64,000 nt of DNA, taken from a virus. A program made the translations under genes and the position numbers. Below are positions 1 to 64,000 of the stretch, piece by piece. Every line of letters begins with the position of its first letter. The stretch's first letter is position 1. The notes beneath the pieces were generated by a model. The model was not told the origin of the DNA, did not search any database, and was given only the letters and a program-made list of their open reading frames with translations. Where the stretch lies: the IMG/VR virus record IMGVR_UViG_3300023179_000042, positions 41,754 to 105,753 of that record, one strand, 5' to 3'.

Positions 1-1053
1 GACACCGGGGGCTAGCGAAGCAGTAGCTCTTCCTTGTTCAGTAATTACTTCTCTATTTTGAGCCATGGCTAAAGCCATATCAACACCGGCTGTTCCTAAC
101 TTTTCTTGCATAAACATTAGTGTTGATTTAAAAGCAGCTCGCTGTTCGGGCGGCATTCTAGCAAGAGTAAGCTGGGCATCAGCTGACATTTTTTCTACTT
201 TATTTTTTTCTGCTAATTCTTCTCTACTTTTTCCTGTAATAGCAGCTAGTCTATCTAACTCAATTAGGTAATTGGCCGCCCCCTTGTTTAACGATTCTTG
301 TTGTTCTTTAGTTTTTTTTCCGCCTACGCTAAGACCGGATACATAACTTGCTATTGCATTAGCAGCTTCTTGTCCGCTATATCCTAATGCTCTAATTGTA
401 TTTCCAGCATCGCTATTTCTTATAGATAATGCCATTGAGCTAACTTGTTTGCGACCTTCTTCAACACTACCACCAAAAGTTTTTAAAGTTTCAGAATTTT
501 TTTGAATAAAAGCACTTTGTTCACTTAGTGTCATACCTAATCGCAAAGCTGTTACTCTCATTTCTGTTAAATTACCAGCAAATGTTCCACCAATTTTTGA
601 TATTGATCTATATTGTGCTAGCTCTTCTTCTTTTATCCTAGCAACAGTAGCAAATGCTCCGACTACCAATCCTGCTACAGGATGAATTTTATCAAAAATA
701 CCTTTTAGAGAATCTAATGCTACACTGGCACGACCAGTACCAGCCATGAGCTCTTGTCCAAGTGGCTGTAGCGAGCTACCCCAAGATCTAAGTTGTTCAA
801 CAACTAATCCGGATCCTACCCAGAGTTTCTTAAAAACACCGGCGCCCTGAACAGCCTGTTGTCCAACTTGTTCTAAACCAGCATTTGCGGTATCAACTTG
901 AAGACCACTTTTTGCAACCATCCTCTTGAGTTGATCAAGATTTTGTTTGTTAGCTGCCATTGACGATTGAAGTAGCAATCGTAAGGTTGCTTCAGTAGCC
1001 GCGTTATTAAGCTCTACTCGTTCATTACCAATGTTACCAAAGACTTCAGCCAT
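1..1053 (-). CDS. Tail tape-measure-like structural protein (3' part cut by window edge)
   Basis: The reading frame opens with ATG at 1053 (MAEVFGNIGNERVELNNAAT) and stays open to base 1, so only the N-terminal 351 residues are visible. They form long alpha-helical, Ala/Gln/Glu-rich stretches with a short hydrophobic segment near residues 125-140, as expected for a tail-length ruler. The ITGKSREELAE block resembles tape-measure-like proteins of marine T4-like phages. Position beside gp26 and gp51-like genes supports the role, because in T4 genes 26, 51, 27 and 29 cluster. Oddly it is divergent from gp26, sharing a 74-bp intergenic region with late-type boxes on both strands. It could instead be another internal virion protein; the missing C-terminus prevents a firm call. 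Confidence 0.6.
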   Translation of the reverse strand, partial: MAEVFGNIGNERVELNNAATEATLRLLLQSSMAANKQNLDQLKRMVAKSGLQVDTANAGLEQVGQQAVQGAGVFKKLWVGSGLVVEQLRSWGSSLQPLGQELMAGTGRASVALDSLKGIFDKIHPVAGLVVGAFATVARIKEEELAQYRSISKIGGTFAGNLTEMRVTALRLGMTLSEQSAFIQKNSETLKTFGGSVEEGRKQVSSMALSIRNSDAGNTIRALGYSGQEAANAIASYVSGLSVGGKKTKEQQESLNKGAANYLIELDRLAAITGKSREELAEKNKVEKMSADAQLTLARMPPEQRAAFKSTLMFMQEKLGTAGVDMALAMAQNREVITEQGRATASLAPGV

Positions 1054-1076
1054 ATTTTAAGCCAATAATGTATGTA

Positions 1077-1084
1077 TATAAATA
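1077..1084 (+). promoter_or_regulatory. T4-type late promoter for gp26
   Basis: A perfect TATAAATA box lies about 43 bases upstream of the gp26 start codon. In T4 this single -10 element is recognised by RNA polymerase carrying the gp55 sigma factor, and a gp55 homologue is encoded at 6997-7917. The following gene pair encodes hub-assembly proteins, which are late products. Confidence 0.7.
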
Positions 1085-1108
1085 ATAGATCAAATAATAA
1101 TCTTATAT

Positions 1109-1116
1109 TATTTATT
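1109..1116 (-). promoter_or_regulatory. Possible late promoter for the tape-measure-like gene
   Basis: Read on the minus strand the bases are AATAAATA, a 7/8 match to the late box, about 56 bases before the ATG at 1053. AT-richness makes chance matches likely, so this is tentative. Confidence 0.35.
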
Positions 1117-1127
1117 GGAGACAATTT

Positions 1128-1994
1128 ATGGACCAACCCCAAGCATCGGTAAATCCCTTACTAAATTACATGCGACAACCAAAAATTTACATCACACTTC
1201 CTAGTAATGGCGAGTATTGGCCCGAAGGAAGTTTGGTAAAAACCGAAACTAACGAATATCCAGTCTACAGTATGACTGCCAGAGATGAGTTGATTCTTCA
1301 GATCCCCGACGCCCTAATGAACGGGCAAGGTGTAGTTGATATGATACAGAGCTGTGTTCCTAACATTAAAAATGCCTGGGACGCGCCAAGCATCGACATT
1401 GATCTAATTTTAATTGCTATTAGATTAGCTACTTTTGGTGACAAATACACAGTTCCTTTAAACTTTTCTGACGATCTTGATATGGAGTATCAAGTAAGTT
1501 TAACGGATATTATTCAAACCTTGGCATCGTCAATTAAATGGAATCCAATTATTCCAATTAACGATCAATTAACTATCTATGTTAAACCTTTATCATATCG
1601 TGATATTACTAAAATGACTATTGCTGGTATGGAAACTCAAAAAATAATGGACATAGTGGCAGATGAAAGTCTAAACGAAGAAGATAAGGTTAACCTGTTT
1701 AAAGAAAGTCTAGGCAAATTAACAGCTATTACATTGGGCACTGTTCAGGCATCTATCTACAAAGTTGATACTCCTAATGGAAGTACAACAGATAAAAATC
1801 ATATTGATGAATTTGTTAACAATATTGACAAGGAAATTTTTAACCAAGTTCAACAGCACTTGGAAATGTTAAAAGATATCAATGCTTTGAAACCGATTAA
1901 GATTCCTGTATCTGATGAAATGCGAGAAAAAGGCTACGAAGGCGAATTTGTCGAAGTACCTATTCAATTTGATCCATCAAATTTTTTCGCCTAA
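1128..1994 (+). CDS. 26: Baseplate hub assembly protein gp26
   Basis: This 288-residue protein matches the T4 baseplate gp26 family (Pfam T4_baseplate). The conserved core reads MTARDELILQIPDALMNGQG followed by a VVDMIQSCVP block, then a conserved LILIAIRLATFGDKYTVP stretch. It acts in late assembly of the tail hub. A late promoter (TATAAATA) stands upstream and TTGGAGAC serves as ribosome binding site before ATG. The next gene starts five bases after the stop, consistent with coupled expression. It is longer than T4 gp26 (208 residues), mostly by a C-terminal charged helical extension from about residue 200. Family assignment is firm; the exact assembly role is taken from T4. Confidence 0.8.
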   Translation: MDQPQASVNPLLNYMRQPKIYITLPSNGEYWPEGSLVKTETNEYPVYSMTARDELILQIPDALMNGQGVVDMIQSCVPNIKNAWDAPSIDIDLILIAIRLATFGDKYTVPLNFSDDLDMEYQVSLTDIIQTLASSIKWNPIIPINDQLTIYVKPLSYRDITKMTIAGMETQKIMDIVADESLNEEDKVNLFKESLGKLTAITLGTVQASIYKVDTPNGSTTDKNHIDEFVNNIDKEIFNQVQQHLEMLKDINALKPIKIPVSDEMREKGYEGEFVEVPIQFDPSNFFA

Positions 1995-1999
1995 GGCTT

Positions 2000-2218
2000 T
2001 TGTATCTTGACCCCGAAGCGGTCAAATCAATGATTGAAAAATTTGAAAAAGATACAAAAGCCATTAAAGAAGAATTATTTAAAATGTGTTGGTACCTGAG
2101 AGGCGGACTCAGTTATACCGAAGCTTTAAATTTAAGTTTTGAAGAACGGCAAATTATTGGCAAGATAATTGAAAACAACCTTGAGATAACCAAGGAAACC
2201 GGACAACCGTTCTTTTAA
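2000..2218 (+). CDS. 51: gp51-like baseplate hub assembly protein (small form)
   Basis: This 72-residue protein has the pattern of the short gp51 annotated in T4-like phages of marine bacteria: a central WYLRGGLSYTEAL motif, an ERQIIGKIIENN helix and a terminal ETGQPFF. T4 gp51 is a much larger hub-assembly catalyst, so the name rests on family and position rather than length. The frame begins with TTG at 2000, six bases after the gp26 stop, with AAGG just before it. A later in-frame ATG at 2030 would give 62 residues and keeps the conserved part. Co-transcribed with gp26 from the late promoter at 1077. Confidence 0.5.
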   Translation: MYLDPEAVKSMIEKFEKDTKAIKEELFKMCWYLRGGLSYTEALNLSFEERQIIGKIIENNLEITKETGQPFF

Positions 2219-2219
2219 T

Positions 2220-2960
2220 TTATCTAGAAATTAATTTGCTCAAATAGACTACACGATCGTATTCTTCGTTGTAGCCTCGAACAAGGTTAGGATTATCATC
2301 TTCTGGCGGAGTCACTGCTGGAGCAGCAGGTTTAGCACTTGGTTTTTTGCTCTTTGTTGGCTTGACCGCACTTGCTGCATCTGCTGGAGGCACAGCCGGA
2401 GTTGTAGCTGTACTTGCGGCTGGAGCAGCGGTAGTTGCCGCCGGCTGTGCTGAAATAGCATCTAATTTATCTTTGGCATAGGCTACTACATTTTGTCGAT
2501 CTCTACTTCTAACTTTTTGTACACTTGCCACAGCTTGATCAACTTCTTGTTTGGCCTGACCGGCAGCAACACGATTGCTAGCTGCTGTTACTCCGGTAGC
2601 AGCTGGCGCCGAAACTCCACTAGCGGAACCAGTTGGTGCTCCAGTACCACTCAATGAACTTGCTGGCGCAGTACCACCAGCTGTAGCACCTGAAGCGGAA
2701 CCAGTTGGTGCTCCAGTACCACTCAATGAACTTGCTGGCGCAGTACCACCAGCTGTAGCACCTGAAGCGGAACCAGTTGACGCGGCAGGAGCTGTTTGGG
2801 CACTATCATCCCAACTACCCTTGGCATCTTGGTAACCTTTTTTAACATCTCTTCCAAATGCTTTTAGGCCACCAACTACGTGTCCAGCTGTTTTGCCAAT
2901 AACTGAACCTAGACCTTCGTCTATAGTTTCTTCAAGTACAATAATTTCATTGATTTTCAT
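2220..2960 (-). CDS. Low-complexity Ala/Pro/Thr/Gly-rich protein, probably virion-associated
   Basis: The protein (246 residues from ATG 2960; an upstream in-frame TTG at 2972 would add four) starts MKINEIIVLEE, followed by a Gly-rich amphipathic segment around residues 14-40. Residues about 50-130 are made of repeated Ser/Gly/Ala/Thr units, including two identical 24-residue units from the DNA repeat at 2623-2779. The rest is Ala/Pro/Lys linker with a short ordered C-terminus (RGYNEEYDRVVYLSKLISR). ATG 2960 is preferred because GGA lies at good spacing in front. A late box at 2988-2995 drives it, so a virion or assembly role is likely. No enzyme motif is visible and no specific function is recognised. 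Confidence 0.6.
   Translation of the reverse strand: MKINEIIVLEETIDEGLGSVIGKTAGHVVGGLKAFGRDVKKGYQDAKGSWDDSAQTAPAASTGSASGATAGGTAPASSLSGTGAPTGSASGATAGGTAPASSLSGTGAPTGSASGVSAPAATGVTAASNRVAAGQAKQEVDQAVASVQKVRSRDRQNVVAYAKDKLDAISAQPAATTAAPAASTATTPAVPPADAASAVKPTKSKKPSAKPAAPAVTPPEDDNPNLVRGYNEEYDRVVYLSKLISR
2623..2779. repeat. 72-bp perfect in-frame tandem repeat, about 2.2 copies
   Basis: Bases 2623-2694 and 2695-2766 are identical; 2767-2779 begins a third copy. The unit is a multiple of three, so it duplicates 24 residues without breaking the frame. Identity at every position suggests recent duplication or continuing copy-number change. Confidence 0.95.
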
Positions 2961-2987
2961 AGTCTTATCCAAAAAAATGATTAAAGT

Positions 2988-2995
2988 TATTTATA
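2988..2995 (-). promoter_or_regulatory. T4-type late promoter for the low-complexity protein
   Basis: The minus strand reads TATAAATA, an exact match to the T4 late consensus, with the predicted start about 22 bases before ATG 2960. Confidence 0.65.
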
Positions 2996-3000
2996 AGGAT

Positions 3001-3421
3001 TAAGGTGAACTTTGTTCACCTGCCCTTTCGCTTGTCGCTCATGGCAAATTTACATCGAAGATGTTTAAGTATCATCTAGATTAAGTGGTCACACTTTGCC
3101 CGCACAGGGCAAAGATTTCTGGGCATCATCTGAGTTGCACAGTCACATAGCGTTAGAGCATTACAGTGGCGGTTGACCGGTACCACGAGCTCAGTCTTTA
3201 TTCAACGGCAGGAGCATACAAATACGCTATCATTCATATGTCCGTTAGGGAATTACCCTTCTTTTTGCCTATTCATTCCTCTTCAAACAACCAAATCGCA
3301 GGTCTTAGTTAGCGATCCTCATCCTTTCGGGTAGTGGTTGAGTACTCTTAGCGGCGAGAGATTTCCGTCCCTGCGACCCGAGGTCCAGGTTTAGAGCACA
3401 CGAACTTGGCCTGTGCGAGCC
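3001..3421 (-). ncRNA. Gene-free, hairpin-rich region; candidate structured RNA
   Basis: No convincing reading frame lies in about 420 bases. Composition differs from the AT-rich neighbours. On the minus strand it can form many perfect stems: AGGTGAAC/GTTCACCT (3003-3021, 3-nt loop), CTTTGCCC/GGGCAAAG (3094-3114, 5-nt loop), a long-range TCGCAGG/CCTGCGA pair (3370-3376 with 3296-3302), ATAGCGT/ACGCTAT (3224-3230 with 3147-3153), GCACA/TGTGC (3412-3416 with 3396-3400) and AGGG/CCCT with a 5-nt loop (3247-3259). It follows the GIY-YIG gene directly. I do not recognise a known family: group I intron core elements, tmRNA and RNase P signatures were looked for by eye and not found. The strand is inferred from the neighbours. 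Confidence 0.4.
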
Positions 3422-3856
3422 TTAACCGTTTAATTTGCCTTTGATGTGTGAGCCATGGACACGGCACTGGATATGGCCGTTGTAATATTCATCTGATTCT
3501 AAGACTTGGTGTCTAAATTGCTCTCTTGCCTCAATATAACTACATTCTGCTTTAGATTTACAGTAGTAGAGTATTTCTCGTTTAAAATTATCTTTGCCTA
3601 ATTTATTAATATCTTCTGTTAGATTAGGACTGGACCCATAATATTCCTGCCAGTCACTGTCTATTTTGCTACGAATTTTTTTCTTTTTCTTGTTGCCGTT
3701 TTTTAACTTTACTGTTTTGTAGGTTGTTTTACTAAATTTTGCTAATTTTTTGCCTATGTATTTTTTATTATTTGAAATATTTGTTATGATGTAGACAAAC
3801 CCTACACAATCTTCGGGTAGTGCCTCAACTAAAGAATTTTGATAAAACCAAGACAT
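3422..3856 (-). CDS. GIY-YIG endonuclease-like protein (Seg-like)
   Basis: The 144-residue protein has a GIY-YIG nuclease signature: GFVYIITN at residues 19-26 and KKYIGKK at 31-37, about 11 residues apart. A basic linker and a helix with Glu (YIEAREQF) follow, where the family places its metal-binding Glu. Such small stand-alone nucleases are common in T4-like phages, where some are homing endonucleases (Seg proteins). It overlaps the next gene upstream by one base and ends the gp47-gp46 operon. The hairpin-rich region follows immediately after its stop. Whether it cuts DNA for homing or has a repair role cannot be told from the sequence. Confidence 0.7.
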   Translation of the reverse strand: MSWFYQNSLVEALPEDCVGFVYIITNISNNKKYIGKKLAKFSKTTYKTVKLKNGNKKKKKIRSKIDSDWQEYYGSSPNLTEDINKLGKDNFKREILYYCKSKAECSYIEAREQFRHQVLESDEYYNGHIQCRVHGSHIKGKLNG

Positions 3857-4170
3857 TATGGGTCAACATTTTCGTTCGCACCATTTTTCTTTTTAAATAA
3901 CTGAGTTCGTTGTAACCGATGTTGTCTTTGTTCTCTTCTTAATCTTTTTAATTCTTTCTCACCGTGTAATTTTGTCAAATATGCTTCTCTAATACTAACC
4001 ATCATTTCTTTTTCAAGCTCGCGCATTTCTTTTAGCATACGCCGACAATCTGTACTAGATATTTCACTTACATTGGTTAAAAAAGTCGTGTGTCTGTTAT
4101 AGTAGTTTACTATTAAAGAAACAAATTTGTGATATTGTTCCTTATAATTTTCAAGATGTTGATTAGACAT
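3856..4170 (-). CDS. Conserved basic coiled-coil hypothetical protein
   Basis: About 104 residues from ATG 4170 (a TTG two codons earlier is possible). The protein is almost wholly helical and charged, with a Lys/Arg-rich C-terminal half (KELKRLRREQRQHRLQRTQ) that could bind nucleic acid. The ATG lies inside the last codons of gp46 and the stop touches the GIY-YIG start, so it is translationally coupled within the gp47-gp46 operon. I do not recognise a function. A role near the gp46/47 recombination nuclease is suggested only by position. Confidence 0.55.
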   Translation of the reverse strand: MSNQHLENYKEQYHKFVSLIVNYYNRHTTFLTNVSEISSTDCRRMLKEMRELEKEMMVSIREAYLTKLHGEKELKRLRREQRQHRLQRTQLFKKKNGANENVDP

Positions 4171-5938
4171 AGTCAATATCGTTACTATAATTGGTAAAAC
4201 CGTTTTCTTTTATAACTTTCAATACATTGTTAACACGGCCAACCAATTCGTCCTTGTGCGATATTAAGTATATATTCTTATGTCGTTCTCTGGCCATTTT
4301 CTTTAGGACCGCAAGCCCTGCTTCGACACCAGCAGCATCCATTCCGGAGTCCATAAGCTCATCAACAAACAACAAATTAATACTTTGGTAAAGTCCTTCC
4401 CAAACATCTCTAAAGGCAAAACTTAGACTTAGTATTAATCTGTTTCTCTCACCTCTTGACAAATTGTCAAAATCTAAATCTTGTCCAAGTTGTGTGATTT
4501 CAACATTTAAGTCGTTTTGGAAAACAACTCTATGCGGTAGTCCGAGCTTGTCAATGTAGTATCCAAGTCGCTTGTTTAAATAGGTTAAATTTTGATCAAT
4601 AATTTTCTTACGAATAAAGCTATCTTTATTGGTTAAAAGTTTGTGTAAAAATTCTTGATGATCTTTTAGTTTGGTAAGTTCGTTAACAGTATCCCAACTG
4701 ATTTCTTGAATAGCTGTAGTCTTAAGTTCATCAATTTGTTCATTAAAGGGATTTTTTTCTTCTGCTTTAGATATTAGAGTTTTTTCCAAATTTTCTAAAT
4801 TGTTCTTGTGCCCTAGTGCTTCGGCTTCTGTATCGTAGTAGGTGTTAGGACGAGCAGGCATATCACCACTACCGATTTCGTCAACAATCTTTTTAAGATC
4901 CGAGGTTACTTTATTGAAATATGTTTCAGCCTCGAGCAAGTTTTTAACGGCCGTTCCTGACATTTCTTCGTGCTTATGATCGTGTAATGCTTGCTCGCAG
5001 GCAGGGCATGTTTTATTTTTTAATTGGTCAACTTCTCGCATGTACTTGTCGCGGGTTTTTTGAGCCTGCGTAGCTGCGCTTTCTAATGTAGCTTTTTGTT
5101 TGTTGAGGCTTCGGGTCTTGTTGTCGTATTCAAGCCAGGCTTTTAAATCTAGATGTGCCTGGAGTTCTGCTTCTATATCAACATTTTCTAAATTAACAAT
5201 AGCACGACCGAGATTTTCTAATTCTTGTTGATGTTTTTGATCCCAGGCATTACTTTTTAATTGAAGACTATCAATACTTCGTTGAATATTATCATTAGCA
5301 GTTTTAATACCTTGTATTTTGAAATCTTCTTGGCTAATAAGATCTTTAGTTTCTTTAATTAGAACCTTAAGGTTTTCTGCCTTTTCACTTAGTAAGGTAA
5401 TACCAAGAAGCTGTTCAATGATTTCTCGCTGATCAGCAGCCCTCATTGACAAAAAAGGCTCAGTGTAAGTATTAAGGGCTACAAGGTGCTTGAACATAGT
5501 ATGTGTCATTTCGAGCATTTGTTCAATACTTTTTTGTGTTTCTCGACTGTCGCCCTGGCTATCATCCTCTTCTTTGCTATCTTTTAACTGCTGATTATTA
5601 ACGAATAACTTAAGAATATTGGGTTTACGACCACGCTCAATACGATAGATATTATTATTTTTTTCAAACTCAACGGTGACTAACATGTGCTTCCCGTTAA
5701 TCTTGTTGATAAGATTTTCTTTTTTAATATTGGTTAAGGCCTGCCCATATAGGGCGTAGCTTAGTGCGTTGGCAATGGTAGTCTTACCGGTGCCGTTTCT
5801 GCTACCTGTATCGTCGCCACCGAGATCGAGGTTAGCACCAAGAACCAGCGTTAAATGTGAGCGGTCAAAATCTACAGCCTGAGTTTGGTTGCCTACGCTC
5901 AAAAAGTTTTTTACGGTTAATGTCTTTATTTTAAACAT
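4163..5938 (-). CDS. 46: gp46 recombination nuclease ATPase subunit (Rad50/SbcC family)
   Basis: The 591-residue SMC-like ATPase partners gp47 to resect DNA ends for recombination-dependent replication. Walker A is GSRNGTGKTT (about residues 45-54). Long coiled coils flank a zinc hook CPAC at Cys311/Cys314. The C-terminal lobe has the ABC signature LSRGERNRL, Walker B INLLFVDELMDSGMD and a switch His in YLISHKDEL. ATG 5938 overlaps the gp47 stop as TGATG, indicating coupling; a TTG one codon earlier is less likely. Length is close to T4 gp46 (560 residues). Confidence 0.95.
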   Translation of the reverse strand: MFKIKTLTVKNFLSVGNQTQAVDFDRSHLTLVLGANLDLGGDDTGSRNGTGKTTIANALSYALYGQALTNIKKENLINKINGKHMLVTVEFEKNNNIYRIERGRKPNILKLFVNNQQLKDSKEEDDSQGDSRETQKSIEQMLEMTHTMFKHLVALNTYTEPFLSMRAADQREIIEQLLGITLLSEKAENLKVLIKETKDLISQEDFKIQGIKTANDNIQRSIDSLQLKSNAWDQKHQQELENLGRAIVNLENVDIEAELQAHLDLKAWLEYDNKTRSLNKQKATLESAATQAQKTRDKYMREVDQLKNKTCPACEQALHDHKHEEMSGTAVKNLLEAETYFNKVTSDLKKIVDEIGSGDMPARPNTYYDTEAEALGHKNNLENLEKTLISKAEEKNPFNEQIDELKTTAIQEISWDTVNELTKLKDHQEFLHKLLTNKDSFIRKKIIDQNLTYLNKRLGYYIDKLGLPHRVVFQNDLNVEITQLGQDLDFDNLSRGERNRLILSLSFAFRDVWEGLYQSINLLFVDELMDSGMDAAGVEAGLAVLKKMARERHKNIYLISHKDELVGRVNNVLKVIKENGFTNYSNDIDYV

Positions 5939-6951
5939 CAAATATTTCTATAAATGTCAAGAAGTATATTTTTTTCAAATTGTTCTGATTCAATGTTAAC
6001 TAATTGTTCACTTACAATTTGATCTACACTTTCAAATTTTTGATCAGGATTGTCTTCAACAATTCCTTCGAGATTGATTTTATCTTGTATAAGACTAATT
6101 TCTCTGATGTCAAAGCGACCAGTGAAGTCTTCTTTGATAAAATTGGCTTCTTCGAAGCTAATATCAATATCGAGATTAACTTTTAAGTGCATTTTACTTT
6201 TCATTACTTCAGCTTCTCGATCGATTAAGTCGGAAAGTTTTATTGTTCTGTATTTTGGACAGTTATCCCAATCGATAAATCTTGGCTTTCCGCCCCATTC
6301 CATTACCATCATTCCGCGCTGATCGTCCCAGGTATCGGCAAAATTATGCGGAAAGGCATTGCCGATGTACCAAACACGCCCTTTATTTTGGCGCTTGTGA
6401 AAATGCCCGCTAAAGATATATTCTTGATTGGTAAAGTGATCTGCTTGAAGCTCGCCGTGGTCGGGCATTTGTACCATAGCATTCATCATGAACTGTGGTA
6501 GTTCAAAATGTCCAAACATGTACTTACTGTTTATCTTGCCAATTTCTTTCCATTCGTCACCTACCAACCACGGTACTAAAGCCACATCGTCTATGACGGT
6601 AACATCTTCGACTACAGTGACGCCTGGGATATGCCTACCAAAAATACTAGAATGGATATCGCGCTTGTCCTTAAAAAACAAATCGTGATTACCAGGAAAC
6701 CAGAAAAACTGGTTAAATGCAGCTCCGAGCTTTTCAAGGCACCTAATGCTTGAATCAAGAGTTACAAGATTTAGGCTATTGCGATTGTGGCTCCAATCGC
6801 CTAAAAATATGCCTGTGTCACAATTTTCTTTTTGTGCCTGCTCAATAAACCAATCTACAAACTCTTCGCAGTCTTTCAAGTGTGTAGCTGAGTTTCCTTT
6901 GAGTCCAAAATGTATGTCAGTAAAACAAGCAACCTTTTTAAACAAGGCCAT
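5938..6951 (-). CDS. 47: gp47 recombination nuclease subunit (Mre11/SbcD family)
   Basis: The 337-residue metallophosphoesterase is the nuclease partner of gp46. Metal-binding motifs are in order: FTDIHFG (Asp12, His14), FLGDWSHNRN (Asp52), PGNHDLF (Asn88, His89) and FSGHFHKRQ. T4 gp47 has 339 residues. The frame stays open to a TTG at 6969, but ATG 6951 is preferred because AGGAGA sits seven bases before it. It is the first gene of the recombination operon, followed by gp46 with overlapping stop and start. A possible extended -10 (TATAAT) lies about 30 bases upstream. Confidence 0.95.
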   Translation of the reverse strand: MALFKKVACFTDIHFGLKGNSATHLKDCEEFVDWFIEQAQKENCDTGIFLGDWSHNRNSLNLVTLDSSIRCLEKLGAAFNQFFWFPGNHDLFFKDKRDIHSSIFGRHIPGVTVVEDVTVIDDVALVPWLVGDEWKEIGKINSKYMFGHFELPQFMMNAMVQMPDHGELQADHFTNQEYIFSGHFHKRQNKGRVWYIGNAFPHNFADTWDDQRGMMVMEWGGKPRFIDWDNCPKYRTIKLSDLIDREAEVMKSKMHLKVNLDIDISFEEANFIKEDFTGRFDIREISLIQDKINLEGIVEDNPDQKFESVDQIVSEQLVNIESEQFEKNILLDIYRNI

Positions 6952-6980
6952 ATAATATTCTCCTGTCAAGAGTGTAACAG

Positions 6981-6986
6981 ATTATA
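6981..6986 (-). promoter_or_regulatory. Possible sigma70-type -10 for the gp47-gp46 operon
   Basis: The minus strand reads TATAAT about 30 bases before the gp47 ATG, but no good -35 is seen at 17 bases. A 15-bp palindrome ACTTGACAGTCAAGT (6988-7002) sits just upstream and overlaps the gp55 stop codon; it could be an operator or a chance repeat. Confidence 0.4.
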
Positions 6987-6996
6987 TACTTGACAG

Positions 6997-7917
6997 TCAA
7001 GTTTCTTCGGCCTCTTCTTCGCCGGATTCGATTTCGTCAGGCGTATCTTCAGACTTAGGCATTCTAAAGTTTTTGTATAGTTCGGCTTGTCTAGCAGTCT
7101 CTTCTGCGTACTCTTGTTGATTTTGTCTAGTAAGACTTGGCGTTAATCCATTCTGCTCTAGCAAGTCATCTCTAATATTTTGACTTTTCTTTTCGACATT
7201 TAGAATGCGAGTAAAGCTGTTTGTGACTGCCGCAGTATAATAGGCAAATGGATTATCTGACTTTGATTCGTCAAACTGTAGACCAATTTGACTTAATTGT
7301 AGTATTGCCTGCCCCTTCATCTCGTCGATATAGGTATAACCACGCCAGTTACTACGCTGAGCATAACGCTCACTTAACTTGATAAACATCTTACCTAAGT
7401 TTTCAGTAATGCGACCGTGATCCTTGCTAAACTTACCAGTCTTAATTCCGCCCTGCCAATGACTTTTACCTACACAGACTAATTCATTGGTTTCATTAAA
7501 CTTCCAATGTTGAAATGGGGGAAAATTAACTCTGTCATGTGCGTCAGAAGTACTTTTAACAGTTTTCTTTCTACCAGGAGCAGCCGGTATATGATCAAAT
7601 GTCATTATACGAATGACAATATCAGTTTTAGCAATTGTTTTGTAATCTGGCGTAACATCGAGCAATTTTGTTTTTTTATCGCCCGTGGCTCTTGCTTGAG
7701 CAAAGGCTTCGAGCCCTATTCTCTTAGCACGATTACGCTTTGCCTCTGCTATTGTTCTTATGTTGATTTTATCTAGGTTAGGAAGAATAATATCGTATTG
7801 ATGATATTCTGCTTTAACAAAGCTCGAAAATGAACATTTGCTACGATGTATTTCTGTTAGCAGGTCTTTATTGTTTAGATATTTTACTTTTCTTGGTGCT
7901 GGAAGCAAGGTGGTCAT
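6997..7917 (-). CDS. 55: gp55-like sigma factor for late transcription
   Basis: The C-terminal half matches T4 gp55, which directs RNA polymerase to TATAAATA promoters: a region 2-like run with KMFIKLSERYAQ, SNWRGYTYIDEMKGQAILQL and NPFAYYTAAVTNSFTRILN, then IRDDLLEQNGLTPSLTRQ. T4 gp55 has 185 residues. This protein has 306, with about 100 extra N-terminal residues of basic, mostly unrecognised sequence and an acidic tail (DEIESGEEEAEE) that could contact the sliding clamp, by analogy with the clamp-binding C-terminus of T4 gp55. It is divergent from the late module at 8032 and has its own sigma70-like promoter, fitting early or middle expression. Late boxes across the window fit its presence. 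Confidence 0.85.
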   Translation of the reverse strand: MTTLLPAPRKVKYLNNKDLLTEIHRSKCSFSSFVKAEYHQYDIILPNLDKINIRTIAEAKRNRAKRIGLEAFAQARATGDKKTKLLDVTPDYKTIAKTDIVIRIMTFDHIPAAPGRKKTVKSTSDAHDRVNFPPFQHWKFNETNELVCVGKSHWQGGIKTGKFSKDHGRITENLGKMFIKLSERYAQRSNWRGYTYIDEMKGQAILQLSQIGLQFDESKSDNPFAYYTAAVTNSFTRILNVEKKSQNIRDDLLEQNGLTPSLTRQNQQEYAEETARQAELYKNFRMPKSEDTPDEIESGEEEAEET

Positions 7918-7936
7918 ATTATTGTGGTTATTCCTT

Positions 7937-7973
7937 TTTGTTGTTATTTTACAACAAATGTAGCGTTTGTCAA
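7937..7973 (-). promoter_or_regulatory. Sigma70-type promoter for gp55, with overlapping inverted repeat
   Basis: Minus strand: TTGACA (7968-7973), 16-bp spacer, TAAAAT (7946-7951). A perfect 8-bp inverted repeat TTTGTTGT/ACAACAAA with a 6-nt loop (7937-7958) overlaps the -10 box and predicted start, where a repressor could bind. Confidence 0.6.
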
Positions 7974-8005
7974 CCGAAGATATTAAACTAGTAGTTTATT
8001 TATTG

Positions 8006-8013
8006 GTTAAATA
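8006..8013 (+). promoter_or_regulatory. Possible late promoter for the baseplate module
   Basis: GTTAAATA is a 6/8 match to TATAAATA, 18 bases before the ATG at 8032, with AGGA as ribosome binding site. Weak on its own, but this is the first gene of a roughly 28-kb late run and needs a promoter hereabouts. Confidence 0.35.
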
Positions 8014-8031
8014 CGGATATAGGATATTAAA

Positions 8032-9150
8032 ATGGCCGATGACGCACTACTAGAAAGTTTACAACAACAGAAAGACGACCTCACGCAACAGGCGCAAACT
8101 CAGATTGGAAATTATTTAGATGCCAAGAGTAACCTCTCGTCAATTTTAAATAGTAACGGCTCTGAGGAAGAAATTGCCAGTGCTGATCAGGCAGTAGCTG
8201 ATGCTAAAGCCTTGGTTGATGAAACTAAAGATCAGATCAAACAAGTAGATCAACAAATTGCCACGACTACAGATCCTCCTGTAACAAATTTATCAGAATC
8301 TGAAGTTGAAGCAGCCTTACGGCAGCAAACCAGCGAAGTAGTTGGTGATAATCAATTGCCATCACTGGGATCATTAGCCAACGGCGCTATAAATGCCGTA
8401 AAATCGGCTGTAGGCGGTGCACTTGGAGGTGCTGCTGGATTGTTTGGCAAAGTGTTGTTTGGTGCCATTAAACCAAATGTCAATCCAGGTGCTGTAAATT
8501 TTTACAATGTAAACGGCGATTTAATTCAAAAAGATACCAGGGTTAAAATACAAGTACCAGATCAATACTGGTCAGATATAACTGCTGGTCCTTTTGATGA
8601 ACTGGTGCTTAATAAAGGTATTATATTCCCCTACACTCCGGCTATAAGCTATGAAAACAAGGCTGAGTATACACCGGTAAACCCTGTACACAGTAATTTT
8701 ACACAATATTTTTATAAAAACAGTTCAGTAAGTCCTATAAGAATTTCAGGAAAGTTTACCGTTCAAAACGATCGAGATGCTGCAGTATACCTGTCAACTG
8801 TTCATCTATTAAAAGCTCTTACTAAAATGCGTTCTGGAGGATTAAAGGTAGACGCTTTAAGCGGAAGTCCACCGCCGGTCTGTAGATTGTTTGCCTATGG
8901 CCTGTTAATGATAGAAAATGTTCCAATAGTAATTAATTCATTTCAGCTTGAGTTGCCAGACAATGTTGATTATTATACATTAGGAAAGTCGTCAGGATCT
9001 GCTTATTCAATTTACGAAACTAACGCTGTACCTATTATTTCGACAATTACCTTAAATTGCTATCCAATTTATAGTAGGAACGAAATGCAAAAATTTAATG
9101 TTAAAGATTTTGTAGGCAGCACAAATTCACGCAAGTCAGGATATCTATAA
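8032..9150 (+). CDS. 48: Baseplate tail-tube cap/initiator (gp48/gp54 family)
   Basis: Residues about 150-372 match the gp48/gp54 tail-tube-associated family: a conserved block with PDQYW, IIFPYTPAISYENKAEYTP, a PVHSNFTQYFYKNS segment, then ISGKFTVQND and IVINSFQLELPDNVDYY. These proteins cap the baseplate hub and start tube polymerisation. The first 80 residues are a Gln/Asp-rich coiled coil, followed by a Gly/Ala linker, which T4 gp48 lacks. gp53 starts two bases after the stop. Only one gp48/54 homologue is visible, so which T4 protein it replaces is uncertain. Confidence 0.8.
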   Translation: MADDALLESLQQQKDDLTQQAQTQIGNYLDAKSNLSSILNSNGSEEEIASADQAVADAKALVDETKDQIKQVDQQIATTTDPPVTNLSESEVEAALRQQTSEVVGDNQLPSLGSLANGAINAVKSAVGGALGGAAGLFGKVLFGAIKPNVNPGAVNFYNVNGDLIQKDTRVKIQVPDQYWSDITAGPFDELVLNKGIIFPYTPAISYENKAEYTPVNPVHSNFTQYFYKNSSVSPIRISGKFTVQNDRDAAVYLSTVHLLKALTKMRSGGLKVDALSGSPPPVCRLFAYGLLMIENVPIVINSFQLELPDNVDYYTLGKSSGSAYSIYETNAVPIISTITLNCYPIYSRNEMQKFNVKDFVGSTNSRKSGYL

Positions 9151-9151
9151 A

Positions 9152-9451
9152 ATGTCAGCGTATTCAAAAAATAGTCCTTATTTTACTACAGACCAATCTA
9201 AAGGGTATCTAGATGTAATCACCTTTAGGGATTTTCCTGGTGAGGATGATGATATACTGTTTACATTAACTAAAAATTATGAATACAGGCCCGACCTCTT
9301 GGCCTACGACTTATATGGTGATGTAGGGTTGTGGTGGGTATTTTCTGTAAGGAACAAGGGGTTTATAAAAGATCCGATCTTTGATATGAAAAATGGTATT
9401 CAACTATATTTGCCTAAGCTAACAACAATAAAATCTGCCTTAGGAATTTAA
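9152..9451 (+). CDS. 53: Baseplate wedge protein gp53
   Basis: This 99-residue protein carries the gp53 signature: YEYRPDLLAYDLYGDVGLWW, then a DPIFDM segment and GIQLYLPK, the LysM-like fold of the wedge protein. T4 gp53 (196 residues) bridges wedges and hub; this is the short form seen in distant T4-like phages, keeping the core domain. It lies two bases after gp48/54 and one base before the next structural gene, so it is translated from the shared late transcript. Confidence 0.85.
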   Translation: MSAYSKNSPYFTTDQSKGYLDVITFRDFPGEDDDILFTLTKNYEYRPDLLAYDLYGDVGLWWVFSVRNKGFIKDPIFDMKNGIQLYLPKLTTIKSALGI

Positions 9452-9452
9452 A

Positions 9453-12400
9453 ATGCCTAATCTAACTCCGCAACAGATCGAACGAATAAGTGCAGCAACA
9501 GCCAATGTAACAACTGGTTCAACTGTGGCCAATTATGCTCAAAAGCCTGTTGTTTTAGGTAGCAATCAATCTAATGTGTTAAATGGATATCGATCGTATA
9601 CCTATGTTTTTACTATGGCGGCTCTAAAGCCAAAGTATCTACAGGATCCAAATCTTCTAAGAGAAAGCGAGCTTGAGCTGGTAATATTAAGAAGTGGTGG
9701 CAAGGGCACAGCAGGAATTTCTACCTCCGATAATCAACAAGGCATATCTGATGCTCAGAAAAATTACGATGCTGAAGCAACAAATCAATCTGCTACAACA
9801 GAATCTATTGCCAGGGCAAAAACAAAATTAGATAACGCAAAAAAGATTTTTAATCAGGCCTCTAGCGTTATTCCGGGATTCAATAAGTCAAGCCCTGGAC
9901 GATTTGATATGTTTATTTCAAATGTTGAAATTGACTCCATTTTTGGTTTTACAGAGCAGTCTTCAGTTTCTTTGCCTAATAACTTTAGATTTGAAGTAAC
10001 AGAGCCATACAGTATCAATGGTTTTTTAGAAGCACTACATACTGCAGCTATTGCCGCCGGCTATCCGAGCTATACTCAAGCGGTGTTTCTGTTAAAGGTT
10101 GAATTTATCGGGTATCCTGACAATAAGGATATTTCAGAGCCTGAATATATTCCTAATACAGAAAGATATTTTCCTTTTAGATTTTCTGGCGTAGATGTTG
10201 AAATTACAGAAAAAGGCACAGTGTATAGATGTACCGGCACACCCTTTAACGAGAGAGCTGCTTTTGGACATTCGGGCAAATTAAAAAAACCTGTTAATAT
10301 GGTAGGATCGACTGTAGGTGAAATACTCAAAGACCTTATGGTTAAGTTAACAGAACAACAAAAGGTAGCAGATCAAGAGTCAAAAGAAAATACAGCTAGC
10401 TCGAATAGACACGATACTTTTGAAATTAAATTTCCTATCTGGGGTCCAAATGGTTGGGATTTTTCTCAGGAAAACGAAATAGCTAAAACTAATCTTATAG
10501 ATCAATTAAAAGACCCGGCAATTTATAAATTTGATAATCCTGCTAGTACCAATAAACCGACAGCGTATCAACCAAGAGGACAAAAAAATCCAACACCACA
10601 GCAACAGGCAAAAAATCCAGAATCTTCAAAATATACTCCAGGATCAGGGACTAGTAAACCTCAAATACAATTTAATGAAAATGCTACAGTTGTTAACATT
10701 ATAGCTGCCATTATAAGAGACAGTAATTATACAAAAGATCTGCTTGAACATCTAGAACAAAAAGTTGATCAGTACGGCTATGTTGATTATTTTTTAGTTA
10801 CGGCGCAGGCTACCTATAGCGATGTTTTTGATACTGTTACTAGACGAAATTATCAAAATATAACTTATATAGTTACACCATATAAAGTACATTATAAAAG
10901 AATTCCTGGGTACGGTGCTATTCCAATATCAGAAGCAAAACTAAAATTGTTAGCTCTTAGAGAATATAATTATGTATACACAGGAAAAAATACCGATGTA
11001 TTAAATTTCAAATTAAATTTTAATAATTTATTTTTTGAAGCTGTGCCGTTGGCACAAGGTAACACTGATCAACCTAATAAAAAATACGGCATCGGACCTG
11101 CCGGAACACTGGATGTAAAAGTGTCAGGAGATAACAAACAGGCTATTGTTAACAGTGAATTAGGCACTCCACCGGTGTATGTTGAAACGGATGCGTCAGC
11201 AGTACAACCTGATGGCGGCATGGGCAATAGAAGACAAGACGATCCGTATGCTGCTCTGGCACGATCTATGCACAAGGCAATTGTTGATTCTAATTCCAGT
11301 ATGCTAACCGGCGATATAGAAATTATAGGTGATCCCCTTTATTTGGTAACTGGTGGTATAGGAAATTATAATCCTGCTCCTGGAGCTAATTTTAGTCTAA
11401 CTAAAAATGGAGAGGCAAATCATACCTATAGAGAAATTGTAATAGCAATTAACTTTAGAAATCCGGTTGATGTTGGCGCAGACGGTTTTATTGAATTTGA
11501 TCCAAACAGAGTGGCCTGGAGCGGCGTGTATAGGGTAACACAGGTCAAGCACACCTTTAATGATGGTATTTTTAAACAAAGTCTTAAGTTAATTAGGATT
11601 CCAGGTCAGGTTCTTGGGGAAGAAAAAACAGCAGAATCTATTGCTGCCAAATATAAACTTAAACCAAAAATTTCAGACATAGAAACTCCACAAACAACTG
11701 TAGGTGTTGATGCTGGAAGACCTACTGCGGTGAATTTATTTTCACAATTACAAAGAGGATTACCTAGTTTAGGGTTGCCAGGGGCATTAAGTAATTTTAC
11801 AGGAGCAGTAGGCGGCCTTGGAGGAACAGTGTCAGGTCTACTTAATCAGGTAAGCGGCGCTGTTACAAGTGGCATAGGTAAATTAACATCAGCCGCCGGT
11901 GCTTTTGGCGGCGCGATTCCTGGTGGAGTTGATCAGTTAGCATCGGGTATACGACTACAGGCATCGGGTCTTGTTAATTTTGCCCAGCAAAATTTAGGAA
12001 TTGCTGCTGTTGTGAATCAGGTAGCTAATACTGTTGAAACAAATTTTCCTGTTACACAGGCCGCTGCTCAATTAGCAAGCGGCATTGTTTCAAAAGCTAG
12101 TTCAATTGTGAATAGTGTTGCTGTTCCTGGGTCGGGAATTGGCGCAGGAGCATCTGTATTAATCGACGCCGCTGCATCTGTTGTGCCTAGTACTAACGGA
12201 ACAATTACTGCTCAGGATATAAAACTATCTCCTGCCCAGTTACCTACTAGCATTTCGGCATTAGGCACAGCCGCTCAAGATCTTGCCGGAACTCAAATAG
12301 CAAATGTTGCAGCACTTGGATCTCAAGCAGCTTCTCTTGCCGGTGGTATCGGCTCAAAACTTTCTGGATTGATAAGCGGAAGTAGTACGGATCCTACAGG

Positions 12401-13037
12401 GTTGGCCAGCGGACTAGGTATTAATGTATCGTCACTTTCGGGATTAAGTGCCGGACTTCAAAGTAAGGTGCTAGGCGAGGTTGGTAATATTGCTAAAAGT
12501 ATTCCAACCAATGTTGACCTAGGACAGGCAGTATCACAGGGACTAGTACTAGATTTTATTAGCAAAGATAAATTTGCTAATATTCCTGCTACCGCACCTT
12601 TTATTAAAGCTCCTAATGCTGAAATTAGTGTAACAGATTTAAAAACAATTGCCTCAGCAGGTCCGGCCGCATTGGCAAGATCATTTGGAGTATCTGATAT
12701 AAGTAAAGTTTCGTCGAGCCTGTTGCCCGATGATTCGGGATCTCTATTGTCTGCTGGTCTGTCTTCACTGAATGCTGGATTAAAAAATCCTTTTACTGGA
12801 TTGTCTACAAATTTAAATTCAACAGATGTATCTGCTTTTAAAGATAAATTAGGATCGGCAGCAAGTCAGTTGTCAGGATTAACCGGTAAAGCAGGCTCAG
12901 TTGAAGGTAATTTAAGTTCACTATACTCATTAGCAGGCGGCAGCAGTGATCAACTTAATTTAGCAAAAAGTGTTACATCTAATTTTGGAAGTTTATCAAG
13001 TGATAGTAGTCCTTTAAAAAAGTTATTTGGTGGATAA
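9453..13037 (+). CDS. Large baseplate hub-like structural protein with Ala/Gly/Ser-rich C-terminal tail
   Basis: The 1194-residue protein has two parts. Residues 1 to about 730 are globular, with features of tail-hub proteins (gp27/gpD type): a segment with GRFDMFISNVEIDSIFG near 150, an FRFSGVDVEITEKGTVY stretch near 245, IEIIGDPLYLVTGG near 620 and a closing WSGVYRVTQVKHTFNDG segment near 690, where phage hub proteins commonly have a similar V..V.H pattern. Residues about 760-1194 are Ala/Gly/Ser/Leu-rich amphipathic repeats. It lies between gp53 and the gp5 spike, where a gp27 equivalent is needed and no other candidate is visible. The hub role is inferred; no long match is claimed. Confidence 0.5.
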   Translation: MPNLTPQQIERISAATANVTTGSTVANYAQKPVVLGSNQSNVLNGYRSYTYVFTMAALKPKYLQDPNLLRESELELVILRSGGKGTAGISTSDNQQGISDAQKNYDAEATNQSATTESIARAKTKLDNAKKIFNQASSVIPGFNKSSPGRFDMFISNVEIDSIFGFTEQSSVSLPNNFRFEVTEPYSINGFLEALHTAAIAAGYPSYTQAVFLLKVEFIGYPDNKDISEPEYIPNTERYFPFRFSGVDVEITEKGTVYRCTGTPFNERAAFGHSGKLKKPVNMVGSTVGEILKDLMVKLTEQQKVADQESKENTASSNRHDTFEIKFPIWGPNGWDFSQENEIAKTNLIDQLKDPAIYKFDNPASTNKPTAYQPRGQKNPTPQQQAKNPESSKYTPGSGTSKPQIQFNENATVVNIIAAIIRDSNYTKDLLEHLEQKVDQYGYVDYFLVTAQATYSDVFDTVTRRNYQNITYIVTPYKVHYKRIPGYGAIPISEAKLKLLALREYNYVYTGKNTDVLNFKLNFNNLFFEAVPLAQGNTDQPNKKYGIGPAGTLDVKVSGDNKQAIVNSELGTPPVYVETDASAVQPDGGMGNRRQDDPYAALARSMHKAIVDSNSSMLTGDIEIIGDPLYLVTGGIGNYNPAPGANFSLTKNGEANHTYREIVIAINFRNPVDVGADGFIEFDPNRVAWSGVYRVTQVKHTFNDGIFKQSLKLIRIPGQVLGEEKTAESIAAKYKLKPKISDIETPQTTVGVDAGRPTAVNLFSQLQRGLPSLGLPGALSNFTGAVGGLGGTVSGLLNQVSGAVTSGIGKLTSAAGAFGGAIPGGVDQLASGIRLQASGLVNFAQQNLGIAAVVNQVANTVETNFPVTQAAAQLASGIVSKASSIVNSVAVPGSGIGAGASVLIDAAASVVPSTNGTITAQDIKLSPAQLPTSISALGTAAQDLAGTQIANVAALGSQAASLAGGIGSKLSGLISGSSTDPTGLASGLGINVSSLSGLSAGLQSKVLGEVGNIAKSIPTNVDLGQAVSQGLVLDFISKDKFANIPATAPFIKAPNAEISVTDLKTIASAGPAALARSFGVSDISKVSSSLLPDDSGSLLSAGLSSLNAGLKNPFTGLSTNLNSTDVSAFKDKLGSAASQLSGLTGKAGSVEGNLSSLYSLAGGSSDQLNLAKSVTSNFGSLSSDSSPLKKLFGG

Positions 13038-13043
13038 TGTAAT

Positions 13044-15362
13044 ATGTCTGGTTTTGAAAGAAGAAGAAAAGGTAAACTTGGGTCTCCTGGGCCCTTTTTA
13101 GCCGAGGTGACTAACCACTTAGATCCAACTTATATGGGCGGTCTAGAAGTTTCTTTAATTAAAGGCCTGCCTAACAAGGTAACACTTCAGGCAGATACCT
13201 ACATTGTTCAATACCTTTCTCCTTTTTATGGAGCAACGTCTGCTAGATTTGAAGGTACGAATGCTAGCGATTTTAACGATGTACAAAAAAGCTACGGTTT
13301 TTGGATGGTTCCACCTGATGTCGGAACTACAGTCATGGTAATCTTTATCGACGGAGATCCTAACCAAGGATATTGGATAGGCTGCGTTGCTGATGTATTT
13401 CAGAATCATATGGTTCCTGGCATACCTGCTACAAATAGTTTAAGTATGACCCAGGAGCAAAAACAAAAATATGGGAGCGAGTTTTTACCATCAGCTGAAT
13501 TTTTAAAAGGTGTTGCTAGAGATATAATTGTAAGTGACAAAATTACTAAACCAGTTCACCCATTTGCTGATAGGTTATTGGCTCAAGGTTTAATACTGGA
13601 TACGGTTCGAGGAGTAACTTCAAGTGGTGCTCGCAGAGAAGTTCCTAGTCAAGTATTCGGAATTAGCACACCGGGCCCGCTTGATACAAGTCCGAATGCT
13701 AAAAAAGGTAACATCGGTTATGGTGGCGATAAGTCGCAACAGTTTCCTGTTAGCAGACTGGGCGGCAGCACTTTTGTTATGGATGACGGAGATATTAATG
13801 GTCAAAACGAATTAGTGCGAATAAGGACTAGAACAGGGCATCAAATACTTTTTCATAATAGTCAAGATCTAATATACATCGCTAACAGCAAAGGAACCGC
13901 TTGGATTGAATTAACTAGTAATGGCAAAATAGATATCTATGCTAAAGATAGTGTTAGCATTCATACAGAAAATGATTTTAACTTTAGAGCAGATAGAGAT
14001 ATTAATATGGAAGCCGGCCGAAATATTAATATAAGAACTATAAAAGGTAATATGGAAACAAATATTACCGGCTACTATAATTTAATTATTGATGATTATG
14101 CTAAGATTGCTATTAAAAATAATAAAGATGAGACCATAGGGCAATCATTAAAAATTAATGTTGGGCAAGATGCTAACCTACATGTTTCGTCAGATATTAA
14201 ATTAACTACGGATGGAAATTTTAATGTATCAAGTGCTAAATCTAACAATCTAACTGCCGGTGGAACTACAAATATTAAATCTGGCGGCGATCATATCGAA
14301 ACAGCTTCTAATATACACATGAATGGCCCGGCCGCTGGCACGGCAACAAAAGCCTCTGATGCTCAAGTTGCTCCTCTTTTACCTATATATTCATTGCCCA
14401 ATAGATCGCCAACAGCAGGATGGATAAATGGCAACTTTTATAAAACAGATGATATCAAAAGCATCATGCAAAGAGTACCAACGCATGAACCATGGGAACA
14501 ACATGAAAATGTTAACCCGCCGAGGTTTTCACCAGAAGCCACGGACGCCTCTCTTCAAAGCCGGGCCGAGTCTAGTATACCTCCTAATCCTAATTCCGGA
14601 ATACAACAACCGGCTAATTCTGCCGAAGTGATTCCGGGAACATGTGATCCAAAATATGCCAAGGATATTAACAATCCAGCAAGCCAATCTGGTATAAGTG
14701 CTTTAAAAGATGCCTGTGCTTCGTTAGGAATTACTTCTCCTATAGCCATAGCTAGTATTTTAGGTATTGCTGGTGGAGAAAGTCGCTGGCGTGTAGTAAC
14801 TGAAAACTTTAATTATAAACCGGATAGGTTATTACAGGTTTTTCCTAGTGTGTTTAAAGGTGATACTGCGCTAGCTCAAAAATATGCCGGTAACCCAAAT
14901 AACAGCTTGCCAGAATTTTTATATGGATATCAGACAAGTAAAGGCCAAGGCCTTGGTAATACTCAACCTGGTGACGGAGCAAAGTATGTCGGTCGAGGTT
15001 TTATTCAATTAACTGGTCGTGGCAATTACACCAGATATAGTAAATTACTCTATGATAAAGGTGTAATAGATACTGCTAGCTATCTAGTTGATTATCCTGA
15101 TAAACTTAACGATCTAAGAATAGCTGCTTTGGCCAGTGTAATATATTTTATTGATCGGGTAAAAGTATCACAAACCGATCCTGGATATTTTGAGGCAGCT
15201 TGTCGTGCCGTAGGTTATAATACCCCCGATATCCATGCTACTAAAAAAGGATTTTATGAATGCTTTTTGGGCCAGTTAACAGGTGGTATTGTAAGTTCCG
15301 GGTCGGGCGGTATCGTAACAACCAGTGATGGTAAACCTGTAAAAACTGGGTCAGGTGGGTAA
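13044..15362 (+). CDS. 5: gp5-like tail spike with C-terminal GH19 lysozyme domain
   Basis: Three parts are visible in 772 residues. Residues about 15-130 are a gp5/VgrG-type OB fold (FLAEVTNHLDPTYMGGLEV, GFWMVPPDVGTTVMVIFIDG). Residues about 250-440 form a needle-type beta-helix rich in short repeats (GKIDIYAKDSVSIHTENDF, EAGRNINIRT). Residues about 540-745 are a GH19 muramidase/chitinase-like domain with Glu579 (AGGESRW), Glu587 (TENFNY), a DRLLQVFP segment and YVGRGFIQLTGRGNYTRYS. In T4 gp5 a different lysozyme (T4 type) sits between OB fold and needle. Here the enzyme is of another family and follows the needle. It would open peptidoglycan during tail penetration. Confidence 0.85.
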   Translation: MSGFERRRKGKLGSPGPFLAEVTNHLDPTYMGGLEVSLIKGLPNKVTLQADTYIVQYLSPFYGATSARFEGTNASDFNDVQKSYGFWMVPPDVGTTVMVIFIDGDPNQGYWIGCVADVFQNHMVPGIPATNSLSMTQEQKQKYGSEFLPSAEFLKGVARDIIVSDKITKPVHPFADRLLAQGLILDTVRGVTSSGARREVPSQVFGISTPGPLDTSPNAKKGNIGYGGDKSQQFPVSRLGGSTFVMDDGDINGQNELVRIRTRTGHQILFHNSQDLIYIANSKGTAWIELTSNGKIDIYAKDSVSIHTENDFNFRADRDINMEAGRNINIRTIKGNMETNITGYYNLIIDDYAKIAIKNNKDETIGQSLKINVGQDANLHVSSDIKLTTDGNFNVSSAKSNNLTAGGTTNIKSGGDHIETASNIHMNGPAAGTATKASDAQVAPLLPIYSLPNRSPTAGWINGNFYKTDDIKSIMQRVPTHEPWEQHENVNPPRFSPEATDASLQSRAESSIPPNPNSGIQQPANSAEVIPGTCDPKYAKDINNPASQSGISALKDACASLGITSPIAIASILGIAGGESRWRVVTENFNYKPDRLLQVFPSVFKGDTALAQKYAGNPNNSLPEFLYGYQTSKGQGLGNTQPGDGAKYVGRGFIQLTGRGNYTRYSKLLYDKGVIDTASYLVDYPDKLNDLRIAALASVIYFIDRVKVSQTDPGYFEAACRAVGYNTPDIHATKKGFYECFLGQLTGGIVSSGSGGIVTTSDGKPVKTGSGG

Positions 15363-15374
15363 AATAAATACATT

Positions 15375-15809
15375 ATGCCATACAAGAATATTGAAATAGG
15401 AAACCCAAGTACCGTTCTACAACGAGCCCTTCAAACTTCTCAGTTTTATAAAGGGTTTAGTTCGGCTCCAGATGTCCCAGGGTCAAAATTGTTTGATTTT
15501 GATCTGATCAAACAAGATTTGTTTAATCACTTCAATACACGCAAAGGCGAGAGAGTAATGAATCCAGCCTTTGGCACAATTATTTGGGATCTCCTTATGG
15601 AACCGATGACTGACGATGTAAGGAACGCCCTAAGAGATGATATTAGTAGAATTTGTAATAGTGACCCTAGAATCACTCCAATACAGATTAATATGATAGA
15701 ACGAGAAAATGGTTATCTTCTTGAGTTAACTTTATTGTTGAATGGAACAGATCAGTCTACACAACTTGTTTTAGCGTTTGATCAAAAAATTGGCCTTAGT
15801 ATGCAATAA
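15375..15809 (+). CDS. 25: Baseplate wedge protein gp25
   Basis: The 144-residue protein matches the gp25 family, the sheath initiator and wedge core shared with type VI secretion TssE. The diagnostic block is HFNTRKGERVMNPAFGTIIW (residues about 56-75), including the conserved R-G-E-R-x-M-x-P segment. T4 gp25 has 132 residues. It starts 12 bases after gp5 and precedes gp6, the usual T4-like order. An AATAAATA sequence just before it is too close to the ATG to be its promoter. Confidence 0.9.
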   Translation: MPYKNIEIGNPSTVLQRALQTSQFYKGFSSAPDVPGSKLFDFDLIKQDLFNHFNTRKGERVMNPAFGTIIWDLLMEPMTDDVRNALRDDISRICNSDPRITPIQINMIERENGYLLELTLLLNGTDQSTQLVLAFDQKIGLSMQ

Positions 15810-15829
15810 AATACCTACATTATTTTTCA

Positions 15830-15837
15830 AATAAATA
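15830..15837 (+). promoter_or_regulatory. Possible late promoter before gp6
   Basis: AATAAATA, a 7/8 late-box match, ends 19 bases before the gp6 ATG; the predicted start gives a leader of about 14 bases. Plausible as an internal late promoter. Confidence 0.4.
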
Positions 15838-15856
15838 TTGAAACCGATAAACAATT

Positions 15857-18800
15857 ATGATTCCATCAACAAATAGCAAACTTTTAGTGGCCGAAGATTG
15901 GAAAAAGATCTATTCCAGCTATCGTAATGCTGACTTTAAAAGTTATGATTTTGAAACAATTAGAAGAACTATGATACAATATCTTCGGGAAAATTATCCC
16001 GAAGACTTTAATGACTTCGTTGAAAGCAGCGAATATATTGCTCTAATCGATCTTATTGCTTATCTTGGTCAAAATTTAAGTTTTAGAATTGATTTAAATG
16101 CTAGAGAAAATTTTCTAGAAACTGCTGAGCGTCGAGATAGCATTCTTCGATTGGCACAGCTTATAAGCTACAGCCCAAAAAGAAATTTACCAGCTTCGGG
16201 ATTTTTAAAGATATCTGCTGTTTCAACAACAGACTCTGTAATTGATGCTAACAATATTAATTTGGCAAATACAACAATTTTGTGGAACGACCCTACCAAT
16301 ACTAATTGGTATAATCAGTTCAACAGCATTTTGAATAGTGCAATGCCTAGCACCTATGTATTTGGCAAGCCATTTGATAGATCCACTATTGAAGGTGTTT
16401 TAACAGAACAATATAGAATTAATAGTGCTAACACAGATGTACCAGTTTACAGTTTTGTAAAAAATATCAATGGTACAAGTATGAATTTTGAGCTTGTGAG
16501 TTCAACATTTTCTGGACAAAATTATGTCTACGAGGAAGCACCTCGCCCAGGAAATAGTTTTAGCATATTATATAGAAACGATAATCAAGGGTCTGGCAGT
16601 TCAAGGACTGGATTCTTTGTTCATTTTAGACAAGGTTCTCTTGGCATGGCCTCGTTTTCAATTAACACGCCTGTGCCTAATGAAATTATTGGAATTAATA
16701 CTCCGGGCATTAACAACAATGATGTGTGGTTATGGCAGCTATCATCAAATAAAAATTTTACAACACTTTGGTCTAAAACATCAAGTATTGTAGGAAACAA
16801 TGTTGTTTACAACAGTTTATATAATAGTCAAAGAAATATCTATAGCGTTACATCACGAGACCAGGATCAGATTGATTTAAATTTTTCTGATGGAAGTTTT
16901 GGTAATTTACCTAAGGGCGATTTTAGATTAATGTATCGTGTAAGTAACGGATTAACTTACACTATAAAGCCTGAACAGTTGTCAGGTATTACAATCGATA
17001 TTCCTTATTATAATAAGTTAAATCAGCTGCACACATTATCGTTAACTTTAAATTTATACTATACGGTTACAAATAGTTCAGGAGCAGAAAGTAACGATGA
17101 TATAAAGAGAAAAGCACCACAGGCATATTATCTTCAGAATAGAATGATTACTGCTGAGGATTATAATATTGCCCCTTTAACTTTAGGTAATGATATTCTT
17201 AAAGTAAAAAGTGTGAACCGTGTATCGACGGGGATTAGTAAGTATTTTGACCTGACCGATGTTAGTGGAAAATACGGAAGTACAAATATTTTTGCCACAG
17301 ACGGTGCCCTTTATAAAAATACCCATAGAGAATCTTTTGAGTTTGAATTTGCAAATAGAAATGAAGTTTATTCGATAATAAAATCTCAACTTGAGCCAAT
17401 ATTAAAAGCTCAAAATATGAATTCATTTTATCTTGACAAATATCCAAGACCTGAATTAACTTATCTAAATGTTGCCTGGAAACAAGTTAACAATTTATCT
17501 GGATCTAGTAGAGGATATTTTTATAATACAATATCTGAAACTCCTCAGTCTGTAGCCGGATTTATAGATAATAACTTAACCTATGTTGCTCCTGGAGCCC
17601 TTGTAAAATTTATTACACCGTCAGGATATTTTTCAAAAGAAGGTGGCTTAGTTGCTAATCAATCGCAAACTTCAAAAAAATATATATGGTCTAAGGTCGT
17701 TCAAGTTATTGGTGATGGTAGTAATTCGGGGGTTGGAATGTTGGACGATGGCACCGGCCCGATTATATTCAGTGATGTGATTCCGTCCGGAGCGATTCCT
17801 GTTGAGGTAATTCCTAAATTTAATAATATTTTTACATATAGCTTCGAAACTGAATTGGTTAACCTATGCTTGTCTCAGAAAAATTTTGGATTGTCTATAG
17901 ATAGAACATCAAGGCAGTGGTATATAATAAGTGATACAAACTTAGATGTAATTAATCCATTTAGTTTTAACTACCAAGGCGATACTACAAATGCTTCAAA
18001 GGATGGAAGCTGGCTCATAGCATTTACCTGGACAGGAAATAATTATAAGGTCATTTATAGACTAACCGATTATATTTTTGAAAGTCTACAACAAACTGGT
18101 TTTTATGTTGATCCAAATAATATAAGCTACGACTATGCTTCAGACACAGTTATAAAAGACAAAATTTCTGTCCTGTCAATAAACACATCTGTGACCCCGA
18201 CATCGGCAGTGAATACTTCGACATTTGGAAGTTTAGGCATAGACTATAATTGGCAAATTGATTCTGATATTGTTGAACCCGACGGTTATGTTGAACCTAA
18301 AAAAGTAAAAGTTAGTTTTTATGATTACAACAATCTAGGTCAAATTTCAGATCCTGATACTTTTAATAATATTGTAGAACCAAATTCATTAAATTCAGAA
18401 ACTGGATACAAAGATAAATTTGTTTATTTTTATAGACTTAACAACGGACTTCGTTATGTTGTTACAAGTACAAATATTACAGCATATCCGAATGAGGACC
18501 TTGTTCAAGAGACTCCTGCTGATGGTGATTTATTTTATTTTTATGACAGTGATAAAAATGTTGTAAAATATTATTCTACAAGTTCTTTAGCAAAAACAAA
18601 TAATCCTTGGGTCTATACTCCAACGTATTTTGCCTATCCCGGAAGAACAAATTTAAAGTTCCAATACATTCATAACAGCGGAGAAAACAGAAGAATTGAT
18701 CCAGGCAAGAGTAATATTATGGACTTGTACATATTGACTTCTCAATATGACAGTGACTTTAGATCGTGGCTAAATTCTGGTAGTGGTTCTGCTCCATTAG

Positions 18801-19282
18801 CCCCTACTAGTCAAAGCCTTGATCAAAATTTTGGCGATAGGCTTAACTCTATTAAGGCTATCGGCGATGAAATTATTTTTCAGCCGGCCAAATATAAAAT
18901 CTTGTTTGGTTCTAAAGCAAATGTAAATCTTAGAGCAACCTTTAAAGCAGTGAGAAACTCAACTATACCAACAAGCGATAATGATTTAAAAGTTAAAATT
19001 TTGTCTGCCATAAATGAATTTTTTAGTTTAGAAAATTGGGATTTTGGCCAAACATTTAATTTTTCTGAACTTTCGACCTATGTTATGAATTTGTTAACAC
19101 CTCAGATCACTAATTTTGTTCTTGTTCCTAAAACAAATACATTTGGAAATTTATATGAAATTACCTGCTTATCAAATGAAATTTTTATAAGCGGTGCTAC
19201 CGTGTCTGACATTGAAATCATTGACGCGATTACAGCTTCACAATTGGGCATAACAAGTGTTTTAACGAATACCGGAATTTAA
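15857..19282 (+). CDS. 6: Baseplate wedge protein gp6
   Basis: The 1141-residue protein matches the gp6 family: the N-terminus has DWKKIYSSYRNADFKSYDFE, IRRTMIQYLRENYPEDFNDF and YIALIDLIAYLGQNLSFRID, then the ARENFLETAERRDSILRLA motif. gp6 dimers form the wedge ring that holds the baseplate together and changes shape on contraction. It is nearly twice T4 gp6 (660 residues); extra beta-rich sequence lies in the middle. The C-terminus (ATFKAVRNSTIPTSDNDL and ENWDFGQTFNFSELSTYVM) is typical of the gp6/gpJ-like domain. The next gene begins one base after the stop. Confidence 0.9.
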   Translation: MIPSTNSKLLVAEDWKKIYSSYRNADFKSYDFETIRRTMIQYLRENYPEDFNDFVESSEYIALIDLIAYLGQNLSFRIDLNARENFLETAERRDSILRLAQLISYSPKRNLPASGFLKISAVSTTDSVIDANNINLANTTILWNDPTNTNWYNQFNSILNSAMPSTYVFGKPFDRSTIEGVLTEQYRINSANTDVPVYSFVKNINGTSMNFELVSSTFSGQNYVYEEAPRPGNSFSILYRNDNQGSGSSRTGFFVHFRQGSLGMASFSINTPVPNEIIGINTPGINNNDVWLWQLSSNKNFTTLWSKTSSIVGNNVVYNSLYNSQRNIYSVTSRDQDQIDLNFSDGSFGNLPKGDFRLMYRVSNGLTYTIKPEQLSGITIDIPYYNKLNQLHTLSLTLNLYYTVTNSSGAESNDDIKRKAPQAYYLQNRMITAEDYNIAPLTLGNDILKVKSVNRVSTGISKYFDLTDVSGKYGSTNIFATDGALYKNTHRESFEFEFANRNEVYSIIKSQLEPILKAQNMNSFYLDKYPRPELTYLNVAWKQVNNLSGSSRGYFYNTISETPQSVAGFIDNNLTYVAPGALVKFITPSGYFSKEGGLVANQSQTSKKYIWSKVVQVIGDGSNSGVGMLDDGTGPIIFSDVIPSGAIPVEVIPKFNNIFTYSFETELVNLCLSQKNFGLSIDRTSRQWYIISDTNLDVINPFSFNYQGDTTNASKDGSWLIAFTWTGNNYKVIYRLTDYIFESLQQTGFYVDPNNISYDYASDTVIKDKISVLSINTSVTPTSAVNTSTFGSLGIDYNWQIDSDIVEPDGYVEPKKVKVSFYDYNNLGQISDPDTFNNIVEPNSLNSETGYKDKFVYFYRLNNGLRYVVTSTNITAYPNEDLVQETPADGDLFYFYDSDKNVVKYYSTSSLAKTNNPWVYTPTYFAYPGRTNLKFQYIHNSGENRRIDPGKSNIMDLYILTSQYDSDFRSWLNSGSGSAPLAPTSQSLDQNFGDRLNSIKAIGDEIIFQPAKYKILFGSKANVNLRATFKAVRNSTIPTSDNDLKVKILSAINEFFSLENWDFGQTFNFSELSTYVMNLLTPQITNFVLVPKTNTFGNLYEITCLSNEIFISGATVSDIEIIDAITASQLGITSVLTNTGI

Positions 19283-19283
19283 T

Positions 19284-22200
19284 ATGGCAAAAAATATAAA
19301 ATCGGTAAATTTACTTCCTGAAACACACAGAACAGATAAAAATTCTAGATTTTTATCTAGTACCGTTGATCAACTTATACAAAAACCCGAACTAGAAAGA
19401 ATAAATGGCTTTATTGGAACAAAAGACACACCGACCTACAATTCTTCTAATGACATTTATATTAGCGAAAGTACTCAAATCAGGCAGAATTATAATCTCG
19501 AGCCTGCCCTGGTAACATATAGTACTGCCGGTTCAGTGGTCAATGTTGTCGCCATAGATGATTTAACCAACGAAATAAATTTTAGAGGCGGTATCACAGA
19601 TAATTTTGATAGGATTTATAAGCCAAAATACTATGCTTACGATCCATTTGTTGACTGGGATAAGTTAGTAAATTTCCAAGAATATTTTTGGTTAGTTACC
19701 GGTCCCCAGACAATAGAAATAACCGGCAGACCTAAAAATACAACTAGCACATATACTGTTGAAGTTGAAAACAGTCAGTTTGTTTTTACACCTTCTGGCA
19801 TGTCCGACTCAATTTTGACACTATATCGAGGTAATACCTATAATTTTGAAAACCTAACCGAACAAAATTTTTATGTAAAATTTACAGCCTCGCCTGGTAA
19901 TACTGATTTATATCCAGTAAATGTGGTATCAAATGGAACCTCGACTGGAATTGTAAAATTAATTGTTGATGTTAATACTCCGTCTGTGCTGTATTGCGGT
20001 GGCAATGACAAAACATTACTTTGCAAAATTGTTGTTAAAGATTCGAGAGAAGATTCAACGATTGATATTGAAAAAGATATCTTAGGTAAAAAAAGCTATC
20101 TTTCGGGTAACGGAATAGCTCTTTCAAACGGCATGAAAATTAAATTTGGAGGAACGGTATTACCTGAGAAGTACAGAGATAATGAATATATTGTTGAAGG
20201 GGTCGGGGAGTTTATACGATTGGTTGACTATAAGGATCTAATTCCACAGTCGGTAATTGCTTCAAACTTTGATGATAACTTTGATGCCAATCCTTTTGAT
20301 GAGTATCCCTTTGATAATTTTAAAAATTTACCTATTAATCCCGAATATCTCACCATTAATAGAGCCAGTAGGGATTTAAACCCTTGGTCAAGGTATAATA
20401 GATGGTTCCATAAAGATATTATAACAATCAGTGCTGAGTTTAATAACATGGAGCCAGAGTATCCTAGTAATCTGAGAGCTCAACGACCAATTATTGAATT
20501 TAAACCTAATCTTCAACTTTATAACTTTGGAAATATTGCTATTCCAAATGTCGATCTTATTGATTTTGTTACCACTGATCCTCTAGGACAAAGAGAAAAT
20601 ACACGAGGATTGTTTGTTGACGGTCGTCGATTAAACGAAGGTATGACTGTAATTTTTGCAGCTGCCAAAGATGACGATGTAAGAAATAAAGTTTTTAGAG
20701 CAACTTATTTTCAAAGAAGAAAAGCTCGCCGACTGAATTTAGAACCTATCCAAGATGTAATTGAAAATAATTGTGTGAGTATTAATTATGGAACAAGAGC
20801 TGGCGGTAGATGCTACCACTATGATGGATCTAATTGGAAAAGTTCTCAAAATCATACCAGATTAAATCAAGCACCATTGTTTGATCTTTTTGATAAAGAC
20901 GGAAAAAGTTATAGTGATAAAACTTATTACTATTCAAATTTTGCTGGTAACAGAGTTTTTAGTTACAAACGAGGGTCTGGCACCTCTGATTCTGTATTAG
21001 GTTTTCCTTTAAGTTATAGAAATTTAAATGGTGTAGGCAGTTATTTGTTTAGGAATTATTTTATGAATGATTCCTTTACATTATCATCTGGCGAATATGA
21101 TACAACATCTACAAGTTTCTCTACCGCTATTACATTTTTAAAGAAAAATGATGAAAAAGGCGACCAGTTAGTAAATGTTTGGAGAGATAAAGAAGATTAT
21201 CAGATTCCGGTATATCAATTACAATCATATCTATCTGGAACATCTACAGTTGAGATTAATTCAGTAAAGTTAAACAACAATATAAGTTTTGAAATTGAAG
21301 CCTATAACGATGAAAAAATAATTCCAAAGTCTGATTATAATATACTATCATCTGGCACAAACTATACTGTAAATTTTAATAATACTGTTACATCAAATGT
21401 TCTGTTAAAAATTTTTACAGATGCTCCTATTGTAGGCAACGGTTATTATGAAACACCGTTAAATTTAACAAATAATCCTCTTAACGGAAATATTACTGAT
21501 TTAACCTTAAGTGAAATTAGCGATCATGTTGGTACTATGGTTAATAGAGATACTTCATGGTCGGGAATTTTTCCAGGCACAAGTAATCTTCGCGATTTGC
21601 CGGGTATAGCAAAGTACGGAACAAGGTTAATTTCTAATTATAATCCTATTACTTTTGCTCAATTATTTTTAGGTAGTCCGTACTATAGTGTTGAAAGTGC
21701 TATAAAACAAACAGCCAAAGATTACGAAGAGTTTAAAAATAATTTTCTTACATTAGTTGCTACTCATCCTGATCAGAATTCTCCAGTTAGTGCTGTAGAT
21801 ACTATTCTTAAGAGTATGGTTGCCAATATAAGCAAAGGAAGTGCCTATCATAATTCTGATATGATTCCGTTTGGATCTCATAGAGTTAGACAATTCACAG
21901 TGTTAAGCTCAAGAAGAACAGATTATCCAATTTCACTTGATTATAACCCGTCTAAATTGAGTAACCAGGCAGTACTAGTATATATTAATGGAGTTCAGGG
22001 TTGGCTAGGCAGAGATTATATATTCTTAGATGATCAAAATGCCGTACGAATTATTACGCCAATTGTCGCAAACGACACTATTGAAATTAGAGAATATACA
22101 GATACCTCGGGTTGTTATTGTCCACAAACGCCGTCAAAATTAGGTTTATACCCAGCATTCCGCCCAAGAAAATATTTTGATGATTCGTATATTGATAGAC

Positions 22201-25200
22201 CAAGAAATGTTATAATTGGACACGACGGTAGTAAGATGATTGCCTATAATGATTACAGAGATGACATTATTATAGAGCTTGAGAAAAGAATATTCAATAA
22301 TATAAAGTCGAAATATAATCCTGACTTGCTTGATATAAACTCTCTTTTACCAAATGCTTTTAGAAAAACAGAATATAGTTTAAAAGAGATAAATCAGATT
22401 TTACAATCTGACTTTGTTACATGGGCAGGGTTATTTGGGTTAGATTATCAAAATAATAGTTCATTTGATGAAGCAAATCCGTTTACCTACAACTATGTAG
22501 GCACATCAGATACATTAACAAGCACTTCTCTGTCGGGCTTCTGGCGAGGAATTTACAAATATTTTTATGACACCGACCTTCCACATAAATCACCTTGGAG
22601 AATGTTAGGGTTTTATGATAGGCCGGAATGGTGGATAGCAGAATATGGTCCATCTCCCTATACCTCCGGTAATGATATATTATGGCAAGACTTAGAAAAC
22701 GGGTATATCAGAGGAGGCAGTAATCCTGGGTACAATCCGATATATGCCCGCCCAGGCCTAACAAATATTATTCCAGTTGACGAATCTGGTAAACTTATCG
22801 ATCCTTCTGTCTTGTTAATAACAAATTCAACTCCGTATGACAGAAGACAGAATTGGAAATTTGGAGATCACGGTCCAGTTGAAACAGTTTGGAGGAACAG
22901 TAGTTCTTATCCTTATGCTATCCAACGACTGCTATTATTAACCAAGCCGGCTGAATATTGTTCTGTATTTTTTGATGTATCTAGGCTGATTAAAAATGCT
23001 GCAGGCCAATGGGTAAATGCTGATACCAATCGTTTTTTAAATTTAAAAGATGTTGCGTTATTCGGCGAAAACAACACTTTGGCAGCTGGATATAGTGTAT
23101 GGGTAATTGAGCAAGGGTTAAAAAGAAATTCTCAATTTGTATATAGACTAAGAAATAGAATTGATAATTTTACGGTTAATTTATTCCACAAGGTAGGCGG
23201 TTTTGTTGATAAAAATAAACTTAGAATTATTATCGATTCGGTCTCACCATCATCTACAGACCCCGGAGCGATCTTGCCGCAGGAAAATTACCTATTACAT
23301 TTAAATGTAAGTAACCCTGTTGAAGCAGTTGCAGCCAGCGGAATAGTGATTCAAAAACAACAAGATAAATTTATTGTAAAAGGTTATGATAGGTACAGAC
23401 CGTATTTTACAATTTACCAGCCAATAAGGAACTCAAATACCCCTGCCATAACAATTGGTGGTATTAGCGAGAGTTTTGTTGATTGGAATTATAATGATAG
23501 TTCTGGTAGTACCTCTTTAAGCGCAGAAGATCTTACTACGGCCAATACGGCTACTGGAAATAATTTTTATCAACAAGGTCAAATTGTTCGTTACCTCAAT
23601 AAATTTTATAGAGTAAAGGTAAGTCATACCGCTGAAGCAAATTTTAATCCATCTTTTTATGCTGCTATTCCACAGGTACCTATAAAGGGTGGAGCCACAG
23701 TTCAAATCGCTAAATCTTATTCTAAGCAAGAAACACTAATTCCTTATGGAACAATGTTTGATAATATTCAAGATGTGTATGATGTTATTATTGGGTATGG
23801 CCAGTGGTTAGTAGAGCAAGGTTTTATTTTTGATAATTTTAATCAAGAACTTAACACAGTGTTAGACTGGAGATTTTCGGCAAAAGAATTTTTGTATTGG
23901 TCTACTCAAAATTGGGCCCCTAACAGCATTATAACATTGGCACCATTTTCGCCGCAGGTAAAATTTAGAAAGCAAACTGCTGTAACTGATAATTTCCTCA
24001 ATGGGAACTATGATTACACAATATTGACAGCCGATGGATCTTCGTTGCCATCAAAGAACTTATCAGTTAACCGTGATGACGATATTACAATTATAGAACC
24101 TACAAATACAAATAACGGAATATTTTTTATCTATGTTCGACCTGTACAAAAAGAACATGGAATGATTTTTGATAATACAACAATTTTTAATGATATTGTG
24201 TATGACCCCGAAACTGGTTATAGACAAAAGCGAATGAAATTAGTTGGGTTTAGAACCTCTAACTGGAACGGCGACTATTCGAGTCCGGGTTTTGTGTATG
24301 ATAAAGGTGTTGTTAATAGATGGGAACAATTTACATTATATAGATACGGCGATGTTGTAACCTGGAATGGAAAATATTATTCAGCCGCTAATAGTATTTC
24401 AGGATCGTCTAAGTTTAACATAGGCGACGGATGGGTTCTTCTTGATAAAGCCCCAACCCCTGGACTTATTCCTAACTTTGATTATAAAATTTCTCAGTTT
24501 GAAGATTTCTACAGTATTGATATTGACAATTTTGACGCCGGCCAGCAAAAAATGGCTCAACATCTAATAGGCTATACTCCGCGAGTATACTTAGATAATA
24601 TTGTACCAGATGCTATTAGCCAGTATAAATTTTATCAAGGCTATATAAGAGAAAAAGGAACTAGAAATCCTTTAACTAAAATTTCAAAATCAGTTACTAA
24701 TGATCAAACCGGAAGTATCAATTTTGACGAAGAATGGGCATTCAGAGTAGGACAGTATGGATCATATACGACTTTTAGAGAGTTAGAGTTTAGACTGACA
24801 GAAGGGTCGTTTATAGAAAATCCACAAATAATTAACTTTGTTGATACACAACCTACACAGAAGCCAAACGACTTAGTGTATTACATTGATAATAATAAGT
24901 TTGCTATTCAACCTTCTGAGTATAGTTCTAGCAATGTTTTCTTTACTTCGTCGTCAACATTTAAAAATCCGGGATTCAAATATCCTACAGCAGGTTATGT
25001 AAATTTAAATGATATTACCTATACTGCCTATAATGAAAATAGTTTGTTAGATATAGCCAACAACGGATCTATTAAAGACGGTGATGTAATTTGGCTAGGT
25101 TTTAAAACAAATGGAGATTGGGATGTTTTACGATATGAAAATTCTCCGTTTAAAATTATTGGTGTGTTTGTAAATTCTCCAGGAGTTACAATAACATTTA

Positions 25201-28200
25201 CCACAGATTATTTCCATGATTTTAAAGTAGGAGATACGGTTTCTGTTGTAAACTTTAATAATCAGGTTAACGGCATTTATAAAATTATTGATATTCCTCA
25301 GCTTAATCAGTTTACAGTAAATTCTTCTTTAACATACATTAATAATGAACCATTGTTAAGTCCTGGATTGATTTACAGATTTGTAAGCCAACGATTTAAA
25401 AAGTTTGATGATATTCCTGTTGATTCTAAGCTATTAGCCTTGCCGTATGGTAGCAAATTTTGGATAGATGAAAATAATGAAGGTAAGTGGGAAGTCTATA
25501 CAAAAACAAAAAATTATTCGCAAAATTCAGTTATTAGCAGATCTCAACCACTTAATCAACAATTAGGTACAAGTATTGCTAAATCTAAAAATGATTCAAC
25601 ATTATTAGTTGGAGCACCGGGATATCAGTATTATCTTGACAATGGTAGAGTTTTTGTTTATGATAAGATTGGATCAACTTTGACTTTTAAACTTAGCTAT
25701 ACTTTAAACTCAGATAGAATTCAATACCACGACAGTTCGATTAGCCCGGTAACAGAGTTCGGTTATAAGGTTGATTATATACCTGATGAATTTAATAACT
25801 CGGGATATGGACTGTTTATTGTTGGTGCTCCTGCTACCGAAAATGTTTATTACAATACAGTAAGTCCAGGAGCAATATCTTATGCTCATCCAGATAATAC
25901 AAATACTTCAACATGGGGATTAGCGGGTGTTGTTAAGATTAGCAGTGTCGATCCTTTAACACAAAAAGAAAAAGCCGAGGTAGTATTGTCAAATCCGTGG
26001 CCCACTGATCGGGATCGATTTGGTGCTGAAGTTGCTCACTATGGTAATCTATTATTAGTCGGTGCTCCTGGCACAAATTCAACAGGCACCGGTAGAGTAT
26101 TTTCATATAGCATTGATACTACCGGGTATTACACAACCTCGTCGGCGCAAACAGTTATTGGCGTTACAACATCGATGAGTGTAACCTATACGGGCAGGAA
26201 AGAATTACCGGCTGAATATACTGCAGTTGACTCTGATGGTGTTATGTTTGGACATTCTATAAGTATATCCGACGAAGAGTATTTTAAGTATGCGGTTGGC
26301 GGGCCCGGATATAAATCTGAAAATGGACTAGTTGCTATTTTTGGAATGTATTCGCCCTCGGCTAACCAAGTAATTCAGCCGCCAACAAATGTATCGGGTA
26401 CTAAAAAGTTTGGACATAAAGTTGTAATAACACCAACACAACTATTTGTCAGTGCCCCATTACAAAGAAATTCTGATTTATCCTATGGTGCGGTTTACAT
26501 CTACGATTATGATATAGATGCCGGAGCATTTAATACCAGCACCTATCAAATAATTACTAACCCACTTCCTGGATCTAAGTTAAATTTTGGTCAGGATTTA
26601 AGCTATATTGAATCTGATAACTCTATTGTAATTTCTTCTACTGGCGATTTTACACCAAAATTTAATTTAGACAAAGGTAATACTACTTTTGATCAGAAAT
26701 CTACTAAATTTTATAATTCAATTAGAAAAACAGGTACTGCGTATGTATATTCTCGCAAAGACACACGATATGTTCTTGCCGATGAATTAAAAATTGATAA
26801 CTACACTGCCTTTACAGATTTTGGTTATACCGTTCATGCTACTGAAAACGAAATATTTGTTGGGGCCCCTTCATATAGTAGTACTCAGACAAGTAAAGTC
26901 TACGAGTTTAATAAAATTGATACAACAGTTCAAAGTTGGGATCTTTCAACAAAACAAGATGATGTTATTTCTTTAAATGAATTTAGACAAATACATATTT
27001 TTGATACTAAAAAAGATATCATTGTTGATTATCTAGATGTTGTTGATCCGTTAAAGGGTAAAATTCCCGGATTAGCAGACCAAGAAATAAAATATAAAGC
27101 GGCGTTTGACCCTGCTGTGTATTCCATTGGAATAGCTGGCACGGTCGTTGATATCAATACAAATTGGTTAGATGAACATGTAGGTGAATTATGGTGGGAC
27201 CTAAGTACATTAAAATATGTGTGGTACGAGCAAGGCGATCTATCATATAGAAAAAATAACTGGGGTAGACTCTTTCCGGGAGCTACAATTGATGTATATG
27301 AATGGATAGGTACACCTCTGTTGCCTAGCGAGTGGAGCTCACAAGCAGATACCGCTGCCGGTTTAACAAACAATATCAGTGGGCAACCAAAATTTGCCGA
27401 CAATAGTGTTGTTTCTGTAAAACAAATTTATGATTCGGTAACTAATTCGTTTTCTAATTACTACTTCTATTGGGTAAAAAACAAAGTTATTATTCCTAAT
27501 GTAAAAAATAGAAGAATAAGCTCATATCAGGTTGCTAGTTTAATAGCAGATCCAACTGGCTACGGATACAAATATGCTAGTATTATTGCTCCAGATGCGA
27601 TGACATTAGCTAATAGTAATGGATATGCGGTAGATACTCATGTACATTTAAATATTACCTATGATAAGATTGATAATAAAATTCCTAAGCATACTGAGTG
27701 GATTTTATTAAACGAAGGCTCAGAAAATTCAATGCCTCCACGGATGCTTGAAAGAAAGTTGTTTAATAGCTTAATTGGTAAAGATACATTTGGACATACA
27801 GTTCCAGACCCAAGTTTAAACGAGCGAACAAAGTATGGAATTGGAATTAGACCGCAACAAACTCTATTTAAATCAAGGTTAACTGCCTTAAGAAATCTTA
27901 TTGAGTTTTCAAATAATGTTTTAATAAAAGAACAAATAGTTGGAATGAAAGATCTAACTAGACTGTTGTCTCAAGAAGTCCCTCCTGATCAATATAGCGG
28001 ATTATGGGACAAAACTGTTGAGGATCTTGAAGGATTATCTGTAATCAACACAACAAAACTTGTTCAGGCCGAAGTAACTTGTACGGTAGCCGACGGCACA
28101 ATTAGAAGTGTGCAAATAGTTAATTCTGGTTACGGTTATTTGATTGCTCCTATAATAACTGTTATTGCTAACGAGAATGATATTAACACCCGCACAGTAA

Positions 28201-31200
28201 AGATTGAAACAGAAATTGATGAATTTGGAAGGCTTGTATCGACTAATATTGTTGATGGCGGCCGAGGTTTTACAGTTCCTCCTACCTTAACTGTTAGACC
28301 TTTCTCTGTTATTGTAACTTCAGATAGCACCTTTAATGGAAAGTGGACTTTGTTTACTTGGGATAAAGAAGTACAGCAATGGAACAGAATTCGAACACAA
28401 AAATATAATACTCCGTTGTATTGGAATTATATTGACTGGACCAGTTCCGATTTTGATCAGTTTAGAGATATCAGTAAAACTGTTAACGAACTTTTTGAAT
28501 TAAACTATCTTAACCTGCCAAAGAACAGTTATATAAAGATTAATAATCCTGGAGATAATTTACCAATCATTTTAGAGAAGGTAACTCCTTCTAAGTCTAA
28601 TACATTTTCTAATGGATATAATATAGTTTATAAACAAGGCGGAACTATACAATTTAGTAACGGTATATGGGATATCTATAATAATGATCTAGGCTACGAC
28701 AAAAATAATAGTTACGATCAAACATTGTATGATCAAACAATAGAAACAGAATTAAGAAATATCTTAATAGCTCTTAGAGATGACATTTTTGTTGACGAGT
28801 TAAAAGTTTACTGGAATAAATTTTTCTTCACGGCTGTCAAATATGCTATGTCAGAGCAGCCATTATTGGATTGGGCTTTTAAAACATCATTTATAAATGT
28901 TGTCAACAACGCTGGACTTTTAGATCAACGACCTGTTTATAAATTAAACAATTCTGAATATTATGAAAACTTCTTAAAAGAAATTAAGCCGTATAGAAGT
29001 CAAATTAGAACATTTACCAATAAGCATAAAATTTTGGAGCCATCTCAGTCTTTCACAACTGACTTTGATTCTCCTTCTTATTTTAATAGAACTACAAAAC
29101 AATTTGAAACAATTTCTGAAACAGATGCTCTTTCTGATGTTTACCCTTGGAAGGCATGGAAAGATAACAACTCGTTTATTATTGATAGTATTTCTGTAGG
29201 CAATGGCGGACAAAATTATATATTACCTCCTTCGGTGATAATTGAAACAGCACCGGGTGATTTGGGGTCAGGAGCAGCAGCACAGGCATATATAAGCTCT
29301 GGGCAGGTTAATAAAATTGTTGTAACTAATCCCGGTGTTGGATATAAAAAAGCGCCTCTAATAAGATTGGAAGGAGGCGGCTATGCAGATTTGGTTCCTG
29401 CCGTTGCTTATCCAATTATGGCAAATAACAAGGTTAGAACAAACACCATTAAAATTAAATTTGATAGAATTTCCACTCAAAACCAAATTGGTGACGATTT
29501 TGTAGTTGACTCGTTTAATTGCGATGGAACAACATCAATTTTTTATCTTAATTGGTGTGCTCGTTTAGATAGATCGAAAATATCAGTAACTATTGACGGC
29601 GCCTATGTTCTTAGTAGCGAATATATAATTCAAAACTACGAAGAAGAGTTTAATGGTTATACAAAAAAGTATTCTAAGCTTCAGTTTGTTAATCGTATTC
29701 CTGAAATCGGAAAAGTTTTAGTTGTAAAATACGCAAAGAATTTAGAATTGTATAGTGCCGCTGAACGAGTCTTACAATATTATAGTCCAAAATCTGGCAT
29801 GCCTGGAAAAAAACTAGATCAGGTAATGTCGGGTGTAGTTTATCCAAAGACTCAACTTCAAACATTAGGGTTTGATTATACCAGCAAGTGGGATAACCAA
29901 TACGAGATCAATAATGTACCAGTTTATTATTCAGGGTTTGAAACTGCAGCCTATGGCGATGATGTTAGCTATTATACCTTAATTAAAACCTCATCAACTA
30001 CTACAGTTGGATCTAACACATTAACTTTGGCAACAGTTGAGGGTATAGTCGTAGGACAAAATGTTAATATTTCTAATACTCTAACAAATAAATTTAGTAG
30101 CTCAACTGTATTGGTAACCGCAATTAACCAAACAAGCAAAACCGTTACATTGAATACATCGGTAGCGTCTACAGTATTTCCTGGTGACAGTGTAGAGTTC
30201 TGGACACAAACTACAAATTTCACTGCTCTTGATACAATTATCGATAGTGGATATCCTGGATTTACATTAACAAATACCGGCTCGGCTCTACAATATGCGT
30301 TAGGAATAAACCCAGAAGATATAACCATAGACGGGGATGGATTTTTTACACCAGATACAAGTTTTGCCACTGAAGAATTTGTTCCGGGAGAAAGCTCTGA
30401 TAGTATTGGAATAAATGTTTATACTAAATCGGGTGTAGGTGCTCCGCTAATTTATACCGGCAAAATTGATGTACCGAGCAAACGCAATAAGACTGAACTT
30501 TTTGTTCCTTATCCTCCGCCAACGGCTGATTCAATAGTAGTTACTTTTAATACGCAGATATTACAAAGGACCGAGCAATTATTTTTTGCGGCCACACTTG
30601 ATAGTCCTTACTATTACTACGATTTCATCAACAATAAAATTATCATTTATAAGAGAAGTGTTAACGGAGTATTAGGTTACTCAGTAGTTACTGTAGGCGG
30701 TGAGGGAGTTGTCGATCATGGAAGTACAGTAGTTTATAACCAAACTGATGGCCAAGTTGACAGTCTTGCCTATTACGACGACATTAAATTAGCCTATGTC
30801 ACAGTTAACGGTGAAATTATTGGTACTACAAGTACTTCATTCACCAACAAGTACTATGATCTAACTTATTCAAATGAATCTAATAAGCGAGCAAGTGTTC
30901 ATGTTCATAATTTGAATACCAACACTACCAGTACTATACAAGCATGGTTTTTTGACTCTGACGCTGCAACCTTTAATGAAGTTAGATCTCAAACTTTTGT
31001 GTATGACAATGTCAGTACCGCTACAAATATAGAAATTAATAGACCGCCTGGCGTGATAGAGCCATTTGCTCCGCAAGTTATTTTAGAAGTAAGTGTTGAT
31101 AATGGTGTTACATATCGAAGAGTAATGCCCCCATTTACGGCCTACTACAATATTGTTAATACAGCTATTACAACCTATTCTATTAATAATTCTAGAAATT

Positions 31201-33029
31201 TTGTAGACAAATTTATCACACCCGGTACGGGCTTTACTGTACAAAATGTTGATGTGTTTGTAAACGGAGTTCAGCTAGCCCGAGGTATGGATTATACCGT
31301 TGACGATGACATTGTTAATGGCATGGCTAATCCTACTATAACTTTAGATAATGAATTAATTTTAACCGAGGCAGTTAAACCTGGTGATGTGCTGGCAATC
31401 GTTGCCAAACCAGACCTTGGGTGGGAATTTGATATTATAAGTGGTAGCATTTATTTTAATGCTAATGCTGAAATAGTTCCTGGGTATATTGGGTATATCA
31501 CTGATTGTGTATTAAAAATTACAACATATACAAACCACGATCAGATGCTAATGAGAACAGAACGATTTGTAGGTAATACATATAGAAGATTTAGAATAAG
31601 CAGACAAGTTCTAAATAATAATTTTGTATGGGTTACTCTTAATAATCAACCGCTGGTTAACAAGTATGATTATATTATCTTAGATGATGGATATACTATT
31701 CAAATAAGTGATACAATTAGAGTCACCGAAGCCGATGAAGTTGTAATTCAATCTTTTAGTACACAAATTTTAGGTTATGATACTCTAGGGTACAGAGTTT
31801 TTAAAGATATGTTTGGAAGACAATCATTTAAGAGATTGTCAAGAACAAATTCTACAACATTGACACAACCATTGAATTATTATGATACCGAAATTCATGT
31901 TGCTGACGCAAGTGTTTTAACACCTCCGTCTTTATACAGAAAACAACCGGGAGTGGTAACTATTTCTGGAGAAAGAATAGAATTCTATAAAGTTGATGGA
32001 AATGTTTTAAAACAACTCCGTAGAGCTACAATGGGTACAGGTGCGAGTTTTTCTCTTGCTTCAAATTCTAAGGTAATTGATCAAGGTATAAATCAAACCG
32101 TTCCGTATTCTGAAGAGATGCTAGTGCAGTCATACTTAACAACATCTACTACAACCTACACAATTTTTAACTACTCCATGGATGATTGGGGTGATGGAAT
32201 AGCTTTATCGCAGCCTTCTACATCAACAATAATAAGTTCTGCCCTCGCTCTTAATGCTTACGGCATTGCTCTTGATTACTATAATAGAGGGCAGTATGAT
32301 GCTCTCTATGATTTAAATGGAGATAGTGTAATTGACCTTCAAGATTTAATCGATTATCAAACTTTAGCCTCAGGCGGATCTTTGCCATATACTCCGTCAG
32401 AGAGTTCCAATTATCAACAGTTATTTGAAGTAACACAAGCAACTTCGCCTATACCAGCTAAAGATCAAATTGCTGTTTACTTTGGTGGTAGATTATTAAA
32501 GAAAGATCCATATTTTTATCACGATACAACTTTGGCCTACGATAGTCCTCAATATAATATTATCGGTACCATGGACAACGAAACAATGCTTTCGACGGTT
32601 ACCACTGTTGTACTAACTTTAGGCGATGGATATATTGTTACTTCGACAAATCAAGTGTGGATTTATACAAATTCTACAGAATTAGACGCGGTCAATGGTT
32701 TTGTCTATAGAGGTTTAAAGTATGCTCCGCCTGAGTTTACCATCAATACATCTACACAGCAAATTAAATTAAATATTGTAGATGGAGTTGAACCAAATAT
32801 CAAATTGTCATTTGTAAAAAAACAATTTAATAGATTGTCGTGTTGGAATAATATTGTGGACGCTAATACAACATTGTCATTGTTAGAAAGTACAACAGTA
32901 CCTGCTAAGTTTTTACAGGCAAGACCGGCCGAACTTCCTGATAGTTATTATTATGGCGGTCCTGATATTTTAACCGATGGAGGAAATCCATTAACTGATA
33001 CCAATTCTAATCCATTAATAGGAAATTAA
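19284..33029 (+). CDS. Giant baseplate/tail protein in the gp7 position, with FG-GAP beta-propeller
   Basis: At 4581 residues this gene fills about a fifth of the window. The N-terminus (SVNLLPETHRTDKNSRFLSS, IQKPELERINGFIG, then an FDRIYKPKYYAYDPFVDWDK segment) resembles giant structural proteins after gp6 in marine T4-like phages. T4 has gene 7, the wedge initiator, here. Around residues 2094-2535 seven repeats share an FG....(V/I)GAP pattern, starting near 2094, 2158, 2245, 2321, 2375, 2434 and 2512, as in FG-GAP/integrin-alpha propellers. Gly-rich GYGYLIAP/GRGFTVPP-type segments follow near 2950-3000 and 3310-3380. A calcium-loop-like DLNGDSVIDLQD occurs at 4343-4354. It is likely a peripheral wedge or host-contact protein; gp7 homology is inferred from position. 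Confidence 0.7.
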   Translation: MAKNIKSVNLLPETHRTDKNSRFLSSTVDQLIQKPELERINGFIGTKDTPTYNSSNDIYISESTQIRQNYNLEPALVTYSTAGSVVNVVAIDDLTNEINFRGGITDNFDRIYKPKYYAYDPFVDWDKLVNFQEYFWLVTGPQTIEITGRPKNTTSTYTVEVENSQFVFTPSGMSDSILTLYRGNTYNFENLTEQNFYVKFTASPGNTDLYPVNVVSNGTSTGIVKLIVDVNTPSVLYCGGNDKTLLCKIVVKDSREDSTIDIEKDILGKKSYLSGNGIALSNGMKIKFGGTVLPEKYRDNEYIVEGVGEFIRLVDYKDLIPQSVIASNFDDNFDANPFDEYPFDNFKNLPINPEYLTINRASRDLNPWSRYNRWFHKDIITISAEFNNMEPEYPSNLRAQRPIIEFKPNLQLYNFGNIAIPNVDLIDFVTTDPLGQRENTRGLFVDGRRLNEGMTVIFAAAKDDDVRNKVFRATYFQRRKARRLNLEPIQDVIENNCVSINYGTRAGGRCYHYDGSNWKSSQNHTRLNQAPLFDLFDKDGKSYSDKTYYYSNFAGNRVFSYKRGSGTSDSVLGFPLSYRNLNGVGSYLFRNYFMNDSFTLSSGEYDTTSTSFSTAITFLKKNDEKGDQLVNVWRDKEDYQIPVYQLQSYLSGTSTVEINSVKLNNNISFEIEAYNDEKIIPKSDYNILSSGTNYTVNFNNTVTSNVLLKIFTDAPIVGNGYYETPLNLTNNPLNGNITDLTLSEISDHVGTMVNRDTSWSGIFPGTSNLRDLPGIAKYGTRLISNYNPITFAQLFLGSPYYSVESAIKQTAKDYEEFKNNFLTLVATHPDQNSPVSAVDTILKSMVANISKGSAYHNSDMIPFGSHRVRQFTVLSSRRTDYPISLDYNPSKLSNQAVLVYINGVQGWLGRDYIFLDDQNAVRIITPIVANDTIEIREYTDTSGCYCPQTPSKLGLYPAFRPRKYFDDSYIDRPRNVIIGHDGSKMIAYNDYRDDIIIELEKRIFNNIKSKYNPDLLDINSLLPNAFRKTEYSLKEINQILQSDFVTWAGLFGLDYQNNSSFDEANPFTYNYVGTSDTLTSTSLSGFWRGIYKYFYDTDLPHKSPWRMLGFYDRPEWWIAEYGPSPYTSGNDILWQDLENGYIRGGSNPGYNPIYARPGLTNIIPVDESGKLIDPSVLLITNSTPYDRRQNWKFGDHGPVETVWRNSSSYPYAIQRLLLLTKPAEYCSVFFDVSRLIKNAAGQWVNADTNRFLNLKDVALFGENNTLAAGYSVWVIEQGLKRNSQFVYRLRNRIDNFTVNLFHKVGGFVDKNKLRIIIDSVSPSSTDPGAILPQENYLLHLNVSNPVEAVAASGIVIQKQQDKFIVKGYDRYRPYFTIYQPIRNSNTPAITIGGISESFVDWNYNDSSGSTSLSAEDLTTANTATGNNFYQQGQIVRYLNKFYRVKVSHTAEANFNPSFYAAIPQVPIKGGATVQIAKSYSKQETLIPYGTMFDNIQDVYDVIIGYGQWLVEQGFIFDNFNQELNTVLDWRFSAKEFLYWSTQNWAPNSIITLAPFSPQVKFRKQTAVTDNFLNGNYDYTILTADGSSLPSKNLSVNRDDDITIIEPTNTNNGIFFIYVRPVQKEHGMIFDNTTIFNDIVYDPETGYRQKRMKLVGFRTSNWNGDYSSPGFVYDKGVVNRWEQFTLYRYGDVVTWNGKYYSAANSISGSSKFNIGDGWVLLDKAPTPGLIPNFDYKISQFEDFYSIDIDNFDAGQQKMAQHLIGYTPRVYLDNIVPDAISQYKFYQGYIREKGTRNPLTKISKSVTNDQTGSINFDEEWAFRVGQYGSYTTFRELEFRLTEGSFIENPQIINFVDTQPTQKPNDLVYYIDNNKFAIQPSEYSSSNVFFTSSSTFKNPGFKYPTAGYVNLNDITYTAYNENSLLDIANNGSIKDGDVIWLGFKTNGDWDVLRYENSPFKIIGVFVNSPGVTITFTTDYFHDFKVGDTVSVVNFNNQVNGIYKIIDIPQLNQFTVNSSLTYINNEPLLSPGLIYRFVSQRFKKFDDIPVDSKLLALPYGSKFWIDENNEGKWEVYTKTKNYSQNSVISRSQPLNQQLGTSIAKSKNDSTLLVGAPGYQYYLDNGRVFVYDKIGSTLTFKLSYTLNSDRIQYHDSSISPVTEFGYKVDYIPDEFNNSGYGLFIVGAPATENVYYNTVSPGAISYAHPDNTNTSTWGLAGVVKISSVDPLTQKEKAEVVLSNPWPTDRDRFGAEVAHYGNLLLVGAPGTNSTGTGRVFSYSIDTTGYYTTSSAQTVIGVTTSMSVTYTGRKELPAEYTAVDSDGVMFGHSISISDEEYFKYAVGGPGYKSENGLVAIFGMYSPSANQVIQPPTNVSGTKKFGHKVVITPTQLFVSAPLQRNSDLSYGAVYIYDYDIDAGAFNTSTYQIITNPLPGSKLNFGQDLSYIESDNSIVISSTGDFTPKFNLDKGNTTFDQKSTKFYNSIRKTGTAYVYSRKDTRYVLADELKIDNYTAFTDFGYTVHATENEIFVGAPSYSSTQTSKVYEFNKIDTTVQSWDLSTKQDDVISLNEFRQIHIFDTKKDIIVDYLDVVDPLKGKIPGLADQEIKYKAAFDPAVYSIGIAGTVVDINTNWLDEHVGELWWDLSTLKYVWYEQGDLSYRKNNWGRLFPGATIDVYEWIGTPLLPSEWSSQADTAAGLTNNISGQPKFADNSVVSVKQIYDSVTNSFSNYYFYWVKNKVIIPNVKNRRISSYQVASLIADPTGYGYKYASIIAPDAMTLANSNGYAVDTHVHLNITYDKIDNKIPKHTEWILLNEGSENSMPPRMLERKLFNSLIGKDTFGHTVPDPSLNERTKYGIGIRPQQTLFKSRLTALRNLIEFSNNVLIKEQIVGMKDLTRLLSQEVPPDQYSGLWDKTVEDLEGLSVINTTKLVQAEVTCTVADGTIRSVQIVNSGYGYLIAPIITVIANENDINTRTVKIETEIDEFGRLVSTNIVDGGRGFTVPPTLTVRPFSVIVTSDSTFNGKWTLFTWDKEVQQWNRIRTQKYNTPLYWNYIDWTSSDFDQFRDISKTVNELFELNYLNLPKNSYIKINNPGDNLPIILEKVTPSKSNTFSNGYNIVYKQGGTIQFSNGIWDIYNNDLGYDKNNSYDQTLYDQTIETELRNILIALRDDIFVDELKVYWNKFFFTAVKYAMSEQPLLDWAFKTSFINVVNNAGLLDQRPVYKLNNSEYYENFLKEIKPYRSQIRTFTNKHKILEPSQSFTTDFDSPSYFNRTTKQFETISETDALSDVYPWKAWKDNNSFIIDSISVGNGGQNYILPPSVIIETAPGDLGSGAAAQAYISSGQVNKIVVTNPGVGYKKAPLIRLEGGGYADLVPAVAYPIMANNKVRTNTIKIKFDRISTQNQIGDDFVVDSFNCDGTTSIFYLNWCARLDRSKISVTIDGAYVLSSEYIIQNYEEEFNGYTKKYSKLQFVNRIPEIGKVLVVKYAKNLELYSAAERVLQYYSPKSGMPGKKLDQVMSGVVYPKTQLQTLGFDYTSKWDNQYEINNVPVYYSGFETAAYGDDVSYYTLIKTSSTTTVGSNTLTLATVEGIVVGQNVNISNTLTNKFSSSTVLVTAINQTSKTVTLNTSVASTVFPGDSVEFWTQTTNFTALDTIIDSGYPGFTLTNTGSALQYALGINPEDITIDGDGFFTPDTSFATEEFVPGESSDSIGINVYTKSGVGAPLIYTGKIDVPSKRNKTELFVPYPPPTADSIVVTFNTQILQRTEQLFFAATLDSPYYYYDFINNKIIIYKRSVNGVLGYSVVTVGGEGVVDHGSTVVYNQTDGQVDSLAYYDDIKLAYVTVNGEIIGTTSTSFTNKYYDLTYSNESNKRASVHVHNLNTNTTSTIQAWFFDSDAATFNEVRSQTFVYDNVSTATNIEINRPPGVIEPFAPQVILEVSVDNGVTYRRVMPPFTAYYNIVNTAITTYSINNSRNFVDKFITPGTGFTVQNVDVFVNGVQLARGMDYTVDDDIVNGMANPTITLDNELILTEAVKPGDVLAIVAKPDLGWEFDIISGSIYFNANAEIVPGYIGYITDCVLKITTYTNHDQMLMRTERFVGNTYRRFRISRQVLNNNFVWVTLNNQPLVNKYDYIILDDGYTIQISDTIRVTEADEVVIQSFSTQILGYDTLGYRVFKDMFGRQSFKRLSRTNSTTLTQPLNYYDTEIHVADASVLTPPSLYRKQPGVVTISGERIEFYKVDGNVLKQLRRATMGTGASFSLASNSKVIDQGINQTVPYSEEMLVQSYLTTSTTTYTIFNYSMDDWGDGIALSQPSTSTIISSALALNAYGIALDYYNRGQYDALYDLNGDSVIDLQDLIDYQTLASGGSLPYTPSESSNYQQLFEVTQATSPIPAKDQIAVYFGGRLLKKDPYFYHDTTLAYDSPQYNIIGTMDNETMLSTVTTVVLTLGDGYIVTSTNQVWIYTNSTELDAVNGFVYRGLKYAPPEFTINTSTQQIKLNIVDGVEPNIKLSFVKKQFNRLSCWNNIVDANTTLSLLESTTVPAKFLQARPAELPDSYYYGGPDILTDGGNPLTDTNSNPLIGN

Positions 33030-33030
33030 A

Positions 33031-34935
33031 ATGCCTCAAGTTACGCAACTTCCATTATTATCAACAGCAACAAATCAAACTTATATATTGGTTGTAGATA
33101 ATAACTTGACTAAAAGAGTTAATTATACAGCATTCTCTAGTCAAATTAATAAAATTAATATTGGACCCAGCGGACCTAAGGGTGTTTCAGGTCCTACAGG
33201 TCCGCAAGGAATTCAAGGCAATACTGGTCCTAGTGGAACTCAAGGATCGATTGGCCCAAGCGGTCCAATAGGTCCACAATCTACTATTCCAGGCCCTAGT
33301 GGTATTAGTGGAGCAACAGGTCCAGTTGGTCCAAGTGGTACATCGGGAGTTTCGGGACCAAGCGGACCGAGGTCTACAATCAGTGGACCTAGCGGACCAC
33401 AGGGTAACATAGGTCCTAGTGGTCCTCAGTCGACTATTAGTGGCCCTCAAGGTGATACCGGTGATACCGGTCCACAAGGCGCCCAAGGCGTTGCTGGTCC
33501 ACAAGGCGCCCAAGGCGTTGCTGGTCCACAAGGCGCAAGTGGTCCCGAAAGTACTGTAGCAGGACCACAAGGTGCTCAAGGTGCTCAAGGCCCAAGTGGA
33601 GTAAGCGGTCCCCGTGGTCCAACAACAGGTAATCAAGGCCCAATTGGCAACCAAGGCCCAAGTGGCGTTAGCGTTAGTGGTCCAAGCGGTCCCGCAGGTG
33701 TAGCGGGACCAAGTGGTCCTGGCGGTTCTCAAGGCCCAAGCGGTCCTGGTGGCGCACAAGGCCCAAGTGGCGTTAGCGTTAGTGGCCCTAGTGGTCCAGC
33801 GGGCGTAAGTAATGTTCCTGGTCCAAGTGGTCCAAGTGGTCCAAGCGGCGTAACAGGTCCTGGTGGAACTCGTGTTTATACAGTAACCAATAGCGGTGCC
33901 AGCGCCTATGTAATCGATGGATCGAATAATCCTACACTAAATTTATTAAAAGGTTTTACCTACCAATTTAGCGTAAGTGCGACAGGACATCCTTTTTGGA
34001 TTAAAACTGCTGCTGTAACTGGAACAGGTAGTGCTTATAATACCGGAGTAACAAATAACGGAACTCAAAGCGGCACCATCACATTTGCTATACCGTACGA
34101 TGCTCCGAGTACATTGTATTATATTTGCCAGCTCCATTCTATGATGGGCGGAACAATTAATATTTCCGATGTAGGACCAGCCGGTCCTAGTGGTCCAAGT
34201 GGCGTAAGTAATGTTCCTGGTCCAAGTGGTCCGAGCGGACCAAGTGGTGTAAGTGTTAGCGGACCAAGTGGTCCGGCAAGTACAATTTCTGGACCAAGTG
34301 GTGTTGCTGGTAGTGTTGGTCCAAGTGGTCCAAGTGGTCCTCAAGGTTCAGCAGGGTCACCCGGTAACGCTGGTCCAAGTGGTCCTAGTGGTGCCGGAGC
34401 CAGCGGTCCAAGTGGCCCAGCAGGCGGAGCAGGTCCAAGTGGCCCATCGGGTCCAAGTGGTGCTGGTGTAAGTGGTCCAAGTGGTGCTGGTATAAGTGGT
34501 CCAAGCGGAACTCGAGGTGCGAGCGGCCCTAGTGGCCCATCGGGTCCTGCGGGTAATGCTGGTGGAGCAGGTCCAAGCGGCCCATCGGGTCCAAGCGGTG
34601 TAACTGGTGCTACAGGTTCTCAAGGATCTGTAACCACTTTGGCTACAGGAACTTACAGTATTGGTGTTTTGTATGCCAATACACTAACAGTAACAGGCGT
34701 AGGTGCTTTTAATATTACTTCAGGTAATGACATCAATTTGAAGGCAACAGGTCAAGTTACAGTAAATGCTCCGTTTGTGCTTACCACAAGCACAACAGCA
34801 GGCCTGGCAGCGCTTGGATCGGTTACTCGTGTAGGAGCAATGGTATATGTTACAGATGCTTCGGGCGGCGCACAACCTTGTTTCTATAATGGAACAAATT
34901 GGTTTACAGTAAACGGAAGGACTCAGATAGCTTAA
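33031..34935 (+). CDS. Collagen-like tail fibre with inserted cupredoxin-like domain
   Basis: The 634-residue protein has a 50-residue N-terminal cap ([20 protein letters not shown]), then Gly-Pro-Ser/Gly-Pro-Gln triplets (about residues 48-280 and 383-530) typical of phage collagen-like fibres. Between them (about 285-382) is a beta domain with His320 (GHPFW), Cys366, His369 and Met371/372 ([11 protein letters not shown]), the ligand order of type I copper proteins. The C-terminal 100 residues form a beta-rich head ([19 protein letters not shown], then [20 protein letters not shown]). Trimeric fibre function is inferred. It begins one base after the giant gene and ends one base before the protease gene. 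Confidence 0.8.
33469..33536. repeat. 27-bp tandem repeat in the collagen-like gene
   Basis: 33469-33495 and 33496-33522 are identical and a third partial copy runs to 33536. The unit encodes nine residues (GPQGAQGVA), three collagen triplets, so copy-number changes would keep the triplet register. Confidence 0.9.
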
Positions 34936-34936
34936 A

Positions 34937-36535
34937 ATGGAACATTTAAGATATTATGTTGTTGTTGCCAATCCTGAGGATCAGCCAGCAATCTTTGAAG
35001 AATTAAAATCTTTAGATGGCACTGATCATATTCCATCTAGGCCAGTTGAGGCCGAGGATGAAATGCCTTGGAGCGACCATAATTCCATTTGGATATTAAC
35101 CGAAGAAGAAGCAGAAACACTTAAAAATGATCCTAGAATTATAGATGTTCATAGAGATCCTGAAGAGGTAGGTATTCGACCTAAGCATTGCGGACTGCGA
35201 ACAGGATACTTTGAACGTTCGACAAATAATACAGTTGCGTCAGCAAAAAATTTTGGATTAGTTAGATCTATTGCTAGTACCAATGTTTATGGTGCTAGTA
35301 CATTAACATCAAATTCTTATACATTTAATCTTGACGGAACTGGAGTTGACGTTATTGTCATGGATACTGGTGTTGAACCTTATCATCCAGAATTTGCGGT
35401 TAATGCCGATGGCAGTGGTGGAACAAGAGTAGTCGATTACGATTGGACACAGCACGGCATCATAACCAGTGTTCCTACGGGAGGTTTTTTAGGCGATTGT
35501 GGAGGACATGGCTCGAACGTTGCTAGCATAATAGCAGGTAATACCAACGGCTGGGCATCTGGCGCCAGAATTTATTCTTTAAGAACTGTGCCAGAGACCG
35601 GCGGAACAGAACGAGACATCACCGATGGACGAATTTTAGGTCTGTTAAATGAAACACAATGTTGGGGTTCTATTAGAGCCTTTCATAATGCTAAATCCAT
35701 TGATCCTGCTACAGGATATAAACGACCCACAATTGTAAATTGTAGTTACGGATATCCTAATGCCTACGGAAGTATTAAGACAACAACTTACAGAGGTACA
35801 ACTTATACAACCAGTACAGGTAATGCTGCTTACGGTACAATAGATTTAAACGTGAGTGCGTATTACGGTGGCTCCCATGGTACTAGAATTTCGGCAATAG
35901 ATGCAGAAATCTCAAGCACACTGGCAGCAGGAGTAATTATTGTAGGAGCGGCTGGAAATGACGCACATAAAATAGATGTCCCTACAGGAACCGATTATAA
36001 TAATTACTGGACTAAAACTAATAATGCGGTTTACTATTATCATAGAGGATCAACTCCGTCAGCAGTCTCGGGTGTTGTCTGTGTAGGTTGCTATTCAGCT
36101 ACTACCGATGGTAGCGGTGTCGAACATAAGAAAAATTTTAGTGCTGCTGGACCCAGGATTGATGTATGGGCACCGGGCGATGCTATAATGGGTGCCTACT
36201 CTACAGGTAGTTATTTTGGACCAGCAGTAGTAGACCCTCGTGGCTCTGCTTCGACATCGTCTGGATATTCTTTTTACCTTCAAAAAATTAGCGGAACCAG
36301 CCAAGCTAGCCCTCAAGTAGCCGGAGTATTAGCGTTGGCATTACAGGCTAGACCGTGGATGACACCTGCTCAAGCCCGTTCTTGGGTGATTGGAAGTGCG
36401 TCTTCGTGGACAAATGATGCGACTTATTACGGGGGCACTGGGTATGTACAATGGGGAGGATTACAAGGAGCAGCACCGATTGCTCTCTTCTTACCCTTTA
36501 ATAGCTCAAGTACCGCTGTATTTTCTGTAGGATAA
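34937..36535 (+). CDS. Subtilisin-family (S8) serine protease, tail-module encoded
   Basis: The 532-residue protein has the full S8 catalytic triad in order: Asp143 (VIVMDTGVE), His191 (GGHGSNVAS) and Ser455 (SGTSQASPQVAG), with an oxyanion-region Asn in VGAAGND. Residues 1 to about 90 look like an I9-type prodomain (YYVVVANPEDQPAIFEEL and a WILTEEEAETL helix). No signal peptide is seen. It starts one base after the collagen-like fibre and is followed by a new late promoter, so it is made late with tail parts. Possible roles are maturation of fibre or baseplate proteins, or digestion of host surface protein as a virion component; the sequence does not decide. Confidence 0.85.
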   Translation: MEHLRYYVVVANPEDQPAIFEELKSLDGTDHIPSRPVEAEDEMPWSDHNSIWILTEEEAETLKNDPRIIDVHRDPEEVGIRPKHCGLRTGYFERSTNNTVASAKNFGLVRSIASTNVYGASTLTSNSYTFNLDGTGVDVIVMDTGVEPYHPEFAVNADGSGGTRVVDYDWTQHGIITSVPTGGFLGDCGGHGSNVASIIAGNTNGWASGARIYSLRTVPETGGTERDITDGRILGLLNETQCWGSIRAFHNAKSIDPATGYKRPTIVNCSYGYPNAYGSIKTTTYRGTTYTTSTGNAAYGTIDLNVSAYYGGSHGTRISAIDAEISSTLAAGVIIVGAAGNDAHKIDVPTGTDYNNYWTKTNNAVYYYHRGSTPSAVSGVVCVGCYSATTDGSGVEHKKNFSAAGPRIDVWAPGDAIMGAYSTGSYFGPAVVDPRGSASTSSGYSFYLQKISGTSQASPQVAGVLALALQARPWMTPAQARSWVIGSASSWTNDATYYGGTGYVQWGGLQGAAPIALFLPFNSSSTAVFSVG

Positions 36536-36552
36536 CCGATGTTTTTTTTGTT

Positions 36553-36560
36553 GATAAATA
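36553..36560 (+). promoter_or_regulatory. Late promoter before the fibre-gene cluster
   Basis: GATAAATA, a 7/8 match to the T4 late box, lies in the 43-base gap after the protease, 18 bases before the ATG at 36579. It would drive the five tail genes to 42209. Confidence 0.55.
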
Positions 36561-36578
36561 TGTTATTGGAAATTAAAA

Positions 36579-37202
36579 ATGTATAATATGAACAATAATC
36601 CTAATGAATTTGGCAATATTCATGTCATGGGCCATTTAAAAATCTATGACCCTGTGTCGCAAGAAGTTTTTATCAATAAAAAGAATGCTATTCATTATGA
36701 AAATTTTGCTATTGCGTTAGCACGAGGAGTTAGTAATCAAGGATACGGTTTTATTGCTGATATGGCATTTGGTAATGGCGGCACTAGAATTGACCAAACT
36801 GGTATCATTACATATCTTACACCAAACACTATAGGAACAAGTAGTGCTCTTTATAATCAGACTTATGTTAAGACAGTTGATGCTAAACAGACATATGATT
36901 TAGATCCTAGCCGAAACTATATGGAAGTAAGACATGTTACCGGAACTCCGTATGCTGATGTATTAGTAAGTTGTTTATTAGATTTTGGAGAACCAGCCGG
37001 GCAGGATGCCTTTGATAAAGCAGCCTATACAGATGGCAATTTTGTATTTGATGAAATCGGACTATTAGCCTATAGCCCTGATGGGCAAGGACAAGGAGAT
37101 TTATTAACTCATGTAATTTTTCATCCTGTTCAAAAATCTTTAAACAGACTAATTCAGATTGATTATACGGTTCGAATTCAAAGTTTAACAAGCGGAACAT
37201 AA
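36579..37202 (+). CDS. Conserved virion structural protein (tail/baseplate periphery)
   Basis: A 207-residue protein of a family found among tail genes of T4-like phages. Recognisable parts are NIHVMGHLKIYDP near the N-terminus, the NAIHYENFAIALARGVSNQG segment and IADMAFGNGGTRID, which are typical of the family. The C-terminus is beta-rich (LLTHVIFHPVQKSLNRLIQI). It is the first gene after the late box at 36553 and sits directly before the fibre paralogues, so it may join fibres to the baseplate (T4 gp9/gp10-like place). That role is inference. Confidence 0.6.
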   Translation: MYNMNNNPNEFGNIHVMGHLKIYDPVSQEVFINKKNAIHYENFAIALARGVSNQGYGFIADMAFGNGGTRIDQTGIITYLTPNTIGTSSALYNQTYVKTVDAKQTYDLDPSRNYMEVRHVTGTPYADVLVSCLLDFGEPAGQDAFDKAAYTDGNFVFDEIGLLAYSPDGQGQGDLLTHVIFHPVQKSLNRLIQIDYTVRIQSLTSGT

Positions 37203-37203
37203 G

Positions 37204-38979
37204 ATGCCATACACAATTACATTCAGCGACCCATCAAAAACCGCAGTTATTGCGGTACCTGATTATCCGCCAGGTGTTAATACTGTAGACACTTCGTTGA
37301 CTCTTGTCGGCCGAGGCTATCCTAACTACGGACAAAAATTTGCCGAAAATTTTGTTCACCTTTTAGAAAATTTTGCCAGTGCTATTCCTCCCTCTAACCC
37401 AATCGAAGGGCAACTATGGTATGATACCAGCGACCCTAATAATAAAGTTATGCGTATTATGGACGGGACTTCTAGTGCTGTCCGTTGGCCTAGCATAAGT
37501 GGAATATACCAACAATCAACAGACCCAAGATACTCAAATAATCTAGCAACCAGCGGTATTAAAAATGGAGATATTTGGGTTGATACAGCTAATAACCAGT
37601 TAAAAATTTTTAACAGCAATGGCTGGTCTGTAGTTGGGCCTGAGCTGGCTACAGGTACTCTTAAAAACGGGCCTGAAGTTGCTACCTATCCTGATAACAA
37701 AAATCCTTCAACTCCATATACAGTTGTAAATTTTTGGGCTAATGGTAAAATTGTTGCTATTCTTTCTGATGCTGCATTTACTCCAAGAACTTTAATAACA
37801 GGTTTTAGTACACTAACAGCTGGTATTAACATTAGAAGCGACTCATTGTTTAATGGTACCGCAGCAGCCGCCCAGCGACTTTATGTAAACAATAGACAAT
37901 ATGGAGCAGATAGATTCCTTCGTAAGGATGATACAGCTACTCCTACAGTTTCGGGACAAGGACAAATTATCACTGGTAGAGTTTTATGGCAAACTCCAAC
38001 AAATCAATCAGGTAGTCAAGGACGCGATGGTATTGTTATTGTTAATAGCTCTGCTCCTACCACAACTGATTATGTTCAATTATATAAAAATACAAATGAT
38101 GCCTGGCTTTTAAACAATACCACAGCAGGAAAAATTTATTTAAAAACTAGACCAAATGAAAGTCCGGTTTTAAATGATACTTTGGTTGTAGCACACGATA
38201 AGGTTACACTTAATACATCAACACAGGTCGTTGGCGATGTAACCGTATCTAATACATTAACTGTTTATTCTACAGCTTCAAATTCAATTAGGACATCGGG
38301 CGGTTTATGGGTTGGAGATGATGCTTATGTAAATGGAAATTTAACAGTCGGATCAGACCTTCAGATTTCGGGAAACTTGAATGTCAATAGCAACATTGTT
38401 CCTTCTTCAAATAATGTTTATGACTTAGGAAGTTTAACATCTCAGTATAGAAGAGTATATGCTCAAGCAGTTGGAACTACCGCAACAGTCTATTACGGAA
38501 GTTTAATTGGACAGGCTTCTGGATTAACAAATGCTGTTACTTTTAGACTTCAAGGTCAAATTACAGCAACAAGTTTTATATATAGCGGAACAAGTGTTGC
38601 GGCTACATTTGATACCGTACTTAGACCTACTGCTGTTACAAGTCAAACAAGTTTAACAACCGCATCGTCAACCGCATCTATGCTGGTAACCGAAGGCGAC
38701 TCATTGTATAAAATTTCAAAGAGTAACTTCTTAGCCGGCATATTTCCAACTGGAATGATAACAGCTTACGGAACTAGTACAAACATTCCATCTGGCTGGT
38801 TGCTGTGCGATGGAGCACAATATCTCCAATCAAATTATATATCATTGTACGGTGTTGTTCAAGATACATATAGAAAACCTGGAGATCCTGTAAGTTTGTA
38901 TTTTAGGGTACCCGATATGCGAGGAAGTACAACAGCTACAAATAACTCTACATTTATTTCATATATTATAAAAACATAA
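37204..38979 (+). CDS. Tail fibre protein with Tail-Collar-like C-terminus (paralogue 1)
   Basis: 591 residues. The N-terminal domain (about 1-130) is shared with the next three genes: TSLTLVGRGYPNYGQKFAEN, HLLENFASA and GQLWYDT. The middle is a beta-helix-like fibre shaft with an IRTSGGLWVGDDAYVNGNLT segment. The C-terminus has GMITAYGTSTNIPSGWLLCD and FRVPDMRGS, the phage Tail Collar pattern (PF07484) also present in T4 gp12. It therefore is likely a receptor-contacting fibre. It begins one base after the previous stop and the next paralogue begins one base after its own stop. Confidence 0.75.
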   Translation: MPYTITFSDPSKTAVIAVPDYPPGVNTVDTSLTLVGRGYPNYGQKFAENFVHLLENFASAIPPSNPIEGQLWYDTSDPNNKVMRIMDGTSSAVRWPSISGIYQQSTDPRYSNNLATSGIKNGDIWVDTANNQLKIFNSNGWSVVGPELATGTLKNGPEVATYPDNKNPSTPYTVVNFWANGKIVAILSDAAFTPRTLITGFSTLTAGINIRSDSLFNGTAAAAQRLYVNNRQYGADRFLRKDDTATPTVSGQGQIITGRVLWQTPTNQSGSQGRDGIVIVNSSAPTTTDYVQLYKNTNDAWLLNNTTAGKIYLKTRPNESPVLNDTLVVAHDKVTLNTSTQVVGDVTVSNTLTVYSTASNSIRTSGGLWVGDDAYVNGNLTVGSDLQISGNLNVNSNIVPSSNNVYDLGSLTSQYRRVYAQAVGTTATVYYGSLIGQASGLTNAVTFRLQGQITATSFIYSGTSVAATFDTVLRPTAVTSQTSLTTASSTASMLVTEGDSLYKISKSNFLAGIFPTGMITAYGTSTNIPSGWLLCDGAQYLQSNYISLYGVVQDTYRKPGDPVSLYFRVPDMRGSTTATNNSTFISYIIKT

Positions 38980-38980
38980 A

Positions 38981-39934
38981 ATGGCATACACAATTTTAAA
39001 CACAAATGGTACCACATTGACACTTTTGCCAAATGGTGAAGTTGATGACCTAACCACAAGTATTTCCTTGGTTGGAAAAAATGTAAATGGTTATGGACAA
39101 TACATTAATAATAACTTTATAAAACTATTAGCAAATTTTGCCAATTCAACTGGAAGCCCGCCAACAAATCCATTAAAAGGTCAAGTATGGTATGATACAA
39201 CTGTAAAGGGACTTAAGGTTTATGATTCGGCTTGGAAAAAAATAAGTGGAGCAACCGTATCTGATACTTTGCCATCAAATTTAGGAACAGGGGATCTATG
39301 GTTTGATACAAATAATAGTCAGCTTAGAGTTGTTCTCGGAACTAGCAGTTTTGTCATTGGCCCTAGTATCTCATCCAAATTTGGTGAAGTTGGACTCACA
39401 GTACCTAGCACAACAATAAAAGATACAAACAATGGTGCGTTACAAATTTCATTAATTAAGAATTATGGTAACACCGTTGGTTTTATATCACAATCGAGAA
39501 CTGCGGTCAATGTAACAGATTCAACTTTATATTTTAGTACATCGACCATAAACGCAGTTTCGGGTGTAAATATTTTAGGGGATCTACAAGTTATAGGTCA
39601 AACTAAAATAAAGTATTACTCTATGAGTGTTGATATTGATATTTTAGTTAATGGATCTAATAATAATATAACTGTACCTTCGCAGGTGTTAAATCAAAAT
39701 GCTGCGATATGTGATCTTTTAGAATTTATGTATCCTGTAAAAACTGCTAAATTTTATCGAGAGCCTGGATTACCGTATTTGGCAGAAGCTAGAGTTCTTT
39801 GCCAATATTCTACGCCAACCTCTGGGTATCATGTAAGAAGATTTTATGTTGAAGCAGGTATAAACACAACAACAAATTATTGGAAAGATTATATAACCAC
39901 AGCATCTGGTGCGGTTCTAAATAGGGTGTTTTAA
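38981..39934 (+). CDS. Tail fibre protein (paralogue 2)
   Basis: A 317-residue protein whose first 130 residues match those of its neighbours (SISLVGKNVNGYGQYINNNF, LLANFANS, GQVWYDTT, then GTGDLWFDTNNSQLRV). The C-terminal 200 residues are different from the other three, with no Tail Collar or endochaperone-like block visible and a single beta-rich unit (SMSVDIDILVNGSNNNITVP). It may occupy a separate attachment point or act as an adaptor. Same strand and spacing as the other paralogues. Confidence 0.65.
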   Translation: MAYTILNTNGTTLTLLPNGEVDDLTTSISLVGKNVNGYGQYINNNFIKLLANFANSTGSPPTNPLKGQVWYDTTVKGLKVYDSAWKKISGATVSDTLPSNLGTGDLWFDTNNSQLRVVLGTSSFVIGPSISSKFGEVGLTVPSTTIKDTNNGALQISLIKNYGNTVGFISQSRTAVNVTDSTLYFSTSTINAVSGVNILGDLQVIGQTKIKYYSMSVDIDILVNGSNNNITVPSQVLNQNAAICDLLEFMYPVKTAKFYREPGLPYLAEARVLCQYSTPTSGYHVRRFYVEAGINTTTNYWKDYITTASGAVLNRVF

Positions 39935-39943
39935 GGAAGAACA

Positions 39944-40960
39944 ATGGCCTACGATATTCAAAAGAGCGACGGTACAACACTTGTAATACTTGAAGAAGGA
40001 TTTGTAGATAATTCTACAAGTTTAACACTGGTTGGTAAGAATGTAGTAGGATACGGTTTTGCTCAAAACGAAAATTTTTTACATTTGTTGGAAAATTTTG
40101 CTAACACAGATTCTCCATCAACGCCAATAGATGGACAATTATGGTTTGATAAAACATCAGGGGTACTTAGATTAAAGTTATATGATGGTAGCGACTGGCA
40201 TCAATTATCATCAATTAAATTAGAAAATACAAGTCCAACGACTCAGCAAGCCGGCGATTTTTGGTGGGATACTGATAACTCAATTTTAAAATTTTTAACC
40301 AGTGATGGCTATGTTTCAATTGGACCAACTGAAGCGGTATCGTCAGCTGTGAGATTGTCGACTGCTAGAAAAATTAATAATGTTGATTTTGACGGAACGC
40401 AGGATATTACAATTACAGCAAATACAGCAAATGAATTAATAAAAGGACGATATCTTACTGGATCTAATTTTAATGGCTCACAGGAAGTTACACTAGCTGT
40501 TGATGTGGGAACTGTAAGTTCTGCTGATCCAGGTAAGGTTGTTGCTCGAGATAGCGCCGGCGATATTTGGTATTCAGTTGGACACGGTGTTTCTACACAA
40601 GCTCGATATGCCGATCTTGCTGAAAAATATCTGGCCGATAAAGAATACGAAATTGGTACGGTGATATCAGTGGGCGGAGAAAAAGAAGTTACTGCGTCAT
40701 CGTGGGGCGATAGAGCAATAGGTGTTGTAAGTGGTAACCCTGGGTATATGATGAATAGTGAACTTGAAGGTGGTACCTATATTGCTCTTAAAGGTCGTGT
40801 CCCTGTAAAAGTTACCGGTGTTATCCGTAAAAAGCAAGGATTAATTGCCGCTAACAACGGAAGAGCCGTGGCAGGTGTATATCATTCGAATGAGGTATTT
40901 GCTATTGCTTTAGAAGATAGTGACGGAACAAAAGATACCATCGAAGCAATTATATTATAA
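39944..40960 (+). CDS. Tail fibre protein (paralogue 3)
   Basis: A 338-residue protein with the shared N-terminal domain (TSLTLVGKNVVGYGFAQNEN, HLLENFANT, DGQLWFDK, GDFWWDTDNS). The C-terminal 130 residues contain ARYADLAEKYLADKEYEIGT, VISVGGEKEVT, GVVSGNPGYMMN and ALKGRVPVKVTG, a block common at the ends of phage fibre proteins and shared with the next gene. A good ribosome binding site AAGGAAGA precedes the ATG. The conserved block may be a trimerisation or self-processing domain; this is not proved by sequence alone. Confidence 0.7.
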   Translation: MAYDIQKSDGTTLVILEEGFVDNSTSLTLVGKNVVGYGFAQNENFLHLLENFANTDSPSTPIDGQLWFDKTSGVLRLKLYDGSDWHQLSSIKLENTSPTTQQAGDFWWDTDNSILKFLTSDGYVSIGPTEAVSSAVRLSTARKINNVDFDGTQDITITANTANELIKGRYLTGSNFNGSQEVTLAVDVGTVSSADPGKVVARDSAGDIWYSVGHGVSTQARYADLAEKYLADKEYEIGTVISVGGEKEVTASSWGDRAIGVVSGNPGYMMNSELEGGTYIALKGRVPVKVTGVIRKKQGLIAANNGRAVAGVYHSNEVFAIALEDSDGTKDTIEAIIL

Positions 40961-40973
40961 TACGGATTAAAAA

Positions 40974-42209
40974 ATGCCTTACATTATTAGAAAAACTAAT
41001 GGACAACAGTTAACAAATATCGGCGATGCTACTCTCGATAATAAAACAGATCTGGCTTTGCCGGGAAGAAATTATGCCGGCTATGGACTTGTAGTCAATG
41101 AGAATTTTGTTAGTTTGCTTGAAAATTTTTCTAATTCCACACAACCAAAGAGGCCTATTCAGGGACAGTTATGGTATAACTCAGATACAAAAAATATTAA
41201 TTTATATGACGGATCTATTTTTAAAAGCCTAGCATCGGTTTTTATTCAAAGTTATGCTCCAACAAATTCACAGACTGGCGACTTATGGTGGGATACAGAT
41301 GCTCAACAATTAAGAGCATTTAATGGTAGTTCGTACACATTGGTAGGACCACCGATTAGTAATACCGCTACTGCGTTTTGGGTATCGGCAGATGTAAACC
41401 CTATACAAGGCGAAGAAGAACTTCAATCATCAATTAGTGTCTTAGAAGGTTATGCCGGCGGCTCAGTTGTTGCAACTATTTCAGATACTACATTTGCGCC
41501 AGATATTTCAAATATTTCAGAAAGTTTTCCAAAAGTATATAAGGGTATAACAATAGCTGGTGCTGACCAAATAACCGGTATATCAGCTAATTCAACAGCG
41601 ACTACTGGTTCGGGTTATTTACTATGGGGAACAGCGGCTCACGCCTTACTAGCAAATACTGCCAGGGCTGCTAATGCTGTTAATGTTATAGGAACTTCCA
41701 CTGGCGGCAGTAACTTTTTTGTTCCATTTGGTGATGCCTCAAGTACAGGTACTGCCGCTATGTATGTTAGCAACCGTTTTTATTTTAATCCGGGTACCAA
41801 TGTTTTATATGCAACAGCAGTACAAGCCGCGTATGCTGATATAGCCGAAAGGTACGAAGCAGATGCGGAATATAGTCCAGGGACTGTATTAATGGTAGGC
41901 GGAGAAAAAGAAGTCACATTGCCTGATGCTCATGCTACCACAGCCGTAGCAGGCGTAGTTTCAACACAGCCTGGATATATGTTAAACAGTGATGCCGGAT
42001 CGGACAGTACTCACCCATTTATAGCATTAAAGGGTCGTGTGCCATGTAAGGTTATTGGACCGGTAAAGAAGGGAGATTTGCTCGTTGCTTCGGGACAAAA
42101 TCCAGGTTCTGCTGTTAAAATGCTACCAACAGATAATCCTCTTTCTGTTGTAGGTAAAGCCTTGGAAGATTTAGATGCCCCGGCAGGGATTATTGAAATA
42201 AAAGTTTAA
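40974..42209 (+). CDS. Tail fibre protein (paralogue 4)
   Basis: The 411-residue last gene of the late module has the shared N-terminal domain (DLALPGRNYAGYGLVVNENF, LLENFSNS, GQLWYNSD, GDLWWDTDAQQL). Its C-terminus repeats the paralogue 3 block: YADIAERYEADAEYSPGTVL, VGGEKEVTL, GVVSTQPGYMLN and ALKGRVPCKVIGPVKKGDLL. Its 3' end overlaps the 3' end of thymidylate synthase by four bases in convergent orientation, leaving no room for a separate intrinsic terminator. Confidence 0.7.
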   Translation: MPYIIRKTNGQQLTNIGDATLDNKTDLALPGRNYAGYGLVVNENFVSLLENFSNSTQPKRPIQGQLWYNSDTKNINLYDGSIFKSLASVFIQSYAPTNSQTGDLWWDTDAQQLRAFNGSSYTLVGPPISNTATAFWVSADVNPIQGEEELQSSISVLEGYAGGSVVATISDTTFAPDISNISESFPKVYKGITIAGADQITGISANSTATTGSGYLLWGTAAHALLANTARAANAVNVIGTSTGGSNFFVPFGDASSTGTAAMYVSNRFYFNPGTNVLYATAVQAAYADIAERYEADAEYSPGTVLMVGGEKEVTLPDAHATTAVAGVVSTQPGYMLNSDAGSDSTHPFIALKGRVPCKVIGPVKKGDLLVASGQNPGSAVKMLPTDNPLSVVGKALEDLDAPAGIIEIKV

Positions 42210-43093
42210 ACAGCCATTGATGCTTTAATAGCATCGTGACTCTTATAATTTTCTAATTCAATATCCTCCATTGTAAAATCTGTAATAGTTTTTACTGAAG
42301 GATTAAGTTTTAATGTTGCCAAATCGAATGGCTTTCTTGCAAGCTGCTCTTTGACCTGCTCAATGTGATTGCTGTAGATATGAGCATCGCCTAACACAAT
42401 AACAAGTTCCCCAACATCAAGGTCACATGCCTGTGCTATCATATGTGTGAACAAGGCGTAAGAAGCGATATTAAATGGCACTCCAAGAAACATGTCTGCG
42501 CTTCGTTGATACATTTGACAACTTAATTTTTTATCTGAGCTGACATAAAATTGTGCCATCATATGGCACGGAGGCAACGCCATATAATCTAACTCGCCGG
42601 GATTCCATGCTGAAATGATATGTCTGCGACTAGTTGGATCCTTTTTAATACCGTTAACAAGCTCAAGTAGCTGGTCATGATTTTGTAGAACAACTTTATT
42701 AATACGAACTACAGGCCTACGCCACCGGCGCCACTGAACTCCGTAGATTCGACCAAGGTCACCCGGATGCCTTTGCATTCTTTTCTTTGTCCAGTATTCG
42801 GCAGTTGCGTTTTCAGTCCATATAGTTTTCTTATCTGAATAGCGTTCACCATGGAGAATTTCTCGGAGTCTGAACTCATCGCCACTGCCTTCAATAAACC
42901 AGAGTAGTTCCGATACTACAGCACGCCACGCTAATTTTTTTGTAGTTAACGCAGGAAATCCTTTACTTAGGTCAAATTTAAGTTGAATACCGAACAAACT
43001 TTTTGTGCCGACGCCGGTACGATCACTTCTGTCTTCCCCGTTTTCTAAAATGTTTTTTAAGGCATCTAAATATACTTGTTCTGATTTATTCAT
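42206..43093 (-). CDS. td: Thymidylate synthase (ThyA type)
   Basis: The 295-residue enzyme methylates dUMP to dTMP with methylene-tetrahydrofolate, feeding phage DNA synthesis. Family signatures are DRTGVGTKSLFG, the dimer-interface Arg pair PTSRRHI (Arg156/157), the catalytic Cys176 in ALPPCHMMAQFYV, a QRSADMFLGVPFNIASYALF block and GDAHIYSNH. It is full length with no intron, unlike td of T4. ATG 43093 follows a 13-bp inverted repeat that separates it from the upstream gene. The 3' end meets the fibre module tail to tail. Confidence 0.95.
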   Translation of the reverse strand: MNKSEQVYLDALKNILENGEDRSDRTGVGTKSLFGIQLKFDLSKGFPALTTKKLAWRAVVSELLWFIEGSGDEFRLREILHGERYSDKKTIWTENATAEYWTKKRMQRHPGDLGRIYGVQWRRWRRPVVRINKVVLQNHDQLLELVNGIKKDPTSRRHIISAWNPGELDYMALPPCHMMAQFYVSSDKKLSCQMYQRSADMFLGVPFNIASYALFTHMIAQACDLDVGELVIVLGDAHIYSNHIEQVKEQLARKPFDLATLKLNPSVKTITDFTMEDIELENYKSHDAIKASMAV

Positions 43094-43108
43094 AATAATA
43101 GTTTATAT

Positions 43109-43140
43109 ATGAGATTGGGGCTGTTACGCCCCAATCTCAT
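43109..43140. other. Perfect 13-bp inverted repeat between gene 43152-43784 and thyA
   Basis: ATGAGATTGGGGC / GCCCCAATCTCAT with a 6-nt loop. It is strong enough to be a terminator stem but neither side is followed by a T run, so it may instead stop exonucleases, mark an RNA cleavage point or bind a regulator. It separates the small-gene operon from thyA. Confidence 0.7.
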
Positions 43141-43151
43141 ACGGTCAATAA

Positions 43152-43784
43152 TTAAACTTTTTCCTTGACCTTTGCGGTCTTCTTAGGAGGATCAAGCTCG
43201 TCGGCCTGACGACGAAGAGATTGTGCTTCTTTAAAAAGTTTATCAGCCTTTGATCGAAGTTGGGTAGCTGTTACAGGTTCATCAGCAACATCAACAATCT
43301 GAGCAACTTCAGTAATTTCTGTTTCGCTGCCATCCTCGTTTACACTAACACTTGATGTTTTAGTGACATCGTCTTTAGGTCGAGATGTTTTCTTATGTTG
43401 CTTATCTTCCTTAACTGCAAGATCATCAATACTAACACCTTTTTGTTCGGCAATCAGCATATTCAATTCGTCTAATTGAACTGATGTTTGTGGGGTAGGA
43501 GTAACCATTACACCGCTAGTTGCTACCTTTTTAAGAAACCCACGAGTGTGGAGCCATGTTAGCATGTTAGAACCATCGGGAAAATTTCTAACGGCTAAGA
43601 TGTCGGCCAGCTCCCAAGCAGTCTGTGTGCCTTCTTCTTCCAAGATACGCATAAGAGAATCATGGTAAGCCGCTCCAAGATTGCCTGTGCCAATTACTAA
43701 GGCGCTCAACGGATCGCCAGGTAAAGTACGGTACGCAATGGCAACTTTTGCGCCGTTATTTTTCATTTTTCCCACATGTTTCAT
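43152..43784 (-). CDS. Conserved T4-like phage protein of unknown function
   Basis: 210 residues. The first 130 are a conserved globular region (MKHVGKMKNNGAKVAIAYRT, LPGDPLSALVIGTGNLGAAY, LADILAVRNFPDGSNMLTWL), which I recognise as a protein shared among marine T4-like phages but without known function. It is followed by a charged linker and a coiled-coil C-terminus (ATQLRSKADKLFKEAQSLRR) ending Lys-rich. AAGGAGA stands before the ATG. It is the last gene of a three-gene unit that starts at the late box at 44356-44363, suggesting late expression and perhaps a virion or packaging role. Confidence 0.6.
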   Translation of the reverse strand: MKHVGKMKNNGAKVAIAYRTLPGDPLSALVIGTGNLGAAYHDSLMRILEEEGTQTAWELADILAVRNFPDGSNMLTWLHTRGFLKKVATSGVMVTPTPQTSVQLDELNMLIAEQKGVSIDDLAVKEDKQHKKTSRPKDDVTKTSSVSVNEDGSETEITEVAQIVDVADEPVTATQLRSKADKLFKEAQSLRRQADELDPPKKTAKVKEKV

Positions 43785-43796
43785 GTGATTCTCCTT

Positions 43797-44045
43797 TTAG
43801 GCTGTTGGTCGTTGACCTTCTTGATTAGCCGGGGTCTGTGCCGGAGCAACAGCATTCAAAAATTTATCAAGTCTATCAAAGACTGCGCCAACAGATGTCA
43901 TTTCGTTTGCGCCAAAGGCACCGCGACGGCTTGCTACATCAAGCACGGTTCTTAGATTTTGTAGGTCGGCTACGCTTAATTGAGGTTGTTCTTGAGCAGG
44001 AACATCACCACCTACCGGTTCTGTAACTTGAGCTTCGTTTTCCAT
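43797..44045 (-). CDS. Small conserved phage protein
   Basis: 82 residues from ATG 44045, chosen over an upstream in-frame start because AAGGAA lies nine bases before it and the upstream gene stops just ahead. The conserved core is SVADLQNLRTVLDVASRRGA followed by FGANEMTSVGAVFDRLDKFL, a two-helix domain seen in many T4-like phages; both ends are flexible Gln/Pro/Ala sequence. Function is unknown. It is likely co-transcribed with its two neighbours. Confidence 0.6.
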   Translation of the reverse strand: MENEAQVTEPVGGDVPAQEQPQLSVADLQNLRTVLDVASRRGAFGANEMTSVGAVFDRLDKFLNAVAPAQTPANQEGQRPTA

Positions 44046-44046
44046 A

Positions 44047-44343
44047 TTAATATTTTTCCTTGTTAATATCATGTAAAATTGGACATCCTAATGTTAGCAT
44101 TAAGATCTCTTTAGGATCCTCGATGCCAACCTCTATTACTTCAGACATCTTTTTACTTTTGTCTAAAATAATAGATCTCTTAAGGCTGTACCTACTATTT
44201 AAATTATAGTTAATCCAGTGATCGAGCAGTTTGATATCGGCTGTATTAGATATTGTAATCCTTTTAAAGTGCTCCGGAATAAAACTTAAACGCCTTAGTC
44301 CGAGAACACTTAAAGGATTAAGCTCACTTCTACTCAATGACAT
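44047..44343 (-). CDS. Hypothetical phage protein, late-promoter led
   Basis: 98 residues, with no recognised domain. The sequence has FIPEHFKRITISNTADIKLL and a C-terminal IEVGIEDPKEILMLTLGCPI block that looks conserved-core-like. It starts only six to seven bases after the predicted start of a late transcript (box 44356-44363). The stop codon lies two bases before the ATG of the next gene. The start codon lies in a possible 6-bp stem (ACATTA/TAATGT) that would form only in read-through RNA from the VWA gene. Confidence 0.5.
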   Translation of the reverse strand: MSLSRSELNPLSVLGLRRLSFIPEHFKRITISNTADIKLLDHWINYNLNSRYSLKRSIILDKSKKMSEVIEVGIEDPKEILMLTLGCPILHDINKEKY

Positions 44344-44354
44344 TAACTACCTAC

Positions 44355-45599
44355 TTATTTATAATGTGCAGTTTGGCCGAATGGCGAAATTATGCTGTCG
44401 TTTCCGTGGACAATAAACAGGGTTTCGCAGTAGTCTTCGTCGCCCCAAGATCCACAAGGATATCCGTCGGTAAACATAATAAAACGCTTTGGACGAATAT
44501 CGTTTTCTTCCATAAAACGCCAATTTGCTTCAAAATCAGTGCCGCCACCACCCATACATTTGTAGTCGTTAATTTCATCTGCGTTATCGCCGGTAAATTG
44601 TTGATAGTTATAGATTTCAGTATCAAAGCACCAGATATCCAGTTTGAAGTCAACATACTCGTCCATAATGCCTTTGACCTCACTAAGGAAATCTTTTGCT
44701 TGGGTATCACTGATACTACCACTCATGTCAATAGCAACACTAACATCGATGGTTTCTTCGTTAAGCATTCCGGGAAGTACAGCACCCGTATGTTGGCTCT
44801 TACGATTTGGACGATTAAAGCTATAGTTACTCTTAAGAATGCTTTGAATACTCATACGCAAAAGTTGTCGCCAATCCATCTTTGGCTCAGTAAAATCCTT
44901 TATCATACGAGCGATGCCAGCAGGCACACGACCGGCGCCAGCAGCCTGTGCGGCCGCTACCACAGCTTCTTTAATTTCATCGCGGATTTGCTTACGTTCT
45001 TCGGCAGTTAATCGAGGCCGACCTTTGCCATCTTTTTTATCATCACCGTCACCGTCACCGCCTTCGCCGTCAAGATGTTCGTCGAGCAATTCACCTAAAG
45101 CGCTCATATCAATCTTGACCGCCTTTTCAAACACATCGGCATAAATTTGCTCGTAGCTCCAACCGCGGTATTTGTTGTCTTGGAAAATTTTAATCCAATC
45201 AGGAACACTACCAATTTTTTCATCGTGAAGAATTTGGTTAGCGGCATAGTCTGCGGCAATATTGCTCAATTGAGGATCGCGACTTTCACGTCGACCCATA
45301 TGATCGAAGACATTATGGAGAACTTCGTGAGCAAAACCGAATTCAGTTTCTTTAGGAGTAAGACGATGAACAAAGTCGTTATTGTAATAGAAATGGCGGC
45401 CGTCGGTAGCCAAAGTAGCGCACCAGTCAGTGGCATCAACCAATTTGAGACGAGTGGCTAGATTTCCAAAAAATGGATGACGCAGTAGAAGGCCAATACG
45501 AGCCGTGGTAAGTTTTTCTACAATTTTATTTTTTTCATCTCGTGTAAAGTTGCGAGGTTCAAATTTCTTTGTCTTTTCAGACTTCATTACTTCGCTCAT
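44355..45599 (-). CDS. VWA-domain protein with HExxH metallopeptidase-like N-terminus (DUF2201 type)
   Basis: Two domains in 414 residues. The N-terminal domain has FAHEVLHNVFDH (His91-Glu92-x-x-His95), the pattern of putative metallopeptidase domains fused to VWA proteins, followed by NIAADYAANQIL. An acidic linker (about 176-190) and a basic helix lead to a VWA domain with MIDAS residues DMSGSIS (Asp291, Ser293, Ser295), Thr354 in GGGGTDFEANW and Asp378 in MFTDGYP. In bacteria such proteins pair with MoxR AAA+ ATPases, and a MoxR gene lies just upstream (45685-46767). Its client is unknown. It has its own sigma70-like promoter, and a terminator separates it from the ATPase gene. Confidence 0.8.
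   Translation of the reverse strand: MSEVMKSEKTKKFEPRNFTRDEKNKIVEKLTTARIGLLLRHPFFGNLATRLKLVDATDWCATLATDGRHFYYNNDFVHRLTPKETEFGFAHEVLHNVFDHMGRRESRDPQLSNIAADYAANQILHDEKIGSVPDWIKIFQDNKYRGWSYEQIYADVFEKAVKIDMSALGELLDEHLDGEGGDGDGDDKKDGKGRPRLTAEERKQIRDEIKEAVVAAAQAAGAGRVPAGIARMIKDFTEPKMDWRQLLRMSIQSILKSNYSFNRPNRKSQHTGAVLPGMLNEETIDVSVAIDMSGSISDTQAKDFLSEVKGIMDEYVDFKLDIWCFDTEIYNYQQFTGDNADEINDYKCMGGGGTDFEANWRFMEENDIRPKRFIMFTDGYPCGSWGDEDYCETLFIVHGNDSIISPFGQTAHYK
44356..44363 (-). promoter_or_regulatory. T4-type late promoter inside the 3' end of the VWA gene
   Basis: The minus strand reads TATAAATA exactly, overlapping the VWA stop codon and placing +1 near 44350, just before ATG 44343. Confidence 0.6.
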
Positions 45600-45625
45600 A
45601 GTGCTTCCTCAAAGTTGATTGTATT

Positions 45626-45654
45626 ATTATACACGATTGGTAAAACAATTACAA
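45626..45654 (-). promoter_or_regulatory. Sigma70-type promoter for the VWA gene
   Basis: Minus strand: TTGTAA (45649-45654), 17-bp spacer, TATAAT (45626-45631) preceded by GTG, close to an extended -10. The predicted leader is about 20 bases and includes GAGGAAG before the ATG. Confidence 0.7.
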
Positions 45655-45657
45655 GTG

Positions 45658-45684
45658 AAAATGGGCAGTTTCCTGCCCATTTAT
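45658..45684 (-). terminator. Intrinsic terminator after the MoxR gene
   Basis: A 10-bp perfect stem AAATGGGCAG/CTGCCCATTT with a GAAA tetraloop on the minus strand starts three bases after the MoxR stop codon. The run of U is short (four, partly in the stem), so termination may be partial. The VWA promoter begins directly behind it. Confidence 0.6.
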
Positions 45685-46767
45685 TTACTGCTCCATGGCA
45701 ACGATAACATACTTTCCGTATTTTTCGTAGAACTTATCGAAGTTAGCCAGTTTGCTAGAATCAAACGGAAGTTGATAGTTCGCAATAGCGACTTTGGCAC
45801 CCATAACTACAAGTTCGGTTGGGAAATTGTCCATCATAAAACCAAAGAAGTTATCAGCAAGGCCGTCCCAATCTTTAACTTTCTTTTCGTAGGCGCTTTG
45901 AAGCTCGTAGCACATACTAACAGTCAAAGAGTACATGGCCGAAATTTCTTTAATATCGGCTTTCTTAACTTTGCCATTCAAAATGTCTTCGGGCTTAGGC
46001 ATCTGCTTGGCAACCTTGCGGTGAGCCATAAACTTAACAGCAAGGCCTTCACCAACAGCACCTGCGACCAGATCGGTCAGCGTGTTCTCCGGAAGGTCGT
46101 CATCTTCCAACAGGTCACTGACAAATGACCAGCTACGGGGAGTAGCAAAAGAACGAGAGCTAGACTTAGGATCGAAGTCATATAGATCTTGTTTGGCAAA
46201 ACTCAAATAACCAACAACCTGCTCATGAACACGATTGTTGGTGGCCCAATTGAGCCAATCGTCAAAATCGGTCTTCAGTTCCAAATGTAGGAAGCGGTTT
46301 GCCAACGGAGCAGGCATACGATAGGTAACACCTTTGTCAGCTTCACGGTTACCTGCGGCAACGATGCTGACGCCTGTTGGCAGGATGTAAGTACCAACAC
46401 GGCGATTAAGAATAAGTTGATAAGCAGCCGCTTGAGTGGCAGGAGCCGCAGAATTCAACTCGTCCAAAAACAGAATACTGTTATCTTCTGGATCCGTAGG
46501 CAGTTCAGCCGGCGGAGCCCAAGTCATAGTATTAAGATCGGAATTGTAATAAGGAATACCCTTAATGTCAGTAGGTTCCCAAAGGCTCAAACGAACATCA
46601 ATAACATTTCGGCCTTGTTCTTCGCCAATTTGTTTAACAATGTCGGACTTGCCAATTCCGGGAGGACCCCACATAAAAACAGGGCGCTGAATTTTGATAC
46701 ACTTGCGAAGACTACGCTTCGCATCGCTCGGGCTAACAGTACGATTGCCGCTAATTTGTTCTGCCAT
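45685..46767 (-). CDS. MoxR-type AAA+ ATPase
   Basis: A 360-residue AAA+ protein: Walker A GPPGIGKS (34-41), Walker B SILFLDELN (Asp102, Glu103), sensor 1 Asn140 in VAAGNRE, and an arginine-rich MPAPLANRFLHLEL segment, all typical of MoxR ATPases. MoxR proteins act as chaperones that remodel or activate clients through a VWA partner, here the gene at 44355-45599. It is led by a strong TTGACT-17-TATAAT promoter and a stem-loop at the very start of the mRNA, and it ends at a terminator. This suggests early, high and independent expression. The target in the infected cell is not known. Confidence 0.85.
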   Translation of the reverse strand: MAEQISGNRTVSPSDAKRSLRKCIKIQRPVFMWGPPGIGKSDIVKQIGEEQGRNVIDVRLSLWEPTDIKGIPYYNSDLNTMTWAPPAELPTDPEDNSILFLDELNSAAPATQAAAYQLILNRRVGTYILPTGVSIVAAGNREADKGVTYRMPAPLANRFLHLELKTDFDDWLNWATNNRVHEQVVGYLSFAKQDLYDFDPKSSSRSFATPRSWSFVSDLLEDDDLPENTLTDLVAGAVGEGLAVKFMAHRKVAKQMPKPEDILNGKVKKADIKEISAMYSLTVSMCYELQSAYEKKVKDWDGLADNFFGFMMDNFPTELVVMGAKVAIANYQLPFDSSKLANFDKFYEKYGKYVIVAMEQ

Positions 46768-46797
46768 TTTATGCTTCCAAAAAAGTGTTTAAAAACT

Positions 46798-46817
46798 ATG
46801 CTGAACCGTTTCAGCAT
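46798..46817 (-). promoter_or_regulatory. 5'-terminal stem-loop in the MoxR mRNA
   Basis: ATGCTGAA/TTCAGCAT with a 4-nt loop. Counting from the -10 box at 46824, the predicted +1 is about 46817, so the stem would start at the first transcribed bases. Such 5' stem-loops protect mRNAs from RNase E in bacteria. Confidence 0.6.
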
Positions 46818-46823
46818 GTTATT

Positions 46824-46852
46824 ATTATAGTTGAAAACACCCTGCGAGTCAA
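46824..46852 (-). promoter_or_regulatory. Strong sigma70-type promoter for the MoxR gene
   Basis: Minus strand: TTGACT (46847-46852), 17-bp spacer, TATAAT (46824-46829): 11 of 12 consensus positions. It overlaps the 3' end of the upstream gene. Confidence 0.8.
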
Positions 46853-47232
46853 GCAGTTTTTTGTGAATTTTTGGCTTTAATCCGGACAAAATGTTCTATA
46901 TTGCCTTCAAAAAGAACCAATTGTACAGCCATTTTATCGTTAAAAACAAAGATTTCTCTGTTGTTTGCATACCACGGACAATCTATAAATCTGTCCAAAT
47001 ATATTAGTAGTTGATTGTTTACAGTCATAGGATGCTCAAATTTGATCTTATGACTCTTGATGTCAGCTTTGGTTAGGCAATCAAACCCTTGTTCGGTTAG
47101 TCTTAACCCACCTGATTTCTTTTTTCTTGAGCTAACCCACCAAGTGGGTATTGTTTGTCTTACACGCTTATCTGTAGCCTCTAATCCTTGAGATTCAAGA
47201 ACTACTCGGGTAATTTTAGTCTTCAGATCCAT
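46849..47232 (-). CDS. Conserved hypothetical phage protein
   Basis: 127 residues. The readable core is PTWWVSSRKKKSGGLRLTEQ (near 28-47), FDCLTKADIKSHKIKF, LLIYLDRFIDCPWYANNREI and VQLVLFEGNIEHF. This pattern matches a family of small proteins in T4-like phages of marine bacteria, with no known role. It overlaps the upstream gene by 17 bases. Its last codons contain the -35 box of the MoxR promoter. Paired expression with the gene upstream under the late/hairpin control at 47517-47551 is likely. Confidence 0.5.
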   Translation of the reverse strand: MDLKTKITRVVLESQGLEATDKRVRQTIPTWWVSSRKKKSGGLRLTEQGFDCLTKADIKSHKIKFEHPMTVNNQLLIYLDRFIDCPWYANNREIFVFNDKMAVQLVLFEGNIEHFVRIKAKNSQKTA

Positions 47233-47515
47233 CTGTAAGTTTTTCTCCTGTTGTCAGTTTGAAAACGGAGAAGTCTTTAGTACCAAACATTTTATTAAGT
47301 TTTTCGGCCAGATTGATAGCGTGACCGGCATTTGAAAAACTAACTTTTTTGTATTTTGGACCTAATGCTTGAACAACAATGCTAGTTGTCTTTAGGTTAA
47401 TTGGTTTATCTTGGTAGAACACAGCCCAAATGGCCTCTGCTTCTAAAACCTGTTCGGTTTTAAAATTCTTTTTATTAGTAATCTCTAATAGAACGTTTGG
47501 CTTTGGTCTACTCAC
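47216..47515 (-). CDS. Conserved hypothetical phage protein with hairpin-controlled GTG start
   Basis: 99 residues starting at GTG 47515 (MSRPKPNVLLEITNKKNFKT). The middle has AIWAVFYQDKPINLKTTSIV and the C-terminus has GPKYKKVSFSNAGHAINLAE and LNKMFG, a block I recognise from other T4-like phage proteins of unknown function. The start codon lies one base after an 8-bp stem whose loop holds the ribosome binding site AGGAGA. A late box overlaps the stem. It is followed by the 127-residue gene with a 17-base overlap. Confidence 0.55.
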   Translation of the reverse strand: MSRPKPNVLLEITNKKNFKTEQVLEAEAIWAVFYQDKPINLKTTSIVVQALGPKYKKVSFSNAGHAINLAEKLNKMFGTKDFSVFKLTTGEKLTDGSED

Positions 47516-47516
47516 A

Positions 47517-47551
47517 ATATACGCTCTCCTAAAAGTGCGTATATATTTATC
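47517..47551 (-). promoter_or_regulatory. Late promoter overlapping a ribosome-binding-site hairpin
   Basis: Minus strand: late box GATAAATA (47544-47551) runs into a perfect stem ATATACGC/GCGTATAT (47537-47544 with 47517-47524). The 12-nt loop contains TAGGAGA. A late transcript would start near 47538 and lack the left arm, so only read-through RNA could fold the hairpin. Confidence 0.6.
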
Positions 47552-47559
47552 AAGAAAAT

Positions 47560-47784
47560 TTAGAATTTTCCGCCGTCCATTTTAACCTCAAGTGTACTAG
47601 GTTGGCTGGCCTGAGCTAGGATTTGATCCATTTCTCCAGTTAAGCGTGTCATTACAACACTTAGACTATTCTGAAGATCTGTTGCCTCTTTTAATGTCAA
47701 AACCACTGTTTTTTGATTGGTTTTAATAGCAATTCTGGTCTTATCTAAGAAATCTTCGATGGGTATTGTGTTTAATTGCTTCAT
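47560..47784 (-). CDS. Small conserved hypothetical protein
   Basis: 74 residues: a short N-terminal segment (MKQLNTIPIEDFLDKTRIAI), a TVVLTLKEATDLQNSLSVVM helix and a C-terminal helix LTGEMDQILAQASQPS. It appears all-helical and soluble. No domain is recognised. The ATG overlaps the stop of the upstream gene (ATGA-type junction), so it belongs to the transcription unit beginning at the promoter at 49276-49305. Confidence 0.5.
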   Translation of the reverse strand: MKQLNTIPIEDFLDKTRIAIKTNQKTVVLTLKEATDLQNSLSVVMTRLTGEMDQILAQASQPSTLEVKMDGGKF

Positions 47785-48260
47785 GGCTTATTAACTCTTG
47801 AAAGCTGACTTTTCATTTCTTCTTCGGTCTTAAAAGGACCTTTAAATGGATAACGCTCGAGTGTAATTAGTTTTGGACAGAATGCCTTACGCCAACCTTT
47901 GTGAAATTTAATTACATAATAGCCGGCGCAGAAAAGGCTTTTACTTTTTGAACTCTTAGAGTAAAGTGGCAGTTTTTGTTTAATATTATAAACGGGATCG
48001 AATGGTTTACTGCTACAGGGGTAATCGTAGATAACATAAGATTTGGGTGCTGTATCTGGTTTATGCTTTTTGATGCTTTCTTCAAATAACCCAACACCAA
48101 ATTGGCTGTTAATTTCGGCAAGATCTTTAAATGGAATAGCTTTACCGTTTTTAATAAAAACATATCCTTTTTTGGCTTTACTTACGCTACCGATTTTTCT
48201 ATCGTTAGCTTTGATTAACCATTCTTTATTTGGAACTAAAATCTTTGCTGTTGAATTCAT
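47781..48260 (-). CDS. Conserved hypothetical phage protein
   Basis: 159 residues. It has a small beta domain near 15-50 (LIKANDRKIGSVSKAKKGYV, FIKNGKAIPFKDL) and a C-terminal block LFCAGYYVIKFHKGWRKAFC followed by PKLITLERYPFKGPFKTEEE. The Cys/His/Trp/Lys-rich pattern is shared with proteins of related phages; function is unknown. It overlaps the exonuclease gene upstream and the small gene downstream by four bases each, so the three are translationally coupled. Confidence 0.55.
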   Translation of the reverse strand: MNSTAKILVPNKEWLIKANDRKIGSVSKAKKGYVFIKNGKAIPFKDLAEINSQFGVGLFEESIKKHKPDTAPKSYVIYDYPCSSKPFDPVYNIKQKLPLYSKSSKSKSLFCAGYYVIKFHKGWRKAFCPKLITLERYPFKGPFKTEEEMKSQLSRVNKP

Positions 48261-49243
48261 AGAACATACCTTGCGTTAAGTGGTTCGGCATAACTTTGAA
48301 CCTGTTCGCTAATTTTCTGTAGGTCGTACTCGGCACAGAATTTTAGCAGTCGAATGCCAACCTGTGGAATATTTTTTTCCGCCGTTGTAGCATCTTTAAT
48401 TGTATCATTAATTATCTGTTTGATATTCTCAGGCTGTGCTGTTAAATCACAAAGAACTACATTTCTCTGATAGTCGTCAAGCACACGATGTTCTACACCG
48501 TTATGGTCAATCCAACGCTGCAACATCATGTTATTCCAATTGTACCCTTTGCTGTTTCGGTCGGCAAATGCCTCACGGAGACCAATTTTATTCTTTGTGC
48601 CTTTTTCGCGTACTCCCGGATAAGCACTAAAGATATTGTCAGAGGTGTCGCCACGCATACACTTTTCAAATAGCGACCATTCTGGATCCGGAGCCCCTTT
48701 TGCTTCTCCAGTTTTCTTATCAACGACAGGTTTACCCTTGGCATCAAAATATCCTTCGTGTGTGGTTGTGATTTCCATTACACCATTATATTGTTTTACA
48801 TTAGGAGCGATTAATTGGGCAAAATCTCCATCAGTTGAGATAATAATGTGATTGTCATTTGGATGACTTTGAATCCAGCCGGCAATCAAATCATCTGCTT
48901 CAAGCTGAGGATGATGTAGTACAGTTGAATTAGTTTTGTTAGTAATAAAGTCTTTAAACTCGTCAAAGGTTTCCCAGAATACACGATCCTCTTCGGCTTC
49001 TCGGGGACTTTGTGCGGCACGAGCTTCACTACGCTGACGCTTATAAGGTTCGTAGATATCTTTACGCCACGAGCGACCTTCTAAGCAGAATACAACATGG
49101 TTGCCATTGAAGTCGCGCCAGGCCTTGCGTACACTTCCTAAAATAGTATGAATACTCATTCCTACTTTATCTTCAGTACTACCGCGGATTACATGCCGGG
49201 CGCGGAAAAAAGTATTAGCAGTATCTACTAGGATATAATTCAT
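48257..49243 (-). CDS. rnh: RNase H / 5'-3' exonuclease of the FEN family
   Basis: The 328-residue protein matches T4 RNase H, which removes RNA primers on the lagging strand. Acidic active-site residues are in the expected order: LVDTANTFFRARH at the N-terminus, EADDLIAGWI, ISTDGDFAQL and GDTSDNIFSAYPGVREKGTK. T4 RNase H has 305 residues. A good promoter (CTGACA-18-TATAAT with TGC extension) lies 30-60 bases upstream. The following genes overlap its stop, forming an operon. Confidence 0.85.
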   Translation of the reverse strand: MNYILVDTANTFFRARHVIRGSTEDKVGMSIHTILGSVRKAWRDFNGNHVVFCLEGRSWRKDIYEPYKRQRSEARAAQSPREAEEDRVFWETFDEFKDFITNKTNSTVLHHPQLEADDLIAGWIQSHPNDNHIIISTDGDFAQLIAPNVKQYNGVMEITTTHEGYFDAKGKPVVDKKTGEAKGAPDPEWSLFEKCMRGDTSDNIFSAYPGVREKGTKNKIGLREAFADRNSKGYNWNNMMLQRWIDHNGVEHRVLDDYQRNVVLCDLTAQPENIKQIINDTIKDATTAEKNIPQVGIRLLKFCAEYDLQKISEQVQSYAEPLNARYVL

Positions 49244-49275
49244 TTAAGATTAACTTTCGATGTTTGGAATGTTTT

Positions 49276-49305
49276 ATTATAGCATAACAATAGGCGGGCT
49301 GTCAG
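49276..49305 (-). promoter_or_regulatory. Sigma70-type promoter for the RNase H operon
   Basis: Minus strand: CTGACA (49300-49305), 18-bp spacer, TGCTATAAT (extended -10, hexamer 49276-49281). Confidence 0.7.
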
Positions 49306-49337
49306 CACTAATTTTTACCAATCTGGTTAAGTATCAT

Positions 49338-49784
49338 TTAACTTACTTCGGTCCGCCCGTCATCACGCAGTGCTCGATTAACATAGCCTGCTCCTCTGCG
49401 GCTCATGTCAACTCCTTCTTCGGTACCTAAATTACGACATAATTCGTTAAACCATTGATCCACAATTTCTTCATCGGATCCTCCGGTATATCCAGCACTT
49501 CGAAGTTGAAGAATAAAATACTCGTTCCAATCTAATTCAAAAAAACCGTTACGAACATTTTCTTTATTAACATGAGTTTCAAGAACAGCCACCCAGGGCT
49601 CTTTCTTTTCAGTGGCCAGTTCTTTAGGTGTAAGTTTAGCGACACGCTCTGATTCTTTTGCCAAGGCCGCTGCTTCAGCGGCCGCTGCCGCTTGCTGAGT
49701 TGCTTCGGCAGCTTCTTTTAATGCGGCCTCAGTTTTGGCCTTAATTTTATCAATGCCGAGTAGCTTTTCAATAAATTTATTCAT
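49338..49784 (-). CDS. Conserved phage protein with Ala-rich coiled coil
   Basis: 148 residues from ATG 49784, which overlaps the QueE stop as TAATG; a GTG four codons earlier is possible but would lie inside QueE. Residues about 15-50 are an Ala/Glu/Lys coiled coil. The C-terminal part is the conserved domain: KKEPWVAVLETHVNKENVRN, GFFELDWNEYFILQLRSAGY and EEIVDQWFNELCRNLG. I recognise it as a T4-like phage family without known function. It is the last gene of the deazaguanine operon. Confidence 0.55.
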   Translation of the reverse strand: MNKFIEKLLGIDKIKAKTEAALKEAAEATQQAAAAAEAAALAKESERVAKLTPKELATEKKEPWVAVLETHVNKENVRNGFFELDWNEYFILQLRSAGYTGGSDEEIVDQWFNELCRNLGTEEGVDMSRRGAGYVNRALRDDGRTEVS

Positions 49785-50632
49785 TAGGTCCCCCACTCGT
49801 TCTTAAACAATGGCACTTGTAGTCTGTCGCTATAACGCCATCCTTTTTTCATTGCTAGTAAGGCTACATTGCGATTATTCAATGAATAGACGCTTTCAAC
49901 TCCGCCGACCGGCATCAGATAAACGGGACCTTTAAATCCAGCTTCTCTATATTCTTTAACTGCCTGTTCGGCATCTTGTAGGTCTTGTTCATTGGTTATA
50001 ACAAACTTTAAATAAACATAACCAAAGTTTTCATAATCAACAACCACAGCAGGTTTAATAGCATCTTTCCAAGGTTCGCCGCTAACAGGTAATTTAGCAC
50101 TTACACTAAAAGTAATTTCTCTGTCAAAATGCTCATGTTTCCAGCGACTTAGATATTCTTTAAAGTCTTTGGTAAGACGCATTGTACCATTTGTTTCAAA
50201 GGTAATTTCTTTAAGACCATTCATTTTAGGATTATCGATAAGATCTGGATACTGCTTTTGCCAACCTAATAGTGGTTCGCCGCCGGTGATTACCAAATGT
50301 TCGTCGCGCCATTCTTTGTACGGAAGCGTATCCATAATCGCGTCGGCAATTGAATCAGTAGATAGAAGGGGAGATAGATGCTTAAAGCGAGGATCCCAGC
50401 TAGCGTAACTATCACAGCCTGTACTAACCAAAGGAAGGGATTTGTACTCGGTGTACTGAGTCGGGTCAATATTGTTTGCTTCTTCACTTAGTTCTCCTCT
50501 AGGCATTCCAAAGCCTTGACATTTAAAATTACATCCAAAAGTGCGAAGGAACACACTAGGCACGCCCATGTAGCGACCTTCTCCTTGAATGCTATAAAAT
50601 AACTCTGCTACTTTAATTTTGCTTTTTACCAT
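49784..50632 (-). CDS. queE: QueE-like radical SAM enzyme (7-carboxy-7-deazaguanine synthase)
   Basis: The 282-residue protein resembles QueE, which turns 6-carboxy-tetrahydropterin into 7-carboxy-7-deazaguanine: ELFYSIQGEGRYMGVPSVFL, RTFGCNFKC, VITGGEPLLGWQ (SAM-binding GGEP) and EITFETNGT. The cluster site is unusual. Cys34 and Cys38 keep the first spacing, but the third Cys of C-x3-C-x2-C is Phe41. Cys73 in TGCDSYASW, after a 30-residue insertion, may be the third ligand. With DpdA (56187) and a QueD-like protein (55251) in the operon, a role in DNA base modification is likely. It overlaps the HIT gene by seven bases. Confidence 0.8.
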   Translation of the reverse strand: MVKSKIKVAELFYSIQGEGRYMGVPSVFLRTFGCNFKCQGFGMPRGELSEEANNIDPTQYTEYKSLPLVSTGCDSYASWDPRFKHLSPLLSTDSIADAIMDTLPYKEWRDEHLVITGGEPLLGWQKQYPDLIDNPKMNGLKEITFETNGTMRLTKDFKEYLSRWKHEHFDREITFSVSAKLPVSGEPWKDAIKPAVVVDYENFGYVYLKFVITNEQDLQDAEQAVKEYREAGFKGPVYLMPVGGVESVYSLNNRNVALLAMKKGWRYSDRLQVPLFKNEWGT

Positions 50633-51012
50633 TTTCTATAATTGCCTTTTCCGGGAATTACATTTCTAACACCGCCAATTGGATCTTCGACATCACCATC
50701 GTATCTAGGTATTAGGTGAATGTGCGGCCACTCAACGGTTTGTCCTGCTACCTTGCCATAGTTTAATCCAACATTGAACCCATCCCATTCGCCATTTTTT
50801 ATCATTGTTTTGCCATATCGAACTGCGTCTTCAAATGCTTCACTTAAAATTCCTAAGGTGTTATATTTAGGCACAAACAATAAATGCCCAGGATTTACAG
50901 GATATTTGTCTCTATATACTACAACATGAAAGTCATCACGAACAACCTCTGTCCAGGGTGCTGTACTATCGTCGATGTGATCGGGCACATCCATAACTTT
51001 ATTATCTCTCAT
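50626..51012 (-). CDS. HIT-family nucleotide-binding protein
   Basis: 128 residues. The C-terminal motif is TVEWPHIHLIPRYDGDVEDP, a HIT triad variant in which the first His is Trp while the middle (nucleophile) and last His remain. The core has VVVYRDKYPVNPGHLLFVPK, as in HIT hydrolases that split nucleoside phosphoramidates or dinucleotides. Its substrate is unknown; placement among deazaguanine and sugar-nucleotide enzymes suggests nucleotide metabolism. It overlaps both neighbours by a few bases. Confidence 0.75.
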   Translation of the reverse strand: MRDNKVMDVPDHIDDSTAPWTEVVRDDFHVVVYRDKYPVNPGHLLFVPKYNTLGILSEAFEDAVRYGKTMIKNGEWDGFNVGLNYGKVAGQTVEWPHIHLIPRYDGDVEDPIGGVRNVIPGKGNYRKW

Positions 51013-51470
51013 TTAATTTTTGCTCTTTCTTTTAGGTACACGTCATTATGTATCCAATTGTTGTTAACTAAAAAACCCCATTCACGCTTTTGAGGCCCAG
51101 GCATAAACAGCGTCCAGCAATCTACACCTTCACAAAGTTCGATACGATGATAAGAAGTAGCATGACATACACGGAAATGACCAGGGCCACGCCACATTCT
51201 TTCTTCACCAATCTTTTGCCCGAGGCCGTTAAATTTTGCCACCCATTCATAATATCCGCCCTTTAAAATTAAAGTAGCGTAAGGCCATGGATGATCATGC
51301 ACATCATCGGGGTCTGACTTAAGGAACTTGTGAAGAAACACATTGAAGGGGAAACGCTTTCTATCTTTAAGAAACAGGTAGTAGCGTTCAAGGTATGGTT
51401 CATTGCTCTGTCTATCTAAAACAATTCGTTTACGGCCGATTCGTTCAAGCCATGTTAGAAACCATTTCAT
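51009..51470 (-). CDS. Cupin-like protein
   Basis: 153 residues with one cupin-like beta-barrel: HKFLKSDPDDVHDHPWPYAT, LILKGGYYEWVAK and then ATSYHRIELCEG. The HDH...Y and later His could form a metal site, as in cupins that act on sugars or small acids. It starts inside the last codons of GalE (26-base overlap), so it may act on a nucleotide sugar product. No specific substrate can be named. Confidence 0.55.
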   Translation of the reverse strand: MKWFLTWLERIGRKRIVLDRQSNEPYLERYYLFLKDRKRFPFNVFLHKFLKSDPDDVHDHPWPYATLILKGGYYEWVAKFNGLGQKIGEERMWRGPGHFRVCHATSYHRIELCEGVDCWTLFMPGPQKREWGFLVNNNWIHNDVYLKERAKIK

Positions 51471-52434
51471 GTTTTTTCATCCAATCGTATGTTGTTTCTA
51501 CAATTTTTAATAGAGTGCTGTTTAGAGGAGTCCATCCAGCATCTCTGATAAAATCAGTAGGGTCTGCTACAAGTTCGGCCGGATCTCCAACTCTCTGTGG
51601 TCCAAAGATAATTTTAGTATGCTGTTTGGTCACAGCCTTTACAGCAGCCACAATTTCAAGATTAGAAAATCCTCGACCTGTACCAAGATTATATGATCTA
51701 AATGTACCTTTGTCAAATGTATTTGCCAAAACAACAGCTTTAACATGAGCATCAGCTATGTCTGATACATGGAGATAATCTCTGATACAAGTTCCATCTC
51801 TTGTTTTGAAATCGTTACCGTTTATAGTGATTGGTGTATTTTCTAAAATACTTTGTACAACTCTTGGAACTAAATGTGTATCATTCCATAAATTGCCTAA
51901 TTTTCCATCTAAATCGCAACCGCAGGCATTGAAGTATCTAAGTGCTATAGATTTAAAACCATGGGCACGAGAATGATCGTTAATAATTTGTTCGCAGATT
52001 TTCTTACTATGTCCGTACGGACTAACAGGAATACCAGATGCTGCTTCTTTGATAGGCAATGTACAATTATTTCCGTACACAGCAGCACTACTACTAAAAA
52101 TAATATTGCCCTGCCAACCCAGTTTGGCAAGATCGTCTAGCATTATATTTGTTCGAGCGCAGTTGTTATTGTAGTACTCGCCGGGGTCAGCCATGCTAGG
52201 TCCTACAAGGCTTGTTCCAGCTATGTGTACAATATTTTTACTTTTATTTTCTTTAACTATTTTAGGAACAATGGTAAAGTCGTCTATAATGAGCTGATCA
52301 ATAAATTGAGCAGACTCGGGGATAGTCATTTCTCTATCTACACCGATAACTGTATAGCCTAAAGAATGAAAGGCTTTAGCGGTTTGTCCTCCGATAAAGC
52401 CCATAGCGCCTGTAATAATAACCGATTTAGACAT
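51445..52434 (-). CDS. galE: UDP-glucose 4-epimerase-like (GalE) extended SDR
   Basis: The 329-residue protein has the NAD-binding GAMGFIGGQ motif at the N-terminus, the catalytic Ser/Tyr-x3-Lys set in FSSSAAVYGN and SPYGHSKKICE, and GalE-type RYFNACGCDLDGKLG and RDGTCIRDYLHVSDIADAHV. It would interconvert UDP-glucose and UDP-galactose or related sugars. It lies in the operon with a GT-B glycosyltransferase (53807-55006), suggesting supply of a sugar donor. A product for host surface change is possible too. Confidence 0.9.
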   Translation of the reverse strand: MSKSVIITGAMGFIGGQTAKAFHSLGYTVIGVDREMTIPESAQFIDQLIIDDFTIVPKIVKENKSKNIVHIAGTSLVGPSMADPGEYYNNNCARTNIMLDDLAKLGWQGNIIFSSSAAVYGNNCTLPIKEAASGIPVSPYGHSKKICEQIINDHSRAHGFKSIALRYFNACGCDLDGKLGNLWNDTHLVPRVVQSILENTPITINGNDFKTRDGTCIRDYLHVSDIADAHVKAVVLANTFDKGTFRSYNLGTGRGFSNLEIVAAVKAVTKQHTKIIFGPQRVGDPAELVADPTDFIRDAGWTPLNSTLLKIVETTYDWMKKHEMVSNMA

Positions 52435-52705
52435 CTGTTTTCTTTTTAGATTTTTTGCTTTCTACACTTGCTATAGCTTCTCTTACATCTCGTTGTAATG
52501 CTCCCCGGTCGGATTCAAATTCTATGCGACCATCTTCAAATTCACGCCTAACACTGTGACTTCCGATTGTAAGTTTGGGCCATTCAGTTGATACTGATTT
52601 CTTTTTTGTCTTCTTGGGTTCGGTTTCACCTAGTGTTACTTCTGCCGCTAATTTAGATATTTCTGATATAATTTCTTTTTCAGTTTTCTTTTTTCTTGTT
52701 GCTAT
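52427..52705 (-). CDS. Lys-rich small protein with apparent non-ATG start (ATA or ATT)
   Basis: A 92-residue frame fills the gap between GuaC and GalE. It ends inside the GalE start (8-base overlap) and starts right after GuaC with GAGGT at good spacing, yet it has no ATG, GTG or TTG near the start: the first codons are ATT (52708) and ATA (52705), after an in-frame TGA. The protein is protein-like: N-terminal ATRKKKTEKEIISEISKLAA, a basic linker, then EWPKLTIGSHSVRREFEDGR and IEFESDRGALQRDVREAIAS, ending in Lys-rich sequence. Function is unknown; charge suggests nucleic acid binding. Confidence 0.5.
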   Translation of the reverse strand: MATRKKKTEKEIISEISKLAAEVTLGETEPKKTKKKSVSTEWPKLTIGSHSVRREFEDGRIEFESDRGALQRDVREAIASVESKKSKKKTDV

Positions 52706-52709
52706 AATA

Positions 52710-53807
52710 TTACCTCACAAACACATCGTTAATTTGACGATTAACACGAATGAATGTTGTACACTTGCTTAACTGCTTTAAAGTGGCAGCACCGACATAG
52801 GTACATGTACTGCGTAGTCCCCCTAAGATATCTAGTACAGTATTCTTTACAGGACCACGATATGGTACTTCAACAGTACGTCCTTCACTACTTCGATATT
52901 CAGCAACACCTCCGTGGTGTTTTTCCATAGCGGTGTCACTGCTCATACCATAGAATTGAACAAATTGTTTTTTGTAGGCATAGAACTCATAAGTCCCAGC
53001 ATTGTGATTTGAAATAAATTGCTCACCGTTTTCGTTAAAATATTTTGTGATTACTTTGCCACCGCCTTCATCATGCCCGGCCAACATGCCGCCTAGCATT
53101 ACGAAGTCCGCACCAGCGCCGAAAGCCTTAGCAACATCACCAGGGCAAACACATCCACCGTCAGCAATAATATGAGCACCAAGACCGTGAGCGGCATCGG
53201 CACATTCAATAATTGCACTAAGCTGTGGGTAGCCCACACCAGTTTGGATACGAGTAGTACAAACGCTACCAGGGCCGATGCCCACTTTAATAATATCTGC
53301 CCCACGGTAAATTAACTCCTGTGCCATATCTGCAGTGACAACATTTCCGGCAATAATAGTACAGTACGGAAATGACTTACGAACTCGCTGAACAAAATCA
53401 CCGAAATGCTCACTATATCCGTTAGCAACATCAATGCAGATAAAATGAAGTTCAGGATAACCATCTAATATATTTTGTAACCTTTCGAAATCATCTTCGC
53501 TTGTACCTGTACTAACAGCCATATAGTTGCCACCAATGGCTTTAACTGTTTCTTCTAAATCAGTATATTCATAGTTTTTGGTAAGGCATGTGAACAGTCT
53601 ATGATCGTATAACGCTCGAGACATTTCCAATGTCCCTACACCGTCCATATTAGCAGCCATGATAGGAACACCAGTCCATTCCCAACCGCTATGCTTAAAC
53701 TTGTATGTACGATTTAGATCAACATCTTTACGACTTGCTAATGTACTACGCTTTGGGCGAATTAGTACATCTCGAAAATCAAGTTTAATTTCGTCTTCGA
53801 TACGCAT
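52710..53807 (-). CDS. guaC: GMP reductase (GuaC)
   Basis: The 365-residue enzyme belongs to the IMPDH/GMP reductase family. The catalytic Cys loop is [20 protein letters not shown], and FDRDVLI-type N-terminus ([15 protein letters not shown]), [34 protein letters not shown] and [11 protein letters not shown] follow. The ...TTR..TGVGYPQ spacing and absence of CBS domains favour GMP reductase (GMP to IMP) over IMPDH. It would recycle guanine nucleotides from degraded host nucleic acid. In this operon it could shift the purine pool when deazaguanine replaces guanine. Confidence 0.85.
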
Positions 53808-55006
53808 TAGTACTTACTCTCTTTGCTATACTTGCGATAGTCGGTGCTCATACGCCGCCACTGTTCGCCTTTGCCTTCCATAATATCGCAAATACGATCA
53901 ATAGTTCCGTCTGTCCAGTCGCTAATATGTCCGACCTTGTTATGAGGTTCTTTTAATAAACGAATTAGTTTGTTTAAAGCATCTTTTATGCTCCAGGGAA
54001 CATAGAGCCGTTCTGGATCATTGGAAAAGATTTCTGGGAAACTACGATAAGCAGGATACAAGACATTACAACCCAAAGTGTCAGCCTCTGAAACAGTGTT
54101 AGAGACCCAATCCTGAAGGGCACAATTAAAAAGAACGCGAGTATCATTGAGCAAAGAATAGTAGTCATTTTTACTTAGATCTTCGTAGATTGTCAGTTGT
54201 CCTAGGCTTTCTAACTTTCGTGTCCTTTCCATATAGCTGTTATTATTGCTTTTTAATTTAGCACCGCTAAACAAAGCAAATTCAACACGCGGAAGTTCTA
54301 CACCTTTGTCTAATATATTTTGCCTTAGCTTGTTATAGGATTCAATTAAATCCATATAAAAGTCAGGTTGCTTTTCTTGATCCCACCGAGCTGCAAAACC
54401 AACACGCATAGATCTTTCATTAAATGGAATAATTTCTTTTACTCGCCCGCGAACTTCTGCCTTACCAAACGCTAACCCACTAATGTTATAGATCGGTGCT
54501 TCCCAGCCAGCAACCTTCATGTGCATGACCATTTCTTCGTTGCTGGCAAGAACTCCGGTTACAAATGAGTCCACCATCTTTTCGTAGAGACCCATCCACT
54601 TGCTCATGCCCCAAACATGAACAAAGTCATCGGGGTCGATACTTTGTGCTAGGCAGCGAACAAAGATTTTTGGTCTTAGATTTTCTGGAACTTGATTAAG
54701 AATATAAGGAAGACTTTCAATACCAGGTTGAAACATGTCTTCAAAGTAGACAACATCTTCACTGGTAACTTCTCCGGCCTTCATCATACGCACAAGGTTC
54801 ATAAGTTGACTCATGCCAAAGTATGTGCGTCCATGTGCGTCTAGAACTTGCCCGGTTACAATGGCCTGATCGTTGCTGAGTGTTTCACCGGGTACCAATA
54901 TATAATTGATACCGCGGCGTTTAAATACAGCTTCGTTCCAGTCTTGTAACTGTAATGTGTAACGGGCCTTGTAGGGCTCAAGACCCATGTAAAATAGTTT
55001 TCTCAT
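53807..55006 (-). CDS. GT-B glycosyltransferase (GT4-like)
   Basis: The 399-residue protein has a two-lobed glycosyltransferase layout. The C-terminal lobe opens with [20 protein letters not shown], the usual start of a GT4 nucleotide-sugar domain, and continues with [20 protein letters not shown] and [20 protein letters not shown], where the E-x-D/E-type acidic pattern of the donor site is expected. The N-terminal acceptor lobe is unfamiliar. Related proteins occur in T4-like phages. Being in one operon with GalE and DpdA, it might glycosylate a modified base; DNA glucosyltransferases of T4 are a precedent but not close relatives by eye. Confidence 0.7.
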
Positions 55007-55245
55007 TAGTTGTTATTATTGTTATAACGAGGCTTAAACTCTTTTTTACCTAGATATGGCTTTCTTTCGCCATTCCGGGCTGGGCGAGCAAAATCCTTGT
55101 ATTCCTTAGATTTATATAAATCTTTAGGATCGTAATTTAGTAGATTAAATCGACAGTGATCTAACCACGCATCAAGATCGTCAAAAATCTTTTCGACTTC
55201 GGGCTTCATACGAAGAGTCTTTTGAATATAAGCAGGTTGTGCCAT
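55006..55245 (-). CDS. Small conserved hypothetical protein with Asn tail
   Basis: 79 residues. The conserved part is LRMKPEVEKIFDDLDAWLDH, then CRFNLLNYDPKDLYKSKEY. The end is basic and closes with five Asn residues encoded by a short AAT/AAC run. I recognise the core from other T4-like phages, without known function. Its stop overlaps the ATG of the glycosyltransferase by one base. Confidence 0.5.
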   Translation of the reverse strand: MAQPAYIQKTLRMKPEVEKIFDDLDAWLDHCRFNLLNYDPKDLYKSKEYKDFARPARNGERKPYLGKKEFKPRYNNNNN

Positions 55246-55250
55246 TTTGT

Positions 55251-55652
55251 TTATTTGTGATAATGTAAAGATACAGGGAATTTAATGAAGCAACCGTTTT
55301 CGTTATCTTCACTAACGCTAATCCAGGTTTCACGGCCTGGATATCTTGCGATGATTGTTGCGTGAAGATCACGAGCAATCATTTCGCAGGATTTATAGTT
55401 GAGCTCAAGGGTGCCGTCGGAGTAGCACTTCTCGAGCCAACGCTTAAACTGAATAAACTCAATATCGCGATCGTCATGAAACACTTCAATATAGATCTTA
55501 AAATGAAAGATGTGACGATGTGGAGTAGACAGGAACGATACATTGTATTCGTCGTTTGTATTTAGATTAGGATCTGTTGCCGCTGCCGGATAACAATGAA
55601 TACCCTCTTTGGTAAAGGTTACCCAGATCATAGATTTTTCTTTTTCACTCAT
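55251..55652 (-). CDS. QueD-like (6-pyruvoyl-tetrahydropterin synthase fold) protein, catalytic residues altered
   Basis: 133 residues that follow the QueD/PTPS pattern over their length: an early His after a beta strand (VTFTKEGIHCYPAA), the zinc-type H-x-H in TPHRHIFHFKIYIEV, IEFIQFKRWLE where QueD has its DF..LK segment, a Glu helix (SCEMIARDLHATIIA), and a closing VSEDNENGCF aligned with the QueD ET....GC region. The catalytic Cys four residues before H-x-H and the Asp-His dyad are missing. It may be a divergent enzyme or binding protein. This is pattern matching by eye. Its place between DpdA and QueE supports it. Confidence 0.55.
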   Translation of the reverse strand: MSEKEKSMIWVTFTKEGIHCYPAAATDPNLNTNDEYNVSFLSTPHRHIFHFKIYIEVFHDDRDIEFIQFKRWLEKCYSDGTLELNYKSCEMIARDLHATIIARYPGRETWISVSEDNENGCFIKFPVSLHYHK

Positions 55653-56185
55653 TTAATAATTTCGTCCTTGGTATATTTAGACCAGTTAGTAAATTTATCT
55701 CTGCTTTTTAGATCGTGAACACTATGACACCAAACTCCAGGATTGCTGTAGTTAAAATCGCTATCGTCAAGTTTAAGTATAGCATTATAGTTTAGTAGTT
55801 GTATATAGGGTAATTTTGCCGAAATCATCGGAATAAACTTATTTGACTCACAAAGTCCTGATTCAGCAAGACCTTCGACGCAAGAAATATCTAAATCAAG
55901 TGTACACCAAAAATCTTTTTCAAGAAAATGATAAATCATAGTTTCCCATTTAGCCCATTCTCCGCCGTCATTTACTTTGAGATTAGGAAAACTTTGATTG
56001 GCACCAAAATAGATATGATTAATGTCTTTTAGCGTAACCTTTGAAAGCCATTCTTGTATTTCAGAGACGGGTTGAACTCCTACTACAAATAAGGTTTTCA
56101 TACCATAGGCAGCAGTATGCTCAACTTCTTTACCAACAAAGAAAACAACATTTTCTTCAGTACCTTCGGTGTAGACTCTTTTCAT
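55649..56185 (-). CDS. Conserved phage protein of unknown function
   Basis: 178 residues. Recognisable conserved stretches are VVFFVGKEVEHTAAYGMKTL, INHIYFGANQSFP, FWCTLDLDISCVEGLAESGL and IPMISAKLPYIQLLNYNAIL, then NPGVWCHSVHDL. I recognise this set from T4-like phages of marine bacteria, but know no function. It lies directly downstream of DpdA (one base apart) and overlaps the QueD-like gene by four bases, so it may be part of the same pathway. Confidence 0.55.
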   Translation of the reverse strand: MKRVYTEGTEENVVFFVGKEVEHTAAYGMKTLFVVGVQPVSEIQEWLSKVTLKDINHIYFGANQSFPNLKVNDGGEWAKWETMIYHFLEKDFWCTLDLDISCVEGLAESGLCESNKFIPMISAKLPYIQLLNYNAILKLDDSDFNYSNPGVWCHSVHDLKSRDKFTNWSKYTKDEIIK

Positions 56186-56186
56186 T

Positions 56187-57737
56187 TTATTCCCTTACAG
56201 AATTTTCCATAGCAACAAGTGTCTCGTCATTAGGATCATCTACATCAACTTCATCGACACTTGTAACTTCTTCAACAGCAAATAAACTGTGGAATTTATT
56301 ACGAGCAGGACCACCTTGTAGTCGAGCGCCGTCAAGGCTTTGTAGAAATACAGATGCTTGACTGATTAGATCAAATGCTTCTGCCTTGTTCTTTGTGTTA
56401 AACAATTCTTCAACAAAAGTTTCAAAGTAAAGAATGTTTCTTGGGACAAAAGGACTTGTCTCATCTTTGTTAGCATTTTTACTGCTAAGTTTTTCCCATT
56501 GGCGCCAAGTTTTGCTAAATTTTGCGTGTTCAATATCAGAAAGATGGTTTGCCTTTTGTACAGCATTAATATGCTGATAAACATTATGCCCCATCATTAG
56601 TGCGTAGGCAAAACTATCCCACGAGGTTTTACCTTCTTTGCCAACTTTATTTAGATCGCCTGGAGCATAATAGCAAATATCGCCCATTGTCAGTCTGCGA
56701 CCGATTTCGCTTTCAAACGGGAATGGGATGTTGCTGCCTGCAAGTGCTTTGTTATCTGGGGCTTTGTCCATAACAGTACTCCACTTTTTGGGCGTGTGGA
56801 CTGGATCTGTGTAGCAGAGTCCGTGTGCTGTTGCGACAAACGGTGAGGCGCAGTCAAAAGATATGGTAATTTCTTCATTAATATGTTTCCTAATTTGTCG
56901 TTGAATAGAGGTCAGATAACAACTCCAATCTAACTGAGCGGTACCCAGGAAGTGGATCCAATTTTTGCCTTTGAGCAAACCATCTTCTCTTAAGGTCATT
57001 AGACGCTTGAGAGTAATATCCATTTTACACATGTTAACGCCACCGAATGCCCAACCTTCGGCAGCTTTATCACCCCATATAGCAGGATCGCTGTATTCTT
57101 TAACTCCTTGATACCACTCTTCGGCCATATCCCAATCGCTACCTTGTAGCACGTTTAAGAACTTGGTATGTCCTAGTCTACGCTTTAACCAGTATTCGTT
57201 ATTAAATCTTGTTTTTTCAAGACAATCTCTAATGCTTTTTAGACCTGTTCTTTCTTTGTTTTCATCTAAACATGCCCATGTAGGAACATCTAGCATCATA
57301 GACCAATCTGCTGTAAATTCTAACCAGGCGAGAATGTCATCTCGGATCTTGTTTGCAGCAGGACCGTCGAAGTTTTTCCAATCAAATTGAATAACACCTT
57401 TGCCAATTTGGTAACCACCTGAGTCTCCTAGTATCATTGTGTTATTTTTGTCTCGGCTATGTATCATGCTATCTTGTGTGATAGCCTTATTTAGATCTAG
57501 CTGTGCGTGACCTGCTGAGTACAAGGCATACTTGTAATAGAAATATCCTTGTTCGGGATTAAGAAAATTCATTCCTTCGATGCCACGATCAAATCCTTTA
57601 GGAATACGATCTTGTGGAACAAAGTCTCCTAGCCTCTGCTTGGCAATATAGGTACTGTAGAAACTGCTGATTGCTGGTAGATATACAGCATAGTCTCTCT
57701 GTAAGGGTGTTAGGTCAACCGGTGGTCTTTTCTTCAT
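56187..57737 (-). CDS. dpdA: DpdA-type DNA guanine transglycosylase (TGT paralogue)
   Basis: The 516-residue protein resembles tRNA-guanine transglycosylase rearranged for DNA as in phage DpdA: ILGDSGGYQIGKG with the general-base Asp105, FLNVLQGSDWDMAEEWYQGV, GWAFGGVN, NWIHFLGTAQLDWSCYLTSI and the nucleophile Asp295 in ISFDCASPFVATAHG. The TGT zinc site CxCxxC is absent from the C-terminus. DpdA enzymes exchange guanine in DNA for 7-deazaguanine derivatives, protecting phage DNA from restriction. It begins within the preceding gene (23-base overlap) in the clamp operon, with QueE and QueD-like genes downstream. Confidence 0.85.
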   Translation of the reverse strand: MKKRPPVDLTPLQRDYAVYLPAISSFYSTYIAKQRLGDFVPQDRIPKGFDRGIEGMNFLNPEQGYFYYKYALYSAGHAQLDLNKAITQDSMIHSRDKNNTMILGDSGGYQIGKGVIQFDWKNFDGPAANKIRDDILAWLEFTADWSMMLDVPTWACLDENKERTGLKSIRDCLEKTRFNNEYWLKRRLGHTKFLNVLQGSDWDMAEEWYQGVKEYSDPAIWGDKAAEGWAFGGVNMCKMDITLKRLMTLREDGLLKGKNWIHFLGTAQLDWSCYLTSIQRQIRKHINEEITISFDCASPFVATAHGLCYTDPVHTPKKWSTVMDKAPDNKALAGSNIPFPFESEIGRRLTMGDICYYAPGDLNKVGKEGKTSWDSFAYALMMGHNVYQHINAVQKANHLSDIEHAKFSKTWRQWEKLSSKNANKDETSPFVPRNILYFETFVEELFNTKNKAEAFDLISQASVFLQSLDGARLQGGPARNKFHSLFAVEEVTSVDEVDVDDPNDETLVAMENSVRE

Positions 57738-58080
57738 CTTTAGCCAAATAAGTAGTAATTTTCAATTGTTCTTCTGCACGTTTTAGGTTTTCATAGGCAG
57801 CTTTGACAGCAGGATTATTTTGAATTAAATTTTTTATTTCTAATTCTTCGTTACGCTTTTGTCTTGCCCAATCTAGCAATTCCTCAGCCTCTGGAGTTAG
57901 GCCAACAGTAACATAAGAATTACCAATTTGTTGCCACATATTACCATCATAAACCTCTAGGTTATTGTTATAATACCTAGTCATTCCTGCCATAGGTGCG
58001 CCATTATTTTGATAGTTTGTAGAAGAAGTCGAGCCTCCACTTACCGTCATATAACGGCCACCTATTATGCCTTTTATCAT
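57715..58080 (-). CDS. Conserved hypothetical phage protein
   Basis: 121 residues from ATG 58080, which overlaps the clamp stop (ATGA); a second in-frame ATG at 58050 with AGGTGG ahead is an alternative. The middle has GMTRYYNNNLEVYDGNMWQQ and a SYVTVGLTPEAEELLDWARQ segment, then a helical NNPAVKAAYENLKRAEEQLK. The first part resembles a small beta motif found in some virion proteins; the second is a coiled coil. Members occur in many T4-like phages and have no known function. Confidence 0.55.
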   Translation of the reverse strand: MIKGIIGGRYMTVSGGSTSSTNYQNNGAPMAGMTRYYNNNLEVYDGNMWQQIGNSYVTVGLTPEAEELLDWARQKRNEELEIKNLIQNNPAVKAAYENLKRAEEQLKITTYLAKDEEKTTG

Positions 58081-58811
58081 GCGTTTGCTGGAATAATATA
58101 CTTGTAGGTAGCCAAACCACTGTCTAAGGTAATCTGCATAGCGGCTTCATCACTGAAACTAATGGTTGTGTTATTAACATCAGCAGCCTTTAGGATAGCC
58201 AACACAGGTGCTACAGGCCAAGTCCAAGCCTTGCTTAGTTTACCAGCGACATTGGTAGCAAATACAAATTCGCCTCCGTGTGTGCTAACATCGCCGAATG
58301 TAAATTTAAGATTGTTATTGTCAACGCGGGCAAGGAAATAAGTATGTTCGGTGTTAGCACCTGCTTGAAAAGCAAATCGCTGAATAGCATTTAGTTCTGG
58401 CTTGACTTCAACATGCCACTTTACACCCTTGAATACAATAGTTTTCAACTTTTCGTTAATGACTTCTGTACTCATAAACTTATAGTCATTCTTAAAATCG
58501 CCGGCTTTGTTTTCAAAGTGGATACCTACAGGAACTTCGGCACCATTTCGTTGGCCTGTTTGAATTTCAATCTTGGCATCTTTTTGATATTCGGAACCAT
58601 CAAGGATATAACGAAGTTTTTCTAACTGTGGCATACCAAACACTCCGATCATTTCTGGATACGGGTTTGCTGTTTCGGCAAACATAATCACAGTACGATC
58701 ATCAGCCATGCTAGTAATCGCGGTCTTGTCTTCGTCGCCAGTGACCTTAACGATGTTAAGGAAGCCTAATTTCTGTGTGTGGGACACAATGTCTTGTAGA
58801 ATATCTTTCAT
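58077..58811 (-). CDS. 45: Sliding clamp gp45
   Basis: The 244-residue protein fits the sliding clamp of distant T4-like phages. Visible conserved parts are LGFLNIVKVTGDEDKTAITS, MIGVFGMPQLEKLRYILDGS, VPVGIHFENKAGDFKNDYKF and GGEFVFATNVAGKLSKAWTW, with a closing LDSGLATYKYIIP strand. T4 gp45 has 228 residues. The clamp tethers polymerase and in T4 also activates late promoters through gp55. It is the first gene after a strong promoter (TTGACT-17-TATTAT) and AAGGAG. It lies next to the polymerase gene. Similarity to T4 gp45 itself is low. Confidence 0.75.
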   Translation of the reverse strand: MKDILQDIVSHTQKLGFLNIVKVTGDEDKTAITSMADDRTVIMFAETANPYPEMIGVFGMPQLEKLRYILDGSEYQKDAKIEIQTGQRNGAEVPVGIHFENKAGDFKNDYKFMSTEVINEKLKTIVFKGVKWHVEVKPELNAIQRFAFQAGANTEHTYFLARVDNNNLKFTFGDVSTHGGEFVFATNVAGKLSKAWTWPVAPVLAILKAADVNNTTISFSDEAAMQITLDSGLATYKYIIPANA

Positions 58812-58828
58812 ATAAATCTCCTTGTTTA

Positions 58829-58857
58829 ATAATATTTAGATTTTGTGGAAAAGTCAA
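58829..58857 (-). promoter_or_regulatory. Sigma70-type promoter for the clamp and deazaguanine operon
   Basis: Minus strand: TTGACT (58852-58857), 17-bp spacer, TATTAT (58829-58834). About 9.5 kb of tightly spaced genes follow, to 49338. Confidence 0.7.
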
Positions 58858-58864
58858 CAGAATT

Positions 58865-61534
58865 TTATTCAAAACTGAATAAACTGTTGAATGTGTTGCT
58901 ACGAGTAGTAGAATCAAGATCCCATTCAAGCACGCCAATTAGGTTATCCAGTTTATTGTTAATAATAACTGTTTCCATTTCGCTGTGATCAAATGGTAGT
59001 TCTTGGAACCATTTGGGTAATCTGAGTTCGTCTGTAGGGTATGCGATACTGGTATATCCAAGAGGATTGTCTTTGAGTTTACAGACAATTACCTTCATAC
59101 CGTCGACAATCTGTAGACTATACTTGTCTCCGTTCATGCGGCGTAGCGTATTCCAATTGATACTGGCTCGCACATGTCCGGGCATGTTTGCTTTGCCTAA
59201 CTTCTTTTCTTTTTCTTGATACTCGGTAATGTTGTTGGCTCGTTTAGGCGAACCTTTTTCCCATCCGGGTCGAGCCTTAAATTCCGTTCTAAATTCATTG
59301 ATGCGTTCAAGGATCTCTGACTCTTCAGCACCATTTAGAACTCGTGTTAGAATTTCTTCCAAGAACTTCTGCATAAATTCTGGAGTATCACTACGCTTAA
59401 GGTCCAAACCCATGGCTTTGATCTTACCTGGCTTGCCATCTACATCTGTACGCTTGCCTTCCTTGTCATAATACAATACAGCATAACGCTTTTTGGTAAT
59501 GAACAGGCCTTTGATAGCAACAATTTCACGACCAGCTTTGATAACTTCCCCACGACTTTTAGGACAATGGAATGCGTTGAGCATAAAGTCTGGAAAGGTT
59601 CCGTTTACTTCGGCTGCTACGCTGTCATATACCTGGATGGCAGTATCTTTATTCCAGGGAATTTCTCCACGATCAATTTCTTTCTTTAATGTCGAATGGG
59701 CACTAAAGTACGCTGAGTCAGTATCACCGTAGATAATACTTCGACCTACATGGTTGTATTCGCCTGTGATTACTTCATTTATCTTCGAGGCCATGTGGCG
59801 AGCAATGCTTCTCCCGGTAAGAGTTGTGGATTGGCCAATACGATTATCAAAGAACCTACAACCAACATTAAGAATAGCACCGTATAGGCTATTGAGGTTA
59901 ATTTTTTTAACCAACTGTCTTTTATCCCAATATTCTTCTTCAATTTTGTTCTCCGCTTTGATCGATTCTTTTAATTTGGCCTGCATTTCTTTACGCTCGG
60001 CGTACCATCGTTTTAGAAGACCGGGAATAATCCCTTCGTGTTCGTAGGTAAAAATTGTTCCATTGGCGCTTAACATCCACGGCTTGTTACTTTCAAAAAT
60101 TAGTTGATAAATTTCAGCACCGCTCATAATACTGGTTTCGCTATTTTCCCAATCTACTGTAATATCGTTGGCACGATCTTGATTCATTACAAATTCGTAT
60201 TCATTTACAGCAAATTTTCCTTCCCATGCGGCAGCAAAACTATCTCCTCGGGCCATTTTACTTTCAATTTCTGACTTAGTATAATCTTGTCGAAGTTGAC
60301 CAACAATAGTTTCTGGGCCCATGTTAAGAGCTCGAATAACTGACGGATAAAGGCTGTTAATATCCATGGATCCGATAAAGTCGTGTAGTCCTTTTTTTGG
60401 ATACGCAACATACGCACCTGCGGCTTGTGTATCTTCGGTTTCACTGCGTCGAGGCCTGCTTGGTACAATCATACCTCGACGATGTGCTTCGTTGACAATA
60501 GCCTGCTCGGTCACAGCAACCGCGCCCATTGTAGTTTGTAGCAACACCGTATTTTCGTGAGCAATGGTGTTGGCAAGATCGAGGAACTTTAGCTTCTTAT
60601 CAATTTTGTTAAGAAGAGCACAGTCTTGCCGGTTGTATTCGATAAACTTACGAAAGTCATTGTTATAAAGTTGATCTAATGTTCCTTCATAAACAGTTTT
60701 ACGTTCTCCTACTTCCATTTCTCCAATAGCATCTAGTCGATAGCTATGGCGTTCTTCATATGTGTATTTTCTATAAAGTTCAAGATAGTCAATGTGAACT
60801 CTGCCAATTAAGTCATAGGTTACAGCAGTCTTGCCATATTTCTCATATTCACGCTTTCTCGGAAGCTGATCCCAAAGACAAAATTTACGAGTGTCTTCTT
60901 TGCTTAGAACCTTGGTCACACGATTAACAGTATATGGAATATCAAACCCCTCTGAGTTCCATCCTGTTAATACGTCAGCATCTTCAATTAATTCTAAGAA
61001 AGTTTCTAACAGTTCAGCTTCGTTACTGAACAATATAGTATTTGGAAAGTCTTTGATTTGTTCTTGTGCCTGCTCCATTGTAAGTGTTTTGGGCGGAACA
61101 GCAAGACAAACTAGTGTATCTAACCATTGTAAGTGAACAGCAATAGCAATAATTGGCATGAAAGCATCTTCTGGAGACGCATAGCCGCGTTCTGGATCAA
61201 AGTCTACCTCAATATCAAAAAATGCTACATTTAGTTTTGGTGCTTCGTTGCCTAAATAATTTTCTTCAAGACAACGGAATACAGGATTCATGTCGCTTTC
61301 GTATAAGCGATGATTGCTGTAAATTCTTTGTTCTTTAGTGAATTCCTTGAATGTTTTGGCAGTGACTCTGCTTAGGCTTTCACCAAATATGGATTTGTAC
61401 TTACCCTTTTGATCTGGATAGTAAAATACATATCTTGCTGGATAGTCTGTAAAAAGTCTACCCTTTTTTTGATCTCGTTCAACAACTTGAACAATATCCT
61501 TATCTCGATCCCATCGAGCATCGACGTAACTCAT
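58865..61534 (-). CDS. 43: DNA polymerase gp43 (family B)
   Basis: An 889-residue replicative polymerase (T4 gp43 has 898). The 3'-5' exonuclease site is FFDIEVDFD (Asp107, Glu109), with LTGWNSEGFDIPYTVNRV and EYNRQDCALL as further exonuclease motifs. Polymerase motifs are SMDINSLYPSVIRALNMGPE (motif A, Asp391), KKINLNSLYGAI (motif B) and IYGDTDSAYFS (motif C, Asp604/606). The C-terminus ends NSLFSFE, a possible clamp-binding tail as in T4-like polymerases. AGGGAGA stands before the ATG, and a small hairpin lies in the leader (61555-61571). The gene is intact without intron or intein. Confidence 0.95.
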   Translation of the reverse strand: MSYVDARWDRDKDIVQVVERDQKKGRLFTDYPARYVFYYPDQKGKYKSIFGESLSRVTAKTFKEFTKEQRIYSNHRLYESDMNPVFRCLEENYLGNEAPKLNVAFFDIEVDFDPERGYASPEDAFMPIIAIAVHLQWLDTLVCLAVPPKTLTMEQAQEQIKDFPNTILFSNEAELLETFLELIEDADVLTGWNSEGFDIPYTVNRVTKVLSKEDTRKFCLWDQLPRKREYEKYGKTAVTYDLIGRVHIDYLELYRKYTYEERHSYRLDAIGEMEVGERKTVYEGTLDQLYNNDFRKFIEYNRQDCALLNKIDKKLKFLDLANTIAHENTVLLQTTMGAVAVTEQAIVNEAHRRGMIVPSRPRRSETEDTQAAGAYVAYPKKGLHDFIGSMDINSLYPSVIRALNMGPETIVGQLRQDYTKSEIESKMARGDSFAAAWEGKFAVNEYEFVMNQDRANDITVDWENSETSIMSGAEIYQLIFESNKPWMLSANGTIFTYEHEGIIPGLLKRWYAERKEMQAKLKESIKAENKIEEEYWDKRQLVKKINLNSLYGAILNVGCRFFDNRIGQSTTLTGRSIARHMASKINEVITGEYNHVGRSIIYGDTDSAYFSAHSTLKKEIDRGEIPWNKDTAIQVYDSVAAEVNGTFPDFMLNAFHCPKSRGEVIKAGREIVAIKGLFITKKRYAVLYYDKEGKRTDVDGKPGKIKAMGLDLKRSDTPEFMQKFLEEILTRVLNGAEESEILERINEFRTEFKARPGWEKGSPKRANNITEYQEKEKKLGKANMPGHVRASINWNTLRRMNGDKYSLQIVDGMKVIVCKLKDNPLGYTSIAYPTDELRLPKWFQELPFDHSEMETVIINNKLDNLIGVLEWDLDSTTRSNTFNSLFSFE

Positions 61535-61554
61535 TAATTTTCTCCCTGTATGTC

Positions 61555-61571
61555 ATTTGCGGCTGACAAAT
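61555..61571 (-). promoter_or_regulatory. Leader hairpin before the gp43 ribosome binding site
   Basis: ATTTG/CAAAT with a 7-nt loop on the minus strand, ending eight bases before the AGGGAGA site. T4 gp43 represses its own translation by binding a hairpin of similar size just before its ribosome binding site. The sequence is not the same, so function is only suggested. Confidence 0.4.
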
Positions 61572-61608
61572 ACCAATGTTGCGATTTGTGGCTCGCTGAA
61601 CCTTTCTC

Positions 61609-61905
61609 TTAATTATTTATTAACATCCTTACCAGCCCAACACTATCAATGGTGGTGAGCAAGAGATAGTTAGCCAACATGCCAAAAGATTTCCTAGTCC
61701 AAGCAGCCCAAGCATACATAGCACAACCAGTGATCCACAAAGGATATAGCACAATGAGTGGAGGATTGGGTACTGTGAGCGCCATGACGAGTGAGCATCC
61801 AATAGAAATAGCCCAAGCAAGAAGCTCAATAATAAAGCGTATACGGTTAGATGCCCAATCATCTTTGATCCAATCAAAGGTCGGTCGTAATAGATCTAAT
61901 AGCAT
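61609..61905 (-). CDS. Small conserved membrane protein
   Basis: 98 residues with two or three hydrophobic segments (IIELLAWAISIGCSLVMALT, LIVLYPLWITGCAMYAWAAW, and a weaker MLANYLLLTTIDSVGLVRM). The sequence DWASNRIRFIIELLAWAISI and RKSFGMLANY are recognisable from small membrane proteins of T4-like phages of marine bacteria. Likely sits in the inner membrane; no function is known. Its ATG overlaps the stop of the gene upstream by one base. The reading in another frame over the same bases is a shadow. Confidence 0.6.
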   Translation of the reverse strand: MLLDLLRPTFDWIKDDWASNRIRFIIELLAWAISIGCSLVMALTVPNPPLIVLYPLWITGCAMYAWAAWTRKSFGMLANYLLLTTIDSVGLVRMLINN

Positions 61906-62174
61906 TAATCTTCACGACGATTTGCGTGTCCGCTAATATCAACAATGGTCTCCAAGTCGTCAAATTCGCGCCAAACAGAATCCCATTGGTCTTTGAGAGC
62001 GATTCGAATTGCTTTTCTAATAACGCTAGGTTTAACTTCGAGTTCTTCGGCTACTGCCTTGATGGTTTCGTTTAGGCCTTCGGTAAGATTTTGAATCTCT
62101 TGCATAACTGTAACGCCTTCGGCTACAATTTGTTTAATTTTTGCTTGTTCAGGGGTGCCAAATGATTTGCCCAT
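61905..62174 (-). CDS. Small helical protein, possibly DsbA-like DNA-binding
   Basis: 89 residues, all helical: AKIKQIVAEGVTVMQEIQNL, LNETIKAVAEELEVKPSVIR and KAIRIALKDQWDSVWREFDD. Size and the VKPSVIRKAIRIA segment recall T4-type DsbA double-stranded DNA-binding proteins, which act near late promoters, but the likeness is weak. AAGGAGA precedes the ATG and a strong sigma70-type promoter lies upstream, so it begins a unit that may include the membrane protein and gp43. Confidence 0.5.
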   Translation of the reverse strand: MGKSFGTPEQAKIKQIVAEGVTVMQEIQNLTEGLNETIKAVAEELEVKPSVIRKAIRIALKDQWDSVWREFDDLETIVDISGHANRRED

Positions 62175-62194
62175 GTTTTCTCCTTTAGATAGTA

Positions 62195-62223
62195 AGTATA
62201 ACGTGTAGGGATATTTAAGTCAA
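62195..62223 (-). promoter_or_regulatory. Sigma70-type promoter upstream of the gp43 region
   Basis: Minus strand: TTGACT (62218-62223), 17-bp spacer, TATACT (62195-62200). A palindrome GTCAAATTATTTGAC (62219-62233) overlaps the -35 and the end of the methyltransferase-like gene and might be an operator. Confidence 0.7.
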
Positions 62224-62224
62224 A

Positions 62225-62782
62225 TTATTTGACGCCAATTTTTAAAAATCGGGTATATTTAACTTTGGGGTCAGCAAGGTTCTTTTTACCAAGATATAAA
62301 GTTTTAGCCAGTGGAAATTCTTGATCAAACTCTTTAAGAGAATCTACGGAGTCTACATCATTACGTCCTTCAATAGCAACCATAGTACCTAACGGAATAT
62401 GTTCCAGCCATCCTTGATTATCAATTTCATTTGACGATGTATTGATTACCAATCCTTGACGACCTATCTGTCTGTAATCCAGGTTATTGGCATCTTTAAG
62501 CATGGGAAAAATGTTGTCTAAATTTTTTAATAGAGCCTGCGAAAATTGTAGATGCTTTTTGTTTATATCAACATTGATTACTGTATCTGCCTTGATTCCG
62601 CATCGGTGAAGCGTATAGGCCATTATGCCATACCACGAACCTAAAATATAGATTGTATCAAAATCTGTTTGACCTAAATTTTTAAGTTCTTTACATACCC
62701 ATAGCTTACTGTAAAGAAGATCCTTTGTTATACTACCCTGGAATGTATCAGGACTAAACTCATAAAGGTCAGATGCTCTCAT
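62225..62782 (-). CDS. Class I SAM-dependent methyltransferase-like protein
   Basis: 185 residues. A Rossmann-like motif I is TIYILGSWYGIMAYTLHRCG followed by the acidic strand end in VINVDINKKHL, with a later GLVINTSSNEID strand; together these resemble small class I methyltransferases conserved in T4-like phages. A target-specific domain is not visible, so the substrate is unknown. The ATG overlaps the stop of the preceding frame as ATGA, suggesting translational coupling with the possible frameshift product. Confidence 0.6.
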   Translation of the reverse strand: MRASDLYEFSPDTFQGSITKDLLYSKLWVCKELKNLGQTDFDTIYILGSWYGIMAYTLHRCGIKADTVINVDINKKHLQFSQALLKNLDNIFPMLKDANNLDYRQIGRQGLVINTSSNEIDNQGWLEHIPLGTMVAIEGRNDVDSVDSLKEFDQEFPLAKTLYLGKKNLADPKVKYTRFLKIGVK

Positions 62783-63024
62783 TTCTTTGGCATCCTTGCT
62801 TTGTATAAAGCGGCCGTGGCCATTTGATCTTTTTTCTCTGGGTTTTTATTTTTGAATTGATGATATCGATTTGGATCGGCAGTTTGGAACCGTTGTTTCC
62901 AATAATCTAATGGCATCTCTGGTTTTAACTTAGGCAATGGACCTGTAGGTTTAGCAGGTGCTTGCCCTTGTTGAGGATCTTGAGCAGGGGCGTTAGGGCC
63001 TACTTGTGGCTCCTGCTCTTTTAT
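62779..63024 (-). CDS. -1 frame extension of the 63021 gene, or separate 45-residue gene
   Basis: The frame is open for 81 codons after a slip site and has no ATG until 62916. Its C-terminal part is protein-like and conserved-looking: MPLDYWKQRFQTADPNRYHQ followed by FKNKNPEKKDQMATAALYK, preceded by a Pro/Gln/Ala linker. It ends with ATGA overlap into the methyltransferase-like gene. Either ribosomes slip -1 at A AAA AAA (63024-63030), giving a 395-residue or longer fusion, or a 45-residue protein starts at ATG 62916, which has only a weak ribosome binding site. Confidence 0.5.
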   Translation of the reverse strand: MKEQEPQVGPNAPAQDPQQGQAPAKPTGPLPKLKPEMPLDYWKQRFQTADPNRYHQFKNKNPEKKDQMATAALYKARMPKK

Positions 63025-64000
63025 TTTTTTGTTTGTTCTTCTAACCTGGCTAATAAAGATTCCATATAAGCGTCTTCTTTCTTATGACTCTTATATCCTT
63101 TATTTTTCATGTAATGTGCCAAGGCCCAAGGATTATCAATTTCCTTGTGCTTCTTCATAGCCTTAACAGTACCTTCCCATCCTTTAGGAGCTGCTTCCGC
63201 AGGGTTTTCCTTAGACATCTTTTCTTTATATCTCAGTAAACGGCTGTCGGTAGAGGCAGGAGGAATTTTACCACCTTTGGCTAAAAATGCTCGTACTGCT
63301 TCGTCATCATACTCTGGATTGCCTTCCGCCACACCTTGCTTTTTTAATATGTCATAGACTAGCAAAGATAATTGAGGCAAATCCTTTTCATTTTTACCGG
63401 TCATACTAAGATATTTTTTGACATAATTTTGAATATTAGTCGAATTCACTGGCATGCCTTTAATTTTGTCGGCTATTTTTTGAGCCGCAACATTGTCGCT
63501 GATGCCAACAGAATAATTTGTTGATTGGCCAGACAATACAGCAGTAGATGGTGCAGTTGATGTTCCTGCACTTAGTTGGCTGTTGATCCAAGGAATTACT
63601 TTATCTTTAATATATTTTTGAGTATTGGCATCTGTGTTTGGATCCACATTAACTCTAGGTAATTTCTCCAATTGTGCTTTGATCTTATCAGCAACTTTTG
63701 GACTCGTTCCACTGAGTGCTGTACTTAAAAAACTGGCACCTTCTTGGTGTCTACCTTGTAAATAATATACAATGGCTTTTTCAAGGCGAGATGATGAGAA
63801 TCCTGCCCCAAATGAACCCATTGTTTGAGCAAGACCCGCTGTCCATTGTCCATTGGCCTCCGCCATATCTTTCTTTTCTTTTTCTTCACGCTCTTTTTTC
63901 TGCTTGTCTAGTAAATCTTGTAATCTTTTAGCACCAGCATCCATATCATATCCGGCACGTTTCATAGAGTTTTTAAACTTCTGTTGTGGTGTTAATTTTT
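63021..64000 (-). CDS. Probable virion structural protein (start may be beyond the right edge)
   Basis: An ATG at 63965 gives 314 residues, but the frame stays open to the edge (KLTPQQKFKNSMKRAGYD), so the true start is probably outside. Layout: charged N-terminal coiled coil (LLDKQKKEREEKEKKDMAEA), an Ala/Gly/Ser helical part, and a C-terminal block GWEGTVKAMKKHKEIDNPWA then LAHYMKNKGYKSHKK, a motif I recognise near the ends of several virion proteins of marine T4-like phages. The stop TAA comes right after AAA AAA, part of a -1 slip site. Function is not known. Confidence 0.6.
   Translation of the reverse strand, partial: KLTPQQKFKNSMKRAGYDMDAGAKRLQDLLDKQKKEREEKEKKDMAEANGQWTAGLAQTMGSFGAGFSSSRLEKAIVYYLQGRHQEGASFLSTALSGTSPKVADKIKAQLEKLPRVNVDPNTDANTQKYIKDKVIPWINSQLSAGTSTAPSTAVLSGQSTNYSVGISDNVAAQKIADKIKGMPVNSTNIQNYVKKYLSMTGKNEKDLPQLSLLVYDILKKQGVAEGNPEYDDEAVRAFLAKGGKIPPASTDSRLLRYKEKMSKENPAEAAPKGWEGTVKAMKKHKEIDNPWALAHYMKNKGYKSHKKEDAYMESLLARLEEQTKK

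Follow-up and report, generated by a model that had tools for sequence, protein, structure and literature searches.

In jumbo phages, a MoxR-vWA gene pair has been described in which the vWA protein is fused to a metallopeptidase, the proteins of Atu_ph07 being cited as examples, and a role in virion assembly was proposed for the Atu_ph07 pair, with the MoxR-VWA pair of the Acidianus two-tailed virus (ATV) cited as a precedent (Iyer et al. 2021, PMC7824862). Homologues are also found in phage N4, whose gp24 and gp25 belong to a core set of 14 genes shared by N4-like phages and are produced as middle transcripts (PMC4193335, PMC7650795, PMC2784036). Outside viruses, the NorQD system associates a hexamer with a single VWA protein through a pore finger and a C-terminal contact, and the MIDAS is needed for activation of the client (PMC13036017, PMC9976466), while RavA and ViaA are present at about 350 and 90 molecules per cell, respectively (PMC3893208).

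The locus considered here belongs to the IMG/VR viral record IMGVR_UViG_3300023179_000042, of 105,753 bases in total, and was analysed within a stretch of 64,000 nucleotides (positions 41,754 to 105,753 of the record), hereafter the window, whose coordinates are used throughout. Two adjacent ORFs on the minus strand encode a MoxR-clade AAA+ ATPase of 360 aa (45685-46767) and a DUF2201 protein of 414 aa (44355-45599), the latter composed of an N-terminal HExxH (zincin-like) domain, an acidic linker, and a C-terminal VWA domain with a complete MIDAS. These ORFs and their Pfam domains bear out the adjacent MoxR-VWA pair announced in the original prediction, made from the DNA letters, and the metallopeptidase-like HEVLH site and its Glu92 were correctly read, at residues 91-95 of the VWA protein. 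The pair itself is nevertheless not new, as it corresponds to that of jumbo phages and to N4 gp24/gp25 in the works cited above: the novelty lies in its regulatory layout, and not in the two proteins. Elsewhere in the window, a QueE-like ORF (7-carboxy-7-deazaguanine synthase; 49784-50632, minus strand), recognized from sequence only, hints at deazaguanine modification of DNA or RNA; a single ORF of 4581 aa (19284-33029, plus strand), unusually large, lies within the structural-gene block; and a sugar epimerase-like ORF with a dehydrogenase-like one (phrog_9582) after it, at 51445-53807 on the minus strand, may represent host-surface or nucleotide-sugar genes.

The ATPase was assigned from Pfam matches (AAA_5, 4.7e-7; AAA_3, 27.5 bits, just above the cut-off of 27), an alignment of 139 viral MoxR proteins, an AlphaFold2 model (mean pLDDT 89) and fold matches. 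It harbors Walker A (G37/K40/S41), Walker B (D102-E103) and sensor-1 (N140) residues, together with candidates for the arginine finger (R158) and for sensor-2 (R211, within P-R-S/T-W), and K40, D102, E103, N140, R158 and R211 are all near-invariant. In the alignment, the helix-2 insert (about residues 60-95) is seen as a variable stretch separating D67-G70 from Walker B; in the model, it folds as a beta hairpin. The best solved folds for this model are NorQ, including NorQ-NorD VWA complexes, and CbbQ (E 1.8e-9 to 1e-8), whereas the best PDB match by sequence profile is midasin (2.5e-27), another AAA+ protein working with a VWA-MIDAS domain. A RavA-like assignment was rejected, as no RavA-named entry occurs among the top sequence-profile or fold matches listed.

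In the VWA protein, the N-terminal HExxH domain matches DUF2201_N (2.2e-44) and the C-terminal VWA domain DUF2201 (1.6e-15), the two domains (PF13203 and PF09967) scoring 152.5 and 57.8 bits against curated cut-offs of 23.2 and 26.4, and both are matched in 37 of 37 relatives. This protein is labelled "HNH endonuclease" in PHROG_1314 and in many RefSeq records (for example NC_042013, NC_008720 gp25 and NC_019526), a reading that was rejected because no HNH family is matched in Pfam at E<=1 and all members match DUF2201; the label is apparently a propagated misannotation, and its wide use hides the VWA protein. Across an alignment of 187 proteins, 145 of them viral, H91 and H95 are found in every viral sequence and E92 in 144, while the complete MIDAS (D291-S293-S295, T354, D378) is present in 145/145, and both sets of residues are also kept in most bacterial-genome relatives. 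Such near-invariance of the zinc-site and MIDAS residues argues for selection on the two metal sites. The zincin-like HExxH head is a probable zinc peptidase, with weak profile links between the N-terminal domain and M48 peptidases as well as MJ1213. No conserved Glu of the gluzincin type was found downstream of HExxH in the alignment; N113, D117 and N121 are near-invariant there, D117 and N121 being present in all 145 viral proteins and D117 also in most bacterial-genome relatives, and D117 is a candidate third metal ligand. The sole exception to HExxH among the viral proteins is Atu_ph07 (L084), the published exemplar of the family, whose HQxxH implies that its peptidase head is probably inactive and that catalysis is not universal in the family. 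The AlphaFold2 model of the VWA protein (mean pLDDT 83) matches integrin-type I domains and phage VWA/metallopeptidase proteins, and, weakly, the VWA fold of ATV ORF892. A conserved stretch of low model confidence just before the VWA core (250-282) and a conserved G408 near the C-terminus are at most suggestive, by analogy, of a NorD-like pore finger and C-terminal ring contacts.

How widespread is this pair, and in which genomic company is it found? A tblastn search of 50,697 phage records yielded 838 with the ATPase and 760 with the VWA protein, all below 60% identity. Over 750 sequenced phage records carry the pair, which is also core in N4-like phages. Carriers include N4, Vequintavirinae phages, cyanophage S-TIM5, Thermus phage phiFa and RaK2-type jumbo phages; the nearest phage is Pseudomonas phage PA5oct (53% identity for the ATPase, 48% for the VWA protein), and megablast of window positions 40000-64000 against phages returned no match. 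The survey of synteny in relatives that had been proposed as a check came out in favor of the pairing, a MoxR gene lying near the VWA gene in 79 of 80 close IMG/VR viral loci and again in 79/80 of a wider viral set, with two exceptions: L036, truncated by the contig end, where the VWA gene begins 15 bases from that end, and L216, where the VWA match begins 126 bases from it. A MoxR homologue also lies near the VWA gene in 43 of 47 bacterial-genome loci. The three of these copies that were inspected closely, from Mesorhizobium, Variovorax and Niastella, sit among integrase, helicase, exonuclease or ParB genes and are therefore probable mobile elements; none of the three suggests a host client. 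In Niastella vici (L117, 3015-8004), ParB, MoxR, DUF2201 and DUF3150 genes follow each other on a bacterial contig that is probably part of a mobile element, and DUF3150 may be an additional partner there.

The occurrence of the pair across unrelated phages, together with the expression class discussed below, would suit a counter-defence machine acting on a host defence complex by dismantling or cleaving it, as suggested by the original prediction. However, a defence antagonist would not usually have core-gene status as the pair does in N4-like phages, no neighbours associated with defence were seen, and PADLOC gives weak AAA matches only for the ATPase and none for the VWA protein, so that we consider this role very improbable.

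In CBB, RaK2 and XaC1, the pair comes after virion genes. A thymidylate synthase gene lies downstream of it in the window (as judged from its sequence), CBB, RaK2, XaC1, Vibrio phage 2.275, S-TIM5 and RHph_I1_6, at a distance of no more than about 5 kb in several lineages, and dCTP deaminase follows it in N4 and RHph_I1_6; nucleotide-metabolism genes are often found downstream, which is suggestive only. They can be brought in support of a metal-insertion or enzyme-activating chaperone, whose HExxH head would handle metal rather than act as a protease, and whose client would be a metalloenzyme of the phage or of its host, perhaps one involved in nucleotide metabolism. The closest folds of the ATPase, NorQ and CbbQ, do activate enzymes, NorQ by iron insertion (PMC13036017). 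Yet Glu92 is conserved to the same degree as the histidines, which favors hydrolysis, and the link to M48 peptidases and MJ1213, however weak, points the same way; a role in metal insertion is accordingly regarded as improbable.

The regulatory signals of the locus could not be judged from a consensus scan alone, an approach that was rejected because the counts it gives for the region equal chance (53 promoter-like sites for 45.8 expected, and 12 terminator-like sites for 11.9). They rise above chance because about 75 relatives keep them at fixed positions. An alignment of 17 phages proved too divergent for scanning the genome, and a closer set was used instead. The promoter comparison covered 76 close relatives, the locus of the window being counted among them. 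The MoxR gene is preceded by TTGACT-17-TATAAT (46824-46852, minus strand), which scores 11/12, a score reached by less than 1% of shuffled sequences. Of the relatives, 40 reach 12/12, 30 reach 11/12 and 6 reach 10/12; the spacer is 17 nt in 75/76 and the match to TTGACA-17-TATAAT near-perfect, so that the near-consensus sigma70 promoter attributed to MoxR at the outset is upheld.

The predicted +1 of the MoxR mRNA is also the first base of a 5'-terminal hairpin, ATGCTGAA-ACGG-TTCAGCAT (46798-46817, minus strand), with a folding z of -3.75 in the window. Of 50 non-redundant relatives, 26 have a MoxR leader with z below -2 and 44 start pairing no more than six bases from +1, while the VWA leaders in the same comparison are devoid of any comparable hairpin (mean z 0.2). 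At +3, +4 and +6, three different Watson-Crick pair types are observed in 38 sequences with an outer helix of at least 5 bp; as the pairs were taken from each sequence's own predicted fold, and not from a formal covariation test, this is supportive of the structure. A known RNA family was rejected for this leader, which has no match in Rfam. A hairpin at the very 5' end usually protects an mRNA from 5'-dependent decay, and may in this way favor MoxR over VWA.

Just after the MoxR stop, the gap between the two genes contains a terminator-like hairpin, AAATGGGCAG-GAAA-CTGCCCATTT (45659-45682, minus strand), with a 10-bp stem and a GAAA loop, which a stock terminator scanner missed, probably because the stem uses part of the T run. 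Its structure is kept in relatives while its sequence varies (mean folding z -2.9 over 47 sequences), in agreement with the terminator that had been placed between the two genes. It is followed by the VWA promoter, TTGTAA-17-TATAAT (45626-45654, minus strand). The gap is usually 80-90 nt in relatives, and an exact TATAAT is present within the last 60 nt before VWA in 75/75 of them, 17-37 nt ahead of the gene; one locus (L047) has a 4-nt gap without the terminator-promoter block. The description of this promoter as near-consensus is only partly borne out, as the window scores 10/12 with a -35 at 4/6, and the -35 in relatives is usually of a weak TTGC type (overall score 9/12 in 40 and 10/12 in 15), the rest being TTGACA-like. 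A middle promoter of the T4 MotA type was considered for the TTGC element at -35 and rejected, the element lying about two bases away from what we take to be the position of the MotA box. Separate sigma70-type promoters for MoxR and VWA, as predicted, are thus conserved in relatives; they were not found in PA5oct, N4, CBB, RaK2 and the others compared, and by this comparison the split arrangement is specific to this phage lineage. The "tuned ratio" of the two products suggested initially is a reasonable inference, given that the MoxR promoter is the stronger of the two and that the MoxR mRNA bears a 5' hairpin.

A third type of signal lies at the other end of the pair, where a T4-type late promoter motif, TATAAATA (44356-44363, minus strand), overlaps the VWA stop and serves the next gene (98 aa, 44047-44343). 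Its presence is explained by the fact that the phage encodes a T4 gp55-like late sigma factor (6997-7917, minus strand; phrog_12791 1.8e-85, phrog_234 3.2e-25). The motif is depleted in the window, with 3 copies for 9.3 expected, and each of these copies (1077-1084 on the plus strand, 2988-2995 and 44356-44363 on the minus strand) shortly precedes a gene; likewise, 15 of the 18 other copies in the loci of relatives precede an ORF. It is found at the VWA stop in 65/76 relatives, and upstream of MoxR or VWA in 0/76. Its conservation is partly constrained by coding, because the last codons are Tyr-Lys-stop, but where the protein has this ending the motif is present in 65/71, against about a third from codon use, in a comparison uncorrected for phylogeny. 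With the motif at the VWA stop and absent before both MoxR and VWA, the pair most likely falls into a pre-late class, and the gene that follows into the late one. Of the original claim that both genes are made early, the pre-late class is supported by the missing late promoter, while the timing itself is what we infer.

In this lineage, the regulatory anatomy sets the pair apart from late virion genes, and thereby questions the published proposal, according to which such a pair would act as a chaperone assembling the tail or head, with peptidolytic maturation of structural proteins. Besides the ATV precedent and the fact that virion genes precede the pair in CBB, RaK2 and XaC1, this proposal can draw on the PA5oct ATPase, which is flagged ESI-MS/MS in its record and may thus co-purify with virions. 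Against it stand the lack of a late promoter before MoxR or VWA despite gp55-like late transcription, the middle expression of the N4 homologues (PMC4193335), and the nucleotide-metabolism genes found among those that follow the pair in N4, RHph_I1_6, S-TIM5 and the window. We therefore hold it to be unlikely, and pre-late expression here, with middle expression in N4, lowers the likelihood of a purely structural client. Early expression is compatible with a client in virion assembly, T4 gp31 being a capsid chaperone that is expressed early.

Taken together, the pair is probably, by analogy, a pre-late remodelling machine of the NorQD/CbbQO type, made of two components, driven by ATP and equipped with a zincin head. 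In such a machine, MoxR would form a hexameric ring on which one VWA protein would dock via its VWA domain; ATP hydrolysis would shift this domain, whose MIDAS metal would capture the client, and the pulled or twisted client would probably be cleaved or otherwise processed at the zincin-like head, as suggested by the nearly invariant HExxH domain. Expression would be organized in a MoxR unit (strong sigma70-type promoter, 5'-terminal hairpin, terminator) and a VWA unit with a mostly weaker promoter, the T4-type late promoter after VWA starting the next gene. MoxR would then be in excess over VWA, suiting a complex of one ring plus one adaptor, with RavA:ViaA as precedent, and the client would presumably be engaged before or during replication, and not only in virion assembly. 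A more specific version can be offered only tentatively: the ring motor would feed or twist the MIDAS-captured client into the zincin head and so reprogram a host or phage replication or transcription complex, in hundreds of unrelated phages, with the ratio of the two proteins set in this lineage by the promoters, the 5' hairpin and the terminator.

Among known systems, the ATV tail system is likewise a viral MoxR-VWA pair, but has no peptidase domain (PMC7824862). RavA-ViaA also combines a MoxR ATPase, present in excess, with a VWA partner, and we know of no HExxH head in ViaA. NorQ-NorD and CbbQ-CbbO provide the best folds for the ATPase, and share its helix-2 insert and a MIDAS partner with a C-terminal VWA domain, but sequence identity is about 15%, their clients are respiratory NO reductase and Rubisco, and NorD, unlike the VWA protein of the window, is not described with an HExxH head. 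N4 gp24/gp25, core genes of the Schitoviridae, form a homologous pair in the same order, with HELWH and MIDAS kept in gp25, and are also middle, non-late genes (PMC4193335); they differ by an identity of about 30%, and are adjacent within one middle region without split promoters of the sigma70 type. The Atu_ph07 pair (ASV44729/ASV44728) consists of the same two proteins, with the same domain order, adjacent genes and 36-42% identity in both, but shows the HQxxH variant and a 52-nt gap without the terminator-promoter block of the window. What is specific to the lineage described here, and was not found in the published accounts consulted, is the conserved split in regulation together with the 5' hairpin.
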